From: Dethiobacter alkaliphilus
GTDB lineage: Bacteria > Bacillota > Dethiobacteria > DTU022 > UBA8154
Assembly (NCBI GenBank): GCA_016841605.1
Contig: JAENYV010000001.1
Span: forward strand, 231,540 to 295,539
Reading direction: 5' to 3'
DNA length: 64,000 nt
In this document: one piece after another, positions 1-64,000 of the stretch
Numbering within the stretch: position 1 is the stretch's first letter
How the letters are laid out: every line of letters begins with the position of its first letter
Made by a program: the position numbers and the translations under genes
Notes under the pieces: generated by a model
What the model saw: the letters and a program-made list of their open reading frames with translations, nothing else
The model's database searches: none
Told to the model about the DNA's origin: nothing

Positions 1-55
1 GGAAGGGGGCGAACTGTTCAGGGTAACGTTTGAGATACCTGCGGGAACGGAGGCC
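1..55 (+). repeat. Direct repeat copy 1 within tandem cohesin modules
   Basis: Bases 1-55 are identical to 451-505, a spacing of 450 bp that equals one cohesin module (150 codons). Both copies encode the same segment starting EGGELFRVTFEIPAGTEA. Confidence 0.9.
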
Positions 56-946
56 TCTGACCTCCAGTCACCCGTCTCCCCCTCCTATCCCAACACCAAC
101 TCCGGGACTTTGCAGCTTGGCTTCAATGACGGCGGGATAATAATTGAGCCGTCAGGTCCATCAAGTGATGTTACTTTTAGCGTAGGAACATTAGAGGTAC
201 CGTTTTCATCTGAAGTTACCACGGTAGAGGTACCTGTAAGCATCAGCACCCCCGCGGAGGCGGTGTGTGCACTCAAAATTGCGGTAGTGTATGAACAGGC
301 GGACGGTATTAAAGCCGTGCCCGTATCCATTACACCCGGCACAATGCTGTCAGGCGGCACAGTCAATACGAACCTGGAGTATGAAGCGGCAGGGGAATAT
401 GCCGGTCGCAAGGCGGTCTTTTTGAACTACTTCAGTACGACCGGCTTTACGGAAGGGGGCGAACTGTTCAGGGTAACGTTTGAGATACCTGCGGGAACGG
501 AGGCCGGGACCATTCAATTGCCGGTTTCCCCAAGCGATCAGAATACGAAAGTCGGGACACGTAGCCTGGCATTTAATGACGGAGCAATTGTAATTACCGG
601 AGAAGCGGATGAATGCTTCATCGCCACAGCGGCTTTCGGTTCCAAGATGGCGCCCGCGGTTGCCCTGCTCAGGCATTTCCGCGATCAATACCTTCTGACC
701 AATGACGGAGGGAGAGCTTTTGTTCATTACTATTACAGCGTCTCCCCACCTGTTGCTTCTTTCATTTCTGCAAGTGAACCTTTAAAAGTTCTGGTGCGGA
801 TAGCCCTGGTTCCTTTTATAATTTTGGTTTTTCTGTTTATGAACCCTGCTCAGTCTGGAGTGTTCATAGCTATCCTGCTCTTGTCGGCTCTTTTTCTGGC
901 ACGCAGAAGACAGATCGGAACAATAGCTTTGAGAAGAAAAGAGTAA
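2..946 (+). CDS. Cohesin-module surface protein with CFI-box C-terminus (5' partial)
   Basis: The reading frame is open to the left window edge, so the start is missing. It encodes the end of one cohesin-like module, a complete cohesin-like module (roughly 165-600) and a C-terminal segment that begins with DECFIATAAFGSK and ends in two hydrophobic stretches and a basic tail (ARRRQ). That C-terminal arrangement is the CFI-box-CTERM type, thought to be a membrane-anchoring or sorting region; the same segment occurs in the protein at 38193-39140. Cohesins bind dockerins, and a dockerin protein is encoded at 33482-34600, so this may be a cell-surface scaffold. A 55-bp exact direct repeat (1-55 and 451-505) shows that the cohesin modules are recent tandem copies. 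The module call rests on the pattern VPVSI...TPGTMLSGG...GGELFRVTFEI. Exact ligand unknown. Confidence 0.75.
   Translation, partial: EGGELFRVTFEIPAGTEASDLQSPVSPSYPNTNSGTLQLGFNDGGIIIEPSGPSSDVTFSVGTLEVPFSSEVTTVEVPVSISTPAEAVCALKIAVVYEQADGIKAVPVSITPGTMLSGGTVNTNLEYEAAGEYAGRKAVFLNYFSTTGFTEGGELFRVTFEIPAGTEAGTIQLPVSPSDQNTKVGTRSLAFNDGAIVITGEADECFIATAAFGSKMAPAVALLRHFRDQYLLTNDGGRAFVHYYYSVSPPVASFISASEPLKVLVRIALVPFIILVFLFMNPAQSGVFIAILLLSALFLARRRQIGTIALRRKE
451..505 (+). repeat. Direct repeat copy 2 within tandem cohesin modules
   Basis: Second copy of the 55-bp exact repeat found at the window start. It marks recent internal duplication or gene conversion between cohesin modules. Confidence 0.9.
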
Positions 947-995
947 CTAAAAAAGCAAAGATTAAATAATTATTAACCTAAGGAGAGTATGATTA

Positions 996-3900
996 ATGCA
1001 AAGTATAAAAAAGAAATGGTGGTACAGGCTTCTGCCTACCATCCTGAGTGTTGCACTGCTGCTTGCCGGTTTGTTCGGCTTGATAGCCCCCGGGCCTGTT
1101 TATGCCCATGATTACGTTTCAACTACCGTAGATGGAGTGGGGACTTTCATAGCTTCCGGCAACCGGTATGTTGCCGTAACCCAACAGATACTTCCGGCAT
1201 CGGAACCGGAGTCCTGGTACGTTGACGGTTCCGGCAGCGCTGACTTTACCACCATACAGGAAGCAGTGACAGCCGCCGCGGTCGGGGATACCATCATTGT
1301 CAAAAACAGCAGCTATACTGAGAATGTGACGGTAGATAAGGCTCTTACTATTCGGTCGGAAAATGGTGCTTCATCAACCACAGTCATTGCGGCCGTCTAC
1401 GACACAGCGATTTTTAACGTACAAGCCGGCGGCGTAGTGATTGACGGCTTTTCCGTTTTGGGTCCGACCAATACCCATGTTGCCGGCATCGAGCTGGTGG
1501 ACGTTAACGATTGTACAATCCGGAACAATGACTGTTCGGGATGCTACAACGGCATTCACCTCGGCGGGACAGCTACCAACAACATTGTAACCGGAAACTG
1601 TTGCCATGAAAATTCTAAGCGTGGTATCAGCCTCCGGGACACGGCCCACGATAATTTTATTTCAAGGAACACGGTGGAAAACAATACTGAGGCGGGTTTC
1701 TGTATTAAGGACCAGAGCAGGGATAATGTACTCTGGCTTAACAATATTATTGGAAACCCGGTCGATATACTCACGGAAAATACGTATAATTCACCGGTTC
1801 AGGTCACTTATACCTATAATGACGTCATGTACACCGGGTACCTCGGCAACTACTGGGAAAACTATGCCGGCATTGATTCCGATGGAAACGGTGTTGGTGA
1901 CACACCCCACAACTTCGGTGATGAAAAGAATGATAACTATCCCTTGATGGTGCAATGGCAAGGCAATATCTTCATCGACCCTGCAGTAGCACCGATAGCT
2001 GCCTTTACAGCTACTCCAACCGGCGGCACAGCACCATTGACGGTCAACTTCACCGATGAGTCCACAGGTACAGCTCCACTGACCTATGCCTGGGATTTCG
2101 AAAATGACGGCTTAGTAGACAGCACCGAGCAGAACCCATCCCATGAATACAGTGCAGCCGGCACCTTTTCAGTCAAACTCACGGTAACCAATGCCGCGGG
2201 TAGCGACGTTGAGTTAAGAACGGACTATATCACGGCGGAAGAGGCGCCGACAATGGACGTTCTCCACGAGGGGACAGTTACTCTGACCCCAGGCGAAACC
2301 TTTGAAGTGACCGCCTACAATTCGGAAACAGTATATACCGTCAACAAGACCACGCCGCTTGGGGCGCTACAGGCTGCCGCAGCAGCCGGCGGTTTTACTT
2401 ATGACGTCACCGACAAGAATTATTCGGCCTCTGGCGCCCTTCTTCTGGACAATGTAGGTGCTTATCTGCGTGACAAAGATAACCGGATTTACTGGTATGC
2501 ATATGTGAACGATGTATATAAAGACGGCTACAATAATCCTGATGGGGCCTTGAACCTGATTGAGCTTGCTGATGGTGATAAGGTTGAGTTCTACTATGCA
2601 GCCGATATCAGCGATCCGACCGATCTGGTTGCCGTCAAGGCAGCAGCTATCGCGGCAGTGAAAACTGTTGCAGCTACAGGTGTTACACCTACCGACTGGA
2701 CTCTTCAGCTCTCCGGTGCGAAGGAGACATCCGTCACCAAAGCCTATTTTGAACAAGGGTTGGCCTGTCCGTCATCAGGTCATCAGGTGTTCTGGACCGA
2801 CGAGGAAGAGAATGTCTGGGGAGGCGTGCCGCTCTGGCTGTTCGTTGCTATGATTGATGACGACCCTGATGTTGGTTCCGACCACTTCAACTTTAATGAT
2901 GACCTCGCCGCCCAAAACTATGAGGTTAATGTTATCGCCGGCGACGGATGGAAGGCAACCCTTGACAGTGCGGATATCGCCCGCAATGATGGCTATATCG
3001 TCGCCAATACCCTTAATGGAGAGCCTCTTCCGCTTCAGACCGAAGGGGGAAAAGGCTGCTGGCCGCTCCACCTGAAAGGGTCAGCTGTTTTTGGCGGACA
3101 ACAGGTAGGCAATATCGTGCGCATTGAGCTCTCCGGTCTTCCCGAACCACCGGCAGGATGGACTCTGGAAATGATCGGAGATGTAGGGGATACCATTACC
3201 CAGGAGGAGTTTGAGGAAGGACTTGCCTGCACAGGTTCAAACCATTACAGGGAATGGACGGATAATGAAAGCAACGTCTGGTCCGGCGTGCCCCTGTGGG
3301 TGCTCTTAGGTGCGGTAGATGACATCGAAACAGGCAGCCACTGGACTTTTAACGATACCAGGGCTACAACAGGTTATTCCGTGAATGTGATTGCCGGAGA
3401 CAATTATACCAGGACCTTTACCGGTGCGGATGTAGCCCGAAGTGATGACTATATCGTTGCCAATAAAATAAACGGTGAACCGCTTAGCGAATCAGGACCG
3501 TTGCGCCTGGTCGGTAATGGTGTTGCCGAGGAGGGAGCACTTAGCGGTGCCGCGGTCGGCAACATCGTTAAGATAGAAATCCCCGAGCTGCAGACACCGG
3601 AAGCTGCACCCGCTAGCTGGAACCTTACCCTGACCGGCAAGATCAGCGATGTTATTTCCCAATCCGAGTTTGAGGCCGGTCTTGCCTGCCCTAATTCAGG
3701 CCACCTGGTAGAATGGACCGACAATGAGAATAATGTCTGGTCAGGTATACCCCTCTGGCTACTGACAGGATGGGTAGATGACCGGCAACCGCACGATTAC
3801 AACGCTAATCAGGCTATGGTCGGCTACACAGTCCTGGTGAAAGCCGGAGACGGCTATACCAAGGATTTTGACAGTAAAGATGTTTACCGGAGCAATGACT

Positions 3901-6095
3901 ATATTATTGCGAATAAATTAAATGATGAACCGCTTGACGATTCATGGCCTCTGCGCCTGGTCGGTGACGGTGTTGCCAATGAGGGAGTTCTGAGCGGTAA
4001 AAGCGTTGGGAATATCGTGGAGATTGAACTGACGTCTTTTGGGACTGCCCCGTCCATACCGGAAGTCCGTATCGTCAAGTACGCTGAAGACGGAACCACT
4101 GTTCTTAACGAAATGACGGTCAATTATCTCTGGCTGGAGAATGAGAGCGAGCTCGACGTAATTGGGGACGGGACAACAATATACCGCTTCGAGGGAATCA
4201 CCAACAACCCGGAAGATTTATGGGATGCTGATGAGACATATCCCGGCGGTTACAAGATAGCAAATGCCGTGAAGGGTACTCGCATCAGAGATCTTTGCGA
4301 GCTTGTGGGCGGCATGGGGGCAGGTACTGAAATAGTCCTTGTGGCAAAAGACGGTTACGAGACCAGGCTGCCTTATTCCTCCATATATACCGACCCCGCG
4401 GTGCAAGCACGCCAGGGTGATGCCATTCTGGCCTGGTGGGCGGACGGACAATACGTACCGGATTATGCAGACGGTATGCGTGTATTATTTACTCCGGACG
4501 GTGACAATGTCTACGGCCAATGGGATATGCACGAGACACTACCGGAAAACTACTGGCATTACTATTACGGTGATGGGGTGATGTATCCATCATGTGCCGG
4601 CTTAGCAGCAAAGTGGATTACGGAGATTGAGATATACTCCGTGCCTGAGGGCGATTGGACCCTGGAGCTTGATGGCCGGGATATCGGCGGTATAGAATAT
4701 GATGTCAGCAAAACCTATTTTGAACAGGCTCTCGCCTGTCAGTTCGGCGCTAATCACAAGGCAACATACACCGATGCTCAAGAACGGGTCTGGGAAGGCA
4801 TGCCCCTGTGGTTCCTCGTTGGATTTGTTGATGATGATGACCAGCATTCCGATAACGCCTTTAATGATCAACTGGCTGAGAACGGGTACCAGGTGGTAAT
4901 TACCGCGGCTGACAATACTTCTGTCACAATTAACAGTGCGGATATTATCCGCAGCAGCGATTATATTATTGCCAATTCGCTGAACGGAGAGACCATACCC
5001 GAAACTGATAGCAACTGGCCGCTCCGGCTCGTCGGACCGGCTGTTACCGGGGGAAATTCGATTAAACAGATTGTAAAAATTGAATTGATAAGCTCGACAT
5101 CAGCTGCTCCACCGGCCCTGAATGCCGACATTACCGATAACAAGGTGGGCCAGGCAATAGAGATCACCTTTACCGATGATGCGGACTGGCGTGGGGCTAT
5201 TACCGGGATAGAGGTGAACGGCTCAGACTTGAGCAGCGAGCAATATACTGTTAGCGAAGGTAATATAAACATTATTGCCGACGTATTCACTGCTGCAGGT
5301 GATTATACAATCGTGGTTACGGCTACCGGATACGAAGATGCGAGTGTTACTCAAACCATGGATGCATCAGCAGGGGTAGTTTTCACAGTTGATGGTGAAG
5401 TATCTCAGACCTATACAATGGCTGATTTAAAGGCGATGACAGCGACGACAGGCACATACGGATCAAAAACCTGTACTGGAGTAGCCCTAAACGACCTGCT
5501 GACAGGTTTGGGGATCACTGACGGCAATTGGACAGTGACCGTAAATGCAGCCGATGGATGGGAAACTGATCCGATTCCGGTCTCCGACATACAGGAACCT
5601 ACCAACAATTACCTGCTCACCTATGCGATAGACGGCAGTGACATCGTAGTGGACGGTGACAGCAATTTGACCCCGCTGCGCCTCTACTACGGCACAGCCG
5701 GCAATAGCGTATACAAGCATGTGGAATCAATCACGGTAAGTGAACCGGCAGGCTGTGAAGCGGTTTACACAGTCACACCGGTAAGTGATTCAGCTTATAC
5801 GGCAGGTACCACCCCGAGTGGTATCGATACTATGACGGTCAATAGTGGTATGACCGGGTTTAAATACTTCGCAGTTAACATTACGCCGGTAATAGAGCAT
5901 AGTGGTAATGAGGCAGTAGTATTCACCCTTTTGCGAGATAGCATTCAGATCAGTATAAATGTGACCAAAGCTGATTTTGATCTTGTAACTACTGCCCAAG
6001 CAGGTTTTAATGTGCAGGCCGGTGATGTAATCAAGGCATATATTGTAGATGATTTGACCAATGCTGTAGATTGCAACCCGGTGATATTGCAGTAG
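996..6095 (+). CDS. Giant secreted multidomain protein (beta-helix, PKD, DUF4430, SUOX-like repeats, HID)
   Basis: 1699 residues, with AAGGAGAG before the ATG and a signal peptide (about 1-37, ending VYA). Domains in order: NosD-like parallel beta-helix (about 70-325), PKD domain (about 330-415), DUF4430/transcobalamin-C-like domain (about 420-540), a run of sulfite-oxidase-fold domains (about 565-1365), an HID/DUF1533 domain (about 1370-1450), another SUOX-like domain (about 1455-1580) and a C-terminal domain of about 110 residues ending NPVILQ. Four of the SUOX-like units share LAC-x(3-4)-H followed by W-x-G-(V/I/M)-PLW; the Cys is where this fold normally holds the molybdopterin-ligating cysteine, but cofactor binding is not shown. 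It lies between a cohesin protein and a paralog whose last ~340 residues are nearly identical. Likely role: extracellular ligand capture. The function is inferred. Confidence 0.75.
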   Translation: MQSIKKKWWYRLLPTILSVALLLAGLFGLIAPGPVYAHDYVSTTVDGVGTFIASGNRYVAVTQQILPASEPESWYVDGSGSADFTTIQEAVTAAAVGDTIIVKNSSYTENVTVDKALTIRSENGASSTTVIAAVYDTAIFNVQAGGVVIDGFSVLGPTNTHVAGIELVDVNDCTIRNNDCSGCYNGIHLGGTATNNIVTGNCCHENSKRGISLRDTAHDNFISRNTVENNTEAGFCIKDQSRDNVLWLNNIIGNPVDILTENTYNSPVQVTYTYNDVMYTGYLGNYWENYAGIDSDGNGVGDTPHNFGDEKNDNYPLMVQWQGNIFIDPAVAPIAAFTATPTGGTAPLTVNFTDESTGTAPLTYAWDFENDGLVDSTEQNPSHEYSAAGTFSVKLTVTNAAGSDVELRTDYITAEEAPTMDVLHEGTVTLTPGETFEVTAYNSETVYTVNKTTPLGALQAAAAAGGFTYDVTDKNYSASGALLLDNVGAYLRDKDNRIYWYAYVNDVYKDGYNNPDGALNLIELADGDKVEFYYAADISDPTDLVAVKAAAIAAVKTVAATGVTPTDWTLQLSGAKETSVTKAYFEQGLACPSSGHQVFWTDEEENVWGGVPLWLFVAMIDDDPDVGSDHFNFNDDLAAQNYEVNVIAGDGWKATLDSADIARNDGYIVANTLNGEPLPLQTEGGKGCWPLHLKGSAVFGGQQVGNIVRIELSGLPEPPAGWTLEMIGDVGDTITQEEFEEGLACTGSNHYREWTDNESNVWSGVPLWVLLGAVDDIETGSHWTFNDTRATTGYSVNVIAGDNYTRTFTGADVARSDDYIVANKINGEPLSESGPLRLVGNGVAEEGALSGAAVGNIVKIEIPELQTPEAAPASWNLTLTGKISDVISQSEFEAGLACPNSGHLVEWTDNENNVWSGIPLWLLTGWVDDRQPHDYNANQAMVGYTVLVKAGDGYTKDFDSKDVYRSNDYIIANKLNDEPLDDSWPLRLVGDGVANEGVLSGKSVGNIVEIELTSFGTAPSIPEVRIVKYAEDGTTVLNEMTVNYLWLENESELDVIGDGTTIYRFEGITNNPEDLWDADETYPGGYKIANAVKGTRIRDLCELVGGMGAGTEIVLVAKDGYETRLPYSSIYTDPAVQARQGDAILAWWADGQYVPDYADGMRVLFTPDGDNVYGQWDMHETLPENYWHYYYGDGVMYPSCAGLAAKWITEIEIYSVPEGDWTLELDGRDIGGIEYDVSKTYFEQALACQFGANHKATYTDAQERVWEGMPLWFLVGFVDDDDQHSDNAFNDQLAENGYQVVITAADNTSVTINSADIIRSSDYIIANSLNGETIPETDSNWPLRLVGPAVTGGNSIKQIVKIELISSTSAAPPALNADITDNKVGQAIEITFTDDADWRGAITGIEVNGSDLSSEQYTVSEGNINIIADVFTAAGDYTIVVTATGYEDASVTQTMDASAGVVFTVDGEVSQTYTMADLKAMTATTGTYGSKTCTGVALNDLLTGLGITDGNWTVTVNAADGWETDPIPVSDIQEPTNNYLLTYAIDGSDIVVDGDSNLTPLRLYYGTAGNSVYKHVESITVSEPAGCEAVYTVTPVSDSAYTAGTTPSGIDTMTVNSGMTGFKYFAVNITPVIEHSGNEAVVFTLLRDSIQISINVTKADFDLVTTAQAGFNVQAGDVIKAYIVDDLTNAVDCNPVILQ

Positions 6096-6283
6096 TTAAT
6101 TAGCTCCGAAAGGATATACAGGGATTGATTACAAGTTGGGCAGAACTTACTCAAAACGCGGCAAGATAAGTTTTGCCCAGCCTGTATACCTTTTTTCAAA
6201 GCCCGAAATAATAGCGTTTTAAGAACTGATTACAGATAAAGGAGGTTCTTCCTATGAAATTGGGATTATGGTATAAGCGAGGG
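5160..6283 (+). repeat. 1.1-kb direct duplication, copy 1
   Basis: This stretch matches 11564-12684 at an offset of 6404 bp with only a handful of differences. It covers the HID domain, the last SUOX-like domain, the C-terminal domain, the 3' hairpin, the ribosome binding site and the first ~10 codons of the next gene. Confidence 0.95.
6112..6196 (+). terminator. Two-tier stem-loop followed by T6
   Basis: The outer stem pairs ATATACAGG (6114-6122) with CCTGTATAC (6181-6189). An inner stem pairs GGGCAGAACTTA (6138-6149) with TAAGTTTTGCCC (6167-6178). TTTTTT follows at 6191-6196. It lies directly downstream of the stop at 6095. An almost identical copy lies at 12516-12600. Confidence 0.6.
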
Positions 6284-9200
6284 AAAAGACCAACAATAAG
6301 AAGCAATTGCCTTGTTTTTTTGCTGCTCGCTGTTTCTTTTTGTTGCTTTTTTTCTTCAATGGCATTGGCTGAAGAAGCTGTAACCCCTGAACAGATTATT
6401 TTAACCTGGACGGCAGATCCTGCTACATCTCAAACCATAACCTGGTTGGCTCCGGACGATGCACCTTCGTATGTACAATACATTAGAGAAGCAGAATATT
6501 ATGACAGCTTTGATTCAGCCTTACAAATAGATGCCGGCGGTACACTTTTTGATAGTGTTAATTATCGTTATACCGCCAATTTATCCGGATTGACCCCTGA
6601 TACTAATTATGTTTATCGGGTAGGGAATGAAGGGAACTGGAGTGAGGCACAGTCTTTTTCTACTGCCGAAAATACACAAAACGTTACTTTTATGTACATG
6701 GGAGACGTGCAATCCGGGTACGACGAATGGGGGAACGTGTTAAGTTCGGTTTACCAGGAATATCCGCAAATTAAATTTACTCTTTTGGGAGGAGATCTAA
6801 CCGACAACGGCAGTGATGAAACTGAGTGGGGACAGTTTCTAGATGCTGCGGCAAGTACTTTTTCCCGTATACCAGTGATGCCGACCATTGGCAACCACGA
6901 TGGAGTAATGTATTCGAACTTTTTTGCCTTACCGGATAACGGACCCGAAGACTTGGAACAGGAATGCTACTCTTTTGATTACGGAAATGCTCACTTTGTT
7001 GTACTGAACAGTAATAAAAATGCCGTTGCAAGTGCAATCCAATGGCTGCAGGACGACCTGCAGAACACAACTAAAAGATGGAAATTTGCCATGTTTCATC
7101 ATCCTGCCTATCCCGCCTTCGAGGATTACAAAACAATTGATGAGTCAATATGCACAAACTGGGTACCCATTCTGGAGCAGAATGGAGTGGATATGGTTTT
7201 TGTCGGACACCAGCATGAGTATATGAGGACTTATCCCCTGTATCAGGGAGAAATCCGGACCGATCCGGCAGTTTACGGCATTGTCTACGTGATGGGTAAT
7301 GCCGGCTCCAAGATATACGGCGGCGGATCGGGTTTTTCCTATATAGCCAGGGAAGAAAGCGGCAGCAATTATCAGGTTTTAGATATTAACGGCAATGTTT
7401 TAACCATGACTTCCAGAAAAACAACTGGCGAGCTGATTGAAACTTACACGATAAACAAAAGCCTCCTGACCGCTTCGACTTTAACGCCGGATGTAACGCG
7501 AAACGGAGTAGGCAAGGAAATTGACCTGAGCTTTGAAGATGATCCCGATTGGCGGGCAGCCATTACGGATATCACCGTAAATGGAAGCTCCATTGCCGGT
7601 AGATATAGGGTTACTTCCGGAAATGTTAATATAGATGCCGACGTGTTTAACGATTTGGGTGAATATGTAATATTAGTAAATGCATGTGGTTATTCGGATG
7701 CCTCAGTGACGCAGTTCATAATAGAGGATGATTCGGATTGGTACGACGGCTACATCAGCACCGTAATAGGTAATGGGACTCGTGGGTACTCCGGTGATGG
7801 CGGCCCGGCAACTGAGGCCCAGCTTAGAAGTGCGTATGATGTGGCGATGGACAGCGGGGGCAACATATTTATCGCGGACAGCGCTAACTATCGGGTGCGC
7901 ATGGTAGCAGCGTCTAGTGGCACACACTATGGCATTCCGATGACTGCAGGGAATATATACACCGTGGCGGGAAATGGAACCAATGATTACTCCGGTGATG
8001 GCGGTCCCGCTACCGAAGCTCAAATAAAAAGCGTATATGGACTGGCAGTGGACAGTGCCGGCAATATCTATATTAATGATAGAAGTGACTATCGAATTAG
8101 AAAAGTAGACCCCAGCGGTATCATTACTACTGTAGCCGGTGACGGAACTTCCGGGTACTCCGGTGACGGTGGACCGGCTACCGGTGCGCAATTAAACAGA
8201 GGATATGGCTTAGCGGTAGACGAGGCAGGCAATTTATATCTAGCGGATGGATCAAATTATTGTGTTCGTATGGTAGCAGCAAGTTCAGGTACATACTATG
8301 GAATTGCTGTGACTGCCGGAAATATCTATACCATCGTCGGTAATGGAACCAGTGGCTATTCAGGCGATGGCGGACCGGCTGTCAGTGCTCAGATAGAAAC
8401 TACTTACGATGTTGCAATAGATAACTCTAATAATCTTTATATAGCAGATCTTTCTAGAATCCGCAAGGTGGATCCCAGTGGCATCATTAGTACCGTAGCG
8501 GGAAGCGGAAGCTCCGGTTATTCCGGTGACGGCGGTCCGGCTATGTGTGCCGAATTGAGATCATACAGTCTGGCTGTGGACAGCAATTACAATCTCTACA
8601 TTGCCGATAAAAATTACTATTGTATACGTATGGTGGATGGCAACGGGATAATTGCTACAGTGGCAGGAGGTAATGGAAGAGGGTATAGTGGTGACGGTGA
8701 TCTAGCTACCAATGCAAAGCTTCAGCCCTATGGTCTTGCGATTGACAGCGCAGGGGGACTATACATCGCTGACCAGTCCGGGTATAGTGTGCGCTACTTA
8801 CAGTCCCCGGCCGCGGCACCATTGCTGGTCAGCCTTAGCTTAAGCGGAAGCCCGGGTCTGACTTATAGCGGCACTCCATTGACCTATGATCTGGGTGGCC
8901 TCACCCTTGCCGGCGTAGATCAGGACGGGGCGGCATATGACCTCAGTGATAAGACGGTCACCTGGACTGTTAAATCAGGTCCGGCTGAACTCAGCGATAC
9001 TACCTTGTCCATAGTACGTGGTGGAACAGTTGAAATCTCAGCTCAAGTTCTCGGGGTTATCACCGATTTTAACTTTACTGTAGATACGGGTGATTTGCCG
9101 GTTATAGAATTGACTGTCGGTGATATTAACACTATAGCAGGAATCGGGATTAAAGGCTATGCCGGCGACGGTGGCCCGGCTATCAATGGACAGTTAAACA

Positions 9201-12200
9201 GTCCCGGTGATGTGGCAATAGACAGCGCCGGCAATATTTTCATCGCAGATGAAGGCAACAATCGTATACGAGCGGTAGCAGCCAATACCGGTACGCAATA
9301 CGGGATTGACATGACAGCAGGGAACATATATACAGTGGCCGGGATTGGAACCAGGGGCTATAGCGGTGATGGCGGGCCGGCTGTCAGTGCCGAGCTGGGA
9401 CAGATTGAAGCTCTAGCAATTGACAGCACCGGCAATATTTATATAGTTGACGTGATAAATAATTGCCTTCGTAAGATCGATATAAATGGTATCATCAGCA
9501 CCGTAACCAGTATCAATAGTGCTCGTGGTTTGGCGATAGACGGCTCCGGGAATATCTACATGGGCGGTGCTCCAAACACCGGTATCTGTATGCTGGCTGC
9601 AGAAACAGGAATGAAGCATGGAATTTCCATGACGGCAGGTAATGTCTATACTGTTGCAGGTAACGGGACGGGTGGCTATTCCGGGGACGGCGGACCGGCC
9701 ACAAGTGCTAAGATATATGGTGACGGCATCATCGCCGTGGACTGTTCCGGCAACCTGTACATCTCCGATACTTATAACTATCGTGTTCGCAAGGTTGATC
9801 CGAGCGGCATTATTACTACTGTGGCCGGTAACGGCAGCCAGGGTTATTCCGGTGACAACGGACAGGCCACTGATGCGGAAATATACCCCATAGGCATAGC
9901 GGCGGACAGTGCCGGCAATCTCTTCATCAGCGGCAATAGGTGCGTTCGCAAAGTTGATGTCAGCGGTATCATTACTACGGTTGCCGGTGACGGGACCTCC
10001 GGTTACTCCGGTGACGGTGGACCGGCTACAAGTGCGCAAATGAAATCTCCCTGGGGCCTAGAAGTGGACGATGCAGGCGATCTATATATTACAGATATTA
10101 ATAATAATTGTGTTCGATATGTTAAGTTGGTTCCGGATGAGGACCCGGGCCTGGTCAGTCTGACCTTAAGCGGCAGCCCGGATTTGAACTACAATGGCAC
10201 CTCCATAGAATATGACCTGAGTGGTCTAAGCTTGACCGGCACCGGCGATTCGGAGGAGATCATTGATCTTGAAGGCCTGACGGTTACCTGGGCAGTCTGC
10301 TCCGGGCCGGCTACGGTCTCAGGTAATATTTTAACTATAACAGGCAGCGGTTCCATCAATGTCAGTGCTTCAATTTATGATGTCATAAGTAACGTTCTTA
10401 GCCTGACTGTTAATGATATTGGAGCTGACCCCCCGTCACTAACAGCTGATCCCGGCGATAAAATCATTGGTGAGGATGATGTGGAAATAACCTTTACCGA
10501 AGATTCAGCCTGGCGTGAGGCTATAAATACTGTAATCATTGACGATACGGTATTGGGAGATGGGGACTATTCGGCAGATAGCGCGGGTAAAATTATTATC
10601 AATGGAGATGTTTTCCAAAAAGCCGGGGATTATGTAGTAGTTATCAAGGCAACCGGCTATTCGGATGTCAGTGTGGTACAAACACTTGTTAGCTCGGAGA
10701 TTGTGCTTGAAATAACCGGGGATGGTGTAAACAATCATCTATCATATACCCTGGCCCAGCTTCAAGCAATGGAACAATACCGGCATTTGTACAGTACTAT
10801 TAACAAATGGCCCAGCAAAAAATGGTATGTAGGAGAAGGGGTTAAAGTAAAGGACCTTCTAACCCAGGCCGGGATGAAAGAAAATGCCACACTGATTAAA
10901 TTTACGGCTAGAGATGGCTATGCAATTACCTTTACTGTTCAAGAATTGCTGGATGACAAGCGCTATCTTTTCCCGAATTTTAAAGAACCCGGCGATGGGC
11001 ATATTCCTGGTTCTGCAGCAGATGCGGAAGAGGTAGAGACTATTCTGGCTTTGAATAGTGACAGCAGTAATGATTTTGATACCATGAACGACCATAACGC
11101 GTTACACTTGATTATAGGGCAGCGTGCAGTTGGTGAGCAGTTAAATGATGCCTATGTAAAATATGTAAATAAAATTGAAGTATTCACCACTGCCCTGTCA
11201 AAATGGGAAAGCCCGCAGGCGGTCCCGGATAGCGGAAATGTAGCTGTTGGAACGTTGGTAACATTGAGTACTTCCGATATGAATTGGGATAAGATTTATT
11301 ATACCCTGGACGGCAGTACCCCGACGATGAACAGTACCATGTACAATCCTATTGGTAAAGAATGGTGGTCATCAAGACAGGATGTTTTGAACACCATTAA
11401 TCATCCGATCGAAATTCAAAATAATACCACCATTAAAGCAATCGCCATTGGTCCGGGTAAGGAAAACAGCGATATTGCTATCTTTACGTATCAAATTGAT
11501 TCCGGCACTAACCCTCCGGCTCTTACCGCTGACACCACGGGCAACGAAATCGGGCAGATGGTGGAGATCACCTTTACCGATGATGCGGACTGGCGTGGGG
11601 CTATCACCGGGATAGAGGTGAACGGCTCAGACTTAAGCAGCGAGCAATATACTGTTAGCGAAGGTAATATAAACATTATTGCCGACGTATTCACTGCTGC
11701 AGGTGATTATACAATCGTGGTTACGGCTACCGGATACGAAGATGCGAGTGTTACTCAAACCATGGATGCATCAGCAGGGGTAGTTTTCACAGTTGATGGT
11801 GAAGTATCTCAGACCTATACAATGGCTGATTTAAAGGCGATGACAGCGACGACAGGCACATACGGATCAAAAACCTGTACTGGAGTAGCCCTAAACGACC
11901 TGCTGACAGGTTTGGGGATCACTGACGGCAATTGGACAGTGACCGTAAATGCAGCCGATGGATGGGAAACTGATCCGATTCCGGTCTCCGACATACAGGA
12001 ACCTACCAACAATTACCTGCTCACCTATGCGATAGACGGCAGTGACATCGTAGTGGACGGTGACAGCAATTTGACCCCGCTGCGCCTCTACTACGGCACA
12101 GCCGGCAATAGCGTATACAAGCATGTGGAATCAATCACGGTAAGTGAACCGGCAGGCTGTGAAGCGGTTTACACAGTCACACCGGTAAGTGATTCAGCTT

Positions 12201-12499
12201 ATACGGCAGGTACCACCCCGAGTGGTATCGATACTATGACGGTCAATAGTGGTATGACCGGGTTTAAATACTTCGCAGTTAACATTACGCCGGTAATAGA
12301 GCATAGTGGTAATGAGGCAGTAGTATTCACCCTTTTGCGAGATAGCATTCAGATCAGTATAAATGTGACCAAAGCTGATTTTGATCTTGTAACTACTGCC
12401 CAAGCAGGTTTTAATGTGCAGGCCGGTGATGTAATCAAGGCATATATTGTAGATGATTTGACCAATGCTGTAGATTGCAACCCGGTGATATTGCAGTAG
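6254..12499 (+). CDS. Giant secreted protein: purple-acid-phosphatase-like, NHL repeats, HID, SUOX-like
   Basis: 2081 residues, AAAGGAGG before the ATG, signal peptide about 1-39 (SSMALA). The N-terminal part is a fibronectin-III-like domain plus calcineurin-like metallophosphatase (about 45-395) with GDVQ, GGDLTDNG, GNHDG, FHHPAYP and GHQHEY in the order expected for purple acid phosphatases. An HID domain follows, then two blocks of NHL-type beta-propeller repeats (about 495-855 and 955-1295; core GYSGDGGPA) separated by Ig-like domains, a second HID, a SUOX-like domain of the YSTIN-x-WP type (about 1485-1650), a chitobiase-C-like domain, a third HID, a second SUOX-like domain and the same C-terminal domain as the protein at 996-6095. 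Phosphatase residues look intact, so a secreted phosphoesterase activity is plausible; the substrate is unknown. Confidence 0.75.
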   Translation: MKLGLWYKRGKRPTIRSNCLVFLLLAVSFCCFFSSMALAEEAVTPEQIILTWTADPATSQTITWLAPDDAPSYVQYIREAEYYDSFDSALQIDAGGTLFDSVNYRYTANLSGLTPDTNYVYRVGNEGNWSEAQSFSTAENTQNVTFMYMGDVQSGYDEWGNVLSSVYQEYPQIKFTLLGGDLTDNGSDETEWGQFLDAAASTFSRIPVMPTIGNHDGVMYSNFFALPDNGPEDLEQECYSFDYGNAHFVVLNSNKNAVASAIQWLQDDLQNTTKRWKFAMFHHPAYPAFEDYKTIDESICTNWVPILEQNGVDMVFVGHQHEYMRTYPLYQGEIRTDPAVYGIVYVMGNAGSKIYGGGSGFSYIAREESGSNYQVLDINGNVLTMTSRKTTGELIETYTINKSLLTASTLTPDVTRNGVGKEIDLSFEDDPDWRAAITDITVNGSSIAGRYRVTSGNVNIDADVFNDLGEYVILVNACGYSDASVTQFIIEDDSDWYDGYISTVIGNGTRGYSGDGGPATEAQLRSAYDVAMDSGGNIFIADSANYRVRMVAASSGTHYGIPMTAGNIYTVAGNGTNDYSGDGGPATEAQIKSVYGLAVDSAGNIYINDRSDYRIRKVDPSGIITTVAGDGTSGYSGDGGPATGAQLNRGYGLAVDEAGNLYLADGSNYCVRMVAASSGTYYGIAVTAGNIYTIVGNGTSGYSGDGGPAVSAQIETTYDVAIDNSNNLYIADLSRIRKVDPSGIISTVAGSGSSGYSGDGGPAMCAELRSYSLAVDSNYNLYIADKNYYCIRMVDGNGIIATVAGGNGRGYSGDGDLATNAKLQPYGLAIDSAGGLYIADQSGYSVRYLQSPAAAPLLVSLSLSGSPGLTYSGTPLTYDLGGLTLAGVDQDGAAYDLSDKTVTWTVKSGPAELSDTTLSIVRGGTVEISAQVLGVITDFNFTVDTGDLPVIELTVGDINTIAGIGIKGYAGDGGPAINGQLNSPGDVAIDSAGNIFIADEGNNRIRAVAANTGTQYGIDMTAGNIYTVAGIGTRGYSGDGGPAVSAELGQIEALAIDSTGNIYIVDVINNCLRKIDINGIISTVTSINSARGLAIDGSGNIYMGGAPNTGICMLAAETGMKHGISMTAGNVYTVAGNGTGGYSGDGGPATSAKIYGDGIIAVDCSGNLYISDTYNYRVRKVDPSGIITTVAGNGSQGYSGDNGQATDAEIYPIGIAADSAGNLFISGNRCVRKVDVSGIITTVAGDGTSGYSGDGGPATSAQMKSPWGLEVDDAGDLYITDINNNCVRYVKLVPDEDPGLVSLTLSGSPDLNYNGTSIEYDLSGLSLTGTGDSEEIIDLEGLTVTWAVCSGPATVSGNILTITGSGSINVSASIYDVISNVLSLTVNDIGADPPSLTADPGDKIIGEDDVEITFTEDSAWREAINTVIIDDTVLGDGDYSADSAGKIIINGDVFQKAGDYVVVIKATGYSDVSVVQTLVSSEIVLEITGDGVNNHLSYTLAQLQAMEQYRHLYSTINKWPSKKWYVGEGVKVKDLLTQAGMKENATLIKFTARDGYAITFTVQELLDDKRYLFPNFKEPGDGHIPGSAADAEEVETILALNSDSSNDFDTMNDHNALHLIIGQRAVGEQLNDAYVKYVNKIEVFTTALSKWESPQAVPDSGNVAVGTLVTLSTSDMNWDKIYYTLDGSTPTMNSTMYNPIGKEWWSSRQDVLNTINHPIEIQNNTTIKAIAIGPGKENSDIAIFTYQIDSGTNPPALTADTTGNEIGQMVEITFTDDADWRGAITGIEVNGSDLSSEQYTVSEGNINIIADVFTAAGDYTIVVTATGYEDASVTQTMDASAGVVFTVDGEVSQTYTMADLKAMTATTGTYGSKTCTGVALNDLLTGLGITDGNWTVTVNAADGWETDPIPVSDIQEPTNNYLLTYAIDGSDIVVDGDSNLTPLRLYYGTAGNSVYKHVESITVSEPAGCEAVYTVTPVSDSAYTAGTTPSGIDTMTVNSGMTGFKYFAVNITPVIEHSGNEAVVFTLLRDSIQISINVTKADFDLVTTAQAGFNVQAGDVIKAYIVDDLTNAVDCNPVILQ
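7743..8812 (+). repeat. NHL-repeat coding block 1
   Basis: In-frame repeats of roughly 45-65 codons, each with (V/I)AGNGT-x-GYSGDGGPA followed by a strand such as DSAGNIYIAD and RVRMV or RIRKV. This is a beta-propeller of the NHL type, not a non-coding repeat array. Confidence 0.85.
9118..10126 (+). repeat. NHL-repeat coding block 2
   Basis: A second set of NHL-type repeats in the same frame with the same GYSGDGGPA core, separated from block 1 by an Ig-like domain. It probably forms a second beta-propeller. Confidence 0.85.
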
Positions 12500-12684
12500 T
12501 TAATTAGCTCCGAAAGGATATACAGGGATTGATTACAAGTTGGGCAGAACTTACTCAAAACGCGGCAAGATAAGTTTTGCCCAGCCTGTATACCTTTTTT
12601 CAAAGCCGAAGTAATAGCGTTTTAAGAAATGATTACAGATAAAGGAGGTTCTTCCTATGAAATTGGGATTATTGTATAAGCGAG
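11564..12684 (+). repeat. 1.1-kb direct duplication, copy 2
   Basis: Near-identical to 5160-6283. It includes the 3' end of the gene at 6254, its terminator-like hairpin, and the Shine-Dalgarno and first codons of a vanished third gene (12657). Confidence 0.95.
12516..12600 (+). terminator. Two-tier stem-loop followed by T6 (second copy)
   Basis: Duplicate of the hairpin at 6112-6196 with the same outer and inner stems and T run, directly downstream of the stop at 12499. Confidence 0.6.
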
Positions 12685-12713
12685 GAAAAATACTAAAAAT
12701 AAGAAGAAATTGA
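12657..12713 (+). pseudogene. Truncated 18-codon start of a third paralog
   Basis: AAAGGAGGTTCTTCCT-ATG and the first codons (MKLGLLYKRGK) match the start of the gene at 6254, then the frame stops at TGA (12711-12713) before any hydrophobic signal core. It is the remnant of another copy of the giant-protein gene, or the junction left by unequal recombination. No function expected. Confidence 0.8.
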
Positions 12714-12721
12714 TTTTCTTA

Positions 12722-12750
12722 TTGACAATATTGTACGATATATGTATAAT
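12722..12750 (+). promoter_or_regulatory. Consensus sigma-A-type promoter
   Basis: TTGACA (12722-12727) and TATAAT (12745-12750) separated by 17 bp, a perfect match to the housekeeping consensus. The next gene starts at 13297, so a leader of about 540 nt is predicted. Confidence 0.75.
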
Positions 12751-12815
12751 TATCCTGTAATGGTAATAAAAACATAAAACAGCATGATTTGGTAAAGAGC
12801 TTTGGGGCTGCGCTT

Positions 12816-12883
12816 CGCCGGGATTTTGCACGGCCGGAAAAAGCCGCACCTTACCCGGCGCTTACCCGAGCGCAAATTTTTTT
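12816..12883 (+). promoter_or_regulatory. Possible attenuator: antiterminator and terminator hairpins
   Basis: CGCCGGG (12816-12822) can pair with CCCGGCG (12854-12860). The latter overlaps the 5' arm of GCGCT-(6 nt)-AGCGC (12858-12873), which is followed by AAATTTTTTT. The two pairings exclude each other, as in a transcription attenuator. The terminator stem is only 5 bp, so this is tentative. No known riboswitch class was recognised. Confidence 0.35.
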
Positions 12884-12890
12884 ACCCCCA

Positions 12891-12910
12891 TTATGACATT
12901 TTTGACATAA
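12891..12910 (+). promoter_or_regulatory. Palindromic operator, 8-4-8 type
   Basis: TTATGACA-N4-TGACATAA, a perfect inverted repeat apart from the centre. One of five related sites in the window (23078, 31875, 39680, 39800). Here it lies about 140 bp downstream of the promoter at 12722, inside the leader of the gene at 13297. Confidence 0.6.
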
Positions 12911-13137
12911 AGGGATGGCCTGTTGAAACGGTTGTTCGTAAGAGAGTATGAGACAAGAAGGGGGTATGCTCAATGTAAGCGGTAATATTAGGAAAACTTT
13001 GGTAGAGAGTTGTGTCCAATGCTCCCTAGCGGAGCAAGAGAAAAGAGTTAGGTTCAGGGCAAAGCTCAAAGGAAGGATAAGCTTCTAAGGGAAAAACTGT
13101 CAGAGCAAGAAAAAAGTCCGGTTCAGGGCGATAATTA

Positions 13138-13181
13138 CGGGGCTTTTGTGGAATGGCGCGGCAAAGGGTGTGATTATCAGG
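13138..13181 (+). repeat. Inverted repeat, left arm
   Basis: Bases 13138-13164 match the reverse complement of 14272-14298 at 25 of 27 positions, and similarity continues inward to ATTATCAGG (13173-13181). The two arms enclose the gene at 13297-14193. Confidence 0.75.
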
Positions 13182-13296
13182 GCCCGCAATAGAGTACCGG
13201 CAGCCGAAGGTGGAAAATGACGTCAATAGTTGCAGCTGAACCATGCCGGAAGCGGTCAATAGCTTCATAACATTGAAAATTATAAAGGAGGATATA

Positions 13297-14193
13297 ATGA
13301 TGAATTCAAGCTTTTTAAAACAAAAAGCATGGATAAGGTTGTTTGGGGTATTGTTGGTCCTGGTATTGGGGTTCGGCTTGTTTGCCGGCCAGGCCTTTGC
13401 CGACGAATCTGATCAGATTGTCGTTAAACTGGATGGAGTCGATGCCGTGACATATACCCGAGCTGATTTAACAAGTAGTTTTAGTTCATACCAACAGCTA
13501 TATTCCACGATAAATAATTGGCCCACCAAGAAGTTCTATGCGACGGACGGCGTCGTTCTTTCAGACATATTAGACGATTATTTGGATGAAATTGAAGCGG
13601 AAGAAGATATTGAAGACATATATCTTATTAGTGTAAAAGCTACGGACAACTTAACGAAAGTTTTTACGAGAGAAGAGCTGCTGGATGATGCACGTTATTA
13701 TTATCCCAACCTCATGAGTGGCGATCCCAGCGGTGCTTCGTCGAGGGATACGGTTATTGCCCTGGAAAATGCCCAGGGAACGAATTATGGGTCAATGAGT
13801 GAAGACGACGGACTGCGGCTCTTTATGGGACAGCGGGCGATCACGGAGCAGAATAATCCCTGGTTGGTGAAATATGTCTGTGAGATTAATCTCATTACTG
13901 ACGAGCCGGACCAATGGGATCAACCCACTTCATCACATGCATCGGGGACAGTGACGGCCGGGACGCAGGTAACGCTCAATCATACCAGCATCAACGGGGT
14001 GAAGATTTATTATACCACTGACAGCAGCACTCCGGATGTGAACAGTACCATGTATAATGTAAGCGCTACCTACTACCAGCCGGAGTTGAACGTACCAATT
14101 ACGATCAACCAAACCACTACGGTTAAGGCCATCGCCATCGGACCGGGTAAAACCGATAGCGCTGTAGCTACCTGGACCTATACGGTGGAGTAG
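13297..14193 (+). CDS. Secreted SUOX-like/chitobiase-C domain protein
   Basis: 298 residues from the ATG behind AAAGGAGG. Signal peptide about 1-33 (GQAFA). The main domain (about 36-210) is the SUOX-like type with YSTIN-x-WP, KKFYATDG, RYYYP and MGQRAITEQ, also found inside the 6254 protein and in the proteins at 32010 and 33482. It lacks the LAC-x-H cysteine motif. A chitobiase-C/Fn3-associated domain with YYTTDSSTP and IAIGPGK follows (about 215-298). Exported and probably a ligand-binding or structural surface protein; no enzyme activity is evident. It has its own consensus promoter, a long leader with a palindromic operator, and a flanking inverted repeat. Confidence 0.7.
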   Translation: MMNSSFLKQKAWIRLFGVLLVLVLGFGLFAGQAFADESDQIVVKLDGVDAVTYTRADLTSSFSSYQQLYSTINNWPTKKFYATDGVVLSDILDDYLDEIEAEEDIEDIYLISVKATDNLTKVFTREELLDDARYYYPNLMSGDPSGASSRDTVIALENAQGTNYGSMSEDDGLRLFMGQRAITEQNNPWLVKYVCEINLITDEPDQWDQPTSSHASGTVTAGTQVTLNHTSINGVKIYYTTDSSTPDVNSTMYNVSATYYQPELNVPITINQTTTVKAIAIGPGKTDSAVATWTYTVE

Positions 14194-14250
14194 CAGTTTT
14201 GGCTGAAGGTATTAATTCGGCAAGCCACCGTCTCCGGTTGAGTCTTTTGA

Positions 14251-14298
14251 CCTGATAATTCCATTACCTTATTGCTGCGCCATTCCACAAGAGCCCCG
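14251..14298 (+). repeat. Inverted repeat, right arm
   Basis: Reverse-complement partner of 13138-13181; contains CCTGATAAT (14251-14259) and the 27-bp core 14272-14298. It overlaps the 5' arm of the terminator at 14291. Confidence 0.75.
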
Positions 14299-14324
14299 AA
14301 GAGATTCCGGGCTCCATATTTTTG
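14291..14324 (+). terminator. Rho-independent-type terminator
   Basis: GAGCCC (14291-14296) pairs with GGGCTC (14309-14314), with further pairing inside, followed by ATATTTTTGAG. It follows the stop at 14193. Confidence 0.6.
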
Positions 14325-14384
14325 AGTATTTCTCCCTGGTTCTTAACTACCACTACAGCGAAAAATAGTAATATAAAAAACATA

Positions 14385-14413
14385 TTTAAGCCTCTTCGGA
14401 TATATTGTATACT
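14385..14413 (+). promoter_or_regulatory. Probable promoter of the first TrmO-FmdE gene
   Basis: TTTAAG (14385-14390), 17-bp spacer, TATACT (14408-14413), 39 bp before the ATG at 14453. The -10 region is part of TATACTATAT, a 10-mer that also occurs at 46686 (+) and 47067-47076 (- strand). Confidence 0.45.
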
Positions 14414-14452
14414 ATATTTAGAGCTTAAATATTACCAAAAGGGGTGGATTGA

Positions 14453-15244
14453 ATGGAAGAAATTCGTATCAGTCCGATCGGAGTCGTAAAAACCGGATTG
14501 GGTGATATTAATTCTCTGCCCGGGGAAGGGGAAAAAGCGATCGTGGAACTAAAAGAAGAATACGTTCCCGCCCTGCAGCGTATCGAAGAAAATTCCCATA
14601 TCTGGATCATCTGCTGGTTTGACAGAGCCGACCGGAATTTATTACAAACTATGTCGCGTATTATGGAGCCTGAACCGCTTAAATTCGGAGTTTTTGCCTT
14701 GCGCTGTTCTTCCAGACCCAATCCTATTGCCCTTACCCTTGTCTCCCTGGATAGGGTCGAGGGGAATCTGCTTTATGTGACAGGACTGGATGCCTACGAG
14801 AATACGCCGGTACTGGATATTAAGCCTTATTACGAGCAGGACGGTATTTTTTCACCCCGGACCAGCTACGTGAAACCCAAGGACGAAGATGTCCGCCGCA
14901 GCTTTATGCACAAGCTGGCTTATCGCCACCACGGAGTTGAATCAGTTGCTCTGGAAATGGGACTGCGTATCTGCTTGCTGGCAGAAACTCATTTTGGACA
15001 CTTGTTTGATCCTGCTTTGTTAGTATCGGTAAAAGGTTCACGGGAGTTGGGCGATGTAATTCAGGGGATTACCAGGGCCAGGCCGGCCAATCCTCCTCGC
15101 TTTACCTTTTGCGAAGCTGAGGCAGATGAAGTTATTTTCACCAGGAATGAAAGGGTCCTGAAAATCAACATAAAAAAAAGGTACTCTGGGGAAGAGTTGC
15201 CGGGCTTAAGCGATGATGATATATTTTTCTTACAAATGAAGTAA
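14453..15244 (+). CDS. TrmO (TsaA)-FmdE fusion protein, copy 1
   Basis: 263 residues. Residues 1-135 form a TrmO/TsaA-type beta-barrel domain with NSHIWIICWF, RPNPI (88-92) and TPVLDIKPY (118-126), motifs of the SAM-dependent enzymes that N6-methylate t6A in tRNA. Residues about 150-245 resemble FmdE, the small protein encoded with molybdenum formylmethanofuran dehydrogenase: HHG (159-161), ALEMGLRICLLAETHFG and DVIQGITRARPANPPRF. The FmdE cysteines are missing here. TrmO proper lacks this second domain, so a tRNA role is doubtful; the protein may methylate a small molecule or chelate. Three other copies lie at 17543, 39922 and 56601, each beside transport genes. Its own promoter lies at 14385. 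Confidence 0.75.
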   Translation: MEEIRISPIGVVKTGLGDINSLPGEGEKAIVELKEEYVPALQRIEENSHIWIICWFDRADRNLLQTMSRIMEPEPLKFGVFALRCSSRPNPIALTLVSLDRVEGNLLYVTGLDAYENTPVLDIKPYYEQDGIFSPRTSYVKPKDEDVRRSFMHKLAYRHHGVESVALEMGLRICLLAETHFGHLFDPALLVSVKGSRELGDVIQGITRARPANPPRFTFCEAEADEVIFTRNERVLKINIKKRYSGEELPGLSDDDIFFLQMK

Positions 15245-15366
15245 TATTTCCACAAACCTGTTGTCCTTGTCCATATCAGTTTTTCTATCTGCGACTCATT
15301 ACCTGATTGTTTGATGACTTACCTTTATTTATCCCGTTATATTATCTTGTCTCTTATCATTCCTTA

Positions 15367-15396
15367 TTGACACCTTTTGTTTGTATCAGATATAAT
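15367..15396 (+). promoter_or_regulatory. Sigma-A-type promoter
   Basis: TTGACA (15367-15372), 18-bp spacer, TATAAT (15391-15396). The next start codon is 15551, giving a leader of roughly 150 nt. The rest of the 306-bp gap (15245-15550) is AT-rich, with no other feature seen. Confidence 0.75.
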
Positions 15397-15550
15397 TTTT
15401 TATAGTTGTAAATCGCTTGGATAAGGCAGGAGTTTTTTTTTGGTCTCCGTTATGTATATGTATGCATAATTGAACGATAATTGGACGGCTGGATGTTCTA
15501 TTGGATAAGAACGATTGAGTGCACAAGAAATTTAAAAAGGAGTGATTTTC

Positions 15551-16300
15551 ATGTTAGAGGGCTCCTCACAAATTTATAAGAAAGATTTTTACAGTTTTTC
15601 TGTAGAAAAAAAATTTATCAGTAAAAAAAATAATGTTTTTCTGGTAAAAACAAATGAACCAGGCGAAAAATATCTGGTACAAAAGATATATTCCTGCCCG
15701 GAGAAAATGCCTGGAGAAGTTGAAATGCTGTGTTTATTAAAAGAAAAAGGGGTCGCTGTCCCTCAAATTTTTGGCACAGGGGAAAATTATGTTTTATTGG
15801 AATACCTCGAAGGTCCATTATTTCTTGACTTTTTTTGCTGGCAGGAGAATATCTGCGGACCTGACCGGAGTTCGCTGAAAGGGCCTGCTTACCAGACCAT
15901 TTACAGCCTGTGCAGCTGGTTTAAGTCTTTTTATACAGCTTCGCGGGCAATTACCGGAAGACAGTACATTATGGGGGATGTCAATTTCAGAAATTTTATT
16001 ATTAGGGAAAAAATTTACGGGGTCGATTTAGAAGAATGCCGGGAGGGAAAAATTGAGGAGGATATTGGGAACCTTTGTGCTTATGCCCTTACCTACTCGC
16101 CTACCTTTTCTTCGTGGAAGATGGCCATGACAGGGAAATTATTACAGATTTTGATCAGTGAGCTTGATCTGGATAAAGAACTGGTCAAAAAAGAAATACA
16201 AAAAGGTCTTCTCTTTATCGCCGGAATAAGAGGGACGCTCCATGAAATGGCGAAGATTCCGGTGAATAAACTGCTGGAAAAAAGTATGCGCTTTGTGTAA
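15551..16300 (+). CDS. Kinase-fold protein (APH/choline-kinase-like)
   Basis: 249 residues from the ATG spaced 9 bp after AAAGGAG; an upstream in-frame GTG at 15542 is too close to it. The pattern is that of the aminoglycoside-phosphotransferase/protein-kinase fold: an early Lys in YLVQKIY, a hinge VLLEYLEGP, the catalytic-loop-like GDVNFRN (142-148, replacing HGDxxxxN) and a metal-site Asp in YGVDLEE (D159), followed by EDIGNL. The catalytic residues are therefore mostly present, although His of the loop is Met. Substrate unknown. It has its own promoter and stands between a TrmO-FmdE gene and a MOT1-type transporter. Confidence 0.55.
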   Translation: MLEGSSQIYKKDFYSFSVEKKFISKKNNVFLVKTNEPGEKYLVQKIYSCPEKMPGEVEMLCLLKEKGVAVPQIFGTGENYVLLEYLEGPLFLDFFCWQENICGPDRSSLKGPAYQTIYSLCSWFKSFYTASRAITGRQYIMGDVNFRNFIIREKIYGVDLEECREGKIEEDIGNLCAYALTYSPTFSSWKMAMTGKLLQILISELDLDKELVKKEIQKGLLFIAGIRGTLHEMAKIPVNKLLEKSMRFV

Positions 16301-16383
16301 ATTCTCTTTTCACTGAAGTCTTATGCAGGATAAGCTGTTAAGCGGATTTAACCCGGGAGTCGGAGGGGGGATGATGTGCAAAG

Positions 16384-17526
16384 TTGAAGATAAGATCATT
16401 TGAATTTAACCTGCGTGAGCTCTCCGGTGCTATGGGGGATATGGGGACCCTCTTACCTCTGGCAGTGGGCTATTTTGCCGTTTGCGGTCTTAATCCTGCC
16501 GGTTTACTGGTAATGATGGGTCTAGCCAATATCGCTACGGGACTGGTTTACAGACTCCCCATACCCATTGAGCCTATGAAAGTGCTGGCCGTGGTGGCTA
16601 TTGCCCAGCAGTGGTCTCCCTCTATGATCTACGCTTCGGGCTTTGCTATGGGAATTATCTGGTTGCTTTTCGCGGTTACGGGAATTATGAGTTGGGTGGC
16701 AAAATTTACTCCGCATCCCGTCATACGCGGTATTCAGGTGTCTCTGGGCATTTTGCTGGCCGTGGAGGCGCTGAAAATGCTTTCCACCTGGTGGATATTG
16801 GGTCTAGTCTCCGTTGCTATTGTCCTGGTCTTACGACAGAACCGCTATGCTCCCGGTGCAATTGTCCTAATTCTTCTGGGACTGGTGATCATGCATTATC
16901 AGGGCAAGTTCGCAGCTTTAAAAATGCTGGAACTGCAGCTGCCGGGGATCACTTCTTTTACTCCCGGACAGATTTGGCAAACCCTGTTGTTGGCAGGCTT
17001 TGCCCAGCTTCCCCTTACTGCTACCAATGCTGTTATTGCTACTTCATCCCTGATCAGCACTTACTGGCCTGACAGGTATGTCAGCGAAAGGAGGCTTTCC
17101 TTAAACATGGGCATCATGAACCTGGTATTTCCCTTTTTCGGTGGAATGCCTCTCTGCCATGGTGCCGGGGGGCTGGCGGGTCAGTATTATTTTGGGGCCA
17201 GGACGGGTGGCGCAAACATCATCGAAGGACTCATCGAAATTTCCCTGGGACTTTTTTTCGCCTCGTCCATTGCTTATATCTTTGCTTCTTTTCCCATGGC
17301 TGTTATCGGAGCGATGATGTTTTTAGTCGGCGTTGAGATGGTCAAATTTACGAGGGATATTACCGTTAAAACCGACCTGTTGCCCCTGGGGGCAACTGTT
17401 GCGGTTTCACTCTGGACAAACATGGCTTTCGGCTTCCTGGCCGGATTGGGCCTTTTTTATTTAATGAAGGCCATTCTGAAGAAAGATCAACAGTCATCAA
17501 ATGAAACAGTTAAAAATAAAAAATAA
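16384..17526 (+). CDS. MOT1/sulfate-permease-type membrane transporter
   Basis: 380 residues with about ten hydrophobic segments. It carries the paired motifs of the MOT1 molybdate/SulP-like family: GAMGDMGTLLPL near residue 15, LPIPIEPMKVLA near residue 58 and GGMPLCHGAGG in the second half. Plant and algal MOT1 proteins import molybdate, and bacterial members are annotated as putative sulfate or molybdate transporters; the substrate cannot be told from sequence. The start is a TTG about 12 bp after GGAGGGGGG; the nearer ATGs are in a frame that stops at once. The next gene, a TrmO-FmdE fusion, starts 17 bp later, which suggests co-transcription. Confidence 0.75.
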   Translation: MKIRSFEFNLRELSGAMGDMGTLLPLAVGYFAVCGLNPAGLLVMMGLANIATGLVYRLPIPIEPMKVLAVVAIAQQWSPSMIYASGFAMGIIWLLFAVTGIMSWVAKFTPHPVIRGIQVSLGILLAVEALKMLSTWWILGLVSVAIVLVLRQNRYAPGAIVLILLGLVIMHYQGKFAALKMLELQLPGITSFTPGQIWQTLLLAGFAQLPLTATNAVIATSSLISTYWPDRYVSERRLSLNMGIMNLVFPFFGGMPLCHGAGGLAGQYYFGARTGGANIIEGLIEISLGLFFASSIAYIFASFPMAVIGAMMFLVGVEMVKFTRDITVKTDLLPLGATVAVSLWTNMAFGFLAGLGLFYLMKAILKKDQQSSNETVKNKK

Positions 17527-17542
17527 ACACGAGGTGAATGGA

Positions 17543-18349
17543 ATGGAAGAGATTTGTCTTCGTCCGGTTGGAGTTGTGAAAAACAGGGTGGACGATATTT
17601 ACTCTATGCCCATGGAAGGAGAAAGAGCGGTCGTAGAGATAAAAGAAGAGTATATACCAGCCCTGCAGCGTATCGAAGAAAATTCTCATATCTGGATTAT
17701 CTGCTGGTTTGACAAGGGTGAACGGGATGTATTGCAAACTATGCCGCGTATTATCGAACCTGAGCCGGTAAAATTCGGGGTTTTTGCCGTGCGCTGTTTT
17801 AAACGGCCCAATCCTGTGTCCATGACCCTTGTTTCCCTGGAAAGAGTTGAGGGGAACCTGCTTTATGTGACAGGTCTGGACGCTGTTGAAGGAACGCCGG
17901 TCCTGGATATCAAGCCGTACTATGAGCAGGACAGTATTTTTTCGCCCCGGACATGCTATGTGAAACCCAAGGAGGAAGATGTCCGCCGCAGCCTTATGCA
18001 TAAGACGGCTTACCGTCACCACGGAGCGGATTCGGCTGCTCTGGAGATCGGATTGCGTATTTGCCTGGTGGCGGAAACCAATTTCGGGCACCTGCTTAAT
18101 CCTGCTTTATCCGTATCGGTGAAAGGTTCCCGGGAGTTGGCGGATGTAATCCAGGGGATCACCAGAGCTAAACTGGCCAACCCTCCCCGCTTTACTTTCT
18201 GCGAAGCCGGAACGGATGAAGTTATTTTTACCATGGATAAAAGGGTATTGAAATTCAGCGTTAAGAAAAAGTACTCTCCGCAAGAATTGCAAGGCTTAAA
18301 AGATAATGACATCTTTCAGATCACAAAAGAACCGGACGATTGGAATTAA
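17543..18349 (+). CDS. TrmO (TsaA)-FmdE fusion protein, copy 2
   Basis: 268 residues from the ATG after GAGGTG; the longer frame starting at 17501 overlaps the transporter and has no ribosome site. It closely resembles the copy at 14453: NSHIWIICWF, RPNPVS, TPVLDIKPYY, then the FmdE-like half with HHG, ALEIGLRICLVAETNFG and DVIQGITRAK. The FmdE cysteines are again absent. It lies between the MOT1-type transporter and the first FecCD importer group, so the product is probably tied to uptake of the ligand moved by one or both. Confidence 0.75.
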   Translation: MEEICLRPVGVVKNRVDDIYSMPMEGERAVVEIKEEYIPALQRIEENSHIWIICWFDKGERDVLQTMPRIIEPEPVKFGVFAVRCFKRPNPVSMTLVSLERVEGNLLYVTGLDAVEGTPVLDIKPYYEQDSIFSPRTCYVKPKEEDVRRSLMHKTAYRHHGADSAALEIGLRICLVAETNFGHLLNPALSVSVKGSRELADVIQGITRAKLANPPRFTFCEAGTDEVIFTMDKRVLKFSVKKKYSPQELQGLKDNDIFQITKEPDDWN

Positions 18350-18393
18350 GTATGAATTAATTATTAGGGAATTTCCAAAGGGAGGAAGAGAAA

Positions 18394-19041
18394 TTGTATC
18401 AGAAGAGGAAAAGAAAGGCTGTTGTCATCCCCATGTTGATTCTCACAGTTGTTTTACTCTTGACATTGTCAATACCTGCAGCGTTTGCCGCCGGTGGCGG
18501 TGGCGGCGGCGGCGGAACCGGCGGGGGTAGTGGAGATCCGCTGGCACTGGTTTCCGTAACTCCGGAAGACGGGGCGGTTGATGTGGCTCAGCCGGTGGAA
18601 ATAAAGCTGGTCTTTAGCAAAAATGTGGTACATATGTCTGTACATGATGCCAACGCACAAAAATTTAACCTGACAGATGCGGATGGTGTCATGGTTCCTC
18701 TGGAAGTTGTCATGGCCGATGACCAAATTGAACCGGAAAAGCGTGAAGAGGTCATCTTGATACCGAAAGAAGAACTTACTCCTGATACGGTTTATACAAT
18801 TACTGTTGCTGCGGGTCTGGAGTCGAAAAGCAATACTGTTCTTGAGCAGGACCTGAAACTGACGTTCAGGACCGCTCCCGCAACGGCACCCGTATCCTCA
18901 GCTGATACCGACGCAGCACAGAATGAACCGGTAGAAACGCCGCCTTCTTCAGCGCAGCCTGCAACAAGTATTGCAGTGGTTTTGGTAGTAGTCGTCGCTG
19001 CAGTTGTGTTTATGTTAGCGAAAAGATTAAGAAGCAATTAA
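18394..19041 (+). CDS. Secreted Ig-like (Big_5) protein with C-terminal membrane anchor
   Basis: 215 residues, TTG start 7 bp after GGGAGG. Signal peptide (about 1-32), a glycine-rich linker, an SbsA/Big_5 Ig-like domain (about 48-160, beginning LVSVTPEDGAVDV with VFSKNV), a flexible Ala/Pro/Ser stretch, and one C-terminal transmembrane helix with a basic tail (AKRLRSN). It should sit on the outer face of the membrane. A paralog at 23134 takes the same place ahead of the second importer, so the pair probably act as surface partners of the binding proteins. No enzymatic motif. Confidence 0.65.
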   Translation: MYQKRKRKAVVIPMLILTVVLLLTLSIPAAFAAGGGGGGGGTGGGSGDPLALVSVTPEDGAVDVAQPVEIKLVFSKNVVHMSVHDANAQKFNLTDADGVMVPLEVVMADDQIEPEKREEVILIPKEELTPDTVYTITVAAGLESKSNTVLEQDLKLTFRTAPATAPVSSADTDAAQNEPVETPPSSAQPATSIAVVLVVVVAAVVFMLAKRLRSN

Positions 19042-19089
19042 GCAGACGCAATAAGAAATAGATGGAATCATACTCTGTCAACGAATTAG

Positions 19090-20103
19090 GTGAGGATAAT
19101 CCGCAGGAGAGGTCTTTTTTTACTTTTAATATTAGTACCGTGTGCTTTTGTGATCTTTTCGCTGACTATCGGCCGTTATCCGTTGCCGCTGTCCGTTATC
19201 GCAAAAATAATGTGGTTTCGCCTGTGGGGTCTGGTCGGCCAATTTCCTGATACTTATGAAGTTGTTGTCTGGGATATCCGCTTTCCCAGGGCCCTGCTGG
19301 GCGTATTTGTCGGTGCCAGCCTGGCGGTCAGCGGGACGGCATTTCAGGGGTTGTTTCGCAACCCGCTTGTCAGTTCGGGAACACTCGGTGTCAGTGCAGG
19401 TGCCGGTTTCGGCGCCTCACTTGCCATCGTGCTTTTCAATAATACTGCTCTTATTTATATTTTTGCGTTTGCGTTCGGAGTTCTGTCTGTGGTGCTCAGT
19501 TATCTGATTGGCCGTTTTTACAGCGCTACGCCCACCATTACTCTGGTCCTCGGCGGTATCATTGTTTCTTCAGTGTTTTCAGCGCTCGTTTCCCTGGTCA
19601 AGTATGCTGCTGATCCCTATGAACAACTGCCTGCCATTGTTTTCTGGTTAATGGGCAGCCTGGCCTCTGCCCGCTACAGCGACCTGATGGTGGCAGGCAT
19701 TCCTATGGCCATAGGAATGGCGGGCTTGTTTGCCGTTCGCTGGCAGATTAACGTGCTCTCTATGGGAGACCGTGAAGCCCGCTCCCTGGGTATAAATACA
19801 TCGGTAGCAAAAGGACTGGTCCTGGCTTGCGCGACGATGGCCACGGCCGGTGCGGTCTGTGTCAGCGGTATTATCGGCTGGGTAGGCCTGGTTATTCCCC
19901 ATATAGGGCGCATGCTGATCGGCAATGACAATAAACTATTGGTTCCGGTCAGCATTTCCCTGGGTGCCTGTTTCCTGCTGCTGGTGGATATGCTAGCCCG
20001 GACCATTTCCGGTTCGGAAATACCTCTGAGTATTTTAACCGCTCTCCTGGGCGGCCCGTTTTTTGTTTACCTGTTAAAGAAAACCAAGGGAGGGGGTTGG
20101 TAA
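19090..20103 (+). CDS. FecCD/BtuC-type ABC importer permease (importer A)
   Basis: 337 residues with about ten transmembrane segments and the family signatures RFPRALLGVFVGASLAVSG, FRNPLVSSGTLGVSAGAGFG and GWVGLVIPHIGRMLIG. These permeases carry ferric siderophores, heme or cobalamin. The GTG at 19090 is the only upstream start in frame and lies inside an SD-like AGGTGAGG, so the exact start is uncertain. The ATPase gene follows 3 bp after the stop, and the binding protein follows that. Closest relative in the window is 23681-24700. Confidence 0.85.
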   Translation: MRIIRRRGLFLLLILVPCAFVIFSLTIGRYPLPLSVIAKIMWFRLWGLVGQFPDTYEVVVWDIRFPRALLGVFVGASLAVSGTAFQGLFRNPLVSSGTLGVSAGAGFGASLAIVLFNNTALIYIFAFAFGVLSVVLSYLIGRFYSATPTITLVLGGIIVSSVFSALVSLVKYAADPYEQLPAIVFWLMGSLASARYSDLMVAGIPMAIGMAGLFAVRWQINVLSMGDREARSLGINTSVAKGLVLACATMATAGAVCVSGIIGWVGLVIPHIGRMLIGNDNKLLVPVSISLGACFLLLVDMLARTISGSEIPLSILTALLGGPFFVYLLKKTKGGGW

Positions 20104-20106
20104 CCA

Positions 20107-20922
20107 GTGGCACTGTTGGAAGTCAAAAATTTGTTTTTTAGTTACAGTGATCAGCCCGTCCTGGAAGAAGTCAATTTCAAACTCGGTAAAGGGGAGATAT
20201 TTTGCCTCTTCGGCCCCAATGGCTGTGGGAAATCAACCCTGTTGGAATGCGTGCTGGGTACGCTGAAAATTTCCAGAGGCTATGTTTATCTTAACGGCAG
20301 GGACGTAAGAAACCTGCGCCCTGCCGAAGCAGCCCGTCAAATGGCTTACGTTCCGCAGCTCCACCAGAAAACGTTTCCTTATACGGTTAAAGAGATCGTT
20401 TTAATGGGCAGGGCCGCGTATACAGGGATGTTTACATCACCGTCGGAGGAAGATTACGCTGCGGTAGAAGAAGCCATGCAAAAAATCGGTATTCAGAGGC
20501 TGAGCGAGAAACCCTATACACAACTGAGCGGTGGGGAACTGCAGTTGGTGATGATAGCCCGGGCCCTGGCGCAGAAGACACCGGTTATGATCATGGATGA
20601 ACCCACGGCCCACCTGGATTTTCGTCATGAATTGATTATTCTGGAGACTGTGGTGCAACTGGTCAGAGAAACCGGCCTCTCTATTCTGATGGCCACGCAT
20701 TTCCCCAATCACGCCTTTTTTTTTGATAATAACGATATCCCCACTACGGTGGCCCTGATGAACAGCCGCAGGTTTGCGGCTGTTGGCCGGCCGGAAGAGG
20801 TCCTCTCCGAGCAGAGTATGCAGCGGACATTTAATGTTGAAGCCCGTATGGTATCCTACTATCGGGAAGGCAAGAAGGAATTCCGGCAAATCGTAGCTGT
20901 CAGGACCAACGGTTTACGTTGA
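20107..20922 (+). CDS. FecE/BtuD-type ABC importer ATPase (importer A)
   Basis: 271 residues, GTG start. Walker A GPNGCGKST (about 36-44), signature LSGGELQLVMIARAL, Walker B VMIMDEPTAHLD and switch His in MATHFPNHAF are all intact. It energises the permease encoded just upstream. As in importer B, the segment after the switch His is extended (FFFDNNDIPTT) compared with importers C and D, which separates A/B from C/D as two subfamilies. Confidence 0.88.
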   Translation: MALLEVKNLFFSYSDQPVLEEVNFKLGKGEIFCLFGPNGCGKSTLLECVLGTLKISRGYVYLNGRDVRNLRPAEAARQMAYVPQLHQKTFPYTVKEIVLMGRAAYTGMFTSPSEEDYAAVEEAMQKIGIQRLSEKPYTQLSGGELQLVMIARALAQKTPVMIMDEPTAHLDFRHELIILETVVQLVRETGLSILMATHFPNHAFFFDNNDIPTTVALMNSRRFAAVGRPEEVLSEQSMQRTFNVEARMVSYYREGKKEFRQIVAVRTNGLR

Positions 20923-20966
20923 TTAAGAAAGAGATTTAGAGATTTAGAAATTTGGAGGATTGAACA

Positions 20967-22064
20967 ATGAAAGCAAGAGCATCCGGTCTTTGCCTGATAC
21001 TAATCTTTCTTTTGCTTATCTTGCCGGTCTTTCCAGGCTGTACCGGAAAGACAATTGATTCCGAAGCGGTCCAATCTGCAGAAAACCAAACAATACAGGT
21101 TACAGATTCCTTCGGGCGTACTGTTGAGGTACCGGCCGGCGTGGAGCGAGTTGCCACCCTGTATGCCTTTACCGGACATGTGACGACGCTGCTTGGTAAA
21201 GGTGAGCTGATTGTTGCCGTAAACCGCGGCCTTAAGCGGGACATTCTCTTTAACCGCATTAACCCGGTGATTGCCGCTGCAGTTATGCCTGTTGCTGCAG
21301 ATAAAGTCAATATAGAAGAACTGCTGAGAGCCGAACCTGACCTGGTTTTTGTACAGGGCAGCGTGTTTCGGGATGAAAAGGAAAGGGAAAAGCTGGATAA
21401 AACCAAAATTCCTTATCTGGCGGTGGAATTTAACGGTATTGAAGAGCAGATCAGCACTATTGAAGCGATCGGAAAGGCTTTGGGTGCCTCTGATACCGCT
21501 TCCCGTTACCTGGATTACTACCGGGGGGTTCTGGATCTGGTCCAAAAGCGGGTCGCAGATATCCCTGAAAGCGAAAAAATTCGTATTTACCATTCCATCA
21601 ATGAGGCGACCCGCACCTATGGCCGGGATAATCTGGCCGCGGACTGGACAACTATGGCAGGGGTAATTAACGTATCCCTGGACCAGGAACTCCGCCTCCT
21701 GAACAATAATTATTTTGCCGGTCTGGAACAGATCCTGCTCTGGGACCCCGAACTTATCCTGGTCAACGAGGACGGAGTCGCGGACTATATTTTGACCAAC
21801 ATACAGTGGTCACCCTTACAGGCGGTAAAAAACGACCGGATCCATCAGATGCCTGTGGGCGTTTCCCGCTGGGGGCATCCGGGTTCACTGGAAACACCTC
21901 TGGGTATTCTTTGGGCCTCCAAGTTGTTTTATCCGGAACTCTTTGCGGATATTGATATATCAGCGGAAACACGTAAAATATACCGGGATTTTTTTGGCTA
22001 TGACCTGAGCGATGAGGAACTGGAAAGCATGTTGAGCGGCAGAGGTATGCGGGAGGCAAAATAG
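20967..22064 (+). CDS. Metal-chelate-type substrate-binding lipoprotein (importer A)
   Basis: 365 residues. Lipoprotein signal with Cys in LPVFPGC. The rest is a BtuF/FhuD-type binding protein with a long backbone helix: VTDSFGRTVEVP at the start of the mature part, a C-lobe with GVSRWGHPGSLETPLG, and LFYPELF near the end. It should sit outside the membrane and pass its ligand to the permease at 19090. Ligand unknown; the family binds siderophores, heme and corrinoids. The RWGHP motif is shared with importer B and, in altered form, with the radical SAM fusion at 43769. Confidence 0.82.
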   Translation: MKARASGLCLILIFLLLILPVFPGCTGKTIDSEAVQSAENQTIQVTDSFGRTVEVPAGVERVATLYAFTGHVTTLLGKGELIVAVNRGLKRDILFNRINPVIAAAVMPVAADKVNIEELLRAEPDLVFVQGSVFRDEKEREKLDKTKIPYLAVEFNGIEEQISTIEAIGKALGASDTASRYLDYYRGVLDLVQKRVADIPESEKIRIYHSINEATRTYGRDNLAADWTTMAGVINVSLDQELRLLNNNYFAGLEQILLWDPELILVNEDGVADYILTNIQWSPLQAVKNDRIHQMPVGVSRWGHPGSLETPLGILWASKLFYPELFADIDISAETRKIYRDFFGYDLSDEELESMLSGRGMREAK

Positions 22065-22105
22065 TATCCGCCCGGCGGATAAACACCAGGAAAGAGGGTT
22101 TGACT

Positions 22106-22984
22106 GTGAAACTGCTTATATGTATTGACGATACCGATAATCTCGAATCCAGGGGAACCGGAGCGGTAGCTGAAGGAATAAAAGACCTGATTACGGAAAA
22201 CGGGTTCGGCAGATGCATCTTTACGACAAGGCATCAGCTGCTCCTGCATAAAGATATTCCCTATACTTCCCATAACAGCTCCATGTGTTTTGAATGCGAT
22301 ATTAAGGATGATATCTACAGTGCCGTGGAAAAAGCGGCCACAGAGTACTTGCGCAGGGAAAGCGCCGAAGGCTCCGATCCGGGGATTTGTATCGCTAAAA
22401 GAAGAGAAGAATTAAATGAAGCTGTTCTGGTTGAATTTGGCTTAAGGGCTAAAAGACAGCTTTTAACAAAGGAAGATGCCTACAGCATAGCGGCACACGC
22501 GGATGTTTATTTAAAGGAGGTGGGTGGGACAGGCCAGGGAGTTATCGGAGCGTTGGCCGGTGTGGGGCTGCGGCTTGACGGCAATGACGGTGAAGTTAAA
22601 GGCGGAGTTGATCAATTCCGTAAAGGGGAGACCTATACGGTGGAGCAATTGCTTTCCAACCGCGCCATAGAAGCGGTTTATGACGGCAAGTTGAATTCCC
22701 TGGCCGGCGATCAGGCGGTCTTTATTACATGGAAGGCAAAACCGGTCATAGTCAATAAAAGACCGGTAATGGTGGTTGCCTGGGATGAAGAGGCACAAAT
22801 TTGGAGAAGCATGTACAAAAAGGAAATGCGTGCCTTTGGTGATGAGTGTACATACAAAAAGGCGTGTCAGGCTTTTACATTTGATGTGGAGGAGGAATTA
22901 GTAGATGATGATGAACGCTCGTGTCTAAACTGCCGTTACAGGAGATGGACGGATAAATCCTTTTCCTGCGGTTATATAGGATGA
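22106..22984 (+). CDS. TiaS-like protein (tRNA-Ile2 agmatinylcytidine synthetase family)
   Basis: 292 residues from the GTG 7 bp after AAAGAGGG; the TTG at 22100 is too close. The N-terminal CIDDTDNLESRGTG matches the ATP-handling IDDTD motif of archaeal TiaS, which joins agmatine to C34 of tRNA-Ile2. The C-terminus has a short zinc-ribbon-like cysteine cluster (SCLNCRYRR...SCGY). It is shorter than archaeal TiaS, which is usually over 400 residues, and bacteria normally use TilS instead, so a tRNA function is unlikely. It lies 41 bp after a binding-protein gene and before importer B, pointing to work on the imported ligand. The call is by motif only. Confidence 0.6.
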   Translation: MKLLICIDDTDNLESRGTGAVAEGIKDLITENGFGRCIFTTRHQLLLHKDIPYTSHNSSMCFECDIKDDIYSAVEKAATEYLRRESAEGSDPGICIAKRREELNEAVLVEFGLRAKRQLLTKEDAYSIAAHADVYLKEVGGTGQGVIGALAGVGLRLDGNDGEVKGGVDQFRKGETYTVEQLLSNRAIEAVYDGKLNSLAGDQAVFITWKAKPVIVNKRPVMVVAWDEEAQIWRSMYKKEMRAFGDECTYKKACQAFTFDVEEELVDDDERSCLNCRYRRWTDKSFSCGYIG

Positions 22985-23047
22985 CTTAAGGGTGACATTG
23001 GAGCTGATCCTTTCTGATGCGGATGCGGTTATCAAACAGGATAGGTT

Positions 23048-23075
23048 TTGTAGGTTGTAAAAAAGGGTTTACATT
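23048..23075 (+). promoter_or_regulatory. Weak promoter ahead of importer B
   Basis: TTGTAG (23048-23053), 16-bp spacer, TACATT (23070-23075). It is weak on its own, but its position just ahead of the operator at 23078 repeats the arrangement seen at 31843 and 39647. Confidence 0.4.
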
Positions 23076-23077
23076 CA

Positions 23078-23097
23078 TTATGTCATTATTGGCACAA
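23078..23097 (+). promoter_or_regulatory. Palindromic operator, 8-4-8 type
   Basis: TTATGTCA-N4-TGGCACAA, overlapping the expected transcription start. The right half-site TGGCACAA is the complement of TTGTGCCA at 39680, so both half-site variants recur. Confidence 0.6.
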
Positions 23098-23133
23098 TAA
23101 AGGTTTTATTATCATAGAAAAGGGATGAATCAG

Positions 23134-23691
23134 ATGAAAAGAATAATTACATTTGCAGTTTTGTTCATGGTTATATGCTTAGGATATGCTGTTACCGGCT
23201 GGGCCGCGGGGGAAGGTTCGGGAGGAGGTGCAGGCAGTCCGCTTGCTATTGTTTCATCTACGGTCAGTAACGGGGAAGCGGGCGTCAATTTAGACCGGGA
23301 GATTAAATTTGTTTTCAGTAAAAATATTGCTAATATCAGTGTCGCAGAAAACAATCATAACTGTTTTTCCATGACGGATTCAAGCGGCAATATGGTTCCC
23401 ATTGAGGTTATTACCTTTGACGATCAGCTTGAAAGCGAGAAGAAGAATGATCTTATCGTTAAGCCTGAAGCTCTGCTGGAGGGGGAGCAATATACCATTA
23501 CTATCAGTCCCGATTTGCAGGCAAAAAACGGTGATAAATTAGGCGAGGAGGTTACATACACTTTTTCTACGATCGGATATGTTTCAGCAGACGCCGGCAG
23601 TTCATCGCAATTATGGATTTATCTTGTTGTCATAGCCGTAATTATTGTTGCAGCATTTATCTTGATCAAAGGTAAGAAGAATGCTCAATAA
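23134..23691 (+). CDS. Secreted Ig-like (Big_5) protein with C-terminal membrane anchor
   Basis: 185 residues from the second ATG, 9 bp after AAAAGGG. Paralog of the protein at 18394: signal peptide (ending GWAA), short Gly/Ser linker, SbsA-like Big_5 domain (LAIVSSTVSNGEAGVNLD, VFSKNI, PIEVITFDDQLESEK) and one C-terminal helix with basic tail KGKKNAQ. Its end overlaps the permease gene by 11 bp, so it is the first gene of the importer B operon. Likely an extracytoplasmic accessory of that importer. Confidence 0.68.
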   Translation: MKRIITFAVLFMVICLGYAVTGWAAGEGSGGGAGSPLAIVSSTVSNGEAGVNLDREIKFVFSKNIANISVAENNHNCFSMTDSSGNMVPIEVITFDDQLESEKKNDLIVKPEALLEGEQYTITISPDLQAKNGDKLGEEVTYTFSTIGYVSADAGSSSQLWIYLVVIAVIIVAAFILIKGKKNAQ

Positions 23692-24700
23692 AAGATATTT
23701 AAAGGTACTTACTTCGGCATGTATTATTTTGCCCGTTGTTTTTATTCTCATTTCATTATTTATCGGCAGGTATGATTTGGGAATTAAAGATATTTTTACT
23801 ATACTGGTCAACGGACAAAACTGGAGTTTAGATCCCGAACATGCCATAGAATATTCCCTGGTTTATGAAATCAGGCTGCCAAGGGCTTTACTGGCCTTTA
23901 TTGTGGGAGGGGCGTTGTCGATCAGCGGCGGCGCCTTGCAGGGAATGTTCAGAAATCCGCTGGTTGATTCCGGTATGCTGGGGGTCAGCGCAGGTGCAGG
24001 CTTTGGAGCTTGCCTGGGCATCATTTTCTTCCATAATAATTTTATGATCTATACCCTGGCTTTTCTGTTTGGTATAATTGCCGTTCTTTTAAGCTTTATT
24101 ATTGGGAAAATATATGATTCCGCGCCGACGGTAACTCTGGTTCTGGGCGGGGTAGTCATATCGGCCATTTTCAGCGCTTTGATATCTTTTATGAAATATG
24201 TTGCAGACCCGTTGGAGAAACTCCCGACCATTACCTTTTGGCTTATGGGCAGTTTAAGCAGGGCCAATTTTCAGGATACGGCTATTGCCCTCATTCCTAT
24301 TGCGGTTGGTGCCCTCGGTATTATGCTTGTTCGCTGGCAGATCAATGTGCTTTCCCTGGGTGATAGAGAGGCGGGAACATTAGGTGTTAATACAGGTTTA
24401 TGCCGGGCCATCGTAATTGTCTGCACATCGATCGCTACTGCGGGTGCTGTTTGTGTGAGCGGGACAATCGGCTGGGTCGGTTTAATTATTCCCCACATTG
24501 TAAGAATGATCGTCGGCAACGATAACCGTGTTTTATTACCGGTCTGTTTGTCTGTGGGAGGCTGTTTCCTCTTAATTGTCGACCTGATTGCCCGTAGCAT
24601 TGTCAGCACGGAGATCCCCCTCGGCGTTCTGACGGCGATGGTGGGAGGACCGTTTTTCATTGTGATCTTGAAAAGAACGAAGGGAGGCGGAAGCTGGTAA
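23681..24700 (+). CDS. FecCD/BtuC-type ABC importer permease (importer B)
   Basis: 339 residues, about ten transmembrane segments, with RLPRALLAFIVGGALSISGG, FRNPLVDSGMLGVSAGAGFG and GWVGLIIPHIVRMIVGNDNR. Overlaps the upstream anchor-protein gene by 11 bp and shares TAATG with the ATPase gene downstream, so the operon is translationally coupled. Very similar in order and motifs to importer A, which points to duplication of the whole operon. Confidence 0.88.
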   Translation: MLNKRYLKVLTSACIILPVVFILISLFIGRYDLGIKDIFTILVNGQNWSLDPEHAIEYSLVYEIRLPRALLAFIVGGALSISGGALQGMFRNPLVDSGMLGVSAGAGFGACLGIIFFHNNFMIYTLAFLFGIIAVLLSFIIGKIYDSAPTVTLVLGGVVISAIFSALISFMKYVADPLEKLPTITFWLMGSLSRANFQDTAIALIPIAVGALGIMLVRWQINVLSLGDREAGTLGVNTGLCRAIVIVCTSIATAGAVCVSGTIGWVGLIIPHIVRMIVGNDNRVLLPVCLSVGGCFLLIVDLIARSIVSTEIPLGVLTAMVGGPFFIVILKRTKGGGSW

Positions 24701-25527
24701 TGACTGTCCTGCAGGTTGAAAACCTGTCCTTTAGTTATCAGGAAAAAAAAGTTTTAAATGGAGTAAGTTTTTCTGTCGAACAAGGTGAAATTTTTTGTGT
24801 TTTTGGTTCCAACGGGTGCGGCAAAACAACGATGCTGGACTGTATACTCGGCCTGAACAAGTCCGAAGGAGGAAACGTATTCATTGATGGTGATAATCTG
24901 CTGGAGATGTCTCCGGCCCGCAAGGCGCAAAAGATTGCCTATGTATCCCAGAAAAGCGACCGGACTTTTCCCTATTCAGTGTTGGAAATCGTTTTAATGG
25001 GCAGGACGGCCTATTCCGGGATGTTTTCATCTCCGGGCCAGGATGATGTGGAAGTTGCCGAGAAGGCCCTTAGCAGTGTAGGGATGTCCAATTTTAGAGA
25101 CCGGGTTTATACAAAATTGAGCGGTGGAGAAGCACAACTGGTCAAAATTGCCCGGGCTATTGCCCAGGATACCAAATTGATTATCTTTGATGAACCGACC
25201 TCCCACCTTGATTTCCGGCATGAACTGAATGTCATAAAATACATTGCCAAAATAATCCGGGATAAGAATATCTCCGTTGTGATGGCTACCCATTTCCCTA
25301 ACCATGCCTATTTTTTCGAAAGCTACGGATTGCCGACCCGGGTAGCATTAATGGAAAACGGGATGTTCGGTGCGGTAGGGCTGCCTTCAGAGGTTTTGAA
25401 CCGGGAGAATATGGCCGATATCTTTAAAATCAGAACCAAGAATTTTCGAGACTGTGAAGGGGACAGGGTTCTTAATTTTGTTGTGCCCATAGATTTTTGT
25501 GCAGGAGGGGAATGGCAGAGTGAATAA
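24700..25527 (+). CDS. FecE/BtuD-type ABC importer ATPase (importer B)
   Basis: 275 residues with Walker A GSNGCGKTT, signature LSGGEAQLVKIARAI, Walker B IIFDEPTSHLD and switch MATHFPNHAY. The extension after the switch His (FFESYGLPTR) matches importer A. Start ATG overlaps the permease stop; the binding-protein gene begins within its last codons. Confidence 0.88.
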   Translation: MTVLQVENLSFSYQEKKVLNGVSFSVEQGEIFCVFGSNGCGKTTMLDCILGLNKSEGGNVFIDGDNLLEMSPARKAQKIAYVSQKSDRTFPYSVLEIVLMGRTAYSGMFSSPGQDDVEVAEKALSSVGMSNFRDRVYTKLSGGEAQLVKIARAIAQDTKLIIFDEPTSHLDFRHELNVIKYIAKIIRDKNISVVMATHFPNHAYFFESYGLPTRVALMENGMFGAVGLPSEVLNRENMADIFKIRTKNFRDCEGDRVLNFVVPIDFCAGGEWQSE

Positions 25528-26629
25528 AAAAATTTTTGTGCTGTTTGCAGTATTTTTTTTCTTAGCATCTTTTTGGGCCGGTTGTGCAAAGAAAACTGCG
25601 GCAGACTTAACACCTGAAGAAGGTTATATCATTGTTACCGACTACCTGGGGAAAAAAGTGAAAATAAAAGAAAACCCGGACTATATCGGCAGTATCTTTG
25701 CTGTTGCCAGCCATGTACTGGCTATGTATGGAGATGTGGAGAAGATTGTGGCCATTTCTGAGGGTAACACGAGGGATTATCTATTTTGTGAAATATATCC
25801 GCAAATATTAAGAGCCAGAATAGTCAAAGGCAGCAATACGCTTAATATTGAAGAGCTGGCGAAACAGCCCAGACCGGAAGTGTTGATTTTGAATCCTGAA
25901 GTAACGCTCGATGAAAGCATGATGAAACAACTGGATAAGTTCGGGATACCTATTGTGACAATAGCTTATGATAACGTGGAGCAGCAGCAGCAGATTATGG
26001 AGTTGCTGGGGACAATTACCGGCAGAGAGAAAGAAGCTGCCGCTTATAACGAGTACTACAGAAATATTGTTGAGCTGGTCACTTCCCGCACGGCAGAGAT
26101 TCCTGAAGGGGAAAGAAAAACAGTATATCATGCTATCAACGAATTGTTAAGAACAGACCAGGCTGATACACTGTCGGAAGATTGGCTTAACCTGGTTGGT
26201 GTTGAGAATGTAGCTTTTTCAGGTGAAGAGAGAGAATCCATCGGTACTAATAAGAGCTATCTATCGCTGGAAGAATTATTACAAAGAAATCCGGAGTACA
26301 TGATCATAAACGGCGGAGATGTGCTCGACTATATTGAGGCCAGCCCGCAGCTCCACAATCTCAAGGCTTACCGGGAAGGCAATATTTATCTGTTGCCTTT
26401 GGGAGTTTCCAGATGGGGCCATCCTTATTCTATAGAAACACCGCTGGCTATCCTCTGGACGGCCAAAACAATTTATCCTGAATTATTTACGGATGTGGAT
26501 ATGGAAAAGGAAACAAAGGATTTCTATCTAAACTTTTTCGATTACGAACTCTCAGATAGTCAAGTTGCCAAAATATTGTCCGGCAGGGGGTATAAGGATA
26601 TAAAGGGTTCAGGTGAATCCGGTATCTGA
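25520..26629 (+). CDS. Metal-chelate-type substrate-binding lipoprotein (importer B)
   Basis: 369 residues from the GTG behind GGAGGGG, overlapping the ATPase gene by 8 bp. Lipobox Cys in SFWAGC. BtuF/FhuD-type fold with VTDYLGKKVKIKE at the start, NIEELAKQPRPEVLILN, and the C-lobe motif GVSRWGHPYSIETPLAILW followed by IYPELF. Closely parallel to the importer A protein. Ligand unknown. Confidence 0.82.
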   Translation: MNKKIFVLFAVFFFLASFWAGCAKKTAADLTPEEGYIIVTDYLGKKVKIKENPDYIGSIFAVASHVLAMYGDVEKIVAISEGNTRDYLFCEIYPQILRARIVKGSNTLNIEELAKQPRPEVLILNPEVTLDESMMKQLDKFGIPIVTIAYDNVEQQQQIMELLGTITGREKEAAAYNEYYRNIVELVTSRTAEIPEGERKTVYHAINELLRTDQADTLSEDWLNLVGVENVAFSGEERESIGTNKSYLSLEELLQRNPEYMIINGGDVLDYIEASPQLHNLKAYREGNIYLLPLGVSRWGHPYSIETPLAILWTAKTIYPELFTDVDMEKETKDFYLNFFDYELSDSQVAKILSGRGYKDIKGSGESGI

Positions 26630-26679
26630 GGTGAGTAATCAGCAATGCCGCGGCACGGGACGGTCTGAGCGGGTAGTTC

Positions 26680-26709
26680 GGCGTATACGAAAGCTAAGAG
26701 GAATTTGCG
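26680..26709 (+). repeat. Dispersed intergenic repeat, copy 1
   Basis: Shares GGCGT-W-TACGAAAGCTAAG followed by AGGAA-TTTGCG with 39834-39864, with one substitution and one 1-bp gap. Both copies lie about 60-95 bp before a start codon (26771, 39922). No known RNA motif was recognised. Confidence 0.65.
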
Positions 26710-26770
26710 AAGCTGTGGGGACGGTTTAAAATTATTACCGGTGTGAAGCTAAGGACTTGGGGAGATCCTG

Positions 26771-28282
26771 GTGGTATTCAAGGTGAAAGGGGATAGGCCT
26801 GTGTATGATGTTATAGTGATCGGCGCAGGGGTAACGGGAGGCTTTGTGGCCCGGGAACTGCTGCGCTATAAGTTAAAGGTTGCCCTGCTGGAGAAGAACA
26901 ACGATGTCTGCTGCGAGGTTACCAGGGCCAACACAGCTATCGTGCATAGCGGCTACAGCGCCAAGCCGGGCGCGTTGAAGGCCGGAATGACGGTCCGTGC
27001 CAATGAAAATTTTCATCATGTTTGCGAAGAGCTGCAGGTAGAATTTAAGCGCACAGGATCGTTGATGATTGCCATTGGGGAATACGGTCTAGAAAAAATC
27101 TATCAGAAACTAAAAAGGGGCAAGAAAAACGGTGTAAAGGGGATGAAGATACTTAACCGGGAAGAGACCCTGGCTCTGGAGCCGAACATTAATCCGGAGA
27201 TTGTTATGTCTCTTTTTGTTCCGTCGACAGGTGTTGTCAATCCCTGGGAATTTGGACTTGCCGCCGTAGAAAATGCAGTGGATAACGGAGCGGAACTTTT
27301 TTTAAACACCAGAGTTACAGGTCTGGAAAAAAAGAGCGGTCTCTATTCTGTAAAGACTGATAACGGCGTGTTTACCGCCAAATACGTCGTTAATTGTGCA
27401 GGACTTTATGCGGACGAAATCAGTGAAATGGTCGCAGAGCCGTTCTTTAAAATAGTTCCCAGACGGGGTGAATACTTTGTTTTGGATACCGATGCCGGAG
27501 ACCATGTGGGCAGAGTCATCTTTCAGGCCAGGGAGGACGACACAAAGGGCTGTATTGTCACCCCCACGGTGCACGGAAATATTCTGGTAGGTCCCAGCGC
27601 AGAGGATCTGCAAGATAAGGACGATAATGCCACGACACAAGAACGAATGGATTTAATTAAAAGTGTCATCCAAAGAAGTGTTGTCGGAATTCCCTATAAT
27701 CATGTCATTCGCTCCTTTGCAGGAATTCGCCCCAGGCCGAACTGGGTCTCCCAAAACCCTGAGACAGGCGATCTTGAATGCTACGAAGACGATGTGAAAG
27801 ATTTTATCCTGGGTGAGCCCGAGGGTTGTGAAAATTTTTTTAACGTTGCCGGTATTAAATCGCCCGGCCTGACCTGTGCGCAGGAAATCGGAGACTATAT
27901 GGCGGGACTGGTAATCGCCAAGATGCAAAATCCCCAGCTTAATGAGCGGTTTAACCCCTGCCGTCCAAAGAAAGTCCGTTTTGCTCAAATGTCGTTAGAG
28001 GAGCAACAGCAGTTGGTAAGGCAAGACAGGCGTTACGGTAAAATAGTCTGCCGCTGCAAAAAAGTAACCGAGGCTGAAGTAGTTGATGCCATTTGGAGAA
28101 ATGCCGGTGCGAGAACGGTCGACGGGGTTAAAAGAAGGGCGGGAACAGGCCTGGGACGTTGTCAGGGCGGCTTTTGCACTGAGGAAATATTAAAGATCCT
28201 CTCCAGAGAATTAGGCAAACCCCTTGAGGAAATAGAGAAGGACGGCAGCGGTTCTTATGTGGTCAGCGGACGATTAAAATAA
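26771..28282 (+). CDS. GlpA-like FAD-dependent oxidoreductase with BFD [2Fe-2S] domain
   Basis: 503 residues, GTG start behind GGGGAG. An N-terminal FAD Rossmann motif (VIGAGVTGGFVARELL) and a DAO-type fold are followed by a C-terminal BFD-like iron-sulfur domain with CRCKKVTEAEV and a later GRCQGGFC (about 425-470). This is the form seen in anaerobic glycerol-3-phosphate dehydrogenase A-type proteins. With the next two genes it forms the common Bacillota trio GlpA-like/GlpB-like/DUF1667. No glycerol kinase or facilitator is nearby, so the substrate is open. Confidence 0.82.
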   Translation: MVFKVKGDRPVYDVIVIGAGVTGGFVARELLRYKLKVALLEKNNDVCCEVTRANTAIVHSGYSAKPGALKAGMTVRANENFHHVCEELQVEFKRTGSLMIAIGEYGLEKIYQKLKRGKKNGVKGMKILNREETLALEPNINPEIVMSLFVPSTGVVNPWEFGLAAVENAVDNGAELFLNTRVTGLEKKSGLYSVKTDNGVFTAKYVVNCAGLYADEISEMVAEPFFKIVPRRGEYFVLDTDAGDHVGRVIFQAREDDTKGCIVTPTVHGNILVGPSAEDLQDKDDNATTQERMDLIKSVIQRSVVGIPYNHVIRSFAGIRPRPNWVSQNPETGDLECYEDDVKDFILGEPEGCENFFNVAGIKSPGLTCAQEIGDYMAGLVIAKMQNPQLNERFNPCRPKKVRFAQMSLEEQQQLVRQDRRYGKIVCRCKKVTEAEVVDAIWRNAGARTVDGVKRRAGTGLGRCQGGFCTEEILKILSRELGKPLEEIEKDGSGSYVVSGRLK

Positions 28283-28322
28283 AGAATAAGATTTCTTTCT
28301 TTATACGGAGGAAGTAAAATCA

Positions 28323-29573
28323 ATGAAAAAATACAGCCTTATCGTGGTCGGCGGAGGCCCGGCAGGTCTTGCCGCTGCCGTTTCGGCCAGTGAAACCGGG
28401 ATCGACAGGATCTTAATTTTAGAGCGGGGCCGCCGGTTGGGCGGTATCTTGAATCAGTGCATACATAACGGCTTTGGTATCCACTATTTTGACAAGGAGC
28501 TAACCGGCCCGGAGTATGCCAACCGGTTTATTAAACTGGTCAAAAGGCGCGGGATAGAATATAAAACGGAGACAACGGTGCTTGATATCACCGGCAATAA
28601 AACAGTTGTCTCCATCAATCAGGAAGACGGTTTAATGGAATTGCAAACAGATGCCGTTATCTTTGCCATGGGTTGCCGTGAGCGGCCCAGGGGCGCGGTA
28701 ACCATCCCCGGGACAAGACCGGCCGGTATAATTACCGCGGGTGCAGCCCAAAAGATGATCAATATAAACGGTTATCATGTAGGCGAGAGGATTATTATTC
28801 TCGGCTCGGGCGACATAGGCCTGATCATGGCCAGGCGGCTGACCCTGGAGGGCAAAAAGGTCCTTGCCGTGGTGGAAAGAATGCCCCATTCCAACGGGCT
28901 GGCGAGAAACATAATCCAGTGCCTGGAAGATTTTGATATTCCGCTGCTCCTTTCCCATACCATAACCGAAATAAGGGGCAAAAACAGGGTAAGCAGCGTG
29001 ATGGTCAGTGCGGTGGACGAACAATATCAACCCATTAAGGGCAGCGAAAGAGAGTATGAATGCGATACTGTCCTGATGTCGGTGGGTCTTATTCCGGAGA
29101 TTGAACTGGGCAAAAGAGCTAATATGCTTTTGGACCCCCGCACAAACGGACCTCTGGTTGACGATGCCATGCAAACCAGCATTGAGTGGGTCTTTGCCTG
29201 CGGCAATGTTCTCCATGTGCACGATCTGGTGGATTATGTCACTCTGGAAAGCCGAAAAACGGGAAAGGCTGCCGCGCATTATATTTTGCAAAGGGGGACT
29301 GCGGAGCATTATGCCGGTGTCACTTATGCCGCCCCTATTTCCTATATTGTTCCGCAAAAAGTTGCCCTGGGGGAAGGACAGGCTGAACTGTTTTTTAGAA
29401 CAGACAGGGTTGTCACCAATGCTGAGGTAGTGGTGGCCGGCGGGCAGGGGGAGATAAACCGGATTAAAGCCGCGCGCATTAATCCCAGTGAAATGCAAAG
29501 GCTTGTCATCAACAAAGAAAAGATAAACGGGCTGAAGCCCGTTCTTGAGATCAGTATTGAAGGGGTATCGTAA
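28323..29573 (+). CDS. NAD(P)/FAD-dependent oxidoreductase, second subunit of trio
   Basis: 416 residues. FAD-binding VVGGGPAGLAAAVSA at the N-terminus, ATG-type FAD motif FAMGCRERPRGA and a second nucleotide-binding motif ILGSGDIGLIMARR: a pyridine-nucleotide-disulfide-oxidoreductase-like flavoprotein. It normally pairs with the BFD-domain protein upstream to pass electrons. The start follows ACGGAGG. DUF1667 follows 1 bp after the stop. Confidence 0.82.
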   Translation: MKKYSLIVVGGGPAGLAAAVSASETGIDRILILERGRRLGGILNQCIHNGFGIHYFDKELTGPEYANRFIKLVKRRGIEYKTETTVLDITGNKTVVSINQEDGLMELQTDAVIFAMGCRERPRGAVTIPGTRPAGIITAGAAQKMININGYHVGERIIILGSGDIGLIMARRLTLEGKKVLAVVERMPHSNGLARNIIQCLEDFDIPLLLSHTITEIRGKNRVSSVMVSAVDEQYQPIKGSEREYECDTVLMSVGLIPEIELGKRANMLLDPRTNGPLVDDAMQTSIEWVFACGNVLHVHDLVDYVTLESRKTGKAAAHYILQRGTAEHYAGVTYAAPISYIVPQKVALGEGQAELFFRTDRVVTNAEVVVAGGQGEINRIKAARINPSEMQRLVINKEKINGLKPVLEISIEGVS

Positions 29574-29574
29574 A

Positions 29575-29937
29575 ATGACCGATTTAAGAAAAACGATCGT
29601 CTGTATTCGCTGTCCCCTGGGGTGCGAAATAGTTGCAGAGAAAAGGGAAGACATCTATAAGATACAAAATAACAAATGTACAAAGGGTTGGGATTATGCC
29701 TTTTCAGAACTGACCAATCCCGTCAGATATGTTACTTCCACCATAGCCATAGACCACAATTCTGCCCATCGCCTGCCTGTCAGGACCAGCCTTCCTGTTC
29801 CTAAAGATAAAATGTTTGCCGTAATGAGCGCAATTAAACTGGTGGAGGTAACAACTCCTGTTCATGAGGGGCAGATACTGATAAAAAATGTAGCCGGTAC
29901 TGAAGCGGATATCATCGCCTCCGGCTGTTCTTCTTGA
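29575..29937 (+). CDS. DUF1667 protein
   Basis: 120 residues, ATG two bases after the upstream stop. The N-terminal CIRCPLGCEI and a later NKCTKGWDYA supply four cysteines typical of DUF1667, a small protein almost always encoded with GlpA/GlpB-like oxidoreductases. Probably binds a metal or iron-sulfur centre in that complex; the exact role is not known. Confidence 0.85.
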   Translation: MTDLRKTIVCIRCPLGCEIVAEKREDIYKIQNNKCTKGWDYAFSELTNPVRYVTSTIAIDHNSAHRLPVRTSLPVPKDKMFAVMSAIKLVEVTTPVHEGQILIKNVAGTEADIIASGCSS

Positions 29938-30028
29938 AGAAGATTGGGGTTCAAGCCGACAGGAGTTACATTGCAAACTTAAATGGGATAGAGCTTAACT
30001 TTAATTGATAAATAACTGCGAGGTGATT

Positions 30029-31711
30029 ATGGTGTTTTCTAAAACCGGAAGAATAACAGCAACAGTGGCGGCAGCCGCAGTATTATTTTTCATTTTCATA
30101 CTGCCTGCCTTTGCTTATGCGGATATAACCTTAAATCTCAGCAAGAGCACAGCAGCAGCAGGAGATATCGCTACTGCCTCCGGGACAACGGTCCCTAACA
30201 GCTGGGTTCCCCTTAAGGTTTTAGATAAAGATAGTAATATTATCCTTTTTGATACGACTAAAGCAGATTCTGACGGCAACTATCGTATTGACTTTAAGGT
30301 ACCCGAAGCAGTAGAAGGAGTTTTAACCGTAGTAGTCGGAGAAGGCGGCAATGTGGTCAATGCTCTTTTAACAGTGGGTACAGACACAGACACGACGCCA
30401 GCCGACTTAACGGCACCGACCTGGAGCAGTCCGGATATAACTGCGGGCAGTGTAACTGCGGGCAGTCTGACCCTGACCTGGAGCGCGGCCACGGATAACG
30501 TGGGTGTAACCGGCTACAGAATCTACAGCGGAACAACCCTTCTTACGGAGAGTCCGGTGACCGGCACCAGCTACAATGTTACGGGTCTGACCGCGGGGAC
30601 AGGCTATACCTTTAAAGTGGAAGCAGGGGATGCGGCCGGTAACTGGAGCATCAACGGTCCCAGTACCACAGTGACCACTTTATCTGAGGTATCTCCCGGA
30701 AGCGGTGGACCTGGCGGCAGCAATGTAGTCTCGGAAACCCCGCAAGCCGTTACCTCCGCCACCGGAGCGGCCACAGTGACGCCCAGCGCAGGCGGTACCG
30801 TCAGCCTGGGCAGTGAAGCTGCCGTTGAAGTGCCTGCAAACGCACTGGCAGGAACCGGTGCAGTGGAAATAAAAGTACGGAAAGTAACCACCTCTCCCGC
30901 CGTGCCTGCAGGCTTTAAACTGGCCGGCAGCGTATACGAATTCAGTGTGGGAGGCAAGAACAGTTACAACTTTAACAGGAACGTGACCATCAAACTCAGC
31001 TTTGATCCCGGCGCCCTCAGTGCAGACGAAACTGCGGCAATCTACTACTATGATGAAACCCTGGACCAGTGGGTCAATATCGGCGGAACCGTATCCGGCA
31101 ATACCGTAACCGTTCAGGTGAACCACTTTACCAAATTTGCCGTAATGACCGTCAAGAAGGAAGAAACTGAGCCAACCGGGACAACGGCTTCCACATTAAA
31201 CGATATCACCGGTCACTGGGCAATGAACAATATCAACAAAATGGTAGCTCTGGGCTCCATCAGCGGTTATCCCGACGGAAGCTTCAAACCGGATAAAACT
31301 GTCAGCCGGGCAGAATTTGCCACCGTGCTGGTCAAGGCATTTCAGCTGTCTTCTCAGACCGGGAAAGCATTTGCAGATACAGCCGGGCACTGGGCAAAGG
31401 ATATCATAGCTACAGCAGCATATTACGGTATTGTCAGCGGATATGATGCCGATACATTTGGACCGGATAATCCTGTTACCCGTGAACAGATGGCGGCAAT
31501 GATTATGAAAGCGGCCGGACTGACTCCGGTAACGGAAGAACTTACATTTTTCGACAGCGATAGCATCTCGGGCTGGGCCAGAAGTTCCATGGCCGCGGCT
31601 GTGAAGAACGGGATCATTAACGGATATCCCGACAACACCGTCCGGCCCCAGGGCAACGCCACCAGAGCAGAGGCTGTTACGGTCATTATGAATGCGTTAC
31701 CGGGTGAATAG
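30029..31711 (+). CDS. SLH-domain surface protein with FN3 and ZU5-like regions
   Basis: About 560 residues; ATG 30029 and GTG 30032 both follow GAGGTG, and TTG 30005 is less likely. Signal peptide, then a beta-sandwich (ITLNLSKSTAAAGDIATASG) of the kind repeated twice in the 38193 protein, a fibronectin III domain (about 135-225), a Gly/Ser linker, a beta-rich ZU5-like stretch (about 240-375) and three SLH domains (about 390-560; GHWA, GYPDGSFKP, GPDNPVTREQ). SLH domains bind secondary cell-wall polymer, so the protein anchors at the cell wall. A strong terminator follows. Possible wall partner for the neighbouring exported proteins. Confidence 0.82.
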   Translation: MVFSKTGRITATVAAAAVLFFIFILPAFAYADITLNLSKSTAAAGDIATASGTTVPNSWVPLKVLDKDSNIILFDTTKADSDGNYRIDFKVPEAVEGVLTVVVGEGGNVVNALLTVGTDTDTTPADLTAPTWSSPDITAGSVTAGSLTLTWSAATDNVGVTGYRIYSGTTLLTESPVTGTSYNVTGLTAGTGYTFKVEAGDAAGNWSINGPSTTVTTLSEVSPGSGGPGGSNVVSETPQAVTSATGAATVTPSAGGTVSLGSEAAVEVPANALAGTGAVEIKVRKVTTSPAVPAGFKLAGSVYEFSVGGKNSYNFNRNVTIKLSFDPGALSADETAAIYYYDETLDQWVNIGGTVSGNTVTVQVNHFTKFAVMTVKKEETEPTGTTASTLNDITGHWAMNNINKMVALGSISGYPDGSFKPDKTVSRAEFATVLVKAFQLSSQTGKAFADTAGHWAKDIIATAAYYGIVSGYDADTFGPDNPVTREQMAAMIMKAAGLTPVTEELTFFDSDSISGWARSSMAAAVKNGIINGYPDNTVRPQGNATRAEAVTVIMNALPGE

Positions 31712-31749
31712 TGAAAAAAGAATTAAAGTAAATGAAATGAATCAAATTT

Positions 31750-31795
31750 GCAGGGGGGTACTGGAGCAGAAGAATCTGCTCCAGTACCCCCCTGC
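31750..31795 (+). terminator. Strong hairpin terminator
   Basis: A perfect 20-bp stem (GCAGGGGGGTACTGGAGCAG and its complement) with a 6-nt loop, followed by ATTTGTTT, directly after the SLH gene. Confidence 0.85.
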
Positions 31796-31842
31796 ATTTG
31801 TTTGGACCTGGGGAAAAGAATGGGTAAATTGGTAAGAATTTC

Positions 31843-31872
31843 TTGACAGCCGCATACATTATCTGTTATATT
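31843..31872 (+). promoter_or_regulatory. Sigma-A-type promoter
   Basis: TTGACA (31843-31848), 18-bp spacer, TATATT (31867-31872). The operator at 31875 begins 2 bp after the -10 box. Confidence 0.7.
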
Positions 31873-31874
31873 TA

Positions 31875-31894
31875 TTATGTCTTATTTGACTTAA
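31875..31894 (+). promoter_or_regulatory. Palindromic operator, 8-4-8 type
   Basis: TTATGTCT-N4-TGACTTAA, overlapping the expected start point of transcription from 31843; consistent with repressor binding. Confidence 0.6.
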
Positions 31895-32009
31895 TGAAAC
31901 CTGGCGTATTCTTCCCCAAAGGGGGCATGCCCATAAATCTAAAAAACGAAAACATCTGATGTGTCCGTAGGGAAAGTAAGAGTTAATTAAGAAAGGAGTG
32001 TTTATTATT

Positions 32010-33203
32010 ATGGTTATGAAAAACGAGTTTAGAATTTCTAAAACTATGGTGGGTTTGATACTGGGACTGATCATGGGATTTTGCGTGCTGGTAATGCCCG
32101 GGATAGCCGGCGCATATCAGATTGAAGTATCAGGTGATGGGGTAAATAGCCCGACGACTTTGTATCAGGTTGACTTGGAGACCATGGACCAGGAGGAGCA
32201 GATATTCAGTACGAATAACACCTGGCCTACTAAAAAGTGGTATGTGGGTGAGGGCCCCACTCTGATGGATATTTTAGACGCGGCCGGCGGACTTACGCAA
32301 GATGCCACGCTGATCAAATTTACCGCGACGGACAATTTTAATATTACCTTGACCAAGGAAGAACTGTTGGATGCTACCCGCTATTACTATCCCGGGTTGA
32401 AGGAGAATCATCCATATTATGGCGAGATTGCAGGTTCAACGGATGATGCTGAAGAAGTGGTCCCAATTATAGCCCTGCAAAGTGCGAATAGTGATGATTT
32501 TGAGGATATGACTGCTTCCCAAGCGCCGCATTTGTTGTTTGGACAGCGCTATGTAACCGAACAGACTAATAACTTGTTTGCTAAATGGATAAATAAAATT
32601 GAAGTGTTCACCACTACTCCTCAAACATGGGCTGATCCGACAGCATCAATATCTAGTGGAACAATCATTACATCAGGAACAGAAGTAACGCTAAGTGCTA
32701 CTTATAATGATGCCGATAAGGTTTATTATACTACCGACGGCAGCACTCCTTCTATCGCAAGTGATATGTATAACTGGATTGCCTACCGCTGGTGGACTTC
32801 CCGATCGGATGTCTTGGATGAAATCAATCATCCCATTGAAATCACAGGGACTGTCGGGCAATCCAAAACAATAAAAGCATTAGTTATTGGTCCGGGTAAG
32901 TATGACAGTAGCATTGCAACTTTTACCTACACTATTGGTAACGCGTCGCCGACTCTGACGGCTGATACCACAAATAACTCCGTCGGGCAGGCCATCGATA
33001 TTACCTTTACTGATGATTCTAGCTGGCGCAGCGCCATTACCGATGTAACTGTAAATGAGAGTTCTATTGCAGGCCATTATACGGTTACGGCAGGCAACCT
33101 CCACATTGACAACACCGTATTCACCAGTGCCGATACCTATTCAGTTGTGGTTACTGCCACCAACTATACAAATGCCGAAGTAAATCAAGTTATAGTCCCT
33201 TAA
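32010..33203 (+). CDS. Secreted SUOX-like/chitobiase-C/HID protein
   Basis: 397 residues from the ATG 11 bp after AAGGAG. Signal peptide (PGIAGA). SUOX-like domain (about 30-210) with NNTWPTKKWYVGEGPTL, RYYYP, FGQRYVTEQ; chitobiase-C-like domain (YYTTDGSTP, IGPGK) about 215-315; HID/DUF1533 domain (TADTTNNSVGQAIDITF) to the end. HID domains were first described in streptococcal Shr, where they bind hemoglobin. The family Cys of molybdopterin enzymes is replaced here, so a catalytic role is unlikely. It has a promoter with an overlapping palindromic operator, which makes it a likely member of the same regulon as importers B and C. Confidence 0.7.
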   Translation: MVMKNEFRISKTMVGLILGLIMGFCVLVMPGIAGAYQIEVSGDGVNSPTTLYQVDLETMDQEEQIFSTNNTWPTKKWYVGEGPTLMDILDAAGGLTQDATLIKFTATDNFNITLTKEELLDATRYYYPGLKENHPYYGEIAGSTDDAEEVVPIIALQSANSDDFEDMTASQAPHLLFGQRYVTEQTNNLFAKWINKIEVFTTTPQTWADPTASISSGTIITSGTEVTLSATYNDADKVYYTTDGSTPSIASDMYNWIAYRWWTSRSDVLDEINHPIEITGTVGQSKTIKALVIGPGKYDSSIATFTYTIGNASPTLTADTTNNSVGQAIDITFTDDSSWRSAITDVTVNESSIAGHYTVTAGNLHIDNTVFTSADTYSVVVTATNYTNAEVNQVIVP

Positions 33204-33481
33204 TGACTGTTTCTGATACCGATTCTTCATTCGTTGTTCCCGCTACCGGCTGTAAAAAAGCCTGTATAAATCATATGACAACAACAAGTGTGCAATAGGG
33301 TCTGCGCGGATAGTAAACAAATCTATATATTAACGAGGAAGGCGGCGCCACAGTTGACATGTAATGTCAGTGTGGCTGCTGCTGTAATTACAGGGTTAAC
33401 ATTTTTATCCTGAACAAGAAAAATTTATTAATCTTTAAATAAATTATTTTAAAAAATTATAAGGAGGAGAGGTGATAAGAA
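33204..33481 (+). other. Intergenic region
   Basis: 278 bp between two paralogous genes. A short inverted repeat TGACAT-GTA-ATGTCA lies at 33355-33369. No confident promoter or terminator seen; AAGGAGGAGAGGTGAT precedes the next gene. Confidence 0.4.
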
Positions 33482-34600
33482 TTGCTAATTATGGTTAAGA
33501 AAAACGGGTTTAGAAAGTTGTTAATGATAAGTTTTATACTTATCCTGATCATGGGATTTGGCGGGCTGATAATGCCCGGAACAGCCGGCGCTCAATCTGA
33601 TTCGGTGACCATAACCGGTAATGGGTTAGTATCGACGACCCCGACTACTTTAACCCGTGCTCAATTGGAGGACATGCCCCAGGTGCAGGCCTGTTATAGT
33701 TCGATTAACACCTGGCCTACTAAGAAGTGGTATGTTGGTGTGGGTGTCCCCCTGACGGATATTTTAACCGCGGCCGGCGGAATTAAGCCCGAGGCCAAGA
33801 TGATTAAAGTTACGGCAACTGACGGTTATGGGATGTGGTTTACCGTGCAAGAACTGCTGAATGAGCCCCGCTATTACTATCCCGGGCTGAAAGATAATGA
33901 TGCATATCTTGGCAATATACCGGGTTCACCGGATGGGGCAATAGAGGTGGCCCCTATGCTAGCCTTGCGAAGTGCCAATAGTGATAATTTTGACTATATG
34001 AATACTTCCGAATCGTTACATTTGTTGTTAGGGCAGCGGTGGGTCACCGAACAAACCAACCACAAGTTTGTCAAATATGCAACAACCATTGAAGTGACCA
34101 CCGATACTCCGGCACAATGGGCTGCTCCAACAGCATCGGTACTTAGCGGAACCGTTGCAGAGGGAACCGAGGTAGCGTTAAGTAATCAGTTTAATGATGA
34201 CGATAAAATTTATTATACAACTGACGGCAGCGACCCCACTGTTCAGAGTCTTATATATAACTGGATCGCCGCGCGCTGGTGGGCTTCCAGGGCGGATGAT
34301 TTGGCTGACGTAAACCACCCGATTGTTGTAAACCGGTCCATGACTATCAAAGCGAAAACCATCGGCTTCGGCAGGACGGATAGCGATATAGTTACTTATG
34401 ACTACCAAGTTATGATCAAAGGAGATATCGATAATAATGAAGCAGTAAACATTTTGGATTTAGTAAAAGCGATTAACTTCATTAAAGGCACAGCCACACC
34501 TACTGCTGAACAAATGTTTGCTGCAGACATGGACGATAATGGAACAATCAATATCTTAGATCTGGTAAGGATAATCAACAAAATTCGCGGACAGGGTTAG
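33482..34600 (+). CDS. Secreted SUOX-like protein with dockerin domain
   Basis: 372 residues from TTG 33482 (8 bp from the ribosome site; ATG 33491 is possible). Signal peptide (PGTAGA), SUOX-like domain with NTWPTKKWYVGVGVPL, RYYYP, LGQRWVTEQ, a chitobiase-C-like domain (YYTTDGSDP), and at the C-terminus a type I dockerin: two calcium-binding F-hand repeats with DIDNNEAVNILDLVKAI and DMDDNGTINILDLVRII. Dockerins bind cohesins, and cohesins are encoded immediately downstream (34643) and at 2-946. It is therefore expected to attach non-covalently to a scaffold on the cell surface. Confidence 0.8.
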   Translation: MLIMVKKNGFRKLLMISFILILIMGFGGLIMPGTAGAQSDSVTITGNGLVSTTPTTLTRAQLEDMPQVQACYSSINTWPTKKWYVGVGVPLTDILTAAGGIKPEAKMIKVTATDGYGMWFTVQELLNEPRYYYPGLKDNDAYLGNIPGSPDGAIEVAPMLALRSANSDNFDYMNTSESLHLLLGQRWVTEQTNHKFVKYATTIEVTTDTPAQWAAPTASVLSGTVAEGTEVALSNQFNDDDKIYYTTDGSDPTVQSLIYNWIAARWWASRADDLADVNHPIVVNRSMTIKAKTIGFGRTDSDIVTYDYQVMIKGDIDNNEAVNILDLVKAINFIKGTATPTAEQMFAADMDDNGTINILDLVRIINKIRGQG

Positions 34601-34642
34601 TGAATTATTTGAATACTTACTTAATGGAGGAGGATAAGATTA

Positions 34643-37600
34643 ATGTCTTTTAGTAAGAACAAAATGCTAAACATGGTATTAAACATGTTTCTTAGTATCG
34701 CCATAATATTTTGCACATCTTTTGGCATGGGACTGATTCAACCGGCTGAAGCATTGGCGGAAGGGGTTCCGGCACTGACTGCAGGAACTGTTACAGCGGC
34801 GCCCGGAGAAGTGATTAATGTCCCCATTAACTTGACAAGTTCGGGAGAGGTAGTTGCTTTAGAGTTTAAACTAAGCTATGATCACAGCTTGTTAACTTAC
34901 AATCAAACAACTTTAGGAAGCGGAGCGGACGGCTTTACTATTTTTGACTATATATCAGGAAGTAACGAAGCAGTAGGTCTCTACAATATGGATAACTCTC
35001 CGTTTCCCGGCGGAACGGACAGCACAATAGCATTAATGCAGTTTACGGTATCAAGTACGGCAAGCTCCGGAGCATCTTGTGTATTAGGTCTGAATGAAGT
35101 AACACTTTCCGATGCCCAGGGAGATGAGATAACATCAAAAACAGTAAACAACGGGCAATTCAGTGTCAGTATATCGGGGCAAGAAAAAACAGTGACAGGC
35201 GTGGCAACGCTCAGCGCCATTACTGTTGCAAACGGTACAACGCCGGCAAATATCGGATTGCCGGGTACGGTACAAGCGACCCTTAGTGATAGTACAACAC
35301 AAAATATCGATGTGACCTGGGACGGCGGTACTCCTGAGTACAGTGCCGATACAGCCGGGACATACACATTCATTGGTACGCTGGTAAATTTGCCGAGCGG
35401 CGTGACCAATCCCGCCGGCGTAACGGCGACAGTGGATGTAATAGTATCAGACGCAGGTGGGGTAGTTCTGATCAGCATTGAAATTACAACCCCGGCAACT
35501 AAGTTGACTTATGAAGCGGGAGAACCACTGGACCTAAGCGGCCTGGTTGTTACCGGAACCTACAGTGACGACAGCACGAAAGTGGAAACAGTCACAGCAG
35601 ATAATGTGACGGGTTTTGACAGTACATTAATAGCAACAGACCAGGTTCTGACTATTAACGTGGGCGGGAAGACGACGACTTATGTCGTACAGATAGTAGA
35701 AGCTACGGCACAAACTGACTACACTTACACTGTAACGGATGGCCAAGCCCAGATTACAGGGTATAGCGGTTCCGGCGGAGATGTAGTAATACCGGGTAAC
35801 TTAAATGGAGTTCCTGTAACAAGTATCGGCTACAATGCTTTTTCCAATCACACAAGCATAACAAGTGTCAGCATTTCGCAAGGGGTAACCAGCATTGGGA
35901 ACTCTGCGTTTTATGGTTGCAGCAATCTGAGTTCGGTAAGTTTCCCCGGCAGTGTTGCCGGCATGGGCAGCAACGTGTTTTCTGGTTGCAGCAGTTTGAC
36001 TGCAATTAATGTAAGCTCAGACAACCAAAATTATGCAAGTGAGGAGGGAGTATTGTTCAATAATCCTAAAACAATACTTGTATTGTATCCGTTTGGGAAA
36101 ACCGACGCATCATATACTGTGCCCGTCAGTGTCACCGGCATTGGCGAAAAAGCGTTTGGCAGTTGCAGCAATCTGAGCTCAATAACCATCCCCGGCAGCG
36201 TCACCGGCATTGGGGAATTTGCGTTTACTGACTGCAGCAGCCTGAGCTCGCTAACCATCCCCGACAGTGTAACGAGCATTGGGAACTCTGCGTTTTATGG
36301 TTGCAGCAGCCTGAGCTCGGTAAACATTCCTGAAGGAGTCACAGTTCTTAATGGTACGTTGTTTAGAAATTGCACCAGTCTGACGACGCTAACCATCCCC
36401 AACAGTGTCACCAGCATTGAGAATAGTACGTTTTATGGTTGCAGCAGCCTGAGTTCATTAACCATCCCCGACAGTGTCACGAGCATCGGGAGCAGTGTGT
36501 TTAGAGATTGCAGCAGCCTGAGTTCACTAACCATCCCCGACAGTGTAACGAGCATCGGGAGCAGTGTGTTTAGAGATTGCACAGGTCTGACGACGCTAAC
36601 CATCCCCGCCAGTGTAACGAGCATTGGGAGCAGTGCGTTTTATGGTTGCAGCAATCTGAGCTTGGTAAACATTCCTGAAGGGTTCACCAGCATTGAGAAT
36701 AGTACATTTTATGGTTGCAGCAGCCTGAGCTCGCTAACCATCCCCGACAGTGTCACGAGCATTGGGAGCAGTGTGTTTAGAGATTGCACAGGTCTGACGA
36801 CGCTAACCATCCCCGCCAGTGTAACGAGCATTGGGAACAGTTTGTTTGATGGTTGCAGCAATCTGAGCTTGGTAAACATTCCTGAAGGAATCACGAGCAT
36901 TGGGACGTATGCGTTTAGAGATTGCATTAGCCTGAGTTCGCTAACCATCCCCGACAGTGTTACCAGTATTGGGGGCTATACGTTTGATGGTTGCAGCAGC
37001 CTGACGACGCTAACCATCCCCGCCAGTGTCACGAGCATCGGGAGCAGTGCGTTTGCTAATTGCATTAGCCTGAGCTCGCTAACCATCCCCGGCAGCGTCA
37101 CCAGCATTAAGAACTTTATGTTTGATGGTTGCAGCAGCCTGAGTTCGCTAACCATCCCCGACAGTGTCACGAGCATTGGAATGAATGCGTTTTCTAATTG
37201 CACCAGTCTGAGCTCGCTAACTATTCCCGCCAGTGTTACCAGCATTGGCAGGGACGCGTTTTTAAATAGCAGTAACTTAACCATATACGGTTATGCCGAA
37301 TCCTATGCAGCGACCTATGCAGCCGAAAATAGTATTCCGTTTTTAGCTATAAGCGTAATACTAGCTGCCGATACTACCGATAACGAAGTGGGACAGGCCG
37401 TAGATATTACCTTTACTGACGATGCCGCCTGGCGCGACGCCATTACCGATATTACCGTCAATGGGACATCCATCGCCGGCAAATACACCGTGTCTGACGG
37501 AATGATTACCATCGCCGCAGATGTATTTACTGCTGCCGGTGATTATGAGGTAGTGGTGAAAGCAACCGGTTATTCTGATGTCGGCGTGATCCAGACTATA

Positions 37601-37957
37601 AATTCAACCTCCGTTGATACTCCTAAATATACATTATCGGTTGTGGCTGATTCAGTTTATACTCCGGGGACAAACGAGCACGGAATAAATACTATGACCG
37701 TAAATAATGGCATGTCAGGACTTAAGTACTTTGCGGTTGGCGTCACAGCGCTGATCTCCCACGAAGGGAGTGAAACAGTGGTATTTACCCATACCAGAAA
37801 CGGCGTACAGCTTTCTGTTAATGCCACCAGAACTGATTTTGACCAAGTCAATTCTGCTCAAGCAGGGTTCAATGTCCTGCAAGGCGATGTGATCAAGGCT
37901 TTCATTGTTGATGATTTAACTAATGCTATAGACGTCAACCCCGTGATATTACAATAA
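34643..37957 (+). CDS. Cohesin/Ig/leucine-rich-repeat (BspA-type) surface protein
   Basis: 1104 residues, GGAGGAGG before ATG, signal peptide (ending AEALA). Order: cohesin module (about 43-175), two Ig-like bacterial domains (about 185-275 Big_4-like; 278-355 Big_3-like), a long run of LRR_5/BspA-type repeats of about 23 residues (about 385-885; SLTIPDSVTSIGSSVF, FYGCSSL), an HID domain (about 905-990) and the C-terminal domain ending NPVILQ that also closes the giant proteins at 996 and 6254. The cohesin can receive the dockerin protein encoded just upstream. LRR_5 stretches mediate adhesion in other bacteria. Followed by a hairpin terminator at 38066. Confidence 0.82.
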   Translation: MSFSKNKMLNMVLNMFLSIAIIFCTSFGMGLIQPAEALAEGVPALTAGTVTAAPGEVINVPINLTSSGEVVALEFKLSYDHSLLTYNQTTLGSGADGFTIFDYISGSNEAVGLYNMDNSPFPGGTDSTIALMQFTVSSTASSGASCVLGLNEVTLSDAQGDEITSKTVNNGQFSVSISGQEKTVTGVATLSAITVANGTTPANIGLPGTVQATLSDSTTQNIDVTWDGGTPEYSADTAGTYTFIGTLVNLPSGVTNPAGVTATVDVIVSDAGGVVLISIEITTPATKLTYEAGEPLDLSGLVVTGTYSDDSTKVETVTADNVTGFDSTLIATDQVLTINVGGKTTTYVVQIVEATAQTDYTYTVTDGQAQITGYSGSGGDVVIPGNLNGVPVTSIGYNAFSNHTSITSVSISQGVTSIGNSAFYGCSNLSSVSFPGSVAGMGSNVFSGCSSLTAINVSSDNQNYASEEGVLFNNPKTILVLYPFGKTDASYTVPVSVTGIGEKAFGSCSNLSSITIPGSVTGIGEFAFTDCSSLSSLTIPDSVTSIGNSAFYGCSSLSSVNIPEGVTVLNGTLFRNCTSLTTLTIPNSVTSIENSTFYGCSSLSSLTIPDSVTSIGSSVFRDCSSLSSLTIPDSVTSIGSSVFRDCTGLTTLTIPASVTSIGSSAFYGCSNLSLVNIPEGFTSIENSTFYGCSSLSSLTIPDSVTSIGSSVFRDCTGLTTLTIPASVTSIGNSLFDGCSNLSLVNIPEGITSIGTYAFRDCISLSSLTIPDSVTSIGGYTFDGCSSLTTLTIPASVTSIGSSAFANCISLSSLTIPGSVTSIKNFMFDGCSSLSSLTIPDSVTSIGMNAFSNCTSLSSLTIPASVTSIGRDAFLNSSNLTIYGYAESYAATYAAENSIPFLAISVILAADTTDNEVGQAVDITFTDDAAWRDAITDITVNGTSIAGKYTVSDGMITIAADVFTAAGDYEVVVKATGYSDVGVIQTINSTSVDTPKYTLSVVADSVYTPGTNEHGINTMTVNNGMSGLKYFAVGVTALISHEGSETVVFTHTRNGVQLSVNATRTDFDQVNSAQAGFNVLQGDVIKAFIVDDLTNAIDVNPVILQ
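35815..37300 (+). repeat. LRR_5 tandem-repeat coding region
   Basis: About twenty 69-bp units with recurrent segments such as CTAACCATCCCCGACAGTGT; some units are identical over most of their length. All are in frame, so they are protein repeats rather than CRISPR or satellite DNA. Confidence 0.85.
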
Positions 37958-38065
37958 TCTCATATTCTCCAGGCTCTGTTGGATGGATGAAAAAACAAGA
38001 AAGTTATTTTCAGTAAACGAAAGAAAAACCCCCCAGGCGATTGCTCTCCAGCAGCGCACTATTAT

Positions 38066-38099
38066 AAAAAAGCGTGGTGACAATTTCTCACGCTTTTTT
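38066..38099 (+). terminator. A/T-tailed hairpin, probably bidirectional
   Basis: AAAAAAGCGTG (38066-38076) pairs with CACGCTTTTTT (38089-38099). It lies 109 bp after the LRR gene stop. Confidence 0.75.
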
Positions 38100-38192
38100 C
38101 CTGCTAGCGGGGTCCGGTATGTTTTTGTCACCAAGCTAAGCAAAGGGAAATTTATTTTCCCTTATTACAGTGATTAATAGGGAGTGAGCTCA

Positions 38193-39140
38193 ATGTCCAA
38201 GAGATTATTGGTAATTATTATGACCATTTTGTTAACCATTTTAATTTTTGCTCCGTTTGCTTCGGCTGCTGACGTTACCCTGACTTTGAGTACCGAAATT
38301 GCAATAGTCGGAGATAGCATAACCGCTGCCGGAACGGCAGATGCCGACACCTGGGTCTCCATTAAAGTATTGAATGAGGATCAGAACATAGTCTTCTTTG
38401 ATGCGGTAAAAGCGGGGGCTGATGGGTGCTATACGAAAACTTTCCCGGTACCTGACGTCGCTGAAGGAATACTGACGATAGTCGCAGGATACGGTGACAA
38501 TGTCGCCGTCCGGACTTTAACCATAGGAACACCGACGAGTCAGGTCAGTTTAAATTTGAGCGCGTATACAGGTTTGGTCGGAGATAGCATAACCGCCACC
38601 GGAACAGCAGATGCCGACACCTGGGTCTCCATTAAAGTATTGGATGAGGATCAGAACATAGTATTTTTTGATGCGGTAAAAGCGGAAAATGATGGCAACT
38701 ACAGTATAACTTTCACAATACCCGATGTGCCGGCAGGTATTTTGCATGTTATCGCGGGATATGGTCCTGTTGTTGCTACTAAAAACCTGACTGTCTCAGA
38801 AGAAGGGGCTGTTGACGAATGTTTTATTGCTACGGCAGCCTTTGGTTCGAAATTTGAGCCATCTGTTGCCCTGTTACGGGCATTCCGTGACAAGTATTTG
38901 CTTTCAAATACGTATGGAAATGCTTTCGTCAATTTCTATTACCAAAATTCGCCTCCTATTGCCGCATATATTGCCGATAATGATACTTTAAAGTTAGGGG
39001 TCAGAGTGATTCTGGCACCCATTATCGGGATAGTTTATCTTCTGTTCCATCCGGTAATGATGAGTATCGTTGTCGGGTTAATCCTGTTAATCAGTATGAT
39101 AGGAATTATGAAAAAGCGGCAATTATCAATAAGGCAATAG
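38193..39140 (+). CDS. Exported two-repeat protein with CFI-box C-terminus
   Basis: 315 residues from ATG 38193, 8 bp after GGGAG. Signal peptide (FASA), two beta-sandwich repeats of about 85 residues (VTLTLSTEIAIVGDSITAAG and LNLSAYTGLVGDSITATG), then the CFI-box segment DECFIATAAFGSKFEPSVAL, two hydrophobic stretches and a basic end (MKKRQLSIRQ). The same C-terminal segment ends the protein at 2-946. The repeats are close DNA copies, so the duplication is recent, and the same repeat occurs once in the SLH protein at 30029. Likely a membrane-anchored surface protein. Confidence 0.75.
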   Translation: MSKRLLVIIMTILLTILIFAPFASAADVTLTLSTEIAIVGDSITAAGTADADTWVSIKVLNEDQNIVFFDAVKAGADGCYTKTFPVPDVAEGILTIVAGYGDNVAVRTLTIGTPTSQVSLNLSAYTGLVGDSITATGTADADTWVSIKVLDEDQNIVFFDAVKAENDGNYSITFTIPDVPAGILHVIAGYGPVVATKNLTVSEEGAVDECFIATAAFGSKFEPSVALLRAFRDKYLLSNTYGNAFVNFYYQNSPPIAAYIADNDTLKLGVRVILAPIIGIVYLLFHPVMMSIVVGLILLISMIGIMKKRQLSIRQ

Positions 39141-39154
39141 GAAAGGATGACGGC

Positions 39155-39583
39155 ATGTGCCGGACGGTAAAAAAAGGGATGATTAGAAAAAGTTTTTTAA
39201 TGAAGTTCTGTATTCTTTTCCTTACCTTATTAGTATTTACTTCTGTCGCTTTGGCTGAAGGGGGAGAGCAATCATCCTCCCAGGAAATAGAAGGTCAAAA
39301 ACCTTTGGGATTTATAGCAATATCCCTGATGGACGGAGAAAGAGTGCAGGGCGCCGACAATTTGCCCGCGAAACCGAAGCAACAAGAGACTGCCGCAAGT
39401 GCCGGTGGGGATAATGACGGAGAAGCTCCGGTATCCCCGCAACAAATGGAGCCGGAGAATTATGCAAATGCCGGAATAAAACTAAATTTCATTGATTGGA
39501 TAACTATTTTGGTTATAGCATTAATTCTTATCTGGATTGCGGTGCAATTAATATTAATGAAAAGGAAAAAGAAAGGTTTTTAA
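39155..39583 (+). CDS. Small exported protein with C-terminal membrane anchor
   Basis: 142 residues, GAAAGGA before ATG. A signal peptide (about 12-40, VALAEGG), a low-complexity Gln/Glu/Pro-rich middle without a known domain, and one transmembrane helix (about 114-135, WITILVIALILIWIAVQLI) with a basic tail KRKKKGF. Topology matches the Big_5 anchor proteins ahead of importers A and B, though the middle is unrelated in sequence. It stands ahead of the importer C group but is separated from it by 338 bp with promoters. No function recognised. Confidence 0.55.
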   Translation: MCRTVKKGMIRKSFLMKFCILFLTLLVFTSVALAEGGEQSSSQEIEGQKPLGFIAISLMDGERVQGADNLPAKPKQQETAASAGGDNDGEAPVSPQQMEPENYANAGIKLNFIDWITILVIALILIWIAVQLILMKRKKKGF

Positions 39584-39646
39584 AGCGGTATAGTCTGAAG
39601 ATAAAGGAGCGTTAAAAATAAACAGGCCAAAGCCATTTAAAAACTC

Positions 39647-39676
39647 TTGACATCACCGGGGATTGCATGTTAATAT
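39647..39676 (+). promoter_or_regulatory. Sigma-A-type promoter
   Basis: TTGACA (39647-39652), 18-bp spacer, TAATAT (39671-39676). The operator at 39680 starts 3 bp after the -10 box. Confidence 0.65.
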
Positions 39677-39679
39677 TCA

Positions 39680-39699
39680 TTGTGCCAAATTTGACATAA
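39680..39699 (+). promoter_or_regulatory. Palindromic operator, 8-4-8 type
   Basis: TTGTGCCA-N4-TGACATAA, just downstream of the promoter at 39647. Confidence 0.6.
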
Positions 39700-39799
39700 T
39701 GAAAGATTAAATGCTGAGGAAAACAACTAAGTTTGTGCAGGGGGCGGGGGGTGTGCAAGCCTCTACTCCACCGCCTCTTGCCTTTGTATACTACATTCA

Positions 39800-39819
39800 T
39801 TATGCCAAATTAGACATAA
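39800..39819 (+). promoter_or_regulatory. Palindromic operator, 8-4-8 type
   Basis: TTATGCCA-N4-AGACATAA, 120 bp downstream of the site at 39680 and 7 bp after a TATACT that could be a second -10 box. No clear -35 was seen. Confidence 0.6.
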
Positions 39820-39833
39820 CAAAATGAGCGTCT

Positions 39834-39864
39834 GGCGTTTACGAAAGCTAAGAGGAAATTTGCG
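39834..39864 (+). repeat. Dispersed intergenic repeat, copy 2
   Basis: Matches 26680-26709 with one substitution and one extra A. Confidence 0.65.
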
Positions 39865-39921
39865 GTGTAACAAAGCAAGCAATTTTTCGCTGTAGTGTTA
39901 AGAAGAGAAGGGGGAGATTTG

Positions 39922-40731
39922 TTGGAAGAAATTCGTATCAGCCCGATCGGAGCAGTGAAAACCCTGGTGGACGATATTTACGACATGCCTATGGAAGGTG
40001 AAAAGGCGATTGTAGAAATTAAAGATAAGTACATTCCTGCCCTGCAGCGTATCGAAGAAAATTCGCATATCTGGATTATCTGCTGGTTTGACAGGGCTGA
40101 CCGGGACATATTACAAGTTATGCCCCGTATAATTGAACCTGAGCCGTTGGAATTCGGAGTTTTTGCCATACGCTGTTTTTCCAGGCCCAATCCGATTGCC
40201 ATTACCCTTGTTTCCCTGGAAAGAGTAGAGGGTAATCTGCTATATGTCAACGGCCTGGACGCGGTAGAGGGAACACCGGTGCTTGATATCAAGTCTTACT
40301 ACGAACATGATAGTGTTTTTTCACCCAGGACTAGCTACATAAAACCCAAGGACGAGTATGTCCGCCGCAGCCTTATGTACAAGCTGGCTTATCGCCACCA
40401 CGGAAAACGATCAGCTGCCCTGGAAATCGGACTGCGCATCTGCTTGACTGCAGAGACTTATCTCGGTCAGCTGCATAATCCTGCTCTATGCGTATCAGTC
40501 AAAGGCTCCCGGGAACTGGCCGATGTTATCCAGGGTATTACCAGGGCAAGACCGGCTAATCCTCCGCGCTTTTCCTTTTGCGATGCCGGCGGCGATGATG
40601 TCATTTTCACCAAGGAGGGGAAGATACTGAGATTTAGCGTTTTAAAAAGGTTTTCTAAGGAAGAGTTAAAGGACTTAAGTGATGATGAAATATTTTTAAT
40701 GACAGAGGGTTTTGTTGATAGAGGAGAATAA
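39922..40731 (+). CDS. TrmO (TsaA)-FmdE fusion protein, copy 3
   Basis: 269 residues. The TTG start aligns with the ATG of copies 1 and 2 and lies 6 bp after GGGGGAG; the longer frame from 39895 lacks support. TrmO part with NSHIWIICWF, RPNPIA and TPVLDIK; FmdE-like part with RHHGKRSAALEIGLRICLTAE and DVIQGITRARPANPPRF, cysteines absent. It is the first gene of the group containing importer C and the radical SAM fusion, with 41 bp to the permease gene, and it lies behind the double operator. This is the best evidence that these fusions act with a FecCD importer. Confidence 0.78.
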   Translation: MEEIRISPIGAVKTLVDDIYDMPMEGEKAIVEIKDKYIPALQRIEENSHIWIICWFDRADRDILQVMPRIIEPEPLEFGVFAIRCFSRPNPIAITLVSLERVEGNLLYVNGLDAVEGTPVLDIKSYYEHDSVFSPRTSYIKPKDEYVRRSLMYKLAYRHHGKRSAALEIGLRICLTAETYLGQLHNPALCVSVKGSRELADVIQGITRARPANPPRFSFCDAGGDDVIFTKEGKILRFSVLKRFSKEELKDLSDDEIFLMTEGFVDRGE

Positions 40732-40772
40732 GGGAGAAAGAGCCGTACATTCAACAACGGGAGTGAAAGTAA

Positions 40773-41807
40773 TTGAACCCTTTTTTAACTAATGAAGCTC
40801 GAAGGCGCGGAGTAAACAGCCTGCTTCTTATCCTGCTCTTGCTGGTCATCATTTTTTTGTTTATCATCTCTTTTGCTCTGGGGCGTTATCCGACGGCACC
40901 CCGGGACCTTCTAACTATGATCGGTTCCCGGTTGTTTAATTATTCTCACGGTTTGCCCGACGTCCTTGAAACAGTAGTTTTTAATGTACGCCTGCCGCGT
41001 ATTATTGCTGCGATAATAGTCGGTGCCGCGTTGTCAGCCGCGGGTGCGGCTTACCAGGGGCTTTTTCGTAACCCTCTGATTTCTCCCGACATTATGGGAG
41101 CTTCAGCAGGGGCCGGGTTAGGCGCAGCGGTAGCCATTTATTTATCGTTGGGGCCGTTGGGTGTGCAAGTGTACGCGTTCATCTTCGGTCTGTCGGCTGT
41201 TATGATTACTTACGGTATTAGCACGCGCATGCGCAGCGATCCCACTTTAAGCCTAATCTTAAGCGGTATCATGATGGGTTCGGTTTTCTCTGCTCTCATC
41301 TGCCTCATCAAGTACGTCGCGGATCCGTTTGAAAAGCTGCCCTCCATCACCTTCTGGATGATGGGCAGCCTGTCGGGGATTAATCCGCCGGAGCTTGCCG
41401 TTACCGCCCTTCCTATTATAGCAGGAACAGCGGTTTTGCTGTTGCTTCGCTGGCGCCTTAATGCCCTAACCTTCGGCGATGAAGAAGCCATGACAATGGG
41501 GCTGAATGTTACCTGGCTGCGGATGGTCATTATTGTCTGTGCTACTTTAGTCACTTCTGCTGCCGTTTCTATCACCGGACTAATCGGTTGGGTAGGGCTG
41601 GTTATTCCACACCTGGCAAGGATGTTAGTGGGTCCTGATTATAAAGTGCTTTTACCTGCTTCGGTGTTGATGGGTGCCATTTATTTGCTCCTGGTGGACG
41701 ATATAGCCCGGCTGGCCAGTTCCCTGGAGATACCTATCGGTATTTTGACTTCTCTGCTGGGCGTTCCGTTCTTCCTGTACCTTTTTTCTCAGCGTAAGGA
41801 GATATGA
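40773..41807 (+). CDS. FecCD/BtuC-type ABC importer permease (importer C)
   Basis: 344 residues, TTG start behind GGGAGTG. About ten transmembrane segments with RLPRIIAAIIVGAALSAAGA, FRNPLISPDIMGASAGAGLG and GWVGLVIPHLARMLVGPDYK. The GPDYK ending groups it with importer D (59007), not with A and B. ATPase gene starts 3 bp after its stop. Confidence 0.87.
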   Translation: MNPFLTNEARRRGVNSLLLILLLLVIIFLFIISFALGRYPTAPRDLLTMIGSRLFNYSHGLPDVLETVVFNVRLPRIIAAIIVGAALSAAGAAYQGLFRNPLISPDIMGASAGAGLGAAVAIYLSLGPLGVQVYAFIFGLSAVMITYGISTRMRSDPTLSLILSGIMMGSVFSALICLIKYVADPFEKLPSITFWMMGSLSGINPPELAVTALPIIAGTAVLLLLRWRLNALTFGDEEAMTMGLNVTWLRMVIIVCATLVTSAAVSITGLIGWVGLVIPHLARMLVGPDYKVLLPASVLMGAIYLLLVDDIARLASSLEIPIGILTSLLGVPFFLYLFSQRKEI

Positions 41808-41810
41808 AAA

Positions 41811-42608
41811 ATGAAGCTGGAGGCTACTAATATACACTGTGGGTATAACAACAAGATAGTGCTTAAAGGCGTGGATCTGAGCGTCAGCACCGGGGAAATA
41901 CTGTGTATCCTCGGCCCGAACGGTTCGGGTAAATCCACGTTGTTCAAGGCTATTCTGGGACTGATTAAAGTTCAAGAAGGGAGGGTGATGTTCAACAATC
42001 AGTCCCTGCTGAAGATGTCCAGGTCGCAAGTAGCCAGGATTATCGGCTATGTGCCTCAGACCCATGATCCGCCTTTTCCTTTTAAGGTAACAGATGTGAT
42101 TTTAATCGGCAGGACTACATACATCGGTACCTTTTCTTCACCGTCAGCCGAGGATTACGATGCTGTCGAGGAGGTGGTAGCTTCTCTTAAAATCGGGCAT
42201 TTGTGCCACAAGGCTTATACGCAGCTCAGTGGCGGGGAAAGGCAACTGGTGCTCATTGCCAGGGCTCTGGTTCAAAACCCCAAGGTTCTGGTCATGGATG
42301 AGCCTACGGCTAGTTTGGACTACGGCAACCAGTTGATGGTTTTAGAACATGTGCAGGAACTGGCAGCCTCCGGCCTGGCAGTGATTATGATCTCGCATAT
42401 GCCGGAACATGCCCTTCTATATTCCAACCGGGCGGTACTGCTGAAAAATGGACGGATTCACGGTAACGGCATCCCGGAAGAAATTGTTACTGAAGACAAC
42501 ATGAAGCTGCTCTATGGCATTGACACTACCATTGCCAGTGTTACCCTCAACAGCGGTCAGTTAATTAAGGTCTGTGTCCCCGAACAAGTAAAAAGCAAAC
42601 GGAGGTAA
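41811..42608 (+). CDS. FecE/BtuD-type ABC importer ATPase (importer C)
   Basis: 265 residues, ATG 8 bp after AAGGAG. Walker A GPNGSGKST, signature LSGGERQLVLIARALV, Walker B VLVMDEPTASLD and switch MISHMPEHAL. Pairs with the permease at 40773. The signature and the DYGNQLMVLEHV segment closely match importer D. Confidence 0.88.
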   Translation: MKLEATNIHCGYNNKIVLKGVDLSVSTGEILCILGPNGSGKSTLFKAILGLIKVQEGRVMFNNQSLLKMSRSQVARIIGYVPQTHDPPFPFKVTDVILIGRTTYIGTFSSPSAEDYDAVEEVVASLKIGHLCHKAYTQLSGGERQLVLIARALVQNPKVLVMDEPTASLDYGNQLMVLEHVQELAASGLAVIMISHMPEHALLYSNRAVLLKNGRIHGNGIPEEIVTEDNMKLLYGIDTTIASVTLNSGQLIKVCVPEQVKSKRR

Positions 42609-42613
42609 GAGAT

Positions 42614-43747
42614 ATGAAAAAGATATTTAGCATCGCGACCATAACAGTTCTTCTCGTCTGCCTGGTCCTGGGCACCATCGGTTGCGGAGGAGAACAACCG
42701 GCTCAGACAAATCCGGAGGACCGGGCGAATCCAGCGGACAATGCAAATGAGCCGGAGGCCCGGACGATGGTGGATTGCGCCAACCGTACCGTAACCTTAC
42801 CGGAAAAGATCGATAAAGCGTTTTGTACTACACCTATCGCCACGACCATGCTTTACATCCTGGCCCCGGAAAAGCTAGCGGGATGGAACTACGAACTATC
42901 TCCCATAACCAAAAGGTTTCTGCCGGCGGAATATGCACAGTTGCCCAATTTGGGCGGATGGTATATGAACAATACCTGTAATATTGAGGAATTGTTAAAG
43001 TACGACATCGATATGATCTTTGTCTCCTCGCCCACAGACCCCGACATGTGCGACGAAATTTCCACCAAAACCGGCAAACCCACATTTTATATCAATTACC
43101 CTGTTAAGGAATCGGGGACTTTCTTTAAGACCATGGGAACCATCTTGGGGCTGGAAGAAAGAGCCCTGGAGTTGGCGGATTACTGCGACCGGACAGTCCG
43201 GGAGATAGGAGAAAAGGCTGCAACTATACCACAGGACAATCTGGTGACGGTATATTATGCTGAAGGAACCGACGGCCTTATGACCGACCCCAAAGGAACT
43301 ATCGTCAGTGAAGTCCTGGATTACGTAGGCGGTCTGAATGTGGCTGATATTCCCTTCAAGGGCGGCGGAGGGCTGTCTCCTGTCACTCTGGAGCAGATAC
43401 TGAAGTGGGATGCTGAAGTAATCATTACCTGGAGTGTTAACGGTGAAGACCCCGGTTTTCTGGTCAAATATATCATGGACAATAATGACTGGCAAAACCT
43501 CCGTGCTGTCAAAACCAAGCGTGTCTACGAAGCTCCTGCCAATGCTCCTTTCTCTTTCTTCGGGCGTCTGCCGGCCGCCAACCAGATTATCGGTTTCAAG
43601 TGGGCGGGTCAGCTGCTGTATCCGGAGATTTATGATTACAATATTAATGAAGAAATTAAGGAGTTCTATCAACTTTTCTATCATATGGATCTGACGGAAG
43701 AGCAGCTGGACGAAATTCTCGATTTTGCTGATGACCGTTACCGGTAG
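42614..43747 (+). CDS. Metal-chelate-type substrate-binding lipoprotein (importer C)
   Basis: 377 residues, lipobox Cys in GTIGC. BtuF/FhuD-like fold. Shared with importer D: APEKLAGWNYEL, LPNLGGWY (GGWQ in D), a DNDW-LRAVKTKRVYE strand, IIGFKWAGQLLYPE and a C-terminal FYQLFYHMDLTEEQLDEIL. The aromatic-rich GWNYEL/GGWY elements may line the ligand site, which is an inference. It differs from the RWGHP-type proteins of A and B and so may carry another ligand or another form of it. Confidence 0.82.
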   Translation: MKKIFSIATITVLLVCLVLGTIGCGGEQPAQTNPEDRANPADNANEPEARTMVDCANRTVTLPEKIDKAFCTTPIATTMLYILAPEKLAGWNYELSPITKRFLPAEYAQLPNLGGWYMNNTCNIEELLKYDIDMIFVSSPTDPDMCDEISTKTGKPTFYINYPVKESGTFFKTMGTILGLEERALELADYCDRTVREIGEKAATIPQDNLVTVYYAEGTDGLMTDPKGTIVSEVLDYVGGLNVADIPFKGGGGLSPVTLEQILKWDAEVIITWSVNGEDPGFLVKYIMDNNDWQNLRAVKTKRVYEAPANAPFSFFGRLPAANQIIGFKWAGQLLYPEIYDYNINEEIKEFYQLFYHMDLTEEQLDEILDFADDRYR

Positions 43748-43768
43748 TAATAGAAAGGAGCGATCAAT

Positions 43769-45574
43769 ATGAGTATTGTTTGTGATATCTGCGAACGTCG
43801 CTGTCATATCCGGGAAGGCGGCCACGGCTCCTGCGGCAACTATATCAATGAATACGGCCGGATTCGTGAGAAATATCTCCACAGGTATCTATTAGTAGAA
43901 CCTACTGCCATTGAAACGGTGCCTGTCTTCAATTATTATCCAGGCACCAAGTTTCTGCAGATCACCACCACAGGGTGCGTGTTCGACTGCAGCGGCTGCG
44001 TCTCAACTGTTTTGGTTAAGGAGATAGATCCTGCCGGCAAAGCCCTGGTGGAACTCAGCCCCGATCAGGTAGTCGATCGGGCAGTAGAAAATGATTGTGC
44101 CGGAGTTGTTTTCCTAATGAACGACCCGTTAGCTTCTTTTCAGACGTTTACCGCGGTGGCGCAAGCAGCCAAGGAACAGGGTTTGATGGTGGGCTTTTCA
44201 TCCAATGGCTATTTTACGGAAGAATCCCTCGCCGCTGTCATAGATTATCTGGATTTTGTCAATATCGGATTAAAGGGCTACGGAGACGAAGTATACCGCC
44301 AGTGCGGTGTGCACAGTTCCAAACCTGTCTATCGAACCCTCCGGTCACTGTATGAGCAGGGGGTGCATGTAGAAGTTTCTTGTATCTACAAACTGAGCAA
44401 CAAAGAAAATATCCTGGCTGCAGCCCGAGAGGTGGCTGCTATTGACCGGACCATTCCCTTTCAGGTGATGCGTTTCGTTCCTTATGAGGATGCTCCGCGC
44501 GGAGAAGAACCGTCCATCCGCCGGGCGGAAGAGCTGGTAAGGGAGATCTCCTCTTTTTTGGACTATATCTATCTATTTAACTCTCCGGGGACCGACCTTC
44601 AGGATACTTACTGTCCAAAATGCGGCCAGGCGGTGGTCAAAAGGGAATACTGGGGGCCCATGGGCGCTCTGGTTCGTTCCAAGCGGTTGCCTGACGAGGG
44701 CCCGATGGTCTGCCCCCGGTGCGGAAAACAGATCGCGATTAAAGGCAAATTCAACTATTGCGACTGCGACAACAGCGACGGAGGCTATTCCTACACCAGA
44801 GCCCTGGAAATTATCGAAGGTATCCTGGTAACCCTCGGCGTGGAGAGCCACCGCAAGGTGGTCCAACTGTGGGAGGAAACATTGGGCGGTCGGACCCTGC
44901 AGGGTTTGTACCGGGATATTCAGGAGACGGAAAATTATCTGAGTGTGGTCCTGAATTACGGTGCTAAAGTAGGTGAACAGGAGAAGGCCGAGCGGATGTA
45001 TTACTATTACCGGAAAAAAATGCAGGAAGTTACATCCAGGCTGGAAGGTGTTACAAGGCGGCCGCGGGTCTACTACTGTATGGGAAAACCATTATACAGC
45101 GTCAAGGCAGAGCGTTTTGAAAATCATATCGTTGAATTGGCCGGAGGCATTAGTTTAAACCGGCTCATGACCGACCTCACAGGCCGTCCGGGTATGAAGA
45201 TTCCCGCTGCCCGTGTGAACGAACTAGAGCCTGATGTAATCTTCTTGTCAGCCCAGTATGCAGGGGCTATTGATGATTTTTATCTGGATTGCCGGGAGGC
45301 GGGTGTAGATGTACCTGCCCTGCATCAAGGGCGGGTATATAATCAGTTGGCTCACGGGTGGGAATATGGCAGCCCCCGCTGGTTGCTGGGTTTATTGCAT
45401 ATGGCCAATTGTCTGCATCCGGAACTCTTCGCTTTTGATATGGAAAAAGAGGCGGACGAATTTTACCGGCTATTTTACGGCATCAAGTATAATCAACAAG
45501 AATTAAACCACTCGTTCAGCAAGCCCAGCACCAAATGGACCTGGCGAGCAATTGACACGTACCGCCGAGTTTAA
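43769..45574 (+). CDS. Radical SAM enzyme (AmrS-like) fused to a BtuF-like lobe
   Basis: 601 residues, no signal peptide. The N-terminus has C5-x2-C8-x3-C12 and C22 in the CxIxxGxxGxC pattern of AmmeMemoRadiSam/PflA-like proteins, then the radical SAM motif CX3CX2C at C70, C74, C77 in TTTGCVFDCSGC. A zinc-ribbon-like YCPKCGQ...VCPRCGK follows (about 288-320). From about residue 390 the protein turns into the backbone helix and C-lobe of a BtuF-type binding protein (RPRVYYCMGKPLYSVKAE, HGWEYGSPRWLLGLL, LHPELFAFD), much like the C-lobes of importers A and B. A binding lobe on a cytosolic radical enzyme suggests that it holds the imported ligand during chemistry. It begins 21 bp after the binding-protein gene. 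A second copy is at 62855. Confidence 0.8.
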   Translation: MSIVCDICERRCHIREGGHGSCGNYINEYGRIREKYLHRYLLVEPTAIETVPVFNYYPGTKFLQITTTGCVFDCSGCVSTVLVKEIDPAGKALVELSPDQVVDRAVENDCAGVVFLMNDPLASFQTFTAVAQAAKEQGLMVGFSSNGYFTEESLAAVIDYLDFVNIGLKGYGDEVYRQCGVHSSKPVYRTLRSLYEQGVHVEVSCIYKLSNKENILAAAREVAAIDRTIPFQVMRFVPYEDAPRGEEPSIRRAEELVREISSFLDYIYLFNSPGTDLQDTYCPKCGQAVVKREYWGPMGALVRSKRLPDEGPMVCPRCGKQIAIKGKFNYCDCDNSDGGYSYTRALEIIEGILVTLGVESHRKVVQLWEETLGGRTLQGLYRDIQETENYLSVVLNYGAKVGEQEKAERMYYYYRKKMQEVTSRLEGVTRRPRVYYCMGKPLYSVKAERFENHIVELAGGISLNRLMTDLTGRPGMKIPAARVNELEPDVIFLSAQYAGAIDDFYLDCREAGVDVPALHQGRVYNQLAHGWEYGSPRWLLGLLHMANCLHPELFAFDMEKEADEFYRLFYGIKYNQQELNHSFSKPSTKWTWRAIDTYRRV

Positions 45575-45638
45575 GAGTCTGGAAGAATCGGTTTTATATC
45601 AGCTGTTTATTTTGATTCCAGCTAGGAGGTAACAAAAG

Positions 45639-46127
45639 ATGGATCTGTTCAAGGCCGTAATTTATGGACTAACTTTGCTGTTTTTGGGTGTCTCCGCCGC
45701 AAAGGACATTACCAAAACCAAATTGGCTTTGAACAAGGCACTGCATTCTTTCCTCCGTATTCTGCCCGGCTTTTTGGCTACCCTGCTTTTGATGGCGACG
45801 GTACTAACCTTTCTGCCGGCCTCAGTGATAGCAGGACTGCTTGGAGAACGGTCCGGCGTTTGGGGAGTGGCGCTGGCCGCGATAGTGGGCGCCGTCGCCA
45901 CAATCCCCGGTTTTATTGTATTTCCCTTGGCCAGGTCATTATTGGACACCGGCGCGGGACAGTTACAGGTTGCTCTGTTTGTGTCCACATTAATGACTGT
46001 CAGTATTGTTACTGCACCGGTAGAAGCCGGATACTTCGGCCACCGGGCGACCGTGCTGCGCAATACCCTGGCCTTTGCCTACACCTTTGTGACCGCCCTG
46101 GTCATAAGTTGGGTGAATTCTCCGTGA
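45639..46127 (+). CDS. Half-permease, ArsP/DUF318-like, first part
   Basis: 162 residues behind TAGGAGG, with about four hydrophobic segments. The segment AIVGAVATIPGFIVFPLARSL, followed by LLDTGAG, recalls the PF03773-type predicted permeases. Its stop overlaps the GTG of the next gene, also a small membrane protein of the same type, so the two probably assemble as one transporter. Substrate unknown; position after the radical SAM fusion suggests efflux or uptake of a related small molecule or metal. Confidence 0.55.
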   Translation: MDLFKAVIYGLTLLFLGVSAAKDITKTKLALNKALHSFLRILPGFLATLLLMATVLTFLPASVIAGLLGERSGVWGVALAAIVGAVATIPGFIVFPLARSLLDTGAGQLQVALFVSTLMTVSIVTAPVEAGYFGHRATVLRNTLAFAYTFVTALVISWVNSP

Positions 46128-46660
46128 GGGCGGTGCTGCGGCATTACCGCTTTCTATTGGTTGTCCTTTTATTTAATATTATCGTATGCTTGTTAGGGCC
46201 GGCTGCAGGACAGGAAATATTTGTTAGCTCTTTGGCCTTTTCCAAAAAGATGCTGGGAATTATGCCTCCCATTTTCATTTTGCTCAGCCTTTTGGACGTC
46301 TGGTTGCCCAAGGACTTTATGGCACGCTATCTGGGCGGAAAGAACGGCCCGCTTGGTACTATTTTAACCATGGTGTTAGGCTCAGCAGCCTCCGGTCCGC
46401 TCTACGGAGCCTATCCGGTAGCAGCGACCATGCTCAATAAGGGAGCTACCTTTTTGAATGCCATGGTTTTTCTGGGAGCCTGGTCTATCCTGAAGTTACC
46501 CATGGTTCTGTACGAGATCTCCATTTTGGGACTGAGGTTCGGTTTGACCAGGATGCTGGTCAATATTCCCGGGATTGTATTAATTGCCTTCCTGGTTGAT
46601 CGTTTTGTTTCCGGGGAAGAAAAGAATGCGCTTAGCGCCCAATCCATCTATAAAGATTAG
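46124..46660 (+). CDS. Half-permease, ArsP/DUF318-like, second part
   Basis: 178 residues from GTG 46124, which overlaps the previous stop (GTGA). The frame is open further upstream to 45860, but that part lies inside the first half-permease and is not expected to be translated. Hydrophobic segments include LGSAASGPLYGAYPVAATML and MVFLGAWSILKLPMVL, the second-half pattern of PF03773-like permeases. Followed by a strong hairpin. Confidence 0.55.
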   Translation: MRAVLRHYRFLLVVLLFNIIVCLLGPAAGQEIFVSSLAFSKKMLGIMPPIFILLSLLDVWLPKDFMARYLGGKNGPLGTILTMVLGSAASGPLYGAYPVAATMLNKGATFLNAMVFLGAWSILKLPMVLYEISILGLRFGLTRMLVNIPGIVLIAFLVDRFVSGEEKNALSAQSIYKD

Positions 46661-46701
46661 TATAGTAAAATGTTTAAGCGGTGTTTATACTATATGAAAT
46701 G

Positions 46702-46749
46702 GAGCAGGAGCATTAAACAGTTCAGTCTTACTGTTTAATGCTCCTGCTC
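46702..46749 (+). terminator. Bidirectional terminator between convergent genes
   Basis: A perfect 20-bp stem, GAGCAGGAGC-ATTAAACAGT (46702-46721) and its complement (46730-46749), with an 8-nt loop. It separates the + strand permease gene and the - strand Mop gene. Confidence 0.85.
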
Positions 46750-46797
46750 GTATAAGGCAGTATCGGGTAATGGGCGGGCAAATTCCGGAAAATGTTT

Positions 46798-47025
46798 TTA
46801 ATCCTTTATAAACATAACTGAGGTTGCTTTAATGAGGGCTGTGAGTTCATCTCCCTGCCTAATCTGCAGATCTTCCAGGGACCTTTTTGTAATTACCCCT
46901 GTAACACTGTTGCCGTTTCCGATATCCATTTCCACTTCAGCTGTTACGATACCCGGAACAATATTGGTAACTATTCCGTTAAGCTTATTCCTGCCGCTGA
47001 TTTTCATAGGGATGGTTGTTTCCAT
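46798..47025 (-). CDS. Mop/TOBE-domain molybdate/tungstate-binding protein
   Basis: 75 residues, the usual length for molbindin/Mop proteins. METTIPMKISGRNKLNGIV at the start, then VPGIVTAEVEMDIG and ITKRSLEDLQIRQGDELTALIKATSVM are typical of TOBE (Mop) domains, which bind molybdate or tungstate at subunit interfaces. The ATG at 47025 follows AAGGAGG; the frame continues upstream to a TTG at 47136 without a ribosome site, so the shorter form is preferred. It is the only - strand gene in the window. It suggests that oxyanion storage or sensing is part of this region's role. Confidence 0.85.
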   Translation of the reverse strand: METTIPMKISGRNKLNGIVTNIVPGIVTAEVEMDIGNGNSVTGVITKRSLEDLQIRQGDELTALIKATSVMFIKD

Positions 47026-47452
47026 AGAGCTATAAGCCTCCTTCAACGTTATAAAATCTACTTCAGATATAGTATATAATTCCCTTAAATGCTGAAGATA
47101 TACATTTTCTTGTTGATTATTGTTGTTGTTGATCAATGATGATTTTGGGGATTTATTTATGAGCTAAGAACCTCTTTTCTTCCAGGAAGATCCAATCTGA
47201 ACAGGAGAAAAATATCACTAAAAAAAATTATTTGTTGTATAAGCAGGAAAATTTGACTTATTGATAGAATATATTGCAAAGGAAGTTCGGCAAATACCGG
47301 TTTGGTGCTTCGGTTTGGTGCCGGGGAAGTTTTTGAAAACCCGGGATCAGGAGGAGGTTATTTTTCTTAAAACCGGAGGATTTTTTGCTTCTTAAGCAAG
47401 AAAATAGGACAAAATCCTTGTAAATTTAACAAAAAGGAGAGAAATAGAACTT
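47026..47452 (+). other. Divergent intergenic region
   Basis: 427 bp between the - strand Mop gene and the + strand operon starting at 47453. Besides the site at 47067 it has an imperfect hairpin around 47290-47340 with repeated CGGTTTGGTGC. No confident promoter for the + strand operon was identified; AAAAAGGAG precedes it. Confidence 0.5.
47067..47089 (-). promoter_or_regulatory. Possible regulatory site upstream of mop-like gene
   Basis: On the - strand: TTTAAG (47089-47084), 7 bp, TATACTATAT (47076-47067), 42 bp before the ATG. The same arrangement occurs on the + strand at 46673-46695, and TTTAAG-N17-TATACTATAT at 14385-14417. Confidence 0.4.
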
Positions 47453-48094
47453 ATGTTAAATATTAATGACAACGAGGAAGAAAAATCTTCTTATCATTCT
47501 TTGTTGCCTATATATCCTTTGCTTGCACAGCAATGTGTCGATGACTACCGTCTGGAAAACGGGATTTGCATTGATATCGGCACCGGTAATGGTTATATGG
47601 GAACGGAGATCGCCAAGATTACTCACATGAGTATCTTTTATGTGGATATTGAACCCAAAGGCCTGGAGTTTGCCAGGCATACAGTTGAAGAAGCTAATAT
47701 AGATAACGAGGTATCATTTGTTGAAGCAGATGTTTGCCGACAGCTTCCATTTAAAGATAATTTTGCGGATTTTATTATAAGCCGGGGGTCTCTTTGGTTT
47801 TGGGAAGATAGAGTAAAGGGTATTGCGGAAGTTTACCGGGTGTTGAAAATGGGGGGTAAAGCCCTTATTGGGGGTGGTCTTGGACGTTATCTGCCAGGCT
47901 CCATGAGAGCCAGGCTAATGGAAGGGCGCAAGAACATGCTGGAAAAGAAAGGCGTAAAAAAGCCTTCAGGCAAAGAACTGCAAGATATGGCTTTACAGGC
48001 GGGGATACTCAGTTTTAAAATATTGCGGGATTCGCCGGAACAGAAGACAGGTACCTGGATTGAAATACATAAATATGTGGAAAAAGTGGGGTGA
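47453..48094 (+). CDS. Class I SAM-dependent methyltransferase
   Basis: 213 residues. SAM-binding motif I CIDIGTGNGYMG, the acidic loop after strand 2 (FYVDIEP), motif II-like FIISRGSLWFWED and LKMGGKALIGGG show a UbiE/Methyltransf_11-type enzyme. It shares SRG-(S)-(L/I)-x-FWED and the overall plan with 62259-62876. It heads a tightly packed operon with a cytosolic binding protein, a G3E GTPase and an ABC ATPase, so a small-molecule or chelate substrate is more likely than RNA or protein; not proven. Confidence 0.75.
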   Translation: MLNINDNEEEKSSYHSLLPIYPLLAQQCVDDYRLENGICIDIGTGNGYMGTEIAKITHMSIFYVDIEPKGLEFARHTVEEANIDNEVSFVEADVCRQLPFKDNFADFIISRGSLWFWEDRVKGIAEVYRVLKMGGKALIGGGLGRYLPGSMRARLMEGRKNMLEKKGVKKPSGKELQDMALQAGILSFKILRDSPEQKTGTWIEIHKYVEKVG

Positions 48095-48100
48095 TTCTCA

Positions 48101-48970
48101 TTGGACAAAATTATATTGCATTGTCCTATGAATATAAGCCGGACATTATCGAACATGATCAGAGAGTTTATTCAAAAGGAATATGGTGAGAGCCGGGCTT
48201 TGGAGATTTATGACGAACCTCATCGACTTGGTCAGGAAAGCTCATTATTAAAGACAGTACGTGAGGGGGTAACCCCGGCCTTGTATGTGGGTCATGCCAC
48301 GGACTTTGGTCGGATGCAGCAGAAGCAGGTTGCCGAGTACTTTGAAACAGTGCCTGATTTGCCTCTGGGTTTAAACTTGAAAGAACTGGGTTTTCAGGAT
48401 AACAACCGCTACTTTCATCCGATTACCGTGATTCCTTTTGGGGTGATTTATAACAAAAACCTGGTGGGAAAAGATCAGGCGGAAAAATGGAATGATTTTC
48501 ACACTCCGGAATATAACGGAAAAATCAGGCTTCCGGATCTGGAAAGAACAATTTCCAAAGTAATCGTCGGAGCAATGAGAATGAAGTATCCGGTTACTTA
48601 TGAACAATTTCTTGCTAACTGCTTTTTTAAAGGGAGTCCCATAGATGTCGTAAATTCAGTTGATGAGGGTGAATATCACTATGGGATGGTGAACGTTGCT
48701 TTTGCCCGCTTTTCACGCCTTAAAAACACCGGCATGCTGTGGATGGAAGAGGGAGCCTTCTGTATGCCGCAGGTAATTGCTGTAGGCAAGGGCAAATATG
48801 ACAAGGTTCGTAAGATTGTTGATTACATTTTTTCCGAAGATATCCAGAACTTTTTCGCGCTGCAGGGGTTTATTCCCGCTGTTACCGGTGAGGTTCCGGC
48901 AATCTTGCATCAAGACCGTCTCAAGCTTATCTGGAATGGCTGGGAAGAGTTTTTAAGAGCAACAGCATAA
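48101..48970 (+). CDS. Substrate-binding protein without signal peptide
   Basis: 289 residues, TTG start 6 bp after the methyltransferase stop. The fold resembles family 1 extracellular binding proteins (iron/spermidine type): ITVIPFGVIYNKNLVGKD, LRLPDLE-like IRLPDLERTISKVIVGAMR and VDYIFSEDIQNFFALQGFIPAV near the end. The N-terminus MDKIILHCPMNISRTL is not a signal peptide or lipobox, and no in-frame upstream start adds one, so the protein should remain in the cytosol. No permease gene accompanies it. It may hold the imported ligand for the neighbouring enzymes. Confidence 0.65.
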   Translation: MDKIILHCPMNISRTLSNMIREFIQKEYGESRALEIYDEPHRLGQESSLLKTVREGVTPALYVGHATDFGRMQQKQVAEYFETVPDLPLGLNLKELGFQDNNRYFHPITVIPFGVIYNKNLVGKDQAEKWNDFHTPEYNGKIRLPDLERTISKVIVGAMRMKYPVTYEQFLANCFFKGSPIDVVNSVDEGEYHYGMVNVAFARFSRLKNTGMLWMEEGAFCMPQVIAVGKGKYDKVRKIVDYIFSEDIQNFFALQGFIPAVTGEVPAILHQDRLKLIWNGWEEFLRATA

Positions 48971-49005
48971 TTGAGAGGTTTAGCGATAGAACTGGAAGAA
49001 AGCAG

Positions 49006-49713
49006 GTGTCCTTATTGCGTTTTATTATTGTTACAGGGCCTCCTTCGGCCGGAAAAACTACGGTTATGCTGCATACTGTCCGGCATCTGTTGGCAGATGG
49101 AATCAGGGTGGCTGCCTGTAAAATTGATTGTCTGGAGACGTCCGACGATGAACGTTACGGTACCCTTGATATTCCGGTGGCGGTTGGGCTAAGTGATTAT
49201 TTGTGCCCCGACCATTATTACGCAGCTAATCTGGAAGAAATATATAACTGGGCTGCTGAACAGGCGGCGGAGGTCTTGATTCTGGAAACCGCCGGGCTTT
49301 GTCACCGGTGTGCTCCGGCAGTAAAAGGGTGTCTTTCTATTTGCATGATTGACAATTTAAGCGGCATTGATACCCCGCAAAAAGTAGGTCCGGTTTTGGA
49401 TACGGCAGATATTATTGTCATAACCAAAGGAGATATTGTCTCTCAGGCTGAGCGTGAGGTCTTCCACCAAAGGATTGAAATGATAAATCCGGTGGCTAAA
49501 ATATTGGCAGTAAACGGACTTAACGGGTTGGGAACCCTGCGGCTGAAAAAAGAAATACTATTAAGCTCACCGATCAAACAAATTGAAGGCAAAGAACTGC
49601 GGTCTTCCATGCCTGCAGCTATCTGTTCCTACTGTACAGGTGAAACCATGATTGGCAGCAGTTACCAGATGGGCAATGTAAAAAAAGTTAATTTTGGAAG
49701 GTGGGCTAAATGA
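49006..49713 (+). CDS. G3E/HypB-type GTPase, probable metallochaperone
   Basis: 235 residues from GTG 49006. P-loop GPPSAGKTT (11-19), a Walker-B-like LETAGLCHRCAP with the Glu typical of G3E GTPases plus a CxxC pair, and the base-recognition motif TKGD. G3E GTPases (HypB, UreG, CobW, MeaB) insert nickel, cobalt, zinc or cobalamin. A C-terminal ICSYCTGET gives a second CxxC. It overlaps the next gene (ATGA). The nucleotide fold is certain, the chaperone role is inferred. Confidence 0.7.
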   Translation: MSLLRFIIVTGPPSAGKTTVMLHTVRHLLADGIRVAACKIDCLETSDDERYGTLDIPVAVGLSDYLCPDHYYAANLEEIYNWAAEQAAEVLILETAGLCHRCAPAVKGCLSICMIDNLSGIDTPQKVGPVLDTADIIVITKGDIVSQAEREVFHQRIEMINPVAKILAVNGLNGLGTLRLKKEILLSSPIKQIEGKELRSSMPAAICSYCTGETMIGSSYQMGNVKKVNFGRWAK

Positions 49714-50507
49714 TTAATACCATTACGATTCTGGGGGGGAAAAATAAAGAAGACGAGCCGGAACCGGTTCAGCATTTAGATATTCGGACCGGGGAGATCC
49801 TGGCGGTCGTCGGGCCAACCGGTTCAGGTAAAAGCCGGCTTATCTCGGATATTGAACAATGGGCGGAGGGTGAAACACCTTCGCAGCGTTATGTTCTGAT
49901 TAATAATATCCCGGCTGCTAAATATGCGGAACAACAATCCCTGCGCAAGCTCGTTGCCGAGGTATCGCAGAACATGAACTTTGTCATTGATATGTCGGTT
50001 AGAGATTTTCTCATCTTGCATGCCCGCAGCCGCAAAGTTGACTCTCCGGAAACAGTAGCAGAAGAGGTGGTTATCTATGCCAACAATCTGCTTGGAGAAC
50101 CTATCTCTCCCGGGGACAAACTTGCTGTGCTAAGCGGAGGACAATCTCGCGCCCTGATGGTGGCTGATGTGGCTTTAATCAGTGATGCTCCGGTGGTGTT
50201 GATTGATGAGATCGAAAATGCAGGAATCGATCGTTTGCAAGCTTTACGCTCTCTAACTGTTCAGGGCAAACTAGTCGTGGTGGTTACACATGATCCCGTA
50301 TTGGCTTTAATGGCGGATAGACGCGTGGTAATGAAAAACGGAGGGATAATGAAACAGCTGACGACAACAGCAGAGGAAAAGCTGCTTTTAAAACGTCTGG
50401 CACATATGGAGCGTGAGTTATCTAATTTGCGAGAGAAACTACGTTTGGGGGAGCAATTGCCGGAAAATATTCCGATACTGATCAAAAATACCGAAAATAT
50501 ACCATAG
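49710..50507 (+). CDS. Orphan ABC-type ATPase
   Basis: 265 residues, ATG overlapping the previous stop. Walker A GPTGSGKS, signature LSGGQSRALMVADVAL, Walker B VVLIDEIENAG and a switch His in VVTHDP. The Walker B Glu is in DEIENAG instead of the importer form DEPT. The C-terminus adds a charged helical tail (LLLKRLAHMERELSNLREKL), maybe a coiled coil. No permease gene is adjacent. With the GTPase and cytosolic binding protein it may form a soluble complex; alternatively it may serve a permease elsewhere. Confidence 0.65.
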   Translation: MINTITILGGKNKEDEPEPVQHLDIRTGEILAVVGPTGSGKSRLISDIEQWAEGETPSQRYVLINNIPAAKYAEQQSLRKLVAEVSQNMNFVIDMSVRDFLILHARSRKVDSPETVAEEVVIYANNLLGEPISPGDKLAVLSGGQSRALMVADVALISDAPVVLIDEIENAGIDRLQALRSLTVQGKLVVVVTHDPVLALMADRRVVMKNGGIMKQLTTTAEEKLLLKRLAHMERELSNLREKLRLGEQLPENIPILIKNTENIP

Positions 50508-50546
50508 AATTAATAAAAAATTTACTGGAAACGGGAGGTTTTTCAA

Positions 50547-51365
50547 TTGAAAAGGTTTTTAAGGATTTGTGCGGTAATTTTAATAGTCGTTTTTTTAGGG
50601 GCAACAGGCGGTTGCGGACCCAAGAATACGGATGTTTCCAGTGCAGGTCAAGAAATACAGCAGAGCAGCAAGGGAGAAGAGCTCCTGGTTTACTCCGGTG
50701 CCGGCTTACGCAAAGCGATGGAGGAGATTGCAGGGTTGTTCCAGGAAGACACCGGCATTATGGTTCAATTCTCCTATGGGGGTGCCGCTCAGTGCGTAAG
50801 CCAGATTCTTACCGTCGATAAAGGAGATGCCTTCCTGCCGGGGGATGTGGCGGAATTGAAGAAATTGATTGAAAAAGATAAGGTTGACCGGCAAAAGCCT
50901 GTGGTTCTGCATATCCCTGTGCTTGCGGTTCCTGTGGGTAATCCTGCCGGTATAACCGGGATAGAGGATCTCGCCGAACCGGGGGTTAAAGTTATTCTCG
51001 GCGACCCTGAGGCAAACCCAATCGGTAAGCTGGCTGATAAAGCCTTAAAGGAGCTAGGGCTTTTTGAGAAAGTGGAACCCAATATTGTGGCTCGGGCGGC
51101 AACGGTCAATGAGCTTTTTGCTTCCCTGGCTTTGGGACAAGCAGATGCTGCCGTTATTTGGGAAGACAATCTGGTAGGCAATGAAGATATTGAACTGATT
51201 GAGACGACAGATTTAGATAATTATATCAAGACTGTTCCTGTTGTCTCTTTGAAATGCTCTACTAACCCGGAAGCGGCCAACCGGTTTGTTGAGTTTGTAG
51301 CCGGTGAAAAAGCGATGGCTGTTTGGGAAAAATGCGGATTTAAACCGGCACCGGAGGCCAAATAA
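50547..51365 (+). CDS. ModA/WtpA-like oxyanion-binding lipoprotein
   Basis: 272 residues, TTG start behind GGGAGG. Lipobox Cys in ATGGC. The mature part matches ModA-type molybdate/tungstate-binding proteins: LLVYSGAGLRKAMEEIAGLF, VQFSYGGAAQ, GDAFLPGD, VILGDPEANPIGKLADKAL and AAVIWEDNL. No ModB or ModC gene is nearby. Whether it binds molybdate, tungstate or another anion cannot be told. It stands between the cytosolic complex and the NikA-type importer. Confidence 0.75.
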   Translation: MKRFLRICAVILIVVFLGATGGCGPKNTDVSSAGQEIQQSSKGEELLVYSGAGLRKAMEEIAGLFQEDTGIMVQFSYGGAAQCVSQILTVDKGDAFLPGDVAELKKLIEKDKVDRQKPVVLHIPVLAVPVGNPAGITGIEDLAEPGVKVILGDPEANPIGKLADKALKELGLFEKVEPNIVARAATVNELFASLALGQADAAVIWEDNLVGNEDIELIETTDLDNYIKTVPVVSLKCSTNPEAANRFVEFVAGEKAMAVWEKCGFKPAPEAK

Positions 51366-51366
51366 A

Positions 51367-52983
51367 ATGAAGAGCGAAACGAAAGGAACGGCAGTAACAA
51401 TAGGGAAAAATGTTGCGGTTATTTTTTTATTATTGTTAAGTATGATATTGGGACTGGTCGGTTGCACAAACCGGCCCAGTGAAAGCGGTGAAATCATATC
51501 CGGTGATGCAGCAGGCAATGAAAATGCTACTGCCGAAGAACCGGTAATTATCAGGCTTGCCGGAGAAGATGTCGGCCTGCCTAATCCCTTTAGACATACG
51601 GCAGGAGGGGCAGGTGTATCAAAGGCAACTCTTTTATATGATACCCTTCTGGAAAAAGACGAGAACCAGGATATTCCGTGGCTTGCTAAACGTTGGGAAA
51701 TGAATGAAGACGGTACCTCATTCACGTTTTTTCTGCATGAAAATGCACTCTGGCATGACGGCGAGCCCCTGACAGCCGAAGATGTGGTTTTTACATTCAA
51801 TTATTATAAAGAGCATCCTCCGGTATCGAACAGCTTAACAGACGGGAAAAAATACATAGTTACCGATACAAAAGCAATAGATGATCATACCGTTGAGATT
51901 ACTTTAAATAGTTACAATAACACCTACCTGTCAAAGATTGGTTCCGTGCTTATTCTTCCGAAGCATATCTGGGAAAATGTTGATGATCCGACGACTTTTG
52001 ACGGCAATGGTGCAACCGTCGGCAGCGGGCCTTACAAAATGGAGATTTATAATCCGGAGCAGGGCGCTTACCGTTTTGTTGCCTTTGAACAATATTACGG
52101 GCTTCAGCCTGCTGTGGCGGCTATTGAGTGGGTGCCTGTGAGCGATGAAGTTTTGGCTTTTGACAATGAAGAAATCGATCTTGTCATGCCCACGGCCGAT
52201 CTGGTTTCACGCTATAAAGAAAGCGATGAATACATTGTGGAAGAAGTGCCTGCTTATCGCAACAGTTACCGCCTGATGATGAATATGGAGACTGTGCCCG
52301 AACTGTGTGCTGTCGATCTAAGGAAAGCAATTGCCTATGCTGTCAACAGACAGGAAATAATAGAGAAAATTGGACGGGGTGTGGGTTTAATCAGCAGTAT
52401 GGGTTATGTTCCTTCCTCCAGCCCGTGGTACAACTCCGACATTGAACAGTACGATTACAACCCTGAGAAGGCAAAGGCCCTGCTCGAAGGAAGGACCTAT
52501 TCCTTTACGCTGCTGACGGATAATTCTGCCAAATCAACTAAAATGGCGGAACTGATCAAAATATCCCTCGACGAGGTTGGTATTGATGTGACTGTTGAAA
52601 GCGTGGAAAGTAAAGCAAGGGATAACGCTCTTAAAACCGGAACATATGAGTTGCTGCTTACCCATGCCGGAGGAATGGGCGGGGACCCTGATTATCTGCG
52701 AGGAATTTACGGAGAAAAATCAACAACTATAAAAGGCTGGTCGAATGAAAGAGTTAATGAGCTTGCGAAGGCACAAGCCATTGAGAGAGATGAGACAAAC
52801 AGAAAAGAAATGCTTTTTGAGCTCCAAAAGATTATTGCAGACGAGGTTCCCATGGTCATGCTCTACAGCACGGTTACCTATTTTGTCTACCGGCCGGAAA
52901 AATATGATGGTTGGATGATGATTCGTTATGATCACAACCAAAGGTGCGACTTTTACAAGTTGTCATATGTTGTAAGGAATTAA
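51367..52983 (+). CDS. Family 5 (NikA/OppA-type) substrate-binding lipoprotein
   Basis: 538 residues from ATG 51367, one base after the ModA-like stop; the longer frame to 51304 lies inside that gene. Lipobox Cys in LGLVGC. SBP family 5 features: LAKRWEMNEDGTSFTFFLHE, HDGEPLTAEDVVFTFNYYK, GSGPYKMEIYNPEQG, LRKAIAYAVNRQEII. Members bind peptides, nickel chelates or opine-type metallophores. It precedes two permeases and a fused ATPase. Confidence 0.85.
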   Translation: MKSETKGTAVTIGKNVAVIFLLLLSMILGLVGCTNRPSESGEIISGDAAGNENATAEEPVIIRLAGEDVGLPNPFRHTAGGAGVSKATLLYDTLLEKDENQDIPWLAKRWEMNEDGTSFTFFLHENALWHDGEPLTAEDVVFTFNYYKEHPPVSNSLTDGKKYIVTDTKAIDDHTVEITLNSYNNTYLSKIGSVLILPKHIWENVDDPTTFDGNGATVGSGPYKMEIYNPEQGAYRFVAFEQYYGLQPAVAAIEWVPVSDEVLAFDNEEIDLVMPTADLVSRYKESDEYIVEEVPAYRNSYRLMMNMETVPELCAVDLRKAIAYAVNRQEIIEKIGRGVGLISSMGYVPSSSPWYNSDIEQYDYNPEKAKALLEGRTYSFTLLTDNSAKSTKMAELIKISLDEVGIDVTVESVESKARDNALKTGTYELLLTHAGGMGGDPDYLRGIYGEKSTTIKGWSNERVNELAKAQAIERDETNRKEMLFELQKIIADEVPMVMLYSTVTYFVYRPEKYDGWMMIRYDHNQRCDFYKLSYVVRN

Positions 52984-52987
52984 ACCC

Positions 52988-53959
52988 ATGAAAAGTTATG
53001 CGAAGAAGCATTATCTTCTCGTGCTTCTTGCTGTCATCACGATAAATTTTTTCTTGCCCAGATTAATGCCGGGCGATCCTTTTCTCTATCTTTCTGTTGA
53101 GGAAGGGGAGGTAGCCGCAGCCTTCAGCGAGGAGCAGATTGCACAGTATAAGGCCTATTACGGTATGGATAAGCCGCTGTACATGCAGTTTTATGATTAT
53201 ATACTAAAGCTTTTGCAAGGTGATCTCGGATACAGCATTTACTATAACACAAGTGTTTTAGAAATGATCCTGCTCCGTATCCCCTGGACTATTTTTATTG
53301 TGCTGTGTGCGTTGTTTTTAAGCAGTTTTTTCGGGACATTATTGGGAGCAATATCCGCCAGGCTTCGAGAGAAGCCGGCGGATAAGTTTATGTATCTTTT
53401 TATGGTTGTATTTTCAGAAATACCCTCTTTTCTTTTAGGTATAGTTTTTCTGTTTGTCTTGGCGGCAAAGCTCAAGTGGTTCCCGCTTTCGGGCGGTATT
53501 ACCATCTTTGCGCCTCATACTTCCATGCTTTCTTACATGGGTGATCTTCTTCATCACGCCGCTCTCCCTATTATTACATTAACGCCGGCAGGACTGGGAA
53601 ATTTTTATATACTGGCACGGAATAGTATGCTTACGGTTCTCTCCAAGGATTACATTAATACAGCAAAAGCAAAAGGGCTTAAAAAATGGCAAATTTTGTA
53701 TAAGCACGCCCTTAGAAACGCTCTGCCTCCGATTATTGCCCGAATTTTTCTGAGTTTGGGAAGCCTGTTCGGTGGAGCGGTCCTCATTGAAAATGTTTTT
53801 GCCTATCCCGGCGTGGGAAAGCTCATGCGTGAGGCAGTGCTCAAACGTGACTATGTGCTGATACAGGGAATCTTTCTCACTGTCGCGGTAACGATGCTGT
53901 TAATGAATTGGTTAGCCGATGTCATTTACAAAAAGTTAGACCCAAGGGTGTTTAGATGA
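52988..53959 (+). CDS. NikB/DppB-type ABC permease
   Basis: 323 residues, six transmembrane segments. Typical N-terminal features FLPRLMPGDPFLY and YGMDKPLYMQFYDYI, and the ATPase-contacting loop KAKGLKKWQILYKHALRNAL. It overlaps the next permease by 4 bp (ATGA). Part of the five-domain importer 51367-56507. Confidence 0.88.
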   Translation: MKSYAKKHYLLVLLAVITINFFLPRLMPGDPFLYLSVEEGEVAAAFSEEQIAQYKAYYGMDKPLYMQFYDYILKLLQGDLGYSIYYNTSVLEMILLRIPWTIFIVLCALFLSSFFGTLLGAISARLREKPADKFMYLFMVVFSEIPSFLLGIVFLFVLAAKLKWFPLSGGITIFAPHTSMLSYMGDLLHHAALPIITLTPAGLGNFYILARNSMLTVLSKDYINTAKAKGLKKWQILYKHALRNALPPIIARIFLSLGSLFGGAVLIENVFAYPGVGKLMREAVLKRDYVLIQGIFLTVAVTMLLMNWLADVIYKKLDPRVFR

Positions 53960-54837
53960 AATATGCAAAACTTCTAAAGTGTATACGGAAAATTCCAGGT
54001 AAGCTACGGAACTTCAATATCTTTTCTGCCTATGGGAAAATCGGATTTGTATTTGTGTTACTTATGGTTTTAACCGGCATTATTTCAGTTCTGTTTATGG
54101 GGGAGGCGCATAAAATTCCTTCCGGAGCCTCACTTGAGGCACCAGGTTTAATTCACCCGTTAGGTACCGATGATCTGGGTATTGACATTCTGGCTCAGAT
54201 TTTGCATGGAGCATTTGTCAGCATACAGGTAGGTTTCTTTTCCGCAATGCTGGCCGGAATCGGCGGAAGCACACTCGGGATTTTGGCGGGCTATTGTGGT
54301 GGATGGACGGACAAGCTTATTATGGGAATATGCGATGTTATGATGGTTATTCCACAGTTGCCTTTAATGATTGTCCTGGGTGCTTTTTTTGGCCCAAGCT
54401 TAAGAAATATTATTTTGGTCATTGTGATTCTGTCATGGAGCAGGCCGGCAAGAATTGCACGGGCCAGGGTGCTTTCCATGCGTCAGGAGGGGTATATCAT
54501 TGCCGCCAAAAGCTATGGAGCAGGCTTTCGGCATCTTGCCGTCAAGCATTTTATACCCGGAATTCTGCCTATTATATTGGTAAGTATCATTCGCCTTATC
54601 AGTAAGGCCATCAGGGCCGAAGCAGGTCTTACTTTTCTGGGCCTTGGCGATCCCACATCCAAAAGCTGGGGAGTAATCTTGAACCGTTCTATCAATTTTT
54701 CAGGAATTTATTATACAGATTACTGGAAATGGTGGGTAATGTCTCCGCTGACTGTTTTGATCCTGCTGGTGCTCTCCATATCATTTATTGCCAGAGATAT
54801 GGAGCTACTTTTTCACAATAAAGGAGATAAACTGTGA
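53956..54837 (+). CDS. NikC/DppC-type ABC permease
   Basis: 293 residues, about six transmembrane segments, with HPLGTDDLGIDILAQILHGA and the cytosolic loop AAKSYGAGFRHLAVKHFIPG. It overlaps both neighbours by 4 bp, giving tight translational coupling with NikB-like and ATPase genes. Confidence 0.88.
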   Translation: MKYAKLLKCIRKIPGKLRNFNIFSAYGKIGFVFVLLMVLTGIISVLFMGEAHKIPSGASLEAPGLIHPLGTDDLGIDILAQILHGAFVSIQVGFFSAMLAGIGGSTLGILAGYCGGWTDKLIMGICDVMMVIPQLPLMIVLGAFFGPSLRNIILVIVILSWSRPARIARARVLSMRQEGYIIAAKSYGAGFRHLAVKHFIPGILPIILVSIIRLISKAIRAEAGLTFLGLGDPTSKSWGVILNRSINFSGIYYTDYWKWWVMSPLTVLILLVLSISFIARDMELLFHNKGDKL

Positions 54838-56507
54838 AATATCCGCTTTTAAAGGTAGAAAAATTAAGTGTTTGTTATAAGAACACAGACGCGTTGGCAG
54901 TACATAATTTAAGCTTTGCTCTCAGAGAAAGAGAAAGTGTGGGTTTAATCGGTGAATCCGGCAGCGGAAAATCTTCTCTAGCTTTAACGATTATGGGCCT
55001 GCTGCGAAGCAGTGCGGAAGTCCACGGCAGCATCAGGCTAAAAAATGTTGAACTGACCTGTTTGCCGGAGCAGGAGTTAGAGAATTATCGTTGGAGTAAA
55101 ATTGCCCTTGTTTTTCAAAACAGCCTGGAAGTGCTCAACCCTGTTATGACCATAGGAGAACAGATAGCCGAGTGTATCAGGAGGCATTTAGGGCTAAATA
55201 ACTTGCAGGCCAAGAAAAAAACCACAGAGCTTCTTCTGATGACAGGGCTTGATCCTTTGTGGGCCAAAGCATATCCTCATCAGCTTTCAGGGGGAATGCG
55301 TCAAAAGGTCCTAATTGCCATGGCGCTTTCCTGTGATCCGGAGGTGCTGCTTGTAGATGAGCCTACTATGGCCCTTGACGCGGCGAACAAAGACGAAATA
55401 ATAAAACTGCTGCTAAGTCTCCAAAAAGAAAAAGGCTTTTCCATGCTGGTCATATCCCATGAATTTCCTGTCATTTCAGCCATGACCTCCCGCCTGCTGG
55501 TTATATATTCCGGAAATGTTGTCGAGGAGGGAAATACCCAAGAAGTTATCAATAATCCAATGCACCCATATACAAGGGGACTTGTCTACGCATCTCCTGC
55601 TGTTAATCCCTATCGTGATATGTGGGGGATTCCCGGGGAAGCAACCATGCCTAGCGAAAATCAATGTTCATTTTTAAACCGGTGCAGCCAGCGGATCGAC
55701 AGATGTGCCTGCGAGCTTCCGGTGCTGCAAACAGTGTGCGAAGACCGGCGTGTAGCCTGCACCCGCGGCGGTATTGTTACATTGCTCAAAGGCAGTTCGC
55801 TCTGTAAATGTTTTCATGTCCGGTTCAGAGAGATTATGGCCTGCTCCTCCTGCGATATTGAGGTTAAAGCAGGAGAAGTAACCGCTCTTATCGGAGAGTC
55901 CGGTTCAGGCAAAACAACCATCGCTAAGATTCTCGCCGGCATTTTACATGCGGACCGGGGAGAGGTTTTTTTCCAGGATAGAAAAGTATCCGGCAACAGT
56001 GAAACATCAAAAAGAGGTGGTGTGCAGATTGTTTTTCAGGATGCTCTCTCCGCAACAAATGAACACTTTTCAATTGAAGAGATTGTGCGGGAACCTCTTG
56101 ATATTATCAAGTGGGGAACAAAGAATGAGCGTTTGAAAATAGTAAAAGAAGCTTTAAAAAATGTCCAGCTCCCCAGTGACGATCTTTTTTTGCGCAGACG
56201 TGCTTACACACTAAGCGGGGGGCAACGCCAGAGAACGGCAATTGCACGTGCTCTTGTGATGACTCCCAAGTTGTTGATTGCAGATGAAATAAGCGCAATG
56301 CTGGACCCGTCTACCGCGGCAAACCTTTTGCGGCTCTTAAAGGGGTTGCAGATTGCACAAGGTTTTACCATGCTGTATATTACACACGATCTTGCCCTTG
56401 CACAAAAAATTTCGGATAAGGTTTACGTAATGAGCAAGGGCAAGATTATTGGACATGGGCCTGTGAGAAATGTTTTCCGAGAGAATCGCTCAATATGTTT
56501 GGGATGA
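54834..56507 (+). CDS. Fused NikD-NikE/OppD-OppF-type ABC ATPase
   Basis: 557 residues, GTG start overlapping the permease stop. Two complete ATPase domains in one chain: Walker A GESGSGKSS and signature LSGGMRQKVLIAMAL with DEPTMALD in the first, a cysteine-rich linker (CSFLNRCSQRIDRCACELP) like the OppD C-terminal motif, then GESGSGKTT and LSGGQRQRTAIARALV in the second. In the second domain Walker B reads LIADEISAMLD. Nik and Opp systems usually encode two separate ATPases, though fusions are known. Confidence 0.88.
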   Translation: MKYPLLKVEKLSVCYKNTDALAVHNLSFALRERESVGLIGESGSGKSSLALTIMGLLRSSAEVHGSIRLKNVELTCLPEQELENYRWSKIALVFQNSLEVLNPVMTIGEQIAECIRRHLGLNNLQAKKKTTELLLMTGLDPLWAKAYPHQLSGGMRQKVLIAMALSCDPEVLLVDEPTMALDAANKDEIIKLLLSLQKEKGFSMLVISHEFPVISAMTSRLLVIYSGNVVEEGNTQEVINNPMHPYTRGLVYASPAVNPYRDMWGIPGEATMPSENQCSFLNRCSQRIDRCACELPVLQTVCEDRRVACTRGGIVTLLKGSSLCKCFHVRFREIMACSSCDIEVKAGEVTALIGESGSGKTTIAKILAGILHADRGEVFFQDRKVSGNSETSKRGGVQIVFQDALSATNEHFSIEEIVREPLDIIKWGTKNERLKIVKEALKNVQLPSDDLFLRRRAYTLSGGQRQRTAIARALVMTPKLLIADEISAMLDPSTAANLLRLLKGLQIAQGFTMLYITHDLALAQKISDKVYVMSKGKIIGHGPVRNVFRENRSICLG

Positions 56508-56600
56508 CTTCAGGAAAAAAGTATTCCCATAGAAGGAAAATAAGTCTTTTTGACCGAATATATAACATCATATTACTCTCAAATTAGGAGGATTAAGGTT

Positions 56601-57446
56601 ATGATTGTAGTCCCACAGGAATCGGTTTCCATCAAACCGGTCGGAGTAGTTGTTTCCGATTTTAAACAAGTAAGCCGGACGTTTGACTATAACAGCGAAA
56701 GTATGTTGTACATGAGGGAAGATTTAACCGATGCGCTCATCGGGGTTGAATATTTCTCCCACCTTCATGTTATCTATCATCACCACCGCCGGGAAGACTG
56801 GTTTAAACTGGTTGGGTGGAAGGAAGAAGAGCCCCCTATTACTCTGCCCTTTGCCAGCGAACCGGCTTGCCAGGGTGTATACTCCAACCGCTCTCCATCC
56901 CGCCCTTCAGCCCTGGGGTCCTGTGTGGTGGAACTGCTCCGCAGAGAGAAGAATTGTCTTTACGTTAAAGGACTGGATGCCATCAACGGTTCTCCTGTTC
57001 TGGATATCAAAATATATATTCCCCACTATGATGCTTTTCCTTTAGCCGAGACCCCATTGAACTGGTGCATGGGTCATGATTTGACAACTTCTTCCCGGCA
57101 TTTCCACTGGGATACGATTAATGTCGGTCTTACTCTGGGGCTCCGGACAGGGGCCAAAGCGTTGCAAATCCTGGAGCTCGACCGGGGGGAAGCGCTTAAG
57201 GCCGAGGTTGTGGGCGGGCATTTCTTTGCCCAGGGGATTGAAGGAGCCACCGGATGCGGTGTCCTGAAAGGCAATATGGTTTTTGTGGAGAACTCGCAAT
57301 CGCCCGGAGAGTGGAAGCTGAAGCTGCTAGGTTCGGAGAGCGAGGTGGAAATTACCCTGAAAGACCGGATCTATTCAGGGGCAGGCGAAGTGCTGGAACT
57401 TGAGGATGGAATATTGTTTGCTTCCGTACAAAAAAATCCAAAATAA
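56601..57446 (+). CDS. TrmO (TsaA)-FmdE fusion protein, divergent copy 4
   Basis: 281 residues from ATG 56601, 10 bp after TAGGAGG; the frame back to 56550 has no ribosome site. The TrmO-like half has EYFSHLHVIYHHHRR, RSPSRPSALG and GSPVLDIKIYIP, less like true TrmO than copies 1-3. The FmdE-like half keeps more of the family pattern: HFHWDTINVGLTLGLRTGA and EGATGCGVLKGNMVF, so the TGC-x(3-4)-KGN signature that copies 1-3 lost is present. It therefore may still bind metal. It sits right after the NikABCDE-type importer and before DUF3343. Confidence 0.75.
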   Translation: MIVVPQESVSIKPVGVVVSDFKQVSRTFDYNSESMLYMREDLTDALIGVEYFSHLHVIYHHHRREDWFKLVGWKEEEPPITLPFASEPACQGVYSNRSPSRPSALGSCVVELLRREKNCLYVKGLDAINGSPVLDIKIYIPHYDAFPLAETPLNWCMGHDLTTSSRHFHWDTINVGLTLGLRTGAKALQILELDRGEALKAEVVGGHFFAQGIEGATGCGVLKGNMVFVENSQSPGEWKLKLLGSESEVEITLKDRIYSGAGEVLELEDGILFASVQKNPK

Positions 57447-57464
57447 TTTCTGTGAGGTCAAAAC

Positions 57465-57725
57465 ATGGAATATTTGGCCATTTTTTCCTCTGTGAATTTG
57501 GTAAATCAGTTAAAAAGTCGGTTTAAAAGGGACGGTCGGTATTTTGATATGATTCGTGCTCCTCATGGCCTTTCACCTGGAGGGTGCGGCTTTGCGCTCC
57601 GCTTTTCAGAGGAGGACCTGCTGTTGATCAAACAAGCGATAGAGGAGCAAAAAATACCTCTTAACGGTATTTACCGGGAGGCAATCAGTGTAAATGGGAG
57701 TAAGAGCTATCTTCCGCTGGAGTGA
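57465..57725 (+). CDS. DUF3343 protein (putative Se/S carrier-like)
   Basis: 86 residues. MEYLAIFSSVNLVNQLKSRF, a basic middle (FKRDGRYFDMIRAPHG) and PGGCGFALRF with one Cys match DUF3343, small proteins often encoded beside cysteine-desulfurase-like enzymes and thought to carry sulfur or selenium. The Cys in GGCGFALRF would be the carrier residue. The enzyme gene follows at 57809. Confidence 0.8.
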   Translation: MEYLAIFSSVNLVNQLKSRFKRDGRYFDMIRAPHGLSPGGCGFALRFSEEDLLLIKQAIEEQKIPLNGIYREAISVNGSKSYLPLE

Positions 57726-57808
57726 ACGGTTTTGCGGCAGCAAGATTAAATACAACGGTAAAAGTCCCGTCGTTTATTTACAAAACGGATAAAGCGTGAG
57801 GATGAAGA

Positions 57809-58942
57809 ATGATCTATCTTGATAATGCCGCGACTTCCTGGCCCAAGCCTCCGGCGGTCGCCCGGGAGATGGCGAGATGCCTTCAGGAATATGGGGCCAA
57901 TCCCGGGAGAAGCGGACATAAGATGGCGGTGAAAGCTGCGGAAAAAATATTCGAGTGCCGGGAGAATTTGGCGGCAATGTTTGGGGCGGAGAATCCTTTG
58001 AGTTTTGTTTTCACTGCCAATGCTACCGGGGCCATTAACCTGGCGCTGAAAGGGTTGCTCCGTCCCGGTGATCATGTGGTCTATTCCAGTATGGAACATA
58101 ATTCGGTGGTCCGTCCGCTGAAAAGGCTGGAGGCTGAAGGAGTGGAACTCTCCCTTGTGCAGGCGGACGAGGAAGGCAAGGTTCATCCGGCGGATCTGGC
58201 AAAAGAGATCCGGAAAAATACCAGGCTTTTGCTGGTAACCCATGCCTCCAATGTGACCGGTACTGTGAACGATGTGAAGGCAATTAGTTGTCTGGCGAAG
58301 GAGCACCGGCTTATTTTCATGGTGGACGCTTCCCAGACCGCCGGAAGTTATCCGGTGGATATCGGAGGATTAAAAGCCGATCTCGTGGCATTCTCCGGAC
58401 ACAAAGGCTTGTTGGGTCCCCAGGGAACAGGCGGACTGTATATCCGGGAAGGGCTGCATCTCGCCACCCTGGTGGAAGGCGGGACAGGAAGCCTGTCGGA
58501 AAACCTTCTCCAACCGGAGTTTATTCCGGACCGCTATGAGAGCGGAACGTTGAATACTCCGGGAATAGCCGGACTTAATGAGGGTCTGAAATATCTTCTG
58601 CAGATCGGCCCGGAACAGATTCATGCCCGGAAGAAACAATTGGAAAAAGAGTTGAGAGAGGGTCTCTCCGACATACCGAAAGTGAGGATATTTGGACAGG
58701 GCGATCCGGGAGTCGGGGTTGTCTCCATCACCCTGGCAGGGAAAGATTGTCAGGAAGTGTGCGGCGAACTGGATGAAAAGTACCATATTGCCGCCAGAGG
58801 CGGACTGCATTGTGCTTATCTGGCCCATAAGACGATTGGAACAAAGCATACCGGAACGGTTCGCTTTAGTCTGGGGACTTTTACGACCCCGCAAGAAATT
58901 GAAGAGACCTTGCAAGCGGTTAAAATAATCAGCCGCTCCTAA
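57809..58942 (+). CDS. Class V aminotransferase, cysteine-desulfurase family
   Basis: 377 residues behind GAGGAT. DNAATSWPKP at the N-terminus, PLP Lys in FSGHKGLLGPQGTGGL and a catalytic-loop Cys in GLHCAYLAHKTIG place it in the EF2568-type cysteine-desulfurase family. Likely supplies sulfur or selenium from cysteine or selenocysteine to the DUF3343 carrier next door. Its position between metal-chelate import genes suggests that the processed molecule or metal centre receives sulfur; inferred. Confidence 0.83.
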   Translation: MIYLDNAATSWPKPPAVAREMARCLQEYGANPGRSGHKMAVKAAEKIFECRENLAAMFGAENPLSFVFTANATGAINLALKGLLRPGDHVVYSSMEHNSVVRPLKRLEAEGVELSLVQADEEGKVHPADLAKEIRKNTRLLLVTHASNVTGTVNDVKAISCLAKEHRLIFMVDASQTAGSYPVDIGGLKADLVAFSGHKGLLGPQGTGGLYIREGLHLATLVEGGTGSLSENLLQPEFIPDRYESGTLNTPGIAGLNEGLKYLLQIGPEQIHARKKQLEKELREGLSDIPKVRIFGQGDPGVGVVSITLAGKDCQEVCGELDEKYHIAARGGLHCAYLAHKTIGTKHTGTVRFSLGTFTTPQEIEETLQAVKIISRS

Positions 58943-59006
58943 AATTTTGCCTTTATGGCAGGAAAAGTTAACATATCGCTTTAATTTATAGCAACGGGAA
59001 AAGGAG

Positions 59007-60098
59007 GTGAGCAGACGCATCAGTGCGGAAAAGTACGTAGAAATAATTAAGGACAGCATTAAGGAATACGGGAGCGATCCCCAAAATGAGGAACAGAAGC
59101 TTGCCCGGAAAAAAATCATGCTGCTTGCTTTGCCTGTTTTAACCTTTCTTTTTTCCTTTCCTGTCGGTAGGTATGGCATAGCTCCGGGGGAATTAATCAC
59201 AATTTTGCTGGCTAAGATACTACCCATTCCCCATACCTGGCCTTCGACACTGGATACAGTGGTATTTCAGGTGAGACTGCCGCGGATTATTGCCGCCATG
59301 CTGGTAGGAGCGGCTCTATCCACGGCTGGAGCGGCCTATCAGGGGATGTTCAAAAATCCGTTGGTGTCGCCCGATATCCTGGGGGCTACGGCAGGGGCGG
59401 CGTTTGGTGCTGCCCTGGGCATATATTTTAATTTTGGGATTGCCGGTATCCAATTGTCATCTTTCGTTTTTGGTTTATTGGCTGTGGGGTTGGCTTACCT
59501 GGTGGGCGGAAGAATTCGCCATGATCCTATGCTGGCGTTAGTATTGGCGGGAATATTGATTGGAACTATCTTTTCTTCTTCCACTTCATTGCTGAAGTTT
59601 ATGGCTGATCCTTATGAAAAACTCCCGGCAATTACCTATTGGCTGTTGGGGAGTCTCTCTTCCATCGCGCCGAAGGATATTTGGTTTATTATCGGTCCTA
59701 TGATCCTGGGGTTTGGGCCTCTCTATTTACTTAGATGGAGATTAAACGTTTTATCTATGGGTGAGGAAGAAGCCAAAGCCCTGGGCCTGGAAACAGGCCG
59801 TTTAAGAATTACGGTGATCCTGTGCTCTACTTTGGTCACAGCCGCAGCGGTTTCCATCAGCGGTATGATCGGCTTTGTGGGACTGGTCATTCCACATCTG
59901 ACCCGCATGATTGTCGGACCTGATTATAAGGCGCTGATACCCGCATCAATATTGCTGGGAAGTGCCTATCTCGTTGTGGTGGATGATCTGGCCAGGGTTC
60001 TCACCACAGTGGAAGTCCCCCTGGGGATATTAACTTCGGTCATTGGGGCGCCGTTTTTTATTTATCTGATTTTGCGCAGTAAAGGAGGATGGCAATGA
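59007..60098 (+). CDS. FecCD/BtuC-type ABC importer permease (importer D)
   Basis: 363 residues in the longest frame. RLPRIIAAMLVGAALSTAGA, FKNPLVSPDILGATAGAAFG and GFVGLVIPHLTRMIVGPDYK show close kinship with importer C. The frame starts at a GTG that is part of the Shine-Dalgarno AAGGAGGTG, so translation may begin nearby at a non-standard codon; the polar N-terminal ~38 residues before the first helix are uncertain. Overlaps the ATPase gene by 4 bp. Confidence 0.85.
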   Translation: MSRRISAEKYVEIIKDSIKEYGSDPQNEEQKLARKKIMLLALPVLTFLFSFPVGRYGIAPGELITILLAKILPIPHTWPSTLDTVVFQVRLPRIIAAMLVGAALSTAGAAYQGMFKNPLVSPDILGATAGAAFGAALGIYFNFGIAGIQLSSFVFGLLAVGLAYLVGGRIRHDPMLALVLAGILIGTIFSSSTSLLKFMADPYEKLPAITYWLLGSLSSIAPKDIWFIIGPMILGFGPLYLLRWRLNVLSMGEEEAKALGLETGRLRITVILCSTLVTAAAVSISGMIGFVGLVIPHLTRMIVGPDYKALIPASILLGSAYLVVVDDLARVLTTVEVPLGILTSVIGAPFFIYLILRSKGGWQ

Positions 60099-60901
60099 AA
60101 TTCCGGGTATGCAACGGAAAATGCGGTTATGGCACGACCACGGTCTTACAGGATGTTACTTTTACGGTGGAATCGGGAGAAGTGCTCTGTTTGTTGGGCC
60201 CGAACGGTACGGGAAAGACCACTTTGTTTAAATCAATTTTAGGATTGCTGAAAATTCAGGCAGGAAGCATTGAACTTGATGGCAAGGATTTGTTGACTTT
60301 ATCCCGGGCTCAGATTGCCCGGATGATCGGTTACATACCGCAGGCCCATAACCCTCCCTTTCCGTTTAAGGTCCTGGATGTAATTCTTATGGGGCGGACG
60401 GCTCACCTGGGAGTATTTGCCTCCCCGGGTAAAGAGGATCTGAAAATTGCCGAGGAAATCCTTGATACTTTGAATATCCGGCATCTACGTAATAAGATTT
60501 ACACGAAAATCAGCGGGGGTGAGAAGCAACTGGTTATGATTGCCCGGGCTCTAACGCAGAAACCGCTGATGTTGGTGATGGACGAACCCACCGCTGCCCT
60601 TGATTTCGGCAATCAGCTGTTGGTTTTAAGCCACATCAGGAGATTGGCGGACAGCGGCCTGGGAATTGTGATGGCCTCGCATTTCCCCGACCATGCCTTT
60701 CTTTATTCTACGAAAGTAATATTGCTGAAGTCCGGCGGGTTATATGCTGTCGGAACGCCGGCGGAAGTGATTACGGAGCAAAATCTTGAGCGTCTGTACG
60801 GCGTCAATGTCAAAATTGTGAATACAGGGGTGCAAAACAGCCGGGATAAAAGTGAAGGGAGGGAAATACAAGTTTGTGTTCCGGTTTTGCACGCATCGTA
60901 A
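60095..60901 (+). CDS. FecE/BtuD-type ABC importer ATPase (importer D)
   Basis: 268 residues from ATG 60095 (ATGA overlap with the permease, 6-7 bp after AAAGGAGG). Walker A GPNGTGKTT, signature ISGGEKQLVMIARALT (first Leu changed to Ile), Walker B LMLVMDEPTAALD, switch MASHFPDHAF. Paralog of importer C. Confidence 0.88.
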   Translation: MKFRVCNGKCGYGTTTVLQDVTFTVESGEVLCLLGPNGTGKTTLFKSILGLLKIQAGSIELDGKDLLTLSRAQIARMIGYIPQAHNPPFPFKVLDVILMGRTAHLGVFASPGKEDLKIAEEILDTLNIRHLRNKIYTKISGGEKQLVMIARALTQKPLMLVMDEPTAALDFGNQLLVLSHIRRLADSGLGIVMASHFPDHAFLYSTKVILLKSGGLYAVGTPAEVITEQNLERLYGVNVKIVNTGVQNSRDKSEGREIQVCVPVLHAS

Positions 60902-60949
60902 AGGCAAAAATACTAAATTGTAATTTATCAAACATAGGAGGAAAATAAG

Positions 60950-62080
60950 ATGTTGCGGAAAAGTTCAAATTTACTTATGTCGGTATTTCTTATCTTTATG
61001 CTTATTTTAAGTGTGGCTGGTCTTTCCGGCTGCAGCACCCCGGCAACCGGCGGAGAGTCCGGAGGAGAAAACGCTTCGGAAGCTGAAAGTACAACCAGAG
61101 TGATTACTGATGATTTAGGACGTTCCCATACGATTCCCAAAGATATCGACAAGATTTACAGCACAAGCCCGGTTGCCACGATTCTAACATATACGCTGGC
61201 TCCGGAAAAACTGGCCGGCTGGAATTATGAGTTGCGTCCTGCGGATGTCAAATACATTTTACCTGAGTTGCGCAACTTGCCTAATTTAGGAGGGTGGCAG
61301 TCAAAAAGCACAGGAAATATTGAAGAAATATTAAAAGCCGAACCGGATGTGATAGTTTCCATGGGAGATAATCCTAGCGAAACCGATATCTCTTTGGCTG
61401 ATGAAATACAGGGTCAATTGGGAATTCCGGTTATTATGGTCAAGCTGCCCCTGATCGGCATGGACAAGGCGTATGATTTTATGGGCGATTTACTGGGGGT
61501 ACAGGAAAGAGCTGCAGAATTGGCTTCATATTTCCGTCATACCATTGAAGATATTCAGGCCAAAGCGGCAGAAATACCGGAAAATAAAAAAATTAAGGTA
61601 TACTATGCAGAGGGGGCCGAAGGTTTGCAGACAGAACCCAATGGTTCCATGCATATTCAGACCCTGGAGCTGGTGGGCGGTTTGAATGTGGCCGGAGATG
61701 TGGAGGCCGGAGGCAAAGGCGGCCAGAGCCCCGTGTCTTTTGAGCAGGTGCTGGCCTGGGATCCCGATGTGATCCTCTGCTGGAATGAGAGCAGCGGAGG
61801 AGCCTATCAAGAAATCACCACCGATTCCCGCTGGGCGGAGCTGAAAGCGGTCCGGAATAAACAAGTCTATGAAATACCGAGTTCTCCTTATAACTGGTTT
61901 GACCGTCCGCCTTCTGTGAACCGGATAATCGGTTTTAAATGGGTTGGAAATTTGCTCTACCCGGATGTTTACCAATATGATATGATTAATGAAGCCAGAG
62001 AGTTTTATAAGAAGTTTTATCATTATGATCTGACGGAAGAGGAAGCCCGGGAACTGCTGGTTCATTCACTGAGCAAATAA
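60950..62080 (+). CDS. Metal-chelate-type substrate-binding lipoprotein (importer D)
   Basis: 376 residues, lipobox Cys in GLSGC. BtuF/FhuD-like with TTRVITDDLGRSHTIPKD, APEKLAGWNYEL, LPNLGGWQ and IIGFKWVGNLLYP, all matching importer C. It should bind the same type of ligand as the protein at 42614. A perfect hairpin follows its stop. Confidence 0.82.
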   Translation: MLRKSSNLLMSVFLIFMLILSVAGLSGCSTPATGGESGGENASEAESTTRVITDDLGRSHTIPKDIDKIYSTSPVATILTYTLAPEKLAGWNYELRPADVKYILPELRNLPNLGGWQSKSTGNIEEILKAEPDVIVSMGDNPSETDISLADEIQGQLGIPVIMVKLPLIGMDKAYDFMGDLLGVQERAAELASYFRHTIEDIQAKAAEIPENKKIKVYYAEGAEGLQTEPNGSMHIQTLELVGGLNVAGDVEAGGKGGQSPVSFEQVLAWDPDVILCWNESSGGAYQEITTDSRWAELKAVRNKQVYEIPSSPYNWFDRPPSVNRIIGFKWVGNLLYPDVYQYDMINEAREFYKKFYHYDLTEEEARELLVHSLSK

Positions 62081-62136
62081 CTGACAATTTGTAAAGTAAT
62101 GAAATAAGTTGCTGTTTGTGCTGTTTAAAGGAGAGG

Positions 62137-62180
62137 ATTGTGCACGGATTGGGGAAGTAATTTCTCAATCCGTGCACAAT
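62137..62180 (+). terminator. Perfect 15-bp hairpin
   Basis: ATTGTGCACGGATTG and its complement with a 14-nt loop. Only a weak T run follows (GTTTAAAT), so it may be a terminator, an RNA-stability element or a protein site. Confidence 0.6.
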
Positions 62181-62258
62181 GTTTAAATCTGCTAAGTCAA
62201 AACAAGATAAAAAAGAGGAAAATGAACGTATTTAACCAAGAAAGAGGGGTGTAATGAC

Positions 62259-62876
62259 ATGAAAATTGATGCAAAGGACTTTGAAAAAGTAACGAAAAAA
62301 ATTTTGGCCCCTGTTTATCCGGTTATTGCTGAAAATATTATTAAAGAGACCGGAGTCGTCAGTGGTATATGTATCGATTTAGGTGCGGGCCCGGGGAATC
62401 TGGGATTGGAACTTGCAAAACTTGCCTCCGGTTTTAAGGTTATCTTATTGGACATGTCGGAGGAAATGCTTAAAATAGCAGAAAAGAACTGTAGCGACAT
62501 GTTGCTTGCAGATCGTGTATCCTCCTGGAAAGGTAATGTGGAACAATTACCTTTCCAGGAGGATACAGTAGATCTCGTTGTAAGCCGGGGTTCGATTTTT
62601 TTCTGGGAAGATCAAGTAAAAGCCTTAAACGAGGTTTATAGGATACTAAAACCCGGTGGGTATGCATATCTAGGCGGAGGGTTCGGAAATGAAGAGTTGC
62701 TGTCTCAGATCAGGGCGAAGATGAGGGAACAAAATCCCCAATGGGATAATGAGAGGAAAAAGAGAACCGGTAAAGTGGGATTTCTCCATTTTAGCGAACT
62801 TATGAAGAAAACGGTAATACCCCGTTATAAAATTAGTAGAAAGCAGGCTGGACTATGGATAATATTCAAAAAATAA
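62259..62876 (+). CDS. Class I SAM-dependent methyltransferase
   Basis: 205 residues, ATG behind GAGGGG. Motif I CIDLGAGPGNLG, the acidic loop VILLDMSEEML, SRGSIFFWED and LKPGGYAYLGGG. Paralog of the enzyme at 47453. Its last 22 bp overlap the radical SAM fusion gene downstream, so the two are translationally coupled and probably work on the same substrate. Confidence 0.78.
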   Translation: MKIDAKDFEKVTKKILAPVYPVIAENIIKETGVVSGICIDLGAGPGNLGLELAKLASGFKVILLDMSEEMLKIAEKNCSDMLLADRVSSWKGNVEQLPFQEDTVDLVVSRGSIFFWEDQVKALNEVYRILKPGGYAYLGGGFGNEELLSQIRAKMREQNPQWDNERKKRTGKVGFLHFSELMKKTVIPRYKISRKQAGLWIIFKK

Positions 62877-64000
62877 AAAAATGTTATATATGTGCCAGGG
62901 AGTGCAGTATTCAAGAAGGAGGGAGCGGGCAATGCCGTAAATACACTGTACGAAAGGGTCAATTGGTTGAAATTGCACCTGATCAATACCTTGTGGTATG
63001 CTGTATTTCTATTGAGACAATGCCTATGCTGCATTTTTACCCCAAAGGGAAGTTTCTGCAAATAACAACCACCGGTTGCAATTTTGATTGCCCGGGTTGC
63101 ATATCCACCGTTTTGGTAAAAGAGGTGGGGCTTAGCAACATTGCTCTTCAGCATAAGACTGCTGATCAGATAATTAAACAGGCAAAAGAAGAAGAGTGTT
63201 TGGGAATATCTTTTCTGATGAATGATCCGCTTGCCTCATATTTTACTTTTTTAAATGTTGCTAAAAAGGCAAAAAGAGCCAACCTGCTGGTTGGATGCTC
63301 AACCAATGGTGACTTTACATATGAATCTTCACGACTGCTTGCCCCTTATCTGGATTTCATCAATATAGGAATAAAAGGGTTTTCTGATGCTGAATATAAA
63401 AATTGCGGAGGAAATAGTGTTGAGAACGTTCTGGAAAGGATAAGGACCTTTGATAATCACGGCATTCATTTAGAGGTATCATATACTTATAAAAGGGGCA
63501 ATGAGGACGCTATCGAGAATTTTGCCTCATGGCTAAGGGAGTCGGGGTATAATATACCTTTGCAAATTATGCGCTATATACCTCTTGAAGGTGCAGCTCC
63601 CGAGCTTGAACCCACAATAAATGAAGCCGAACATCTGTGCCGGGCATTAAAACAAAAGCTGAACCATGTCTACTTGTTTAATAGCCCGGGAACAGAGTTT
63701 TTAGATACATATTGCCCGGAGTGCGGCAACATATTGATCGAGAGAGATTTTTACGGACCGATGGGGGCAAAGACAAAAAAAATTAATGTTAATAATGATA
63801 GGAAATGTCCAAAATGTAATCATTTAATTCCCATACCGGGCTTGAAAAAAAGAGACGGATATATGGAAAAGGCTTTTGAAGGGGGGTATCCGTTCACAAG
63901 AGCATTAGAAATGATCCAGGCTATCTTAATTGCTTGCGGAGTGAATAAGCTTTCTCATGTTGTCAAAGTGTGGGAGAAAGTTTTAACGGAAAATTATCTG
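62855..64000 (+). CDS. Radical SAM enzyme (AmrS-like) fused to binding-protein lobe, copy 2 (3' partial)
   Basis: 382 codons are visible before the window edge. The ATG lies inside the end of the methyltransferase gene. N-terminal C10, C13, C17 and C27 in the CxIxxGxxGxC pattern, radical SAM CX3CX2C at C75, C79, C82 (TTTGCNFDCPGC), then SFLMNDPLASYFTFLNVAKK and a zinc-ribbon-like YCPECGN...KCPKCNH, all aligned with 43769-45574. The visible end (ALEMIQAILIACGVNKLSHV) matches the linker just before the binding-protein lobe of that paralog, so a lobe is expected beyond the window. No signal peptide. Confidence 0.8.
   Translation, partial: MDNIQKIKKCYICARECSIQEGGSGQCRKYTVRKGQLVEIAPDQYLVVCCISIETMPMLHFYPKGKFLQITTTGCNFDCPGCISTVLVKEVGLSNIALQHKTADQIIKQAKEEECLGISFLMNDPLASYFTFLNVAKKAKRANLLVGCSTNGDFTYESSRLLAPYLDFINIGIKGFSDAEYKNCGGNSVENVLERIRTFDNHGIHLEVSYTYKRGNEDAIENFASWLRESGYNIPLQIMRYIPLEGAAPELEPTINEAEHLCRALKQKLNHVYLFNSPGTEFLDTYCPECGNILIERDFYGPMGAKTKKINVNNDRKCPKCNHLIPIPGLKKRDGYMEKAFEGGYPFTRALEMIQAILIACGVNKLSHVVKVWEKVLTENYL

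Follow-up and report, generated by a model that had tools for sequence, protein, structure and literature searches.

Do four TrmO paralogues that share one locus, each joined to a second domain, still act on tRNA, or do they serve the transporters encoded beside them? TrmO (YaeB/TsaA) is a class VIII tRNA t6A37 N6-methyltransferase. The original prediction read the four paralogues as TrmO-FmdE fusions that had turned from tRNA, by neofunctionalisation, to a small-molecule or metal-centre substrate. The locus lies in Dethiobacter alkaliphilus (GCA_016841605.1; genome 4.07 Mb, 98% complete). The window, that is, the whole stretch of 64,000 nucleotides analysed (JAENYV010000001.1, 231540-295539), holds four open reading frames with a TrmO_N domain, all on the plus strand, as had been claimed:

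14453-15244, plus strand: copy 1, TrmO_N plus FmdE-like fusion of 263 aa (PF01980, E 2.6e-28); TrmO_N at about 14528-14836 and FmdE-like domain at 14873-15241; the predicted model matches 2nv4 and 2glz
17501-18349, plus strand: copy 2, fusion (PF01980, 1.2e-28); FmdE-like domain at 17963-18346, from the alignment
39895-40731, plus strand: copy 3, fusion (PF01980, 5.2e-27); FmdE-like domain at 40342-40728
56550-57446, plus strand: copy 4, divergent fusion (PF01980, 6e-23); FmdE-like domain at 57054-57443

Pfam E-values for PF01980 range from 6e-23 to 1e-28 across these ORFs, and PF01980 matches nothing else in the 4.07 Mb genome. The genome is thus without any other TrmO, which was the first half of the refutation named with the original prediction. 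Copy 2 likely starts at 17543. Copy 1 shares 73-74% identity with copies 2 and 3, and 25% with copy 4. Copies 1-3 score 105-109 bits (copy 1, 105.4) against the NCBI TrmO equivalog TIGR00104, above its cut-off of 93.25 bits; copy 4 falls narrowly below it at 89.6 bits.

Pfam misses the second domain. FmdE (PF02663) is absent from all four copies at E<=0.01 and from copy 1 at E<=1, the entire genome gives no PF02663 match at E<=1, and no window copy reaches the Pfam gathering score. Predicted folds and profile comparison nevertheless agree that all four copies carry it. The AlphaFold models of copies 1 and 4 (mean pLDDT 77.9, with the FmdE part mostly at 85-96, and 71.2, respectively; parts of the TrmO barrel are low-confidence in both) match the TrmO structures 2nv4, 7btu and 1xqb. 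Straight after these, Foldseek ranks the FmdE-like structure 2glz, at E 1.2e-4 for copy 1 and 5.1e-5 for copy 4 (probability 1.00 each). Aligned to 13 FmdE sequences with hhalign, the fusion C-terminal domain gives P 8.5e-6 and copy 4 alone 6.5e-6. Of the 24 sequences in the fusion alignment, 15 match PF02663 at E<=1 (lowest E, 2.4e-7), and the relative G098 (locus L129) clears the curated cut-off (32.1 versus 22.9 bits). A profile search of PDB sequences returned 2glz as its sole match, at a weak E of 0.021. On these predicted models and profiles, we regard the FmdE-like domain as a real part of the window copies.

The architecture itself is not new. PMC2954224 (2010) named a UPF0066-FmdE architecture, with the same two domains in one protein as the window fusions, and reports that most FmdE genes adjoin metal-ion transporters; the passages of that paper available to us give no function, canonical/non-canonical split, riboswitch or molybdoenzyme linkage for UPF0066-FmdE. 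The window domain shares with FmdE/FwdE (PF02663; 2glz, 2gvi, 3d00) the fold, His15, Asp58, Gln61 and the linkage to metal transporters, and differs in being fused behind TrmO_N and in its metal ligands. With residues numbered as in the available part of PMC2954224, the ligand set (His, His and Cys of FHGHxC plus Cys55) is incomplete in all four copies. In the alignment, copies 1-3 keep His15 only, which is the second H of HHG; His17 is replaced by V, A or K, Cys19 by S and Cys55 by E. Asp58 and Gln61 are retained, and Arg or Lys occupies the Thr67 position. Copy 1 has an arginine loop with Arg208, Arg210 and Arg216. The statement that in these copies the FmdE cysteines are replaced while HHG remains was therefore correct, but just one HHG residue is a ligand position. 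Copy 4 retains FH and TGC..KGN, and has no ligand cysteine. Cys19 and Cys55 persist in other members of the fusion clade, and the full TrmO-FmdE fusions L128 and L220-L223 have their FmdE cysteines intact. According to the available part of PMC2954224, 2glz contains Ni/Zn, and 3d00, which is missing two ligands, has an anion site occupied instead.

How far the proteins have departed from TrmO was assessed on 114 proteins: 20 canonical TrmO and 94 others (four window copies, 35 fusions, five full fusions, 36 stand-alone proteins, 11 Cdd-TrmO and three RNase H fusions). Duplicates of later loci (L005-L008, L010, L011, L014, L019 and L020) had been dropped before any counts were made, and L119 and L131 were omitted from the signature counts and the tree. 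The DPRxxY motif is present in 20/20 canonical TrmO and in 0/94 others, including 0/4 window copies. The AdoMet-contacting Arg, Asp and Lys are conserved in 4/4 window copies and 35/35 fusions. The AdoMet-contacting Gln is E, E, E and Y in copies 1-4 and is lost in 34/35 fusions, so that SAM binding is not assured in the window copies. According to the available passages of Kimura et al. (PMC4132733), R92A and K136A abolish m6t6A, Q25A and D125A strongly reduce it, and the DPRxxY residues Asp194 and Arg196 are required in E. coli; PMC4132733 also gives Methanoculleus, one of the archaea with several YaeB copies, as having seven. Compared with TrmO, the window copies thus share the TrmO_N β-barrel and three AdoMet contacts, lack the DPRxxY C-terminal domain and the AdoMet Gln, form a separate clade, occur in several copies and sit in a metal-import context.

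The phylogeny that had been proposed as a check supports this separation. In a tree of 110 rows (the near copies L022, L023, L114 and L118 omitted), all four window copies lie outside the canonical TrmO clade (100/99), and copies 1-3 fall within the fusion clade (100/98), well apart from canonical TrmO. Copy 4, outside the canonical clade, forms a very long branch (2.76) and is otherwise unplaced. L136/L138 join copy 1 (99/82) and L133/L135 join copy 2 (100/85); these are orthologues from other genera, and the copies therefore predate the divergence of those genera. Because copies 1-3 interleave with orthologues of related genomes, they are old paralogues and no recent local expansion. The fusion architecture is also present in other orders and on one Desulfuromonadales contig. 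Given that the split from canonical TrmO is family-wide and the fusion is already found elsewhere, neofunctionalisation did not arise in the window locus. The predicted direction, away from tRNA, fits the signature, the importers and the Mo/W and cobalamin riboswitches of relatives; its reading as a local event does not fit the tree. TrmO_N is wholly absent from 17 of 40 relatives, and m6t6A therefore does not look essential in the group.

Not every fusion-sized TrmO_N ORF proved to be an FmdE fusion: 11 order-level relatives have cytidine deaminase-TrmO and three have TrmO-RNase HI proteins. Both were removed from the fusion set, and the Cdd set served as a control. The Cdd-TrmO proteins (L139-L149, from 11 genomes that belong to a single family of the same order) carry TrmO_N behind the cytidine deaminase in a conserved locus with what we take to be ybeY-, phoH-, dgk-, era- and recO-like genes; they form one clade in the tree, keep R, D and K, and lack DPRxxY. 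In L110, L111 and L116 TrmO_N is fused to what is presumably an RNase HI-like domain. L119 (G379:C3), whose genome encodes a canonical TrmO as well, carries TrmO_N with a long His/Asp/Glu-rich tail whose composition suggests metal binding.

The genes around the four copies are as follows:

15542-16300, plus strand: APH-like gene between copy 1 and MOT1 (PF01636, 4.4e-4, under cut-off)
16384-17526, plus strand: MOT1-type molybdate permease (PF16983, 1.9e-54)
18394-22064, plus strand: secreted Big_5 protein, then FecC-FecD-FecB importer set 1 (PF13205, PF01497)
22100-22984, plus strand: TiaS-TCKD-like gene after the first FecB (methanogenesis marker 11, 7e-12, far under cut-off)
40773-43747, plus strand: FecC-FecD-FecB importer set 3, immediately after copy 3 (from translations and homology to FecC/FecD/FecB of relatives)
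43769-45574, plus strand: radical SAM protein with a C-terminal periplasmic-binding-like part (PF04055, 1.4e-15; PF01497, 8e-4, under cut-off)
49006-50507, plus strand: pair of HypB/CobW-like GTPase (PF02492, 7e-12) and ABC ATPase (ABC_tran)
50547-51365, plus strand: molybdate-binding protein ModA (TIGR01256, 93.4 bits, above the cut-off of 62.5)
51304-56507, plus strand: Opp/Nik-type importer OppA-B-C-DF, immediately upstream of copy 4 (PF00496, 4.9e-70)
57809-58942, plus strand: cysteine desulfurase family protein (TIGR01977, 468.8 bits, above the cut-off of 377)
59007-62080, plus strand: FecC-FecD-FecB importer set 4 (from translations and homology to FecC/FecD/FecB of relatives)

Copies 2-4 are adjacent to transporters, as had been claimed; copy 1 is separated from MOT1 by the APH-like gene. 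MOT1 abuts copy 2, immediately upstream, a pairing that recurs in L134 and L137; copy 3 ends about 40 nt ahead of its FecC gene; and homologues of the GTPase/ABC ATPase pair adjoin TrmO in L191 and L195. The best model for the window OppB is the Opp2B nickel permease, at 259 bits under a cut-off of 350. FecBCD-type importers can carry molybdate, as does MolBCA of H. influenzae.

Several other features of the neighbourhood were recorded. At 45639-46660 lie two ArsP-like permease ORFs, each of half length and in a frame of its own, which may reflect a frameshift or a permease encoded by two genes. Related class I SAM methyltransferases are encoded at 47453-48094 and 62259-62876, each adjoining importer genes. 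Secreted repeat proteins form a very large cluster of about 120 kb around the locus (6254-12499, 13243-14193 and 31998-34600 in the window; L263-L265 in the flanks); their relatives adjoin fusion genes elsewhere, some of them behind Mo/W riboswitches. The TiaS-TCKD-like family recurs in Mo/W loci (window 22100-22984, L024, L117/L260/L261 and L126), with three tandem copies in G342.

To ask how general the importer linkage is, we counted, from coordinates, the loci where a permease or binding-protein gene of a metal-type importer lies within 6 kb of TrmO. Such genes were found at 44/68 non-canonical loci versus 1/51 controls. By class, they flank 18/32 fusions (a set that excludes L023, L114, L118 and the window copies; Fisher P 1e-8 against the pooled 1/51), 20/27 stand-alone short TrmO (8e-12) and 6/9 loci of the full-fusion clade (1e-5); the controls comprise canonical TrmO (0/20), Cdd-TrmO (0/11) and random stretches (1/20). 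None lies within 6 kb of five other short TrmO or the three RNase H fusions. Fourteen of the 32 fusion loci have no importer within 6 kb, and some of these sit on short contigs. A separate FmdE gene lies near 9/27 stand-alone TrmO and 2/32 fusion loci. Among 113 same-strand neighbours from 31 fusion loci, Pfam matches include ABC_tran (17), Oxidored_molyb (6), ABC_cobalt (5), DUF364, described as 'putative heavy-metal chelation' (3), MOT1 (2) and FmdE (2); a large NCBIfam tally of neighbours is dominated by generic ABC ATPase models and so told us little. The importers near fusions are of mixed type (Fec, Opp, Tup, ECF and NMT1), and therefore no single substrate is implied.

Fusion and stand-alone/full-fusion-clade loci were scanned with Rfam (the canonical, Cdd and random control loci lay outside the scan), using RF01055 at its gathering score for the Mo/W-cofactor riboswitch. 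The scan covered 26 of the 32 fusion loci, leaving out L113, L121, L124, L127, L129 and L135, and found RF01055 in nine (L009, L016, L022, L024, L112, L117, L120, L122 and L132). The arrangement varies: in L016 the riboswitch ends about 220 nt ahead of the fusion gene, in L112 it is downstream, in L024 the nearest one is on the strand opposite the fusion, which is that of the adjoining TiaS-like gene, and in L009 it is more than 6 kb upstream. In the genome of L127 a riboswitch lies about 2 kb from the fusion. By genome-wide totals, RF01055 occurs within 6 kb of 6/27 fusion loci versus 0.89 expected under uniform placement (P 1.2e-4), a null that ignores the clustering of Mo genes.

In relatives, operon-like runs join the fusions to genes of Mo/W transport or of molybdoenzymes. 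G342 has four Mo/W riboswitches on one contig. One leads molybdopterin oxidoreductase, XdhC, the fusion and DUF364; another leads Big_5-FecC-FecD-FecB-TiaS, 40, 67, 62, 49 and 41% identical to window 18394-22984; and a third leads FecB, radical SAM, a 389 aa protein, FecC and FecD, like the genes after window copy 3. In L132 a riboswitch is followed by TupABC, DUF364, an SBP, the fusion and FmdE; in L137 TupABC and MOT1 precede the fusion. L134, the closest locus to the window copies (fusion 81% and MOT1 84% identical to those of the window), runs from MOT1 through the fusion to a xanthine-dehydrogenase-like gene with Pfam scores under cut-off. The fusion genes of relatives sit in operons of the Moco/Tuco riboswitch regulon described in PMC2408646 (2008). 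The window differs from that regulon in having no Mo/W riboswitch, even at E<=5 (two thresholds were used), and shares with it an operon-like adjacency to Mo/W transport genes, MOT1 abutting copy 2. The host genome has three Mo/W riboswitches, one of which lies 33 kb beyond the end of the window, and another precedes a WtpA-like gene. The retrieved flanks of the close orthologue loci L133 and L135 contain no Mo/W gene. The available text of PMC2408646 links Mo/W riboswitches without a P3 stem to the tungsten cofactor, and contains none of the terms formylmethanofuran, FwdE/FmdE or methyltransferase; the riboswitches near fusions are mostly about 118-124 nt and, judged by this length, may be of the tungsten-cofactor type.

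The cousins of the fusion clade point to another metal. Cobalamin riboswitches were found in 7/29 scanned stand-alone or full-fusion-clade loci versus 0/26 fusion loci, and a Mo/W riboswitch in 1/29 of the former (L220); on riboswitch-bearing loci, the Mo/W versus cobalamin partition has a Fisher P of 4e-4. Within 6 kb, cobalamin riboswitches occur at 8/35 stand-alone or full-fusion-clade loci versus 0.70 expected. In L231 one directly leads an OppABCDF-TrmO-FecB run; in L182 it leads the next operon, not that of TrmO. At L180-L199, L222 and L231, stand-alone TrmO has FmdE and importers of the Fec or Opp type as neighbours, and several of these loci carry cobalamin riboswitches; they are likely the cobalt-acquisition counterpart. 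No paper in the literature searched ties TrmO-type proteins to Mo/W or cobalamin riboswitches, and none brings FmdE, TsaA and methyltransferase together; the fusion architecture and the proximity of FmdE to metal transporters were noted in 2010, and the riboswitch partition did not turn up in that search.

A side branch of TrmO, joined to a domain of metal proteins and adjacent to transporters and riboswitches for Mo/W and, in its cousins, Co, therefore probably handles scarce metals rather than tRNA. For the fusion clade, there is good support for a part in Mo/W uptake or cofactor handling, and copies 1-3 likely share it; for copy 4 the indications come only from its Opp, Fec, ModA and cysteine desulfurase neighbours. 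In its full form, our preferred reading, held with moderate confidence, is that the four proteins are class VIII (β-barrel) SAM-binding members of a non-canonical TrmO/YaeB branch, in which an FmdE-like domain replaces the tRNA-binding C-terminal domain and which serve Mo/W uptake or cofactor handling. We infer the role in the host genome, SAM use, methyl transfer, substrate and oxyanion binding as follows. Mo/W would enter as an oxyanion, chelate or cofactor via the neighbouring importers and be bound in the cleft of the FmdE-like domain, which is probably dimeric like 2glz. Using SAM, the TrmO_N barrel would then methylate either a ligand atom of the bound metal species or a cofactor intermediate, and the metal would thereby be released or committed. 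In copies 1-3, the loss of Zn/Ni ligands and the arginines gained would make an oxyanion a better fit than a divalent cation. More tentatively, and with some doubt, the whole non-canonical branch could consist of metal-cofactor methyltransferases, the FmdE-fused clade acting on a Mo/W small molecule or cofactor intermediate and the stand-alone and full-fusion cousins in cobalt/corrinoid acquisition.

The proteins might instead be linked to metals without being catalysts, as SAM- and metal-sensing partners that gate the neighbouring importers or feed a regulator. The linkage to many importer types and the loss of the AdoMet Gln and of FmdE ligands would fit, as would the metal sensing or regulation that the available part of PMC2954224 suggests for some FmdE members; but the invariant AdoMet Arg, Asp and Lys in all fusions suggest a working pocket and no fusion to a transporter occurs among the retrieved loci, so we consider such a role unlikely. 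It also appears improbable that the proteins process chelates of Ni, Co, Mo and W in general, methylation of a donor atom of the imported chelator weakening its binding so that FmdE takes the metal. The cobalamin riboswitches of the cousins, the Opp2B nickel-type model (under its cut-off), DUF364 in 3/113 neighbours and the Ni/Zn of 2glz in the passages of PMC2954224 are in keeping with this, but most cation ligands are gone from copies 1-3, and TupABC, MOT1 and ModA import oxyanions, for which no chelator is needed. The ties of the fusion clade to Mo/W transport genes led us to drop a reading in terms of nickel as the single metal. We regard it as very improbable that the copies are true tRNA t6A37 methyltransferases whose RNA-binding domain has been exchanged and which provide the m6t6A of a genome that lacks canonical TrmO: the equivalog scores of copies 1-3, the absence of any other TrmO and the conserved AdoMet Arg, Asp and Lys speak for it, but DPRxxY and Gln, whose importance E. 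coli mutants show in the available passages of PMC4132733, are missing, the clade is separate from canonical TrmO, importers flank 0/20 canonical loci (the riboswitch scan being of non-canonical loci), four copies are left unexplained, and G379 and G418 hold both canonical and non-canonical TrmO_N genes.

Copies 1-3 pass the NCBI TrmO equivalog and would thus be annotated with a function in tRNA, which the evidence does not bear out. If the metal-cofactor reading is true, enzymes annotated as tRNA methylases would catalyse an unknown methylation as Mo, W and Co are taken up or inserted. A functional linkage to Mo/W and Co would point to an unrecognised SAM-dependent step in metal-cofactor acquisition, and would give the long-unexplained FmdE domain a partner for which methyl transfer from SAM is a straightforward assay.

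Follow-up and report, generated by a model that had tools for sequence, protein, structure and literature searches.

A TiaS-type kinase domain encoded beside FecCD-type importers in Dethiobacter alkaliphilus and the link of its family to the tungsten/molybdenum-cofactor regulon

TiaS, its relatives, and tungsten-cofactor regulation

The archaeal enzyme TiaS (tRNA(Ile2) 2-agmatinylcytidine synthetase; PDB 3amt, 3amu, 4rvz) activates the C2 oxygen of cytosine by phosphorylation, and similar groups are present in pterins and nucleobases. Within TiaS, the kinase domain (TCKD) is an RNA-acting domain, the FLD is the agmatine-binding domain, and Thr18 is autophosphorylated. Other TCKD-containing proteins are the short TiaS-like protein of Pyrococcus furiosus (PDB 3u02) and methanogenesis marker protein 11 (NCBIfam TIGR03280). 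To our knowledge, the latter has no known function, and a literature search with the phrase "methanogenesis marker protein 11" returned nothing. Apart from TupABC, WtpABC, and the shared molybdopterin pathway, the ways in which anaerobes gather scarce tungsten and handle its cofactor are, as far as we know, poorly understood; no link of TiaS homologues to tungsten was found in the literature. For the Moco/Tuco riboswitch (RF01055), Regulski et al. (PMC2408646) report that copies lacking P3 correspond near-perfectly with the use of the tungsten cofactor.

The TiaS-like gene and its kinase domain

The window, by which the whole analyzed stretch of 64,000 nucleotides of D. alkaliphilus is meant, carries on its forward strand a gene for a TiaS-like protein of 292 amino acids (22106..22984), as judged from its ORF, from profile matches in NCBIfam and PDB, from its predicted fold, and from a comparison of starts. 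The CIDDTDN motif and the cysteine cluster that the initial annotation had read from this ORF are both present. The mechanical ORF start is a TTG at 22100; the GTG at 22106 is preferred, as it has a AGGAAAGAGG-type ribosome site at normal spacing and agrees with the starts of the homologues. Counted from this GTG, the DDTD motif occupies residues 8-11 and a Thr is located at residue 18 (22127..22159, forward strand), which equals the TiaS numbering in an ungapped alignment. DDTD and Thr18 are invariant in the aligned members of the family, and a PG motif and a glycine-rich IGALA motif are also shared with TiaS.

The TCKD-like domain (22109..22573, forward strand) was recognized by NCBIfam and PDB profile matches and by its predicted fold. 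The NCBIfam TiaS model NF040849 matched residues 4-161 of the window protein at 2.4e-08 (33 bits, short of the equivalog cut-off of 600 bits) and was also matched by 26 of 27 relatives; the relationship thus extends well beyond the short motif. Pfam TiaS_TCKD was matched in 15 of the 27 relatives, the window protein itself staying under the threshold. A profile of these 27 relatives found PDB 3u02 at 3.3e-08 and the TiaS chains in PDB at 1.6e-05, across the whole TCKD. The predicted structure of the window protein (mean pLDDT 83) matched TiaS with a Z of 21.5 and an rmsd of 1.9 over 154 residues at 20 % identity, while the best unrelated row had a Z of 7.9. Rows to PII, HPPK, and amidases were weak (Z under 8) and were taken to reflect common fold arrangements. 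By sequence profiles and predicted fold, the N-terminal part of ~160 residues is truly homologous to the kinase domain of TiaS.

The P. furiosus protein 3u02 (fold Z 18.9) is likewise short and TCKD-containing but is archaeal and matched over the TCKD only. The best NCBIfam match of the window protein is methanogenesis marker protein 11 (7e-12, 45.1 bits against a cut-off of 255.8, over residues 4-160), and all 27 members match TIGR03280 over the TCKD-like part. The matching part is C-terminal in the TIGR03280 profile (134-283 of 292) but N-terminal in the window protein. With the same domain, the TiaS-like family provides a lead for methanogenesis marker 11.

The common ground with TiaS is the TCKD only. 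In a profile search for FLD (PF08489), which does match archaeal controls, no copy was detected in the whole genome from which the window derives, and none was detected among the 27 relatives. The OB-fold and zinc-ribbon region of TiaS was not found by Pfam in the C-terminal region, which instead holds a different, Cys4 module with a poorly predicted structure. TilS was present above cut-off in 25/25 carrier genomes (those with a strong TiaS-like match), so that a replacement of TilS in AUA decoding was not borne out. As the FLD is missing and TilS is present in all 25 carriers, the protein is not TiaS by membership, and full TiaS orthology was rejected. Of the TiaS-like identity proposed in the initial annotation, the homology of the TCKD-type domain stands, whereas the protein is not TiaS itself. 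Phosphotransfer chemistry may be common to both proteins. The family also differs from TiaS in occurring in bacterial hosts that have TilS and in the context of an importer operon and the Moco/Tuco riboswitch.

These findings bear on the reading that the family modifies tRNA or another RNA under control of the tungsten/molybdenum cofactor, with the Cys4 module as the RNA binder. It would agree with the role of the TCKD in TiaS and with the TrmO-family genes nearby; the absence of the FLD, the presence of TilS in every carrier, and the kept linkage to importers and a cofactor riboswitch described below make it the least probable reading considered here. Two TrmO-family proteins with C-terminal extensions (14453..15244 and 17501..18349, forward strand; PF01980, TIGR00104) are encoded upstream. 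The TrmO-FmdE protein that had been proposed for this locus was recovered in part: TrmO genes do adjoin, and an FmdE domain was not detected by Pfam in the TrmO proteins of the window, whereas a C-terminal FmdE domain of a TrmO-family protein scored over cut-off in relative L005.

The Cys4 module

The C-terminal cysteine cluster (C...SCLNCRYRRWTDKSFSC; 22835..22981, forward strand) is a separate module with the pattern C...SCxNCRYRRWTxxSFxC, for which Pfam has no family. It is fused in the window protein and its seven closest relatives, and in most others it is encoded by its own small ORF just downstream. Fused or separate, it is found with 27 of 39 relatives and in the window protein; Syntrophomonas-type members are without it. 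AlphaFold gave a poor model of the module alone (pLDDT 53). At locus L071, an FmdE protein with a dksA-type zinc finger and a MobB-like protein (4981-5586 and 9224-9709) are located near a TiaS-like paralogue and a Cys4 gene.

Linkage to importers

The initial annotation had placed the gene between two metal-chelate importers, and the two importer sets are indeed present at 19090-22064 and 23681-26629, each comprising FecCD permease, ABC ATPase, and Peripla_BP_2 protein, and all on the forward strand. The upstream set consists of a Big_5-type surface protein (18394..19041, similar to that at 23125-23691 and clustering with Big_5 proteins), a FecCD permease (19090..20103; PF01032), an ABC ATPase (20107..20922), and a Peripla_BP_2 substrate-binding lipoprotein (20967..22064; PF01497), the gene of which ends ~40 bases before the TiaS-like gene. 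Some 140 bases after the end of the latter follow the Big_5 surface protein of the second set (23125..23691; PF13205), a FecCD permease (23681..24700, by similarity to FecCD), an ABC ATPase (24700..25527), and a Peripla_BP_2 protein (25499..26629; PF01497).

The 39 relatives come from Bacillota, Spirochaetes, Kiritimatiellales, Desulfuromonas/Geobacter-type bacteria, and one gammaproteobacterial MAG. In the phylum of the window, the family was matched in 28 of 398 genomes (~7 %), and two genomes of the same genus are without the gene. Among loci with at least 4 kb upstream, 28/44 have importer parts (FecCD, PBP, or Big_5) no farther than 6 kb away on the same strand; for control windows of carrier genomes the count is 0/40 (p=2.8e-11). 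Members at L004 and L006 are located away from any importer. In the Desulfuromonas-type locus L013, the neighbors are two ABC ATPase domains and a CbiQ-like protein, that is, an ECF-type importer, and the locus also contains ExbB/ExbD and a TonB receptor. Genes of LarB- and LarC-type for the nickel-pincer cofactor lie upstream of this importer and the TiaS-like gene (L013:3929-5910). As the gene keeps company with unrelated importer types, the protein is suggested to act on what the importer brings in and not on the machine. The recruitment of a TiaS-type domain to a bacterial importer locus, probably to act on a substrate other than tRNA, is supported.

The loci L062, L064, L067, L069, L071, and L134 carry a further TiaS-like paralogue, in which IDDS or IDDF replaces DDTD. 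It is either a tandem neighbor of the DDTD form (L064 has three tandem copies) or located beside MobB (L071, L134), and it is possibly a noncatalytic subunit. The whole family could also be regulatory or structural, with the ferredoxin-like TCKD fold sensing ATP or a molybdenum/tungsten species and tuning the importer or cofactor assembly without catalysis. The tight linkage to importers, the IDDS paralogues in tandem with DDTD forms, and the weak fold rows to PII-type ATP-binding regulators are in line with such a subunit. The PII rows, however, are at the common-fold level, the aligned members show no variation at the TiaS site residues, Thr18 among them, and at three loci (L016, L021, L080) the gene is not beside a FecCD-type importer; this reading is therefore considered unlikely.

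Association with molybdenum and tungsten

Of the 36 loci scanned, 13 have RF01055 upstream of the TiaS-like gene and on its strand (L001, L003, L014, L016, L017, L021, L032, L034, L038, L064, L074, L075, and L080), against 0.32 expected from the density of this RNA in 25 carrier genomes (p=5e-18); G061 and G189 come in addition. At L016, L021, and L080, the riboswitch stands ahead of the TiaS-like gene alone, and in G061 (L071) ahead of a Cys4 gene and a TiaS-like paralogue. P3 is missing from each of the 14 aligned copies, while longer riboswitches elsewhere in the phylum have it. The operons of the relatives thus resemble the described Moco/Tuco regulon in carrying the riboswitch in its P3-lacking form, but the excerpted text of PMC2408646 mentions no TCKD-fold gene. 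Because short copies are common in these genomes, the missing P3 favors tungsten over molybdenum to a modest degree.

The window copy differs in having no detectable riboswitch: RF01055 was absent from the window at the gathering score and also at E<=5. Three copies are present elsewhere in the same genome. One of these (L132, G000:C30:328266-328402) is a P3-containing Moco riboswitch ~75 kb downstream of the TiaS-like gene, before large secreted proteins. The regulon link of the window copy therefore rests on its homologues.

Genes for molybdenum or tungsten metabolism (TupA/B, MoeA, MoaA, MoaC, AOR, molybdopterin oxidoreductase, and MOT1, with queries of the same locus excluded) were found near 14/59 loci versus 1/40 controls (p=0.004). 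Tungsten-type AOR-family proteins are present in 25/25 carrier versus 35/55 noncarrier genomes (p=2e-4, an optimistic value as the genomes are related), with nine matches in the genome of the window. MoaA, found in 23 of 25 carriers versus 39 of 55 noncarriers, is weakly informative (p=0.045, optimistic for the same reason). In the window, a MOT1-type molybdate transporter (16384..17526, forward strand; PF16983) is encoded upstream of the first importer set, and a ModA at 50547-51365 scored above the NCBIfam cut-off. By its homologues, the family belongs to the tungsten/molybdenum-cofactor regulon, and the link is regulatory and positional.

Importers of the FecCD/Peripla_BP_2 type usually carry chelates, which, with the ECF and TonB genes and LarB/LarC nearby in Desulfuromonas-type loci, would fit an accessory for the uptake of another metal or cofactor, such as iron, nickel, or a cobalamin-like chelate, the molybdenum/tungsten association being secondary. 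This is quite improbable in view of the 13 of 36 loci with RF01055 and the enrichment of molybdenum/tungsten genes nearby; other riboswitches at the loci (cobalamin, c-di-GMP) are located away from the operon start.

Proposed role in tungsten or molybdenum metabolism

The explanation that we favor, at somewhat better than even chances, is that the protein uses ATP to transfer a phosphate group or to activate a substrate, either in the acquisition of tungsten/molybdenum or in the metabolism of the cofactor. Its homology and the regulon of its family are observations, whereas reaction and substrate are inferred. The stand-alone TCKD-fold enzyme would be co-produced with an ABC importer of the FecCD type, or with an ECF-type importer in some diderms, and would bind ATP-Mg at the DDTD/Thr18 site. 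A small ligand may then be phosphorylated on a carbonyl or hydroxyl group and thereby activated or trapped. Candidates for this ligand are an imported tungsten/molybdenum ligand and a pterin or nucleotide moiety of the cofactor. The product could enter cofactor assembly, in which the Cys4 protein would be a partner; the Cys4 module, fused here and a separate partner elsewhere, would bind zinc and serve in substrate or partner binding. The initial annotation had considered amidation or phosphorylation of a ligand group using ATP. As the domain that binds agmatine in TiaS is missing, nothing speaks for amine transfer in particular, and phosphotransfer is the more conservative guess.

A narrower form of this proposal, that the TCKD-fold family is dedicated to tungsten and acts, together with the Cys4 partner and FecCD/ECF importers, by phosphorylation or conjugation of either a tungsten ligand that has been imported or the tungsten-pterin cofactor, is advanced tentatively, its chances being somewhat short of even. 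If true, it would fill in a step that is missing from tungsten biology, and the TiaS kinase domain would have a use outside RNA. The conserved, riboswitch-linked operon of FecCD importer, TiaS-type kinase domain, and Cys4 partner is a testable candidate for such a step, and the TiaS-like family suggests that an RNA-modifying domain family can serve in small-molecule metabolism.

Other features of the window

Several further genes of the window touch on the same subjects. Those for a CobW/HypB-like protein, an ABC ATPase, and the ModA-type molybdate-binding protein are consecutive at 49006-51365. Repeated secreted proteins at 13243-14193, 31998-33203, and 33482-34600 have a common N-terminal domain (WPTKK...DIL...GQR) that by eye is like the sulfite-oxidase-type molybdopterin-binding fold; no such Pfam match was obtained for 13243-14193. 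SAM methyltransferases are encoded at 47453 and 62259. Two more FecCD/ABC/PBP importers, at 39895-43747 and 56550-62080, each have a TrmO-family gene before and a radical SAM gene after them, which brings the importers of this type in the window to four; the TiaS-like gene accompanies one only.

Follow-up and report, generated by a model that had tools for sequence, protein, structure and literature searches.

Could a radical SAM (rSAM) enzyme of the cytosol have borrowed the ligand-recognition part of an importer and, if so, for which compound? The question arises from the gene for a fusion protein (RS1) in a 64,000-nucleotide stretch of Dethiobacter alkaliphilus DNA, hereafter called the window, in which a second copy (RS2) begins near the end (Table 1). 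The first-pass annotation had described RS1 as an AmrS-like rSAM core and a zinc ribbon joined, with no export signal, to the backbone helix and C-lobe of a BtuF-type binding protein, and had suggested direct chemistry on the imported ligand.

Table 1. Features of the two fusion gene clusters in the window (nucleotide positions) and of the RS1 protein (residues)
Feature	Position	Strand	Remark
TrmO-domain protein	39895..40731	+	heads first cluster; PF01980 5e-27
BtuC1, importer permease	40773..41807	+	FecCD 4e-85
BtuD1, importer ATPase	41811..42608	+	ABC_tran 2e-33
BtuF1, secreted class III SBP	42614..43747	+	SBP of the adjacent importer; Peripla_BP_2 6.6e-17
RS1, fusion protein copy 1	43769..45574	+	601 aa ORF
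RS1, AmrS-like radical SAM domain	residues 1-300
RS1, zinc-ribbon-type cysteines	residues 282/285/315/318
RS1, helical linker	residues 338-400
RS1, class III SBP backbone helix	residues 404-424
RS1, C-lobe of class III SBP	residues 430-575
RS1, conserved tail	N580-S-F
Two half-size ArsP_1 permease genes	45639..46660	+	3' of fusion
Second TrmO-domain protein	56550..57446	+	upstream of second importer cluster
BtuC2 permease and BtuD2 ATPase	59007..60901	+	second importer
BtuF2, secreted class III SBP	60950..62080	+
MT2, SAM-dependent class I methyltransferase	62259..62876	+	directly upstream of copy 2
RS2, fusion copy 2	62855..64000	+	cut by window end

The enzyme half of RS1 shows the CX3CX2C motif and the SAM barrel fold of the radical SAM superfamily. 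A Pfam search placed PF04055 on residues 65–204 (1.4e-15), and the three cysteines of the motif (C70, C74 and C77) are invariant in an alignment of 45 full-length relatives that contains about 80 invariant columns. In the same alignment, C5, C8, C12 and C22 are likewise invariant, as are C282, C285 and C315 of the zinc ribbon, whose fourth cysteine, C318, is >90% conserved. When the full-length model (pTM 0.89) was compared with solved structures using Foldseek, class III binding proteins (SBPs) matched one half and rSAM enzymes of the PFL activase/NifB type matched the other; for the rSAM part, the PFL activase was the closest rSAM structure (PFL-AE, 1.5e-9), with NifB at 1.9e-7. Because the upstream SBP gene stops at 43747, 21 bp before the RS1 ATG, there is no room for a hidden signal peptide. 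The N-terminus starts at the cysteine motif, the export signal or lipobox characteristic of class III SBPs is absent, and a Shine–Dalgarno-like element, AGAAAGGAG, lies ahead of the ATG.

The best NCBIfam model was TIGR04337 (AmrS), which aligned with the rSAM core and the C-terminal zinc-ribbon region (residues 3–329) and shares the N-terminal cysteine pattern and CX3CX2C with the fusion. The scores (118.9 and 116.5 bits for the two copies), however, are about half the curated cut-off of 220, and the fusion carries an SBP lobe. Furthermore, no AMMECR1 (AmrA) or Memo (AmrB) gene lies near the window copies, their neighbours being importer, TrmO and ArsP genes. Score and neighbours together rule out membership of the AmmeMemoRadiSam system. 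AMMECR1- and Memo-like partners, named from sequence by eye, were seen beside a separate rSAM gene of the same genome (C26, L004).

The C-terminal part matched Pfam Peripla_BP_2 over residues 388–524 at 8e-4, below the family cut-off; this and the rSAM-type match are the only Pfam domains in RS1, and a DNA-binding domain is absent. Searched as a single sequence against solved structures, the same part hit 4hn9 (2e-6), 2etv (8e-6) and MolA HI1472 (3e-4), and a lobe family profile built from 32 relatives matched 4pag (2.4e-19), 4hn9 (4.5e-17), MolA (8.9e-12) and IsdE (9e-10), compared with 5e-3 for E. coli BtuF. The profile also detected the window's own SBPs, BtuF1 at 54 bits and BtuF2 at 82 bits, in agreement with the earlier suggestion that the SBP of the preceding importer has a comparable C-lobe; the BtuF2 C-lobe matches copy 1 directly as well (E 3.8e-11). 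AlphaFold modelled residues 338–601 with a pLDDT of 90.7 and a pTM of 0.90, and all 50 Foldseek matches listed for this model in the PDB were class III SBPs (4hn9, 5e-10). The two-lobed build of these SBPs is not retained, since the N-lobe is missing and residues 338–400 form a helical linker. A lobe match by chance or composition is ruled out by the profile and fold evidence. These results confirm that RS1 is a cytosolic rSAM enzyme to which an importer-type binding protein has contributed its C-lobe and backbone helix. The label "BtuF-type" stands for the class III fold but not in its vitamin B12 sense: in both profile and fold, MolA and the iron-complex SBPs are closer to the fused lobe than BtuF, and the riboswitches described below are those of the Mo/W cofactors. 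Besides MolA, the nearest SBPs of solved structure include proteins that bind iron, nickel or heme.

Does the fused lobe still meet a permease? BtuF docks on BtuC via the conserved glutamates Glu74 and Glu202 (PMC3741162). At the E202 column, whose position was verified against E. coli btuF, 50 of 51 distinct partner SBPs (98%) have Glu, compared with 22 of 54 fused lobes (41%; Fisher 2e-11), and the N-lobe docking site is missing from the fusion along with the N-lobe. M438, R449, E451, P474 and N580, on the other hand, never vary among the fused lobes, and the SBPs mostly have other residues there. R449, E451, G472–G475 and W538, invariant or nearly so in lobes of both bacteria and archaea, occupy loops equivalent to those on the ligand side of SBPs. 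As far as sequence comparison can tell, the loss of the docking glutamate and the new invariant residues fit a binding module re-used away from the membrane; this is the pattern expected if the lobe has given up contact with the permease and gained a different, strongly constrained pocket or interface. The invariant lobe residues may face the SAM site.

We then asked how widely the architecture occurs. A single lobe-profile scan of GTDB species genomes returned 56 loci, about 53 of them close relatives of the fusion, spanning Bacillota, Desulfobacterota, Geobacter and methanogens and therefore several phyla and two domains; the first-pass annotation had proposed a search in other Bacillota and methanogens, and both were found to carry it. 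The bacterial carriers include Syntrophomonas, Pelotomaculum, Desulfosporosinus, Sporomusa, Acetobacterium, Clostridium, Geobacter, Pelobacter, Desulfovibrio, Desulfosarcina and one Treponema-labelled bin, and the methanogens are Methanoculleus, Methanohalophilus, Methanolinea and Methanocalculus. Among 398 sampled genomes of the same phylum, six have full-length fusions, the window's own included. In-frame stops suspected in some relatives were dismissed: the frames that were read there are open across the whole protein, so that the counted stop is probably at the end of the match. In Desulfosporosinus (L031 12958–13956), the fusion gene is followed by a Moco riboswitch and a close rSAM homologue of 333 aa without the lobe.

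The second copy, already noted from 62855 onwards, is complete in the genome (607 aa, L002 1474–3297) and 45% identical to RS1. In a quick tree, the methanogen set, together with one Desulfobacula sequence, was separate from the bacterial set. Copy 1 and the metagenome sequence L030 (81%) formed a long branch (0.97), and copy 2 grouped with Acetobacterium and Anaerovorax, far from copy 1. A local duplication as the origin of the two copies is unsupported by this tree.

The usual operon in the relatives is btuC-btuD-btuF-methyltransferase-fusion. MT2 accompanies the fusion most often: of 56 loci, 44 have it within 6 kb and 37 immediately upstream. Importer ATPases are near the fusion in 30 loci and permeases in 27, class III SBPs are close in most, and a TonB receptor is added to the importer in some Gram-negatives. 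RS1 itself has no adjacent MT2 and is divergent in sequence. Recurrent extra neighbours are a DUF364 "heavy-metal chelation" protein, the TonB-dependent receptor, FmdE, ModA, MoeA, TrmO and ArsP halves, and O-methyltransferases and BioB-like rSAM proteins are also among the cluster genes. Only the importer and MT2 are constant, DUF364, TrmO and the exporter being missing from many loci. The clustered neighbour families contain no recurrent glycyl-radical enzyme, and among those neighbours that are annotated we noticed no assembly gene of the NRPS, NIS or opine type. For DUF364 proteins, a part in the synthesis of pterin- or flavin-like metal chelators has been proposed, and their genes lie beside ABC importers of metals, molybdate and tungstate among them (PMC2954201).

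Several details of the neighbourhoods deserve mention. In two Pelotomaculum loci (L044 and L056), too, the fusion is flanked by TrmO relatives, and both TrmO-domain proteins of the window are extended at the C-terminus by ~140 residues that, judged by eye, resemble FmdE. The ArsP_1 half-gene pair recurs close to the fusion gene in L030 and in Methanohalophilus (L065 2915–3936, and L082). A second linked module at window positions 47453–50507 encodes the methyltransferase MT1, an SBP_bac_6 protein, a CobW/HypB-like GTPase and an ABC-type ATPase; its SBP_bac_6 protein has no evident export signal and is fused to DUF1858 in Sporomusa. Parts of this module adjoin the fusion operon in several genomes (module loci L040 14098–15645, L073 17679–19202, L035 4804–7731 and L043 191–3273), so the re-use of binding proteins in the cytosol may be a wider theme.

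Which compound does the importer bring in? According to Regulski et al. (2008, PMC2408646), RNAs of the RF01055 family sense the molybdenum and tungsten cofactors (Moco/Tuco) and are found ahead of genes for Moco enzymes and molybdate transporters. An Rfam search of 39 bacterial fusion loci (608 kb) found 11 RF01055 elements, about 18 per Mb, against a background of 2.5 per Mb in ten such genomes (95 elements, 38.6 Mb). Five lay on the same strand within 6.5 kb upstream of a fusion compared with 0.24 expected (Poisson 5e-6), a probability that overstates independence because the loci come from few, shared lineages (Syntrophomonadaceae, Geobacter and one Pelobacter-like). In total, a Moco RNA heads the fusion operon in six relatives, of the RF01055 family in five and Moco-II in one. 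RF01055 heads btuC-btuD-DUF364-btuF-fusion in the S. wolfei-type genomes L039 and L040, btuF-fusion-MT2 in the S. wolfei-type L047, and (DUF364)-TonB receptor-MT2-fusion-btuF in Geobacter (L051 and L055). In the Pelobacter-like L037, two Moco-II RNAs head a methyltransferase gene, a ~690 aa gene probably encoding a TonB receptor, and btuF-btuC-btuD-FmdE-type-MT2-fusion. The main text of PMC2408646 contains no mention of radical SAM or TonB (term search). The Pelobacter carbinolicus genome paper described outer-membrane channels near molybdopterin riboswitches and, in a separate remark, three rSAM genes of unknown substrate (PMC3543383).

The Rfam search found no Moco riboswitch in the window and none at either window operon. 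Three Moco RNAs lie elsewhere in the genome: one precedes a formate dehydrogenase-type gene, one a ModA-type importer and one a group of surface-protein genes. The first of these genes (L091 7247–9943, minus strand) is split into two open frames, possibly via a selenocysteine codon. The surface-type cluster, an unusual target for a Moco RNA, follows the riboswitch at G000 C30:328266-328402 (L089 8267–8403) and encodes NHL-like repeats, Shr-like_HID and dockerin/cohesin domains; similar surface genes occur at window positions 30005–39140. The only cobalamin riboswitch seen (L063) comes after a partial fusion copy and before other genes. Vitamin B12 processing is not favoured, given that the riboswitches at the head of the operons are of the Moco and not of the cobalamin kind and that this one cobalamin RNA precedes other genes.

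Because the fusion is encoded with an importer and is riboswitch-controlled in several species, it probably handles an imported Mo- or W-linked compound inside the cell, and because Mo/W-cofactor riboswitches head the relatives' operons, the ligand is probably linked to Mo/W rather than to B12. Presumably, the same holds in the window's genome. The whole is best explained, in our view and with close to an even chance of being right, by a cytosolic rSAM enzyme whose borrowed lobe serves to process a Mo/W-linked compound delivered by the importer. Half of a class III SBP, namely the backbone helix and C-lobe, would have been taken over as a ligand-recognition module, with the rSAM barrel and helical linker occupying the place of the N-lobe. 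The compound brought in by the BtuCDF-type importer, which some Gram-negatives supplement with a TonB receptor, would be linked to Mo/W nutrition and might be a Mo/W complex, a chelate or a fragment of a pterin-type cofactor. Once this ligand is in the cytosol, the lobe would still bind it, and radical chemistry, aided by MT2, would modify or open the compound so that the metal or a useful part is freed. Direct action of the radical on the imported ligand, as originally suggested, would be the best explanation of this arrangement. A larger claim, which we regard as doubtful, is that anaerobes and methanogens possess an unknown nutrient route in which an imported organic Mo/W compound (a metallophore or pterin fragment) is captured by the lobe and opened by the radical, which would make the enzyme the equivalent, in anaerobes, of siderophore reductases and heme oxygenases.

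Could the cluster make a chelator rather than open one? The rSAM enzyme, methyltransferase, TrmO and DUF364 proteins might build a small chelator that is held by the lobe during synthesis, exported by the ArsP-type permease and re-imported loaded with metal. The number of modifying enzymes in the clusters (MT2, DUF364, TrmO, O-methyltransferases and a BioB-like rSAM), the role proposed for DUF364 and the ArsP halves 3' of copy 1 all suit this scheme, but the lack of a noticed NRPS-, NIS- or opine-type gene among annotated neighbours and the many loci without DUF364, TrmO or an exporter make it unlikely. We consider it somewhat more unlikely that the architecture and role are as proposed but the ligand is a corrinoid, heme, iron siderophore or other metal complex, depending on the lineage. 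Binders of heme, B12, iron and nickel do occur in this importer class and among the best SBP fold matches, the distant copies 1 and 2 may differ in ligand, and the window operons have no Moco riboswitch; the enrichment of Moco riboswitches at the operons, the ModA, MoeA and FmdE neighbours and the position of the sole cobalamin riboswitch argue the other way.

The lobe might also act as a sensor or carrier that, when ligand-bound, switches the radical enzyme or a partner, the rSAM substrate being another molecule or a protein, as for glycyl-radical activases. The PFL activase is indeed the nearest rSAM fold, and cytosolic class III SBP sensors have a precedent in the Btr transport regulator family of NCBIfam. 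Btr-type regulators (NF049932), which from the family description we take to be transcription factors with an AraC domain and Peripla_BP_2, resemble the fusion in tying a cytosolic class III SBP domain to an importer. The fusion, however, is an enzyme without a DNA-binding domain, and with no recurrent glycyl-radical enzyme among its clustered neighbour families a sensor seems very unlikely. Least credible of all is a lobe that is a structural leftover without ligand binding: the N-lobe is lost, and so is the docking glutamate in most members, but such a remnant would hardly keep its ligand-side loop residues nearly invariant from bacteria to archaea.

Returning to the processing of an imported Mo/W-linked compound, we compared the fusion with known systems. 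The fusion shares the backbone helix and C-lobe with class III SBPs of the BtuF/FhuD/MolA type but differs from them in being cytosolic, joined to an enzyme and devoid of the N-lobe, with the docking Glu mostly lost. With the Moco/Tuco riboswitch regulon, the common ground is the six relatives' operons headed by RF01055 or Moco-II, the window itself having no such riboswitch. The unfused AmrS-like rSAM proteins behind BtuCDF- or Mod/Wtp-type importers are a sister system without the lobe: their rSAM part (L003, L012–L023) is about 33–35% identical to that of the fusion, most sampled members adjoin BtuCDF-type importers, and the nearest one in the window's genome directly follows ModA-type, ModB-type and WtpC-like genes. 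These unfused genes (L003 1489–3637, G000 C30:207581-209729; L012–L023, L028 and L029) are mostly followed by a gene for a ~390 aa protein, which had no Pfam or NCBIfam match in the one member searched.

No curated Pfam or NCBIfam family names the fusion, and it is undescribed in the open full-text (non-subscription) literature searched, where we found no joint description of rSAM chemistry, a cytosolic importer lobe and a Mo/W-cofactor riboswitch. Thus, both halves are of known kinds, and it is their combination and genetic setting that look new. The partner SBP offers a simple route to fishing out the ligand. If the proposed reading is true, the fusion would open three questions to genetics: whether organic carriers of Mo/W are used by anaerobes, how these carriers give up their load when oxygen is absent, and which substrate an AmrS-like enzyme has.
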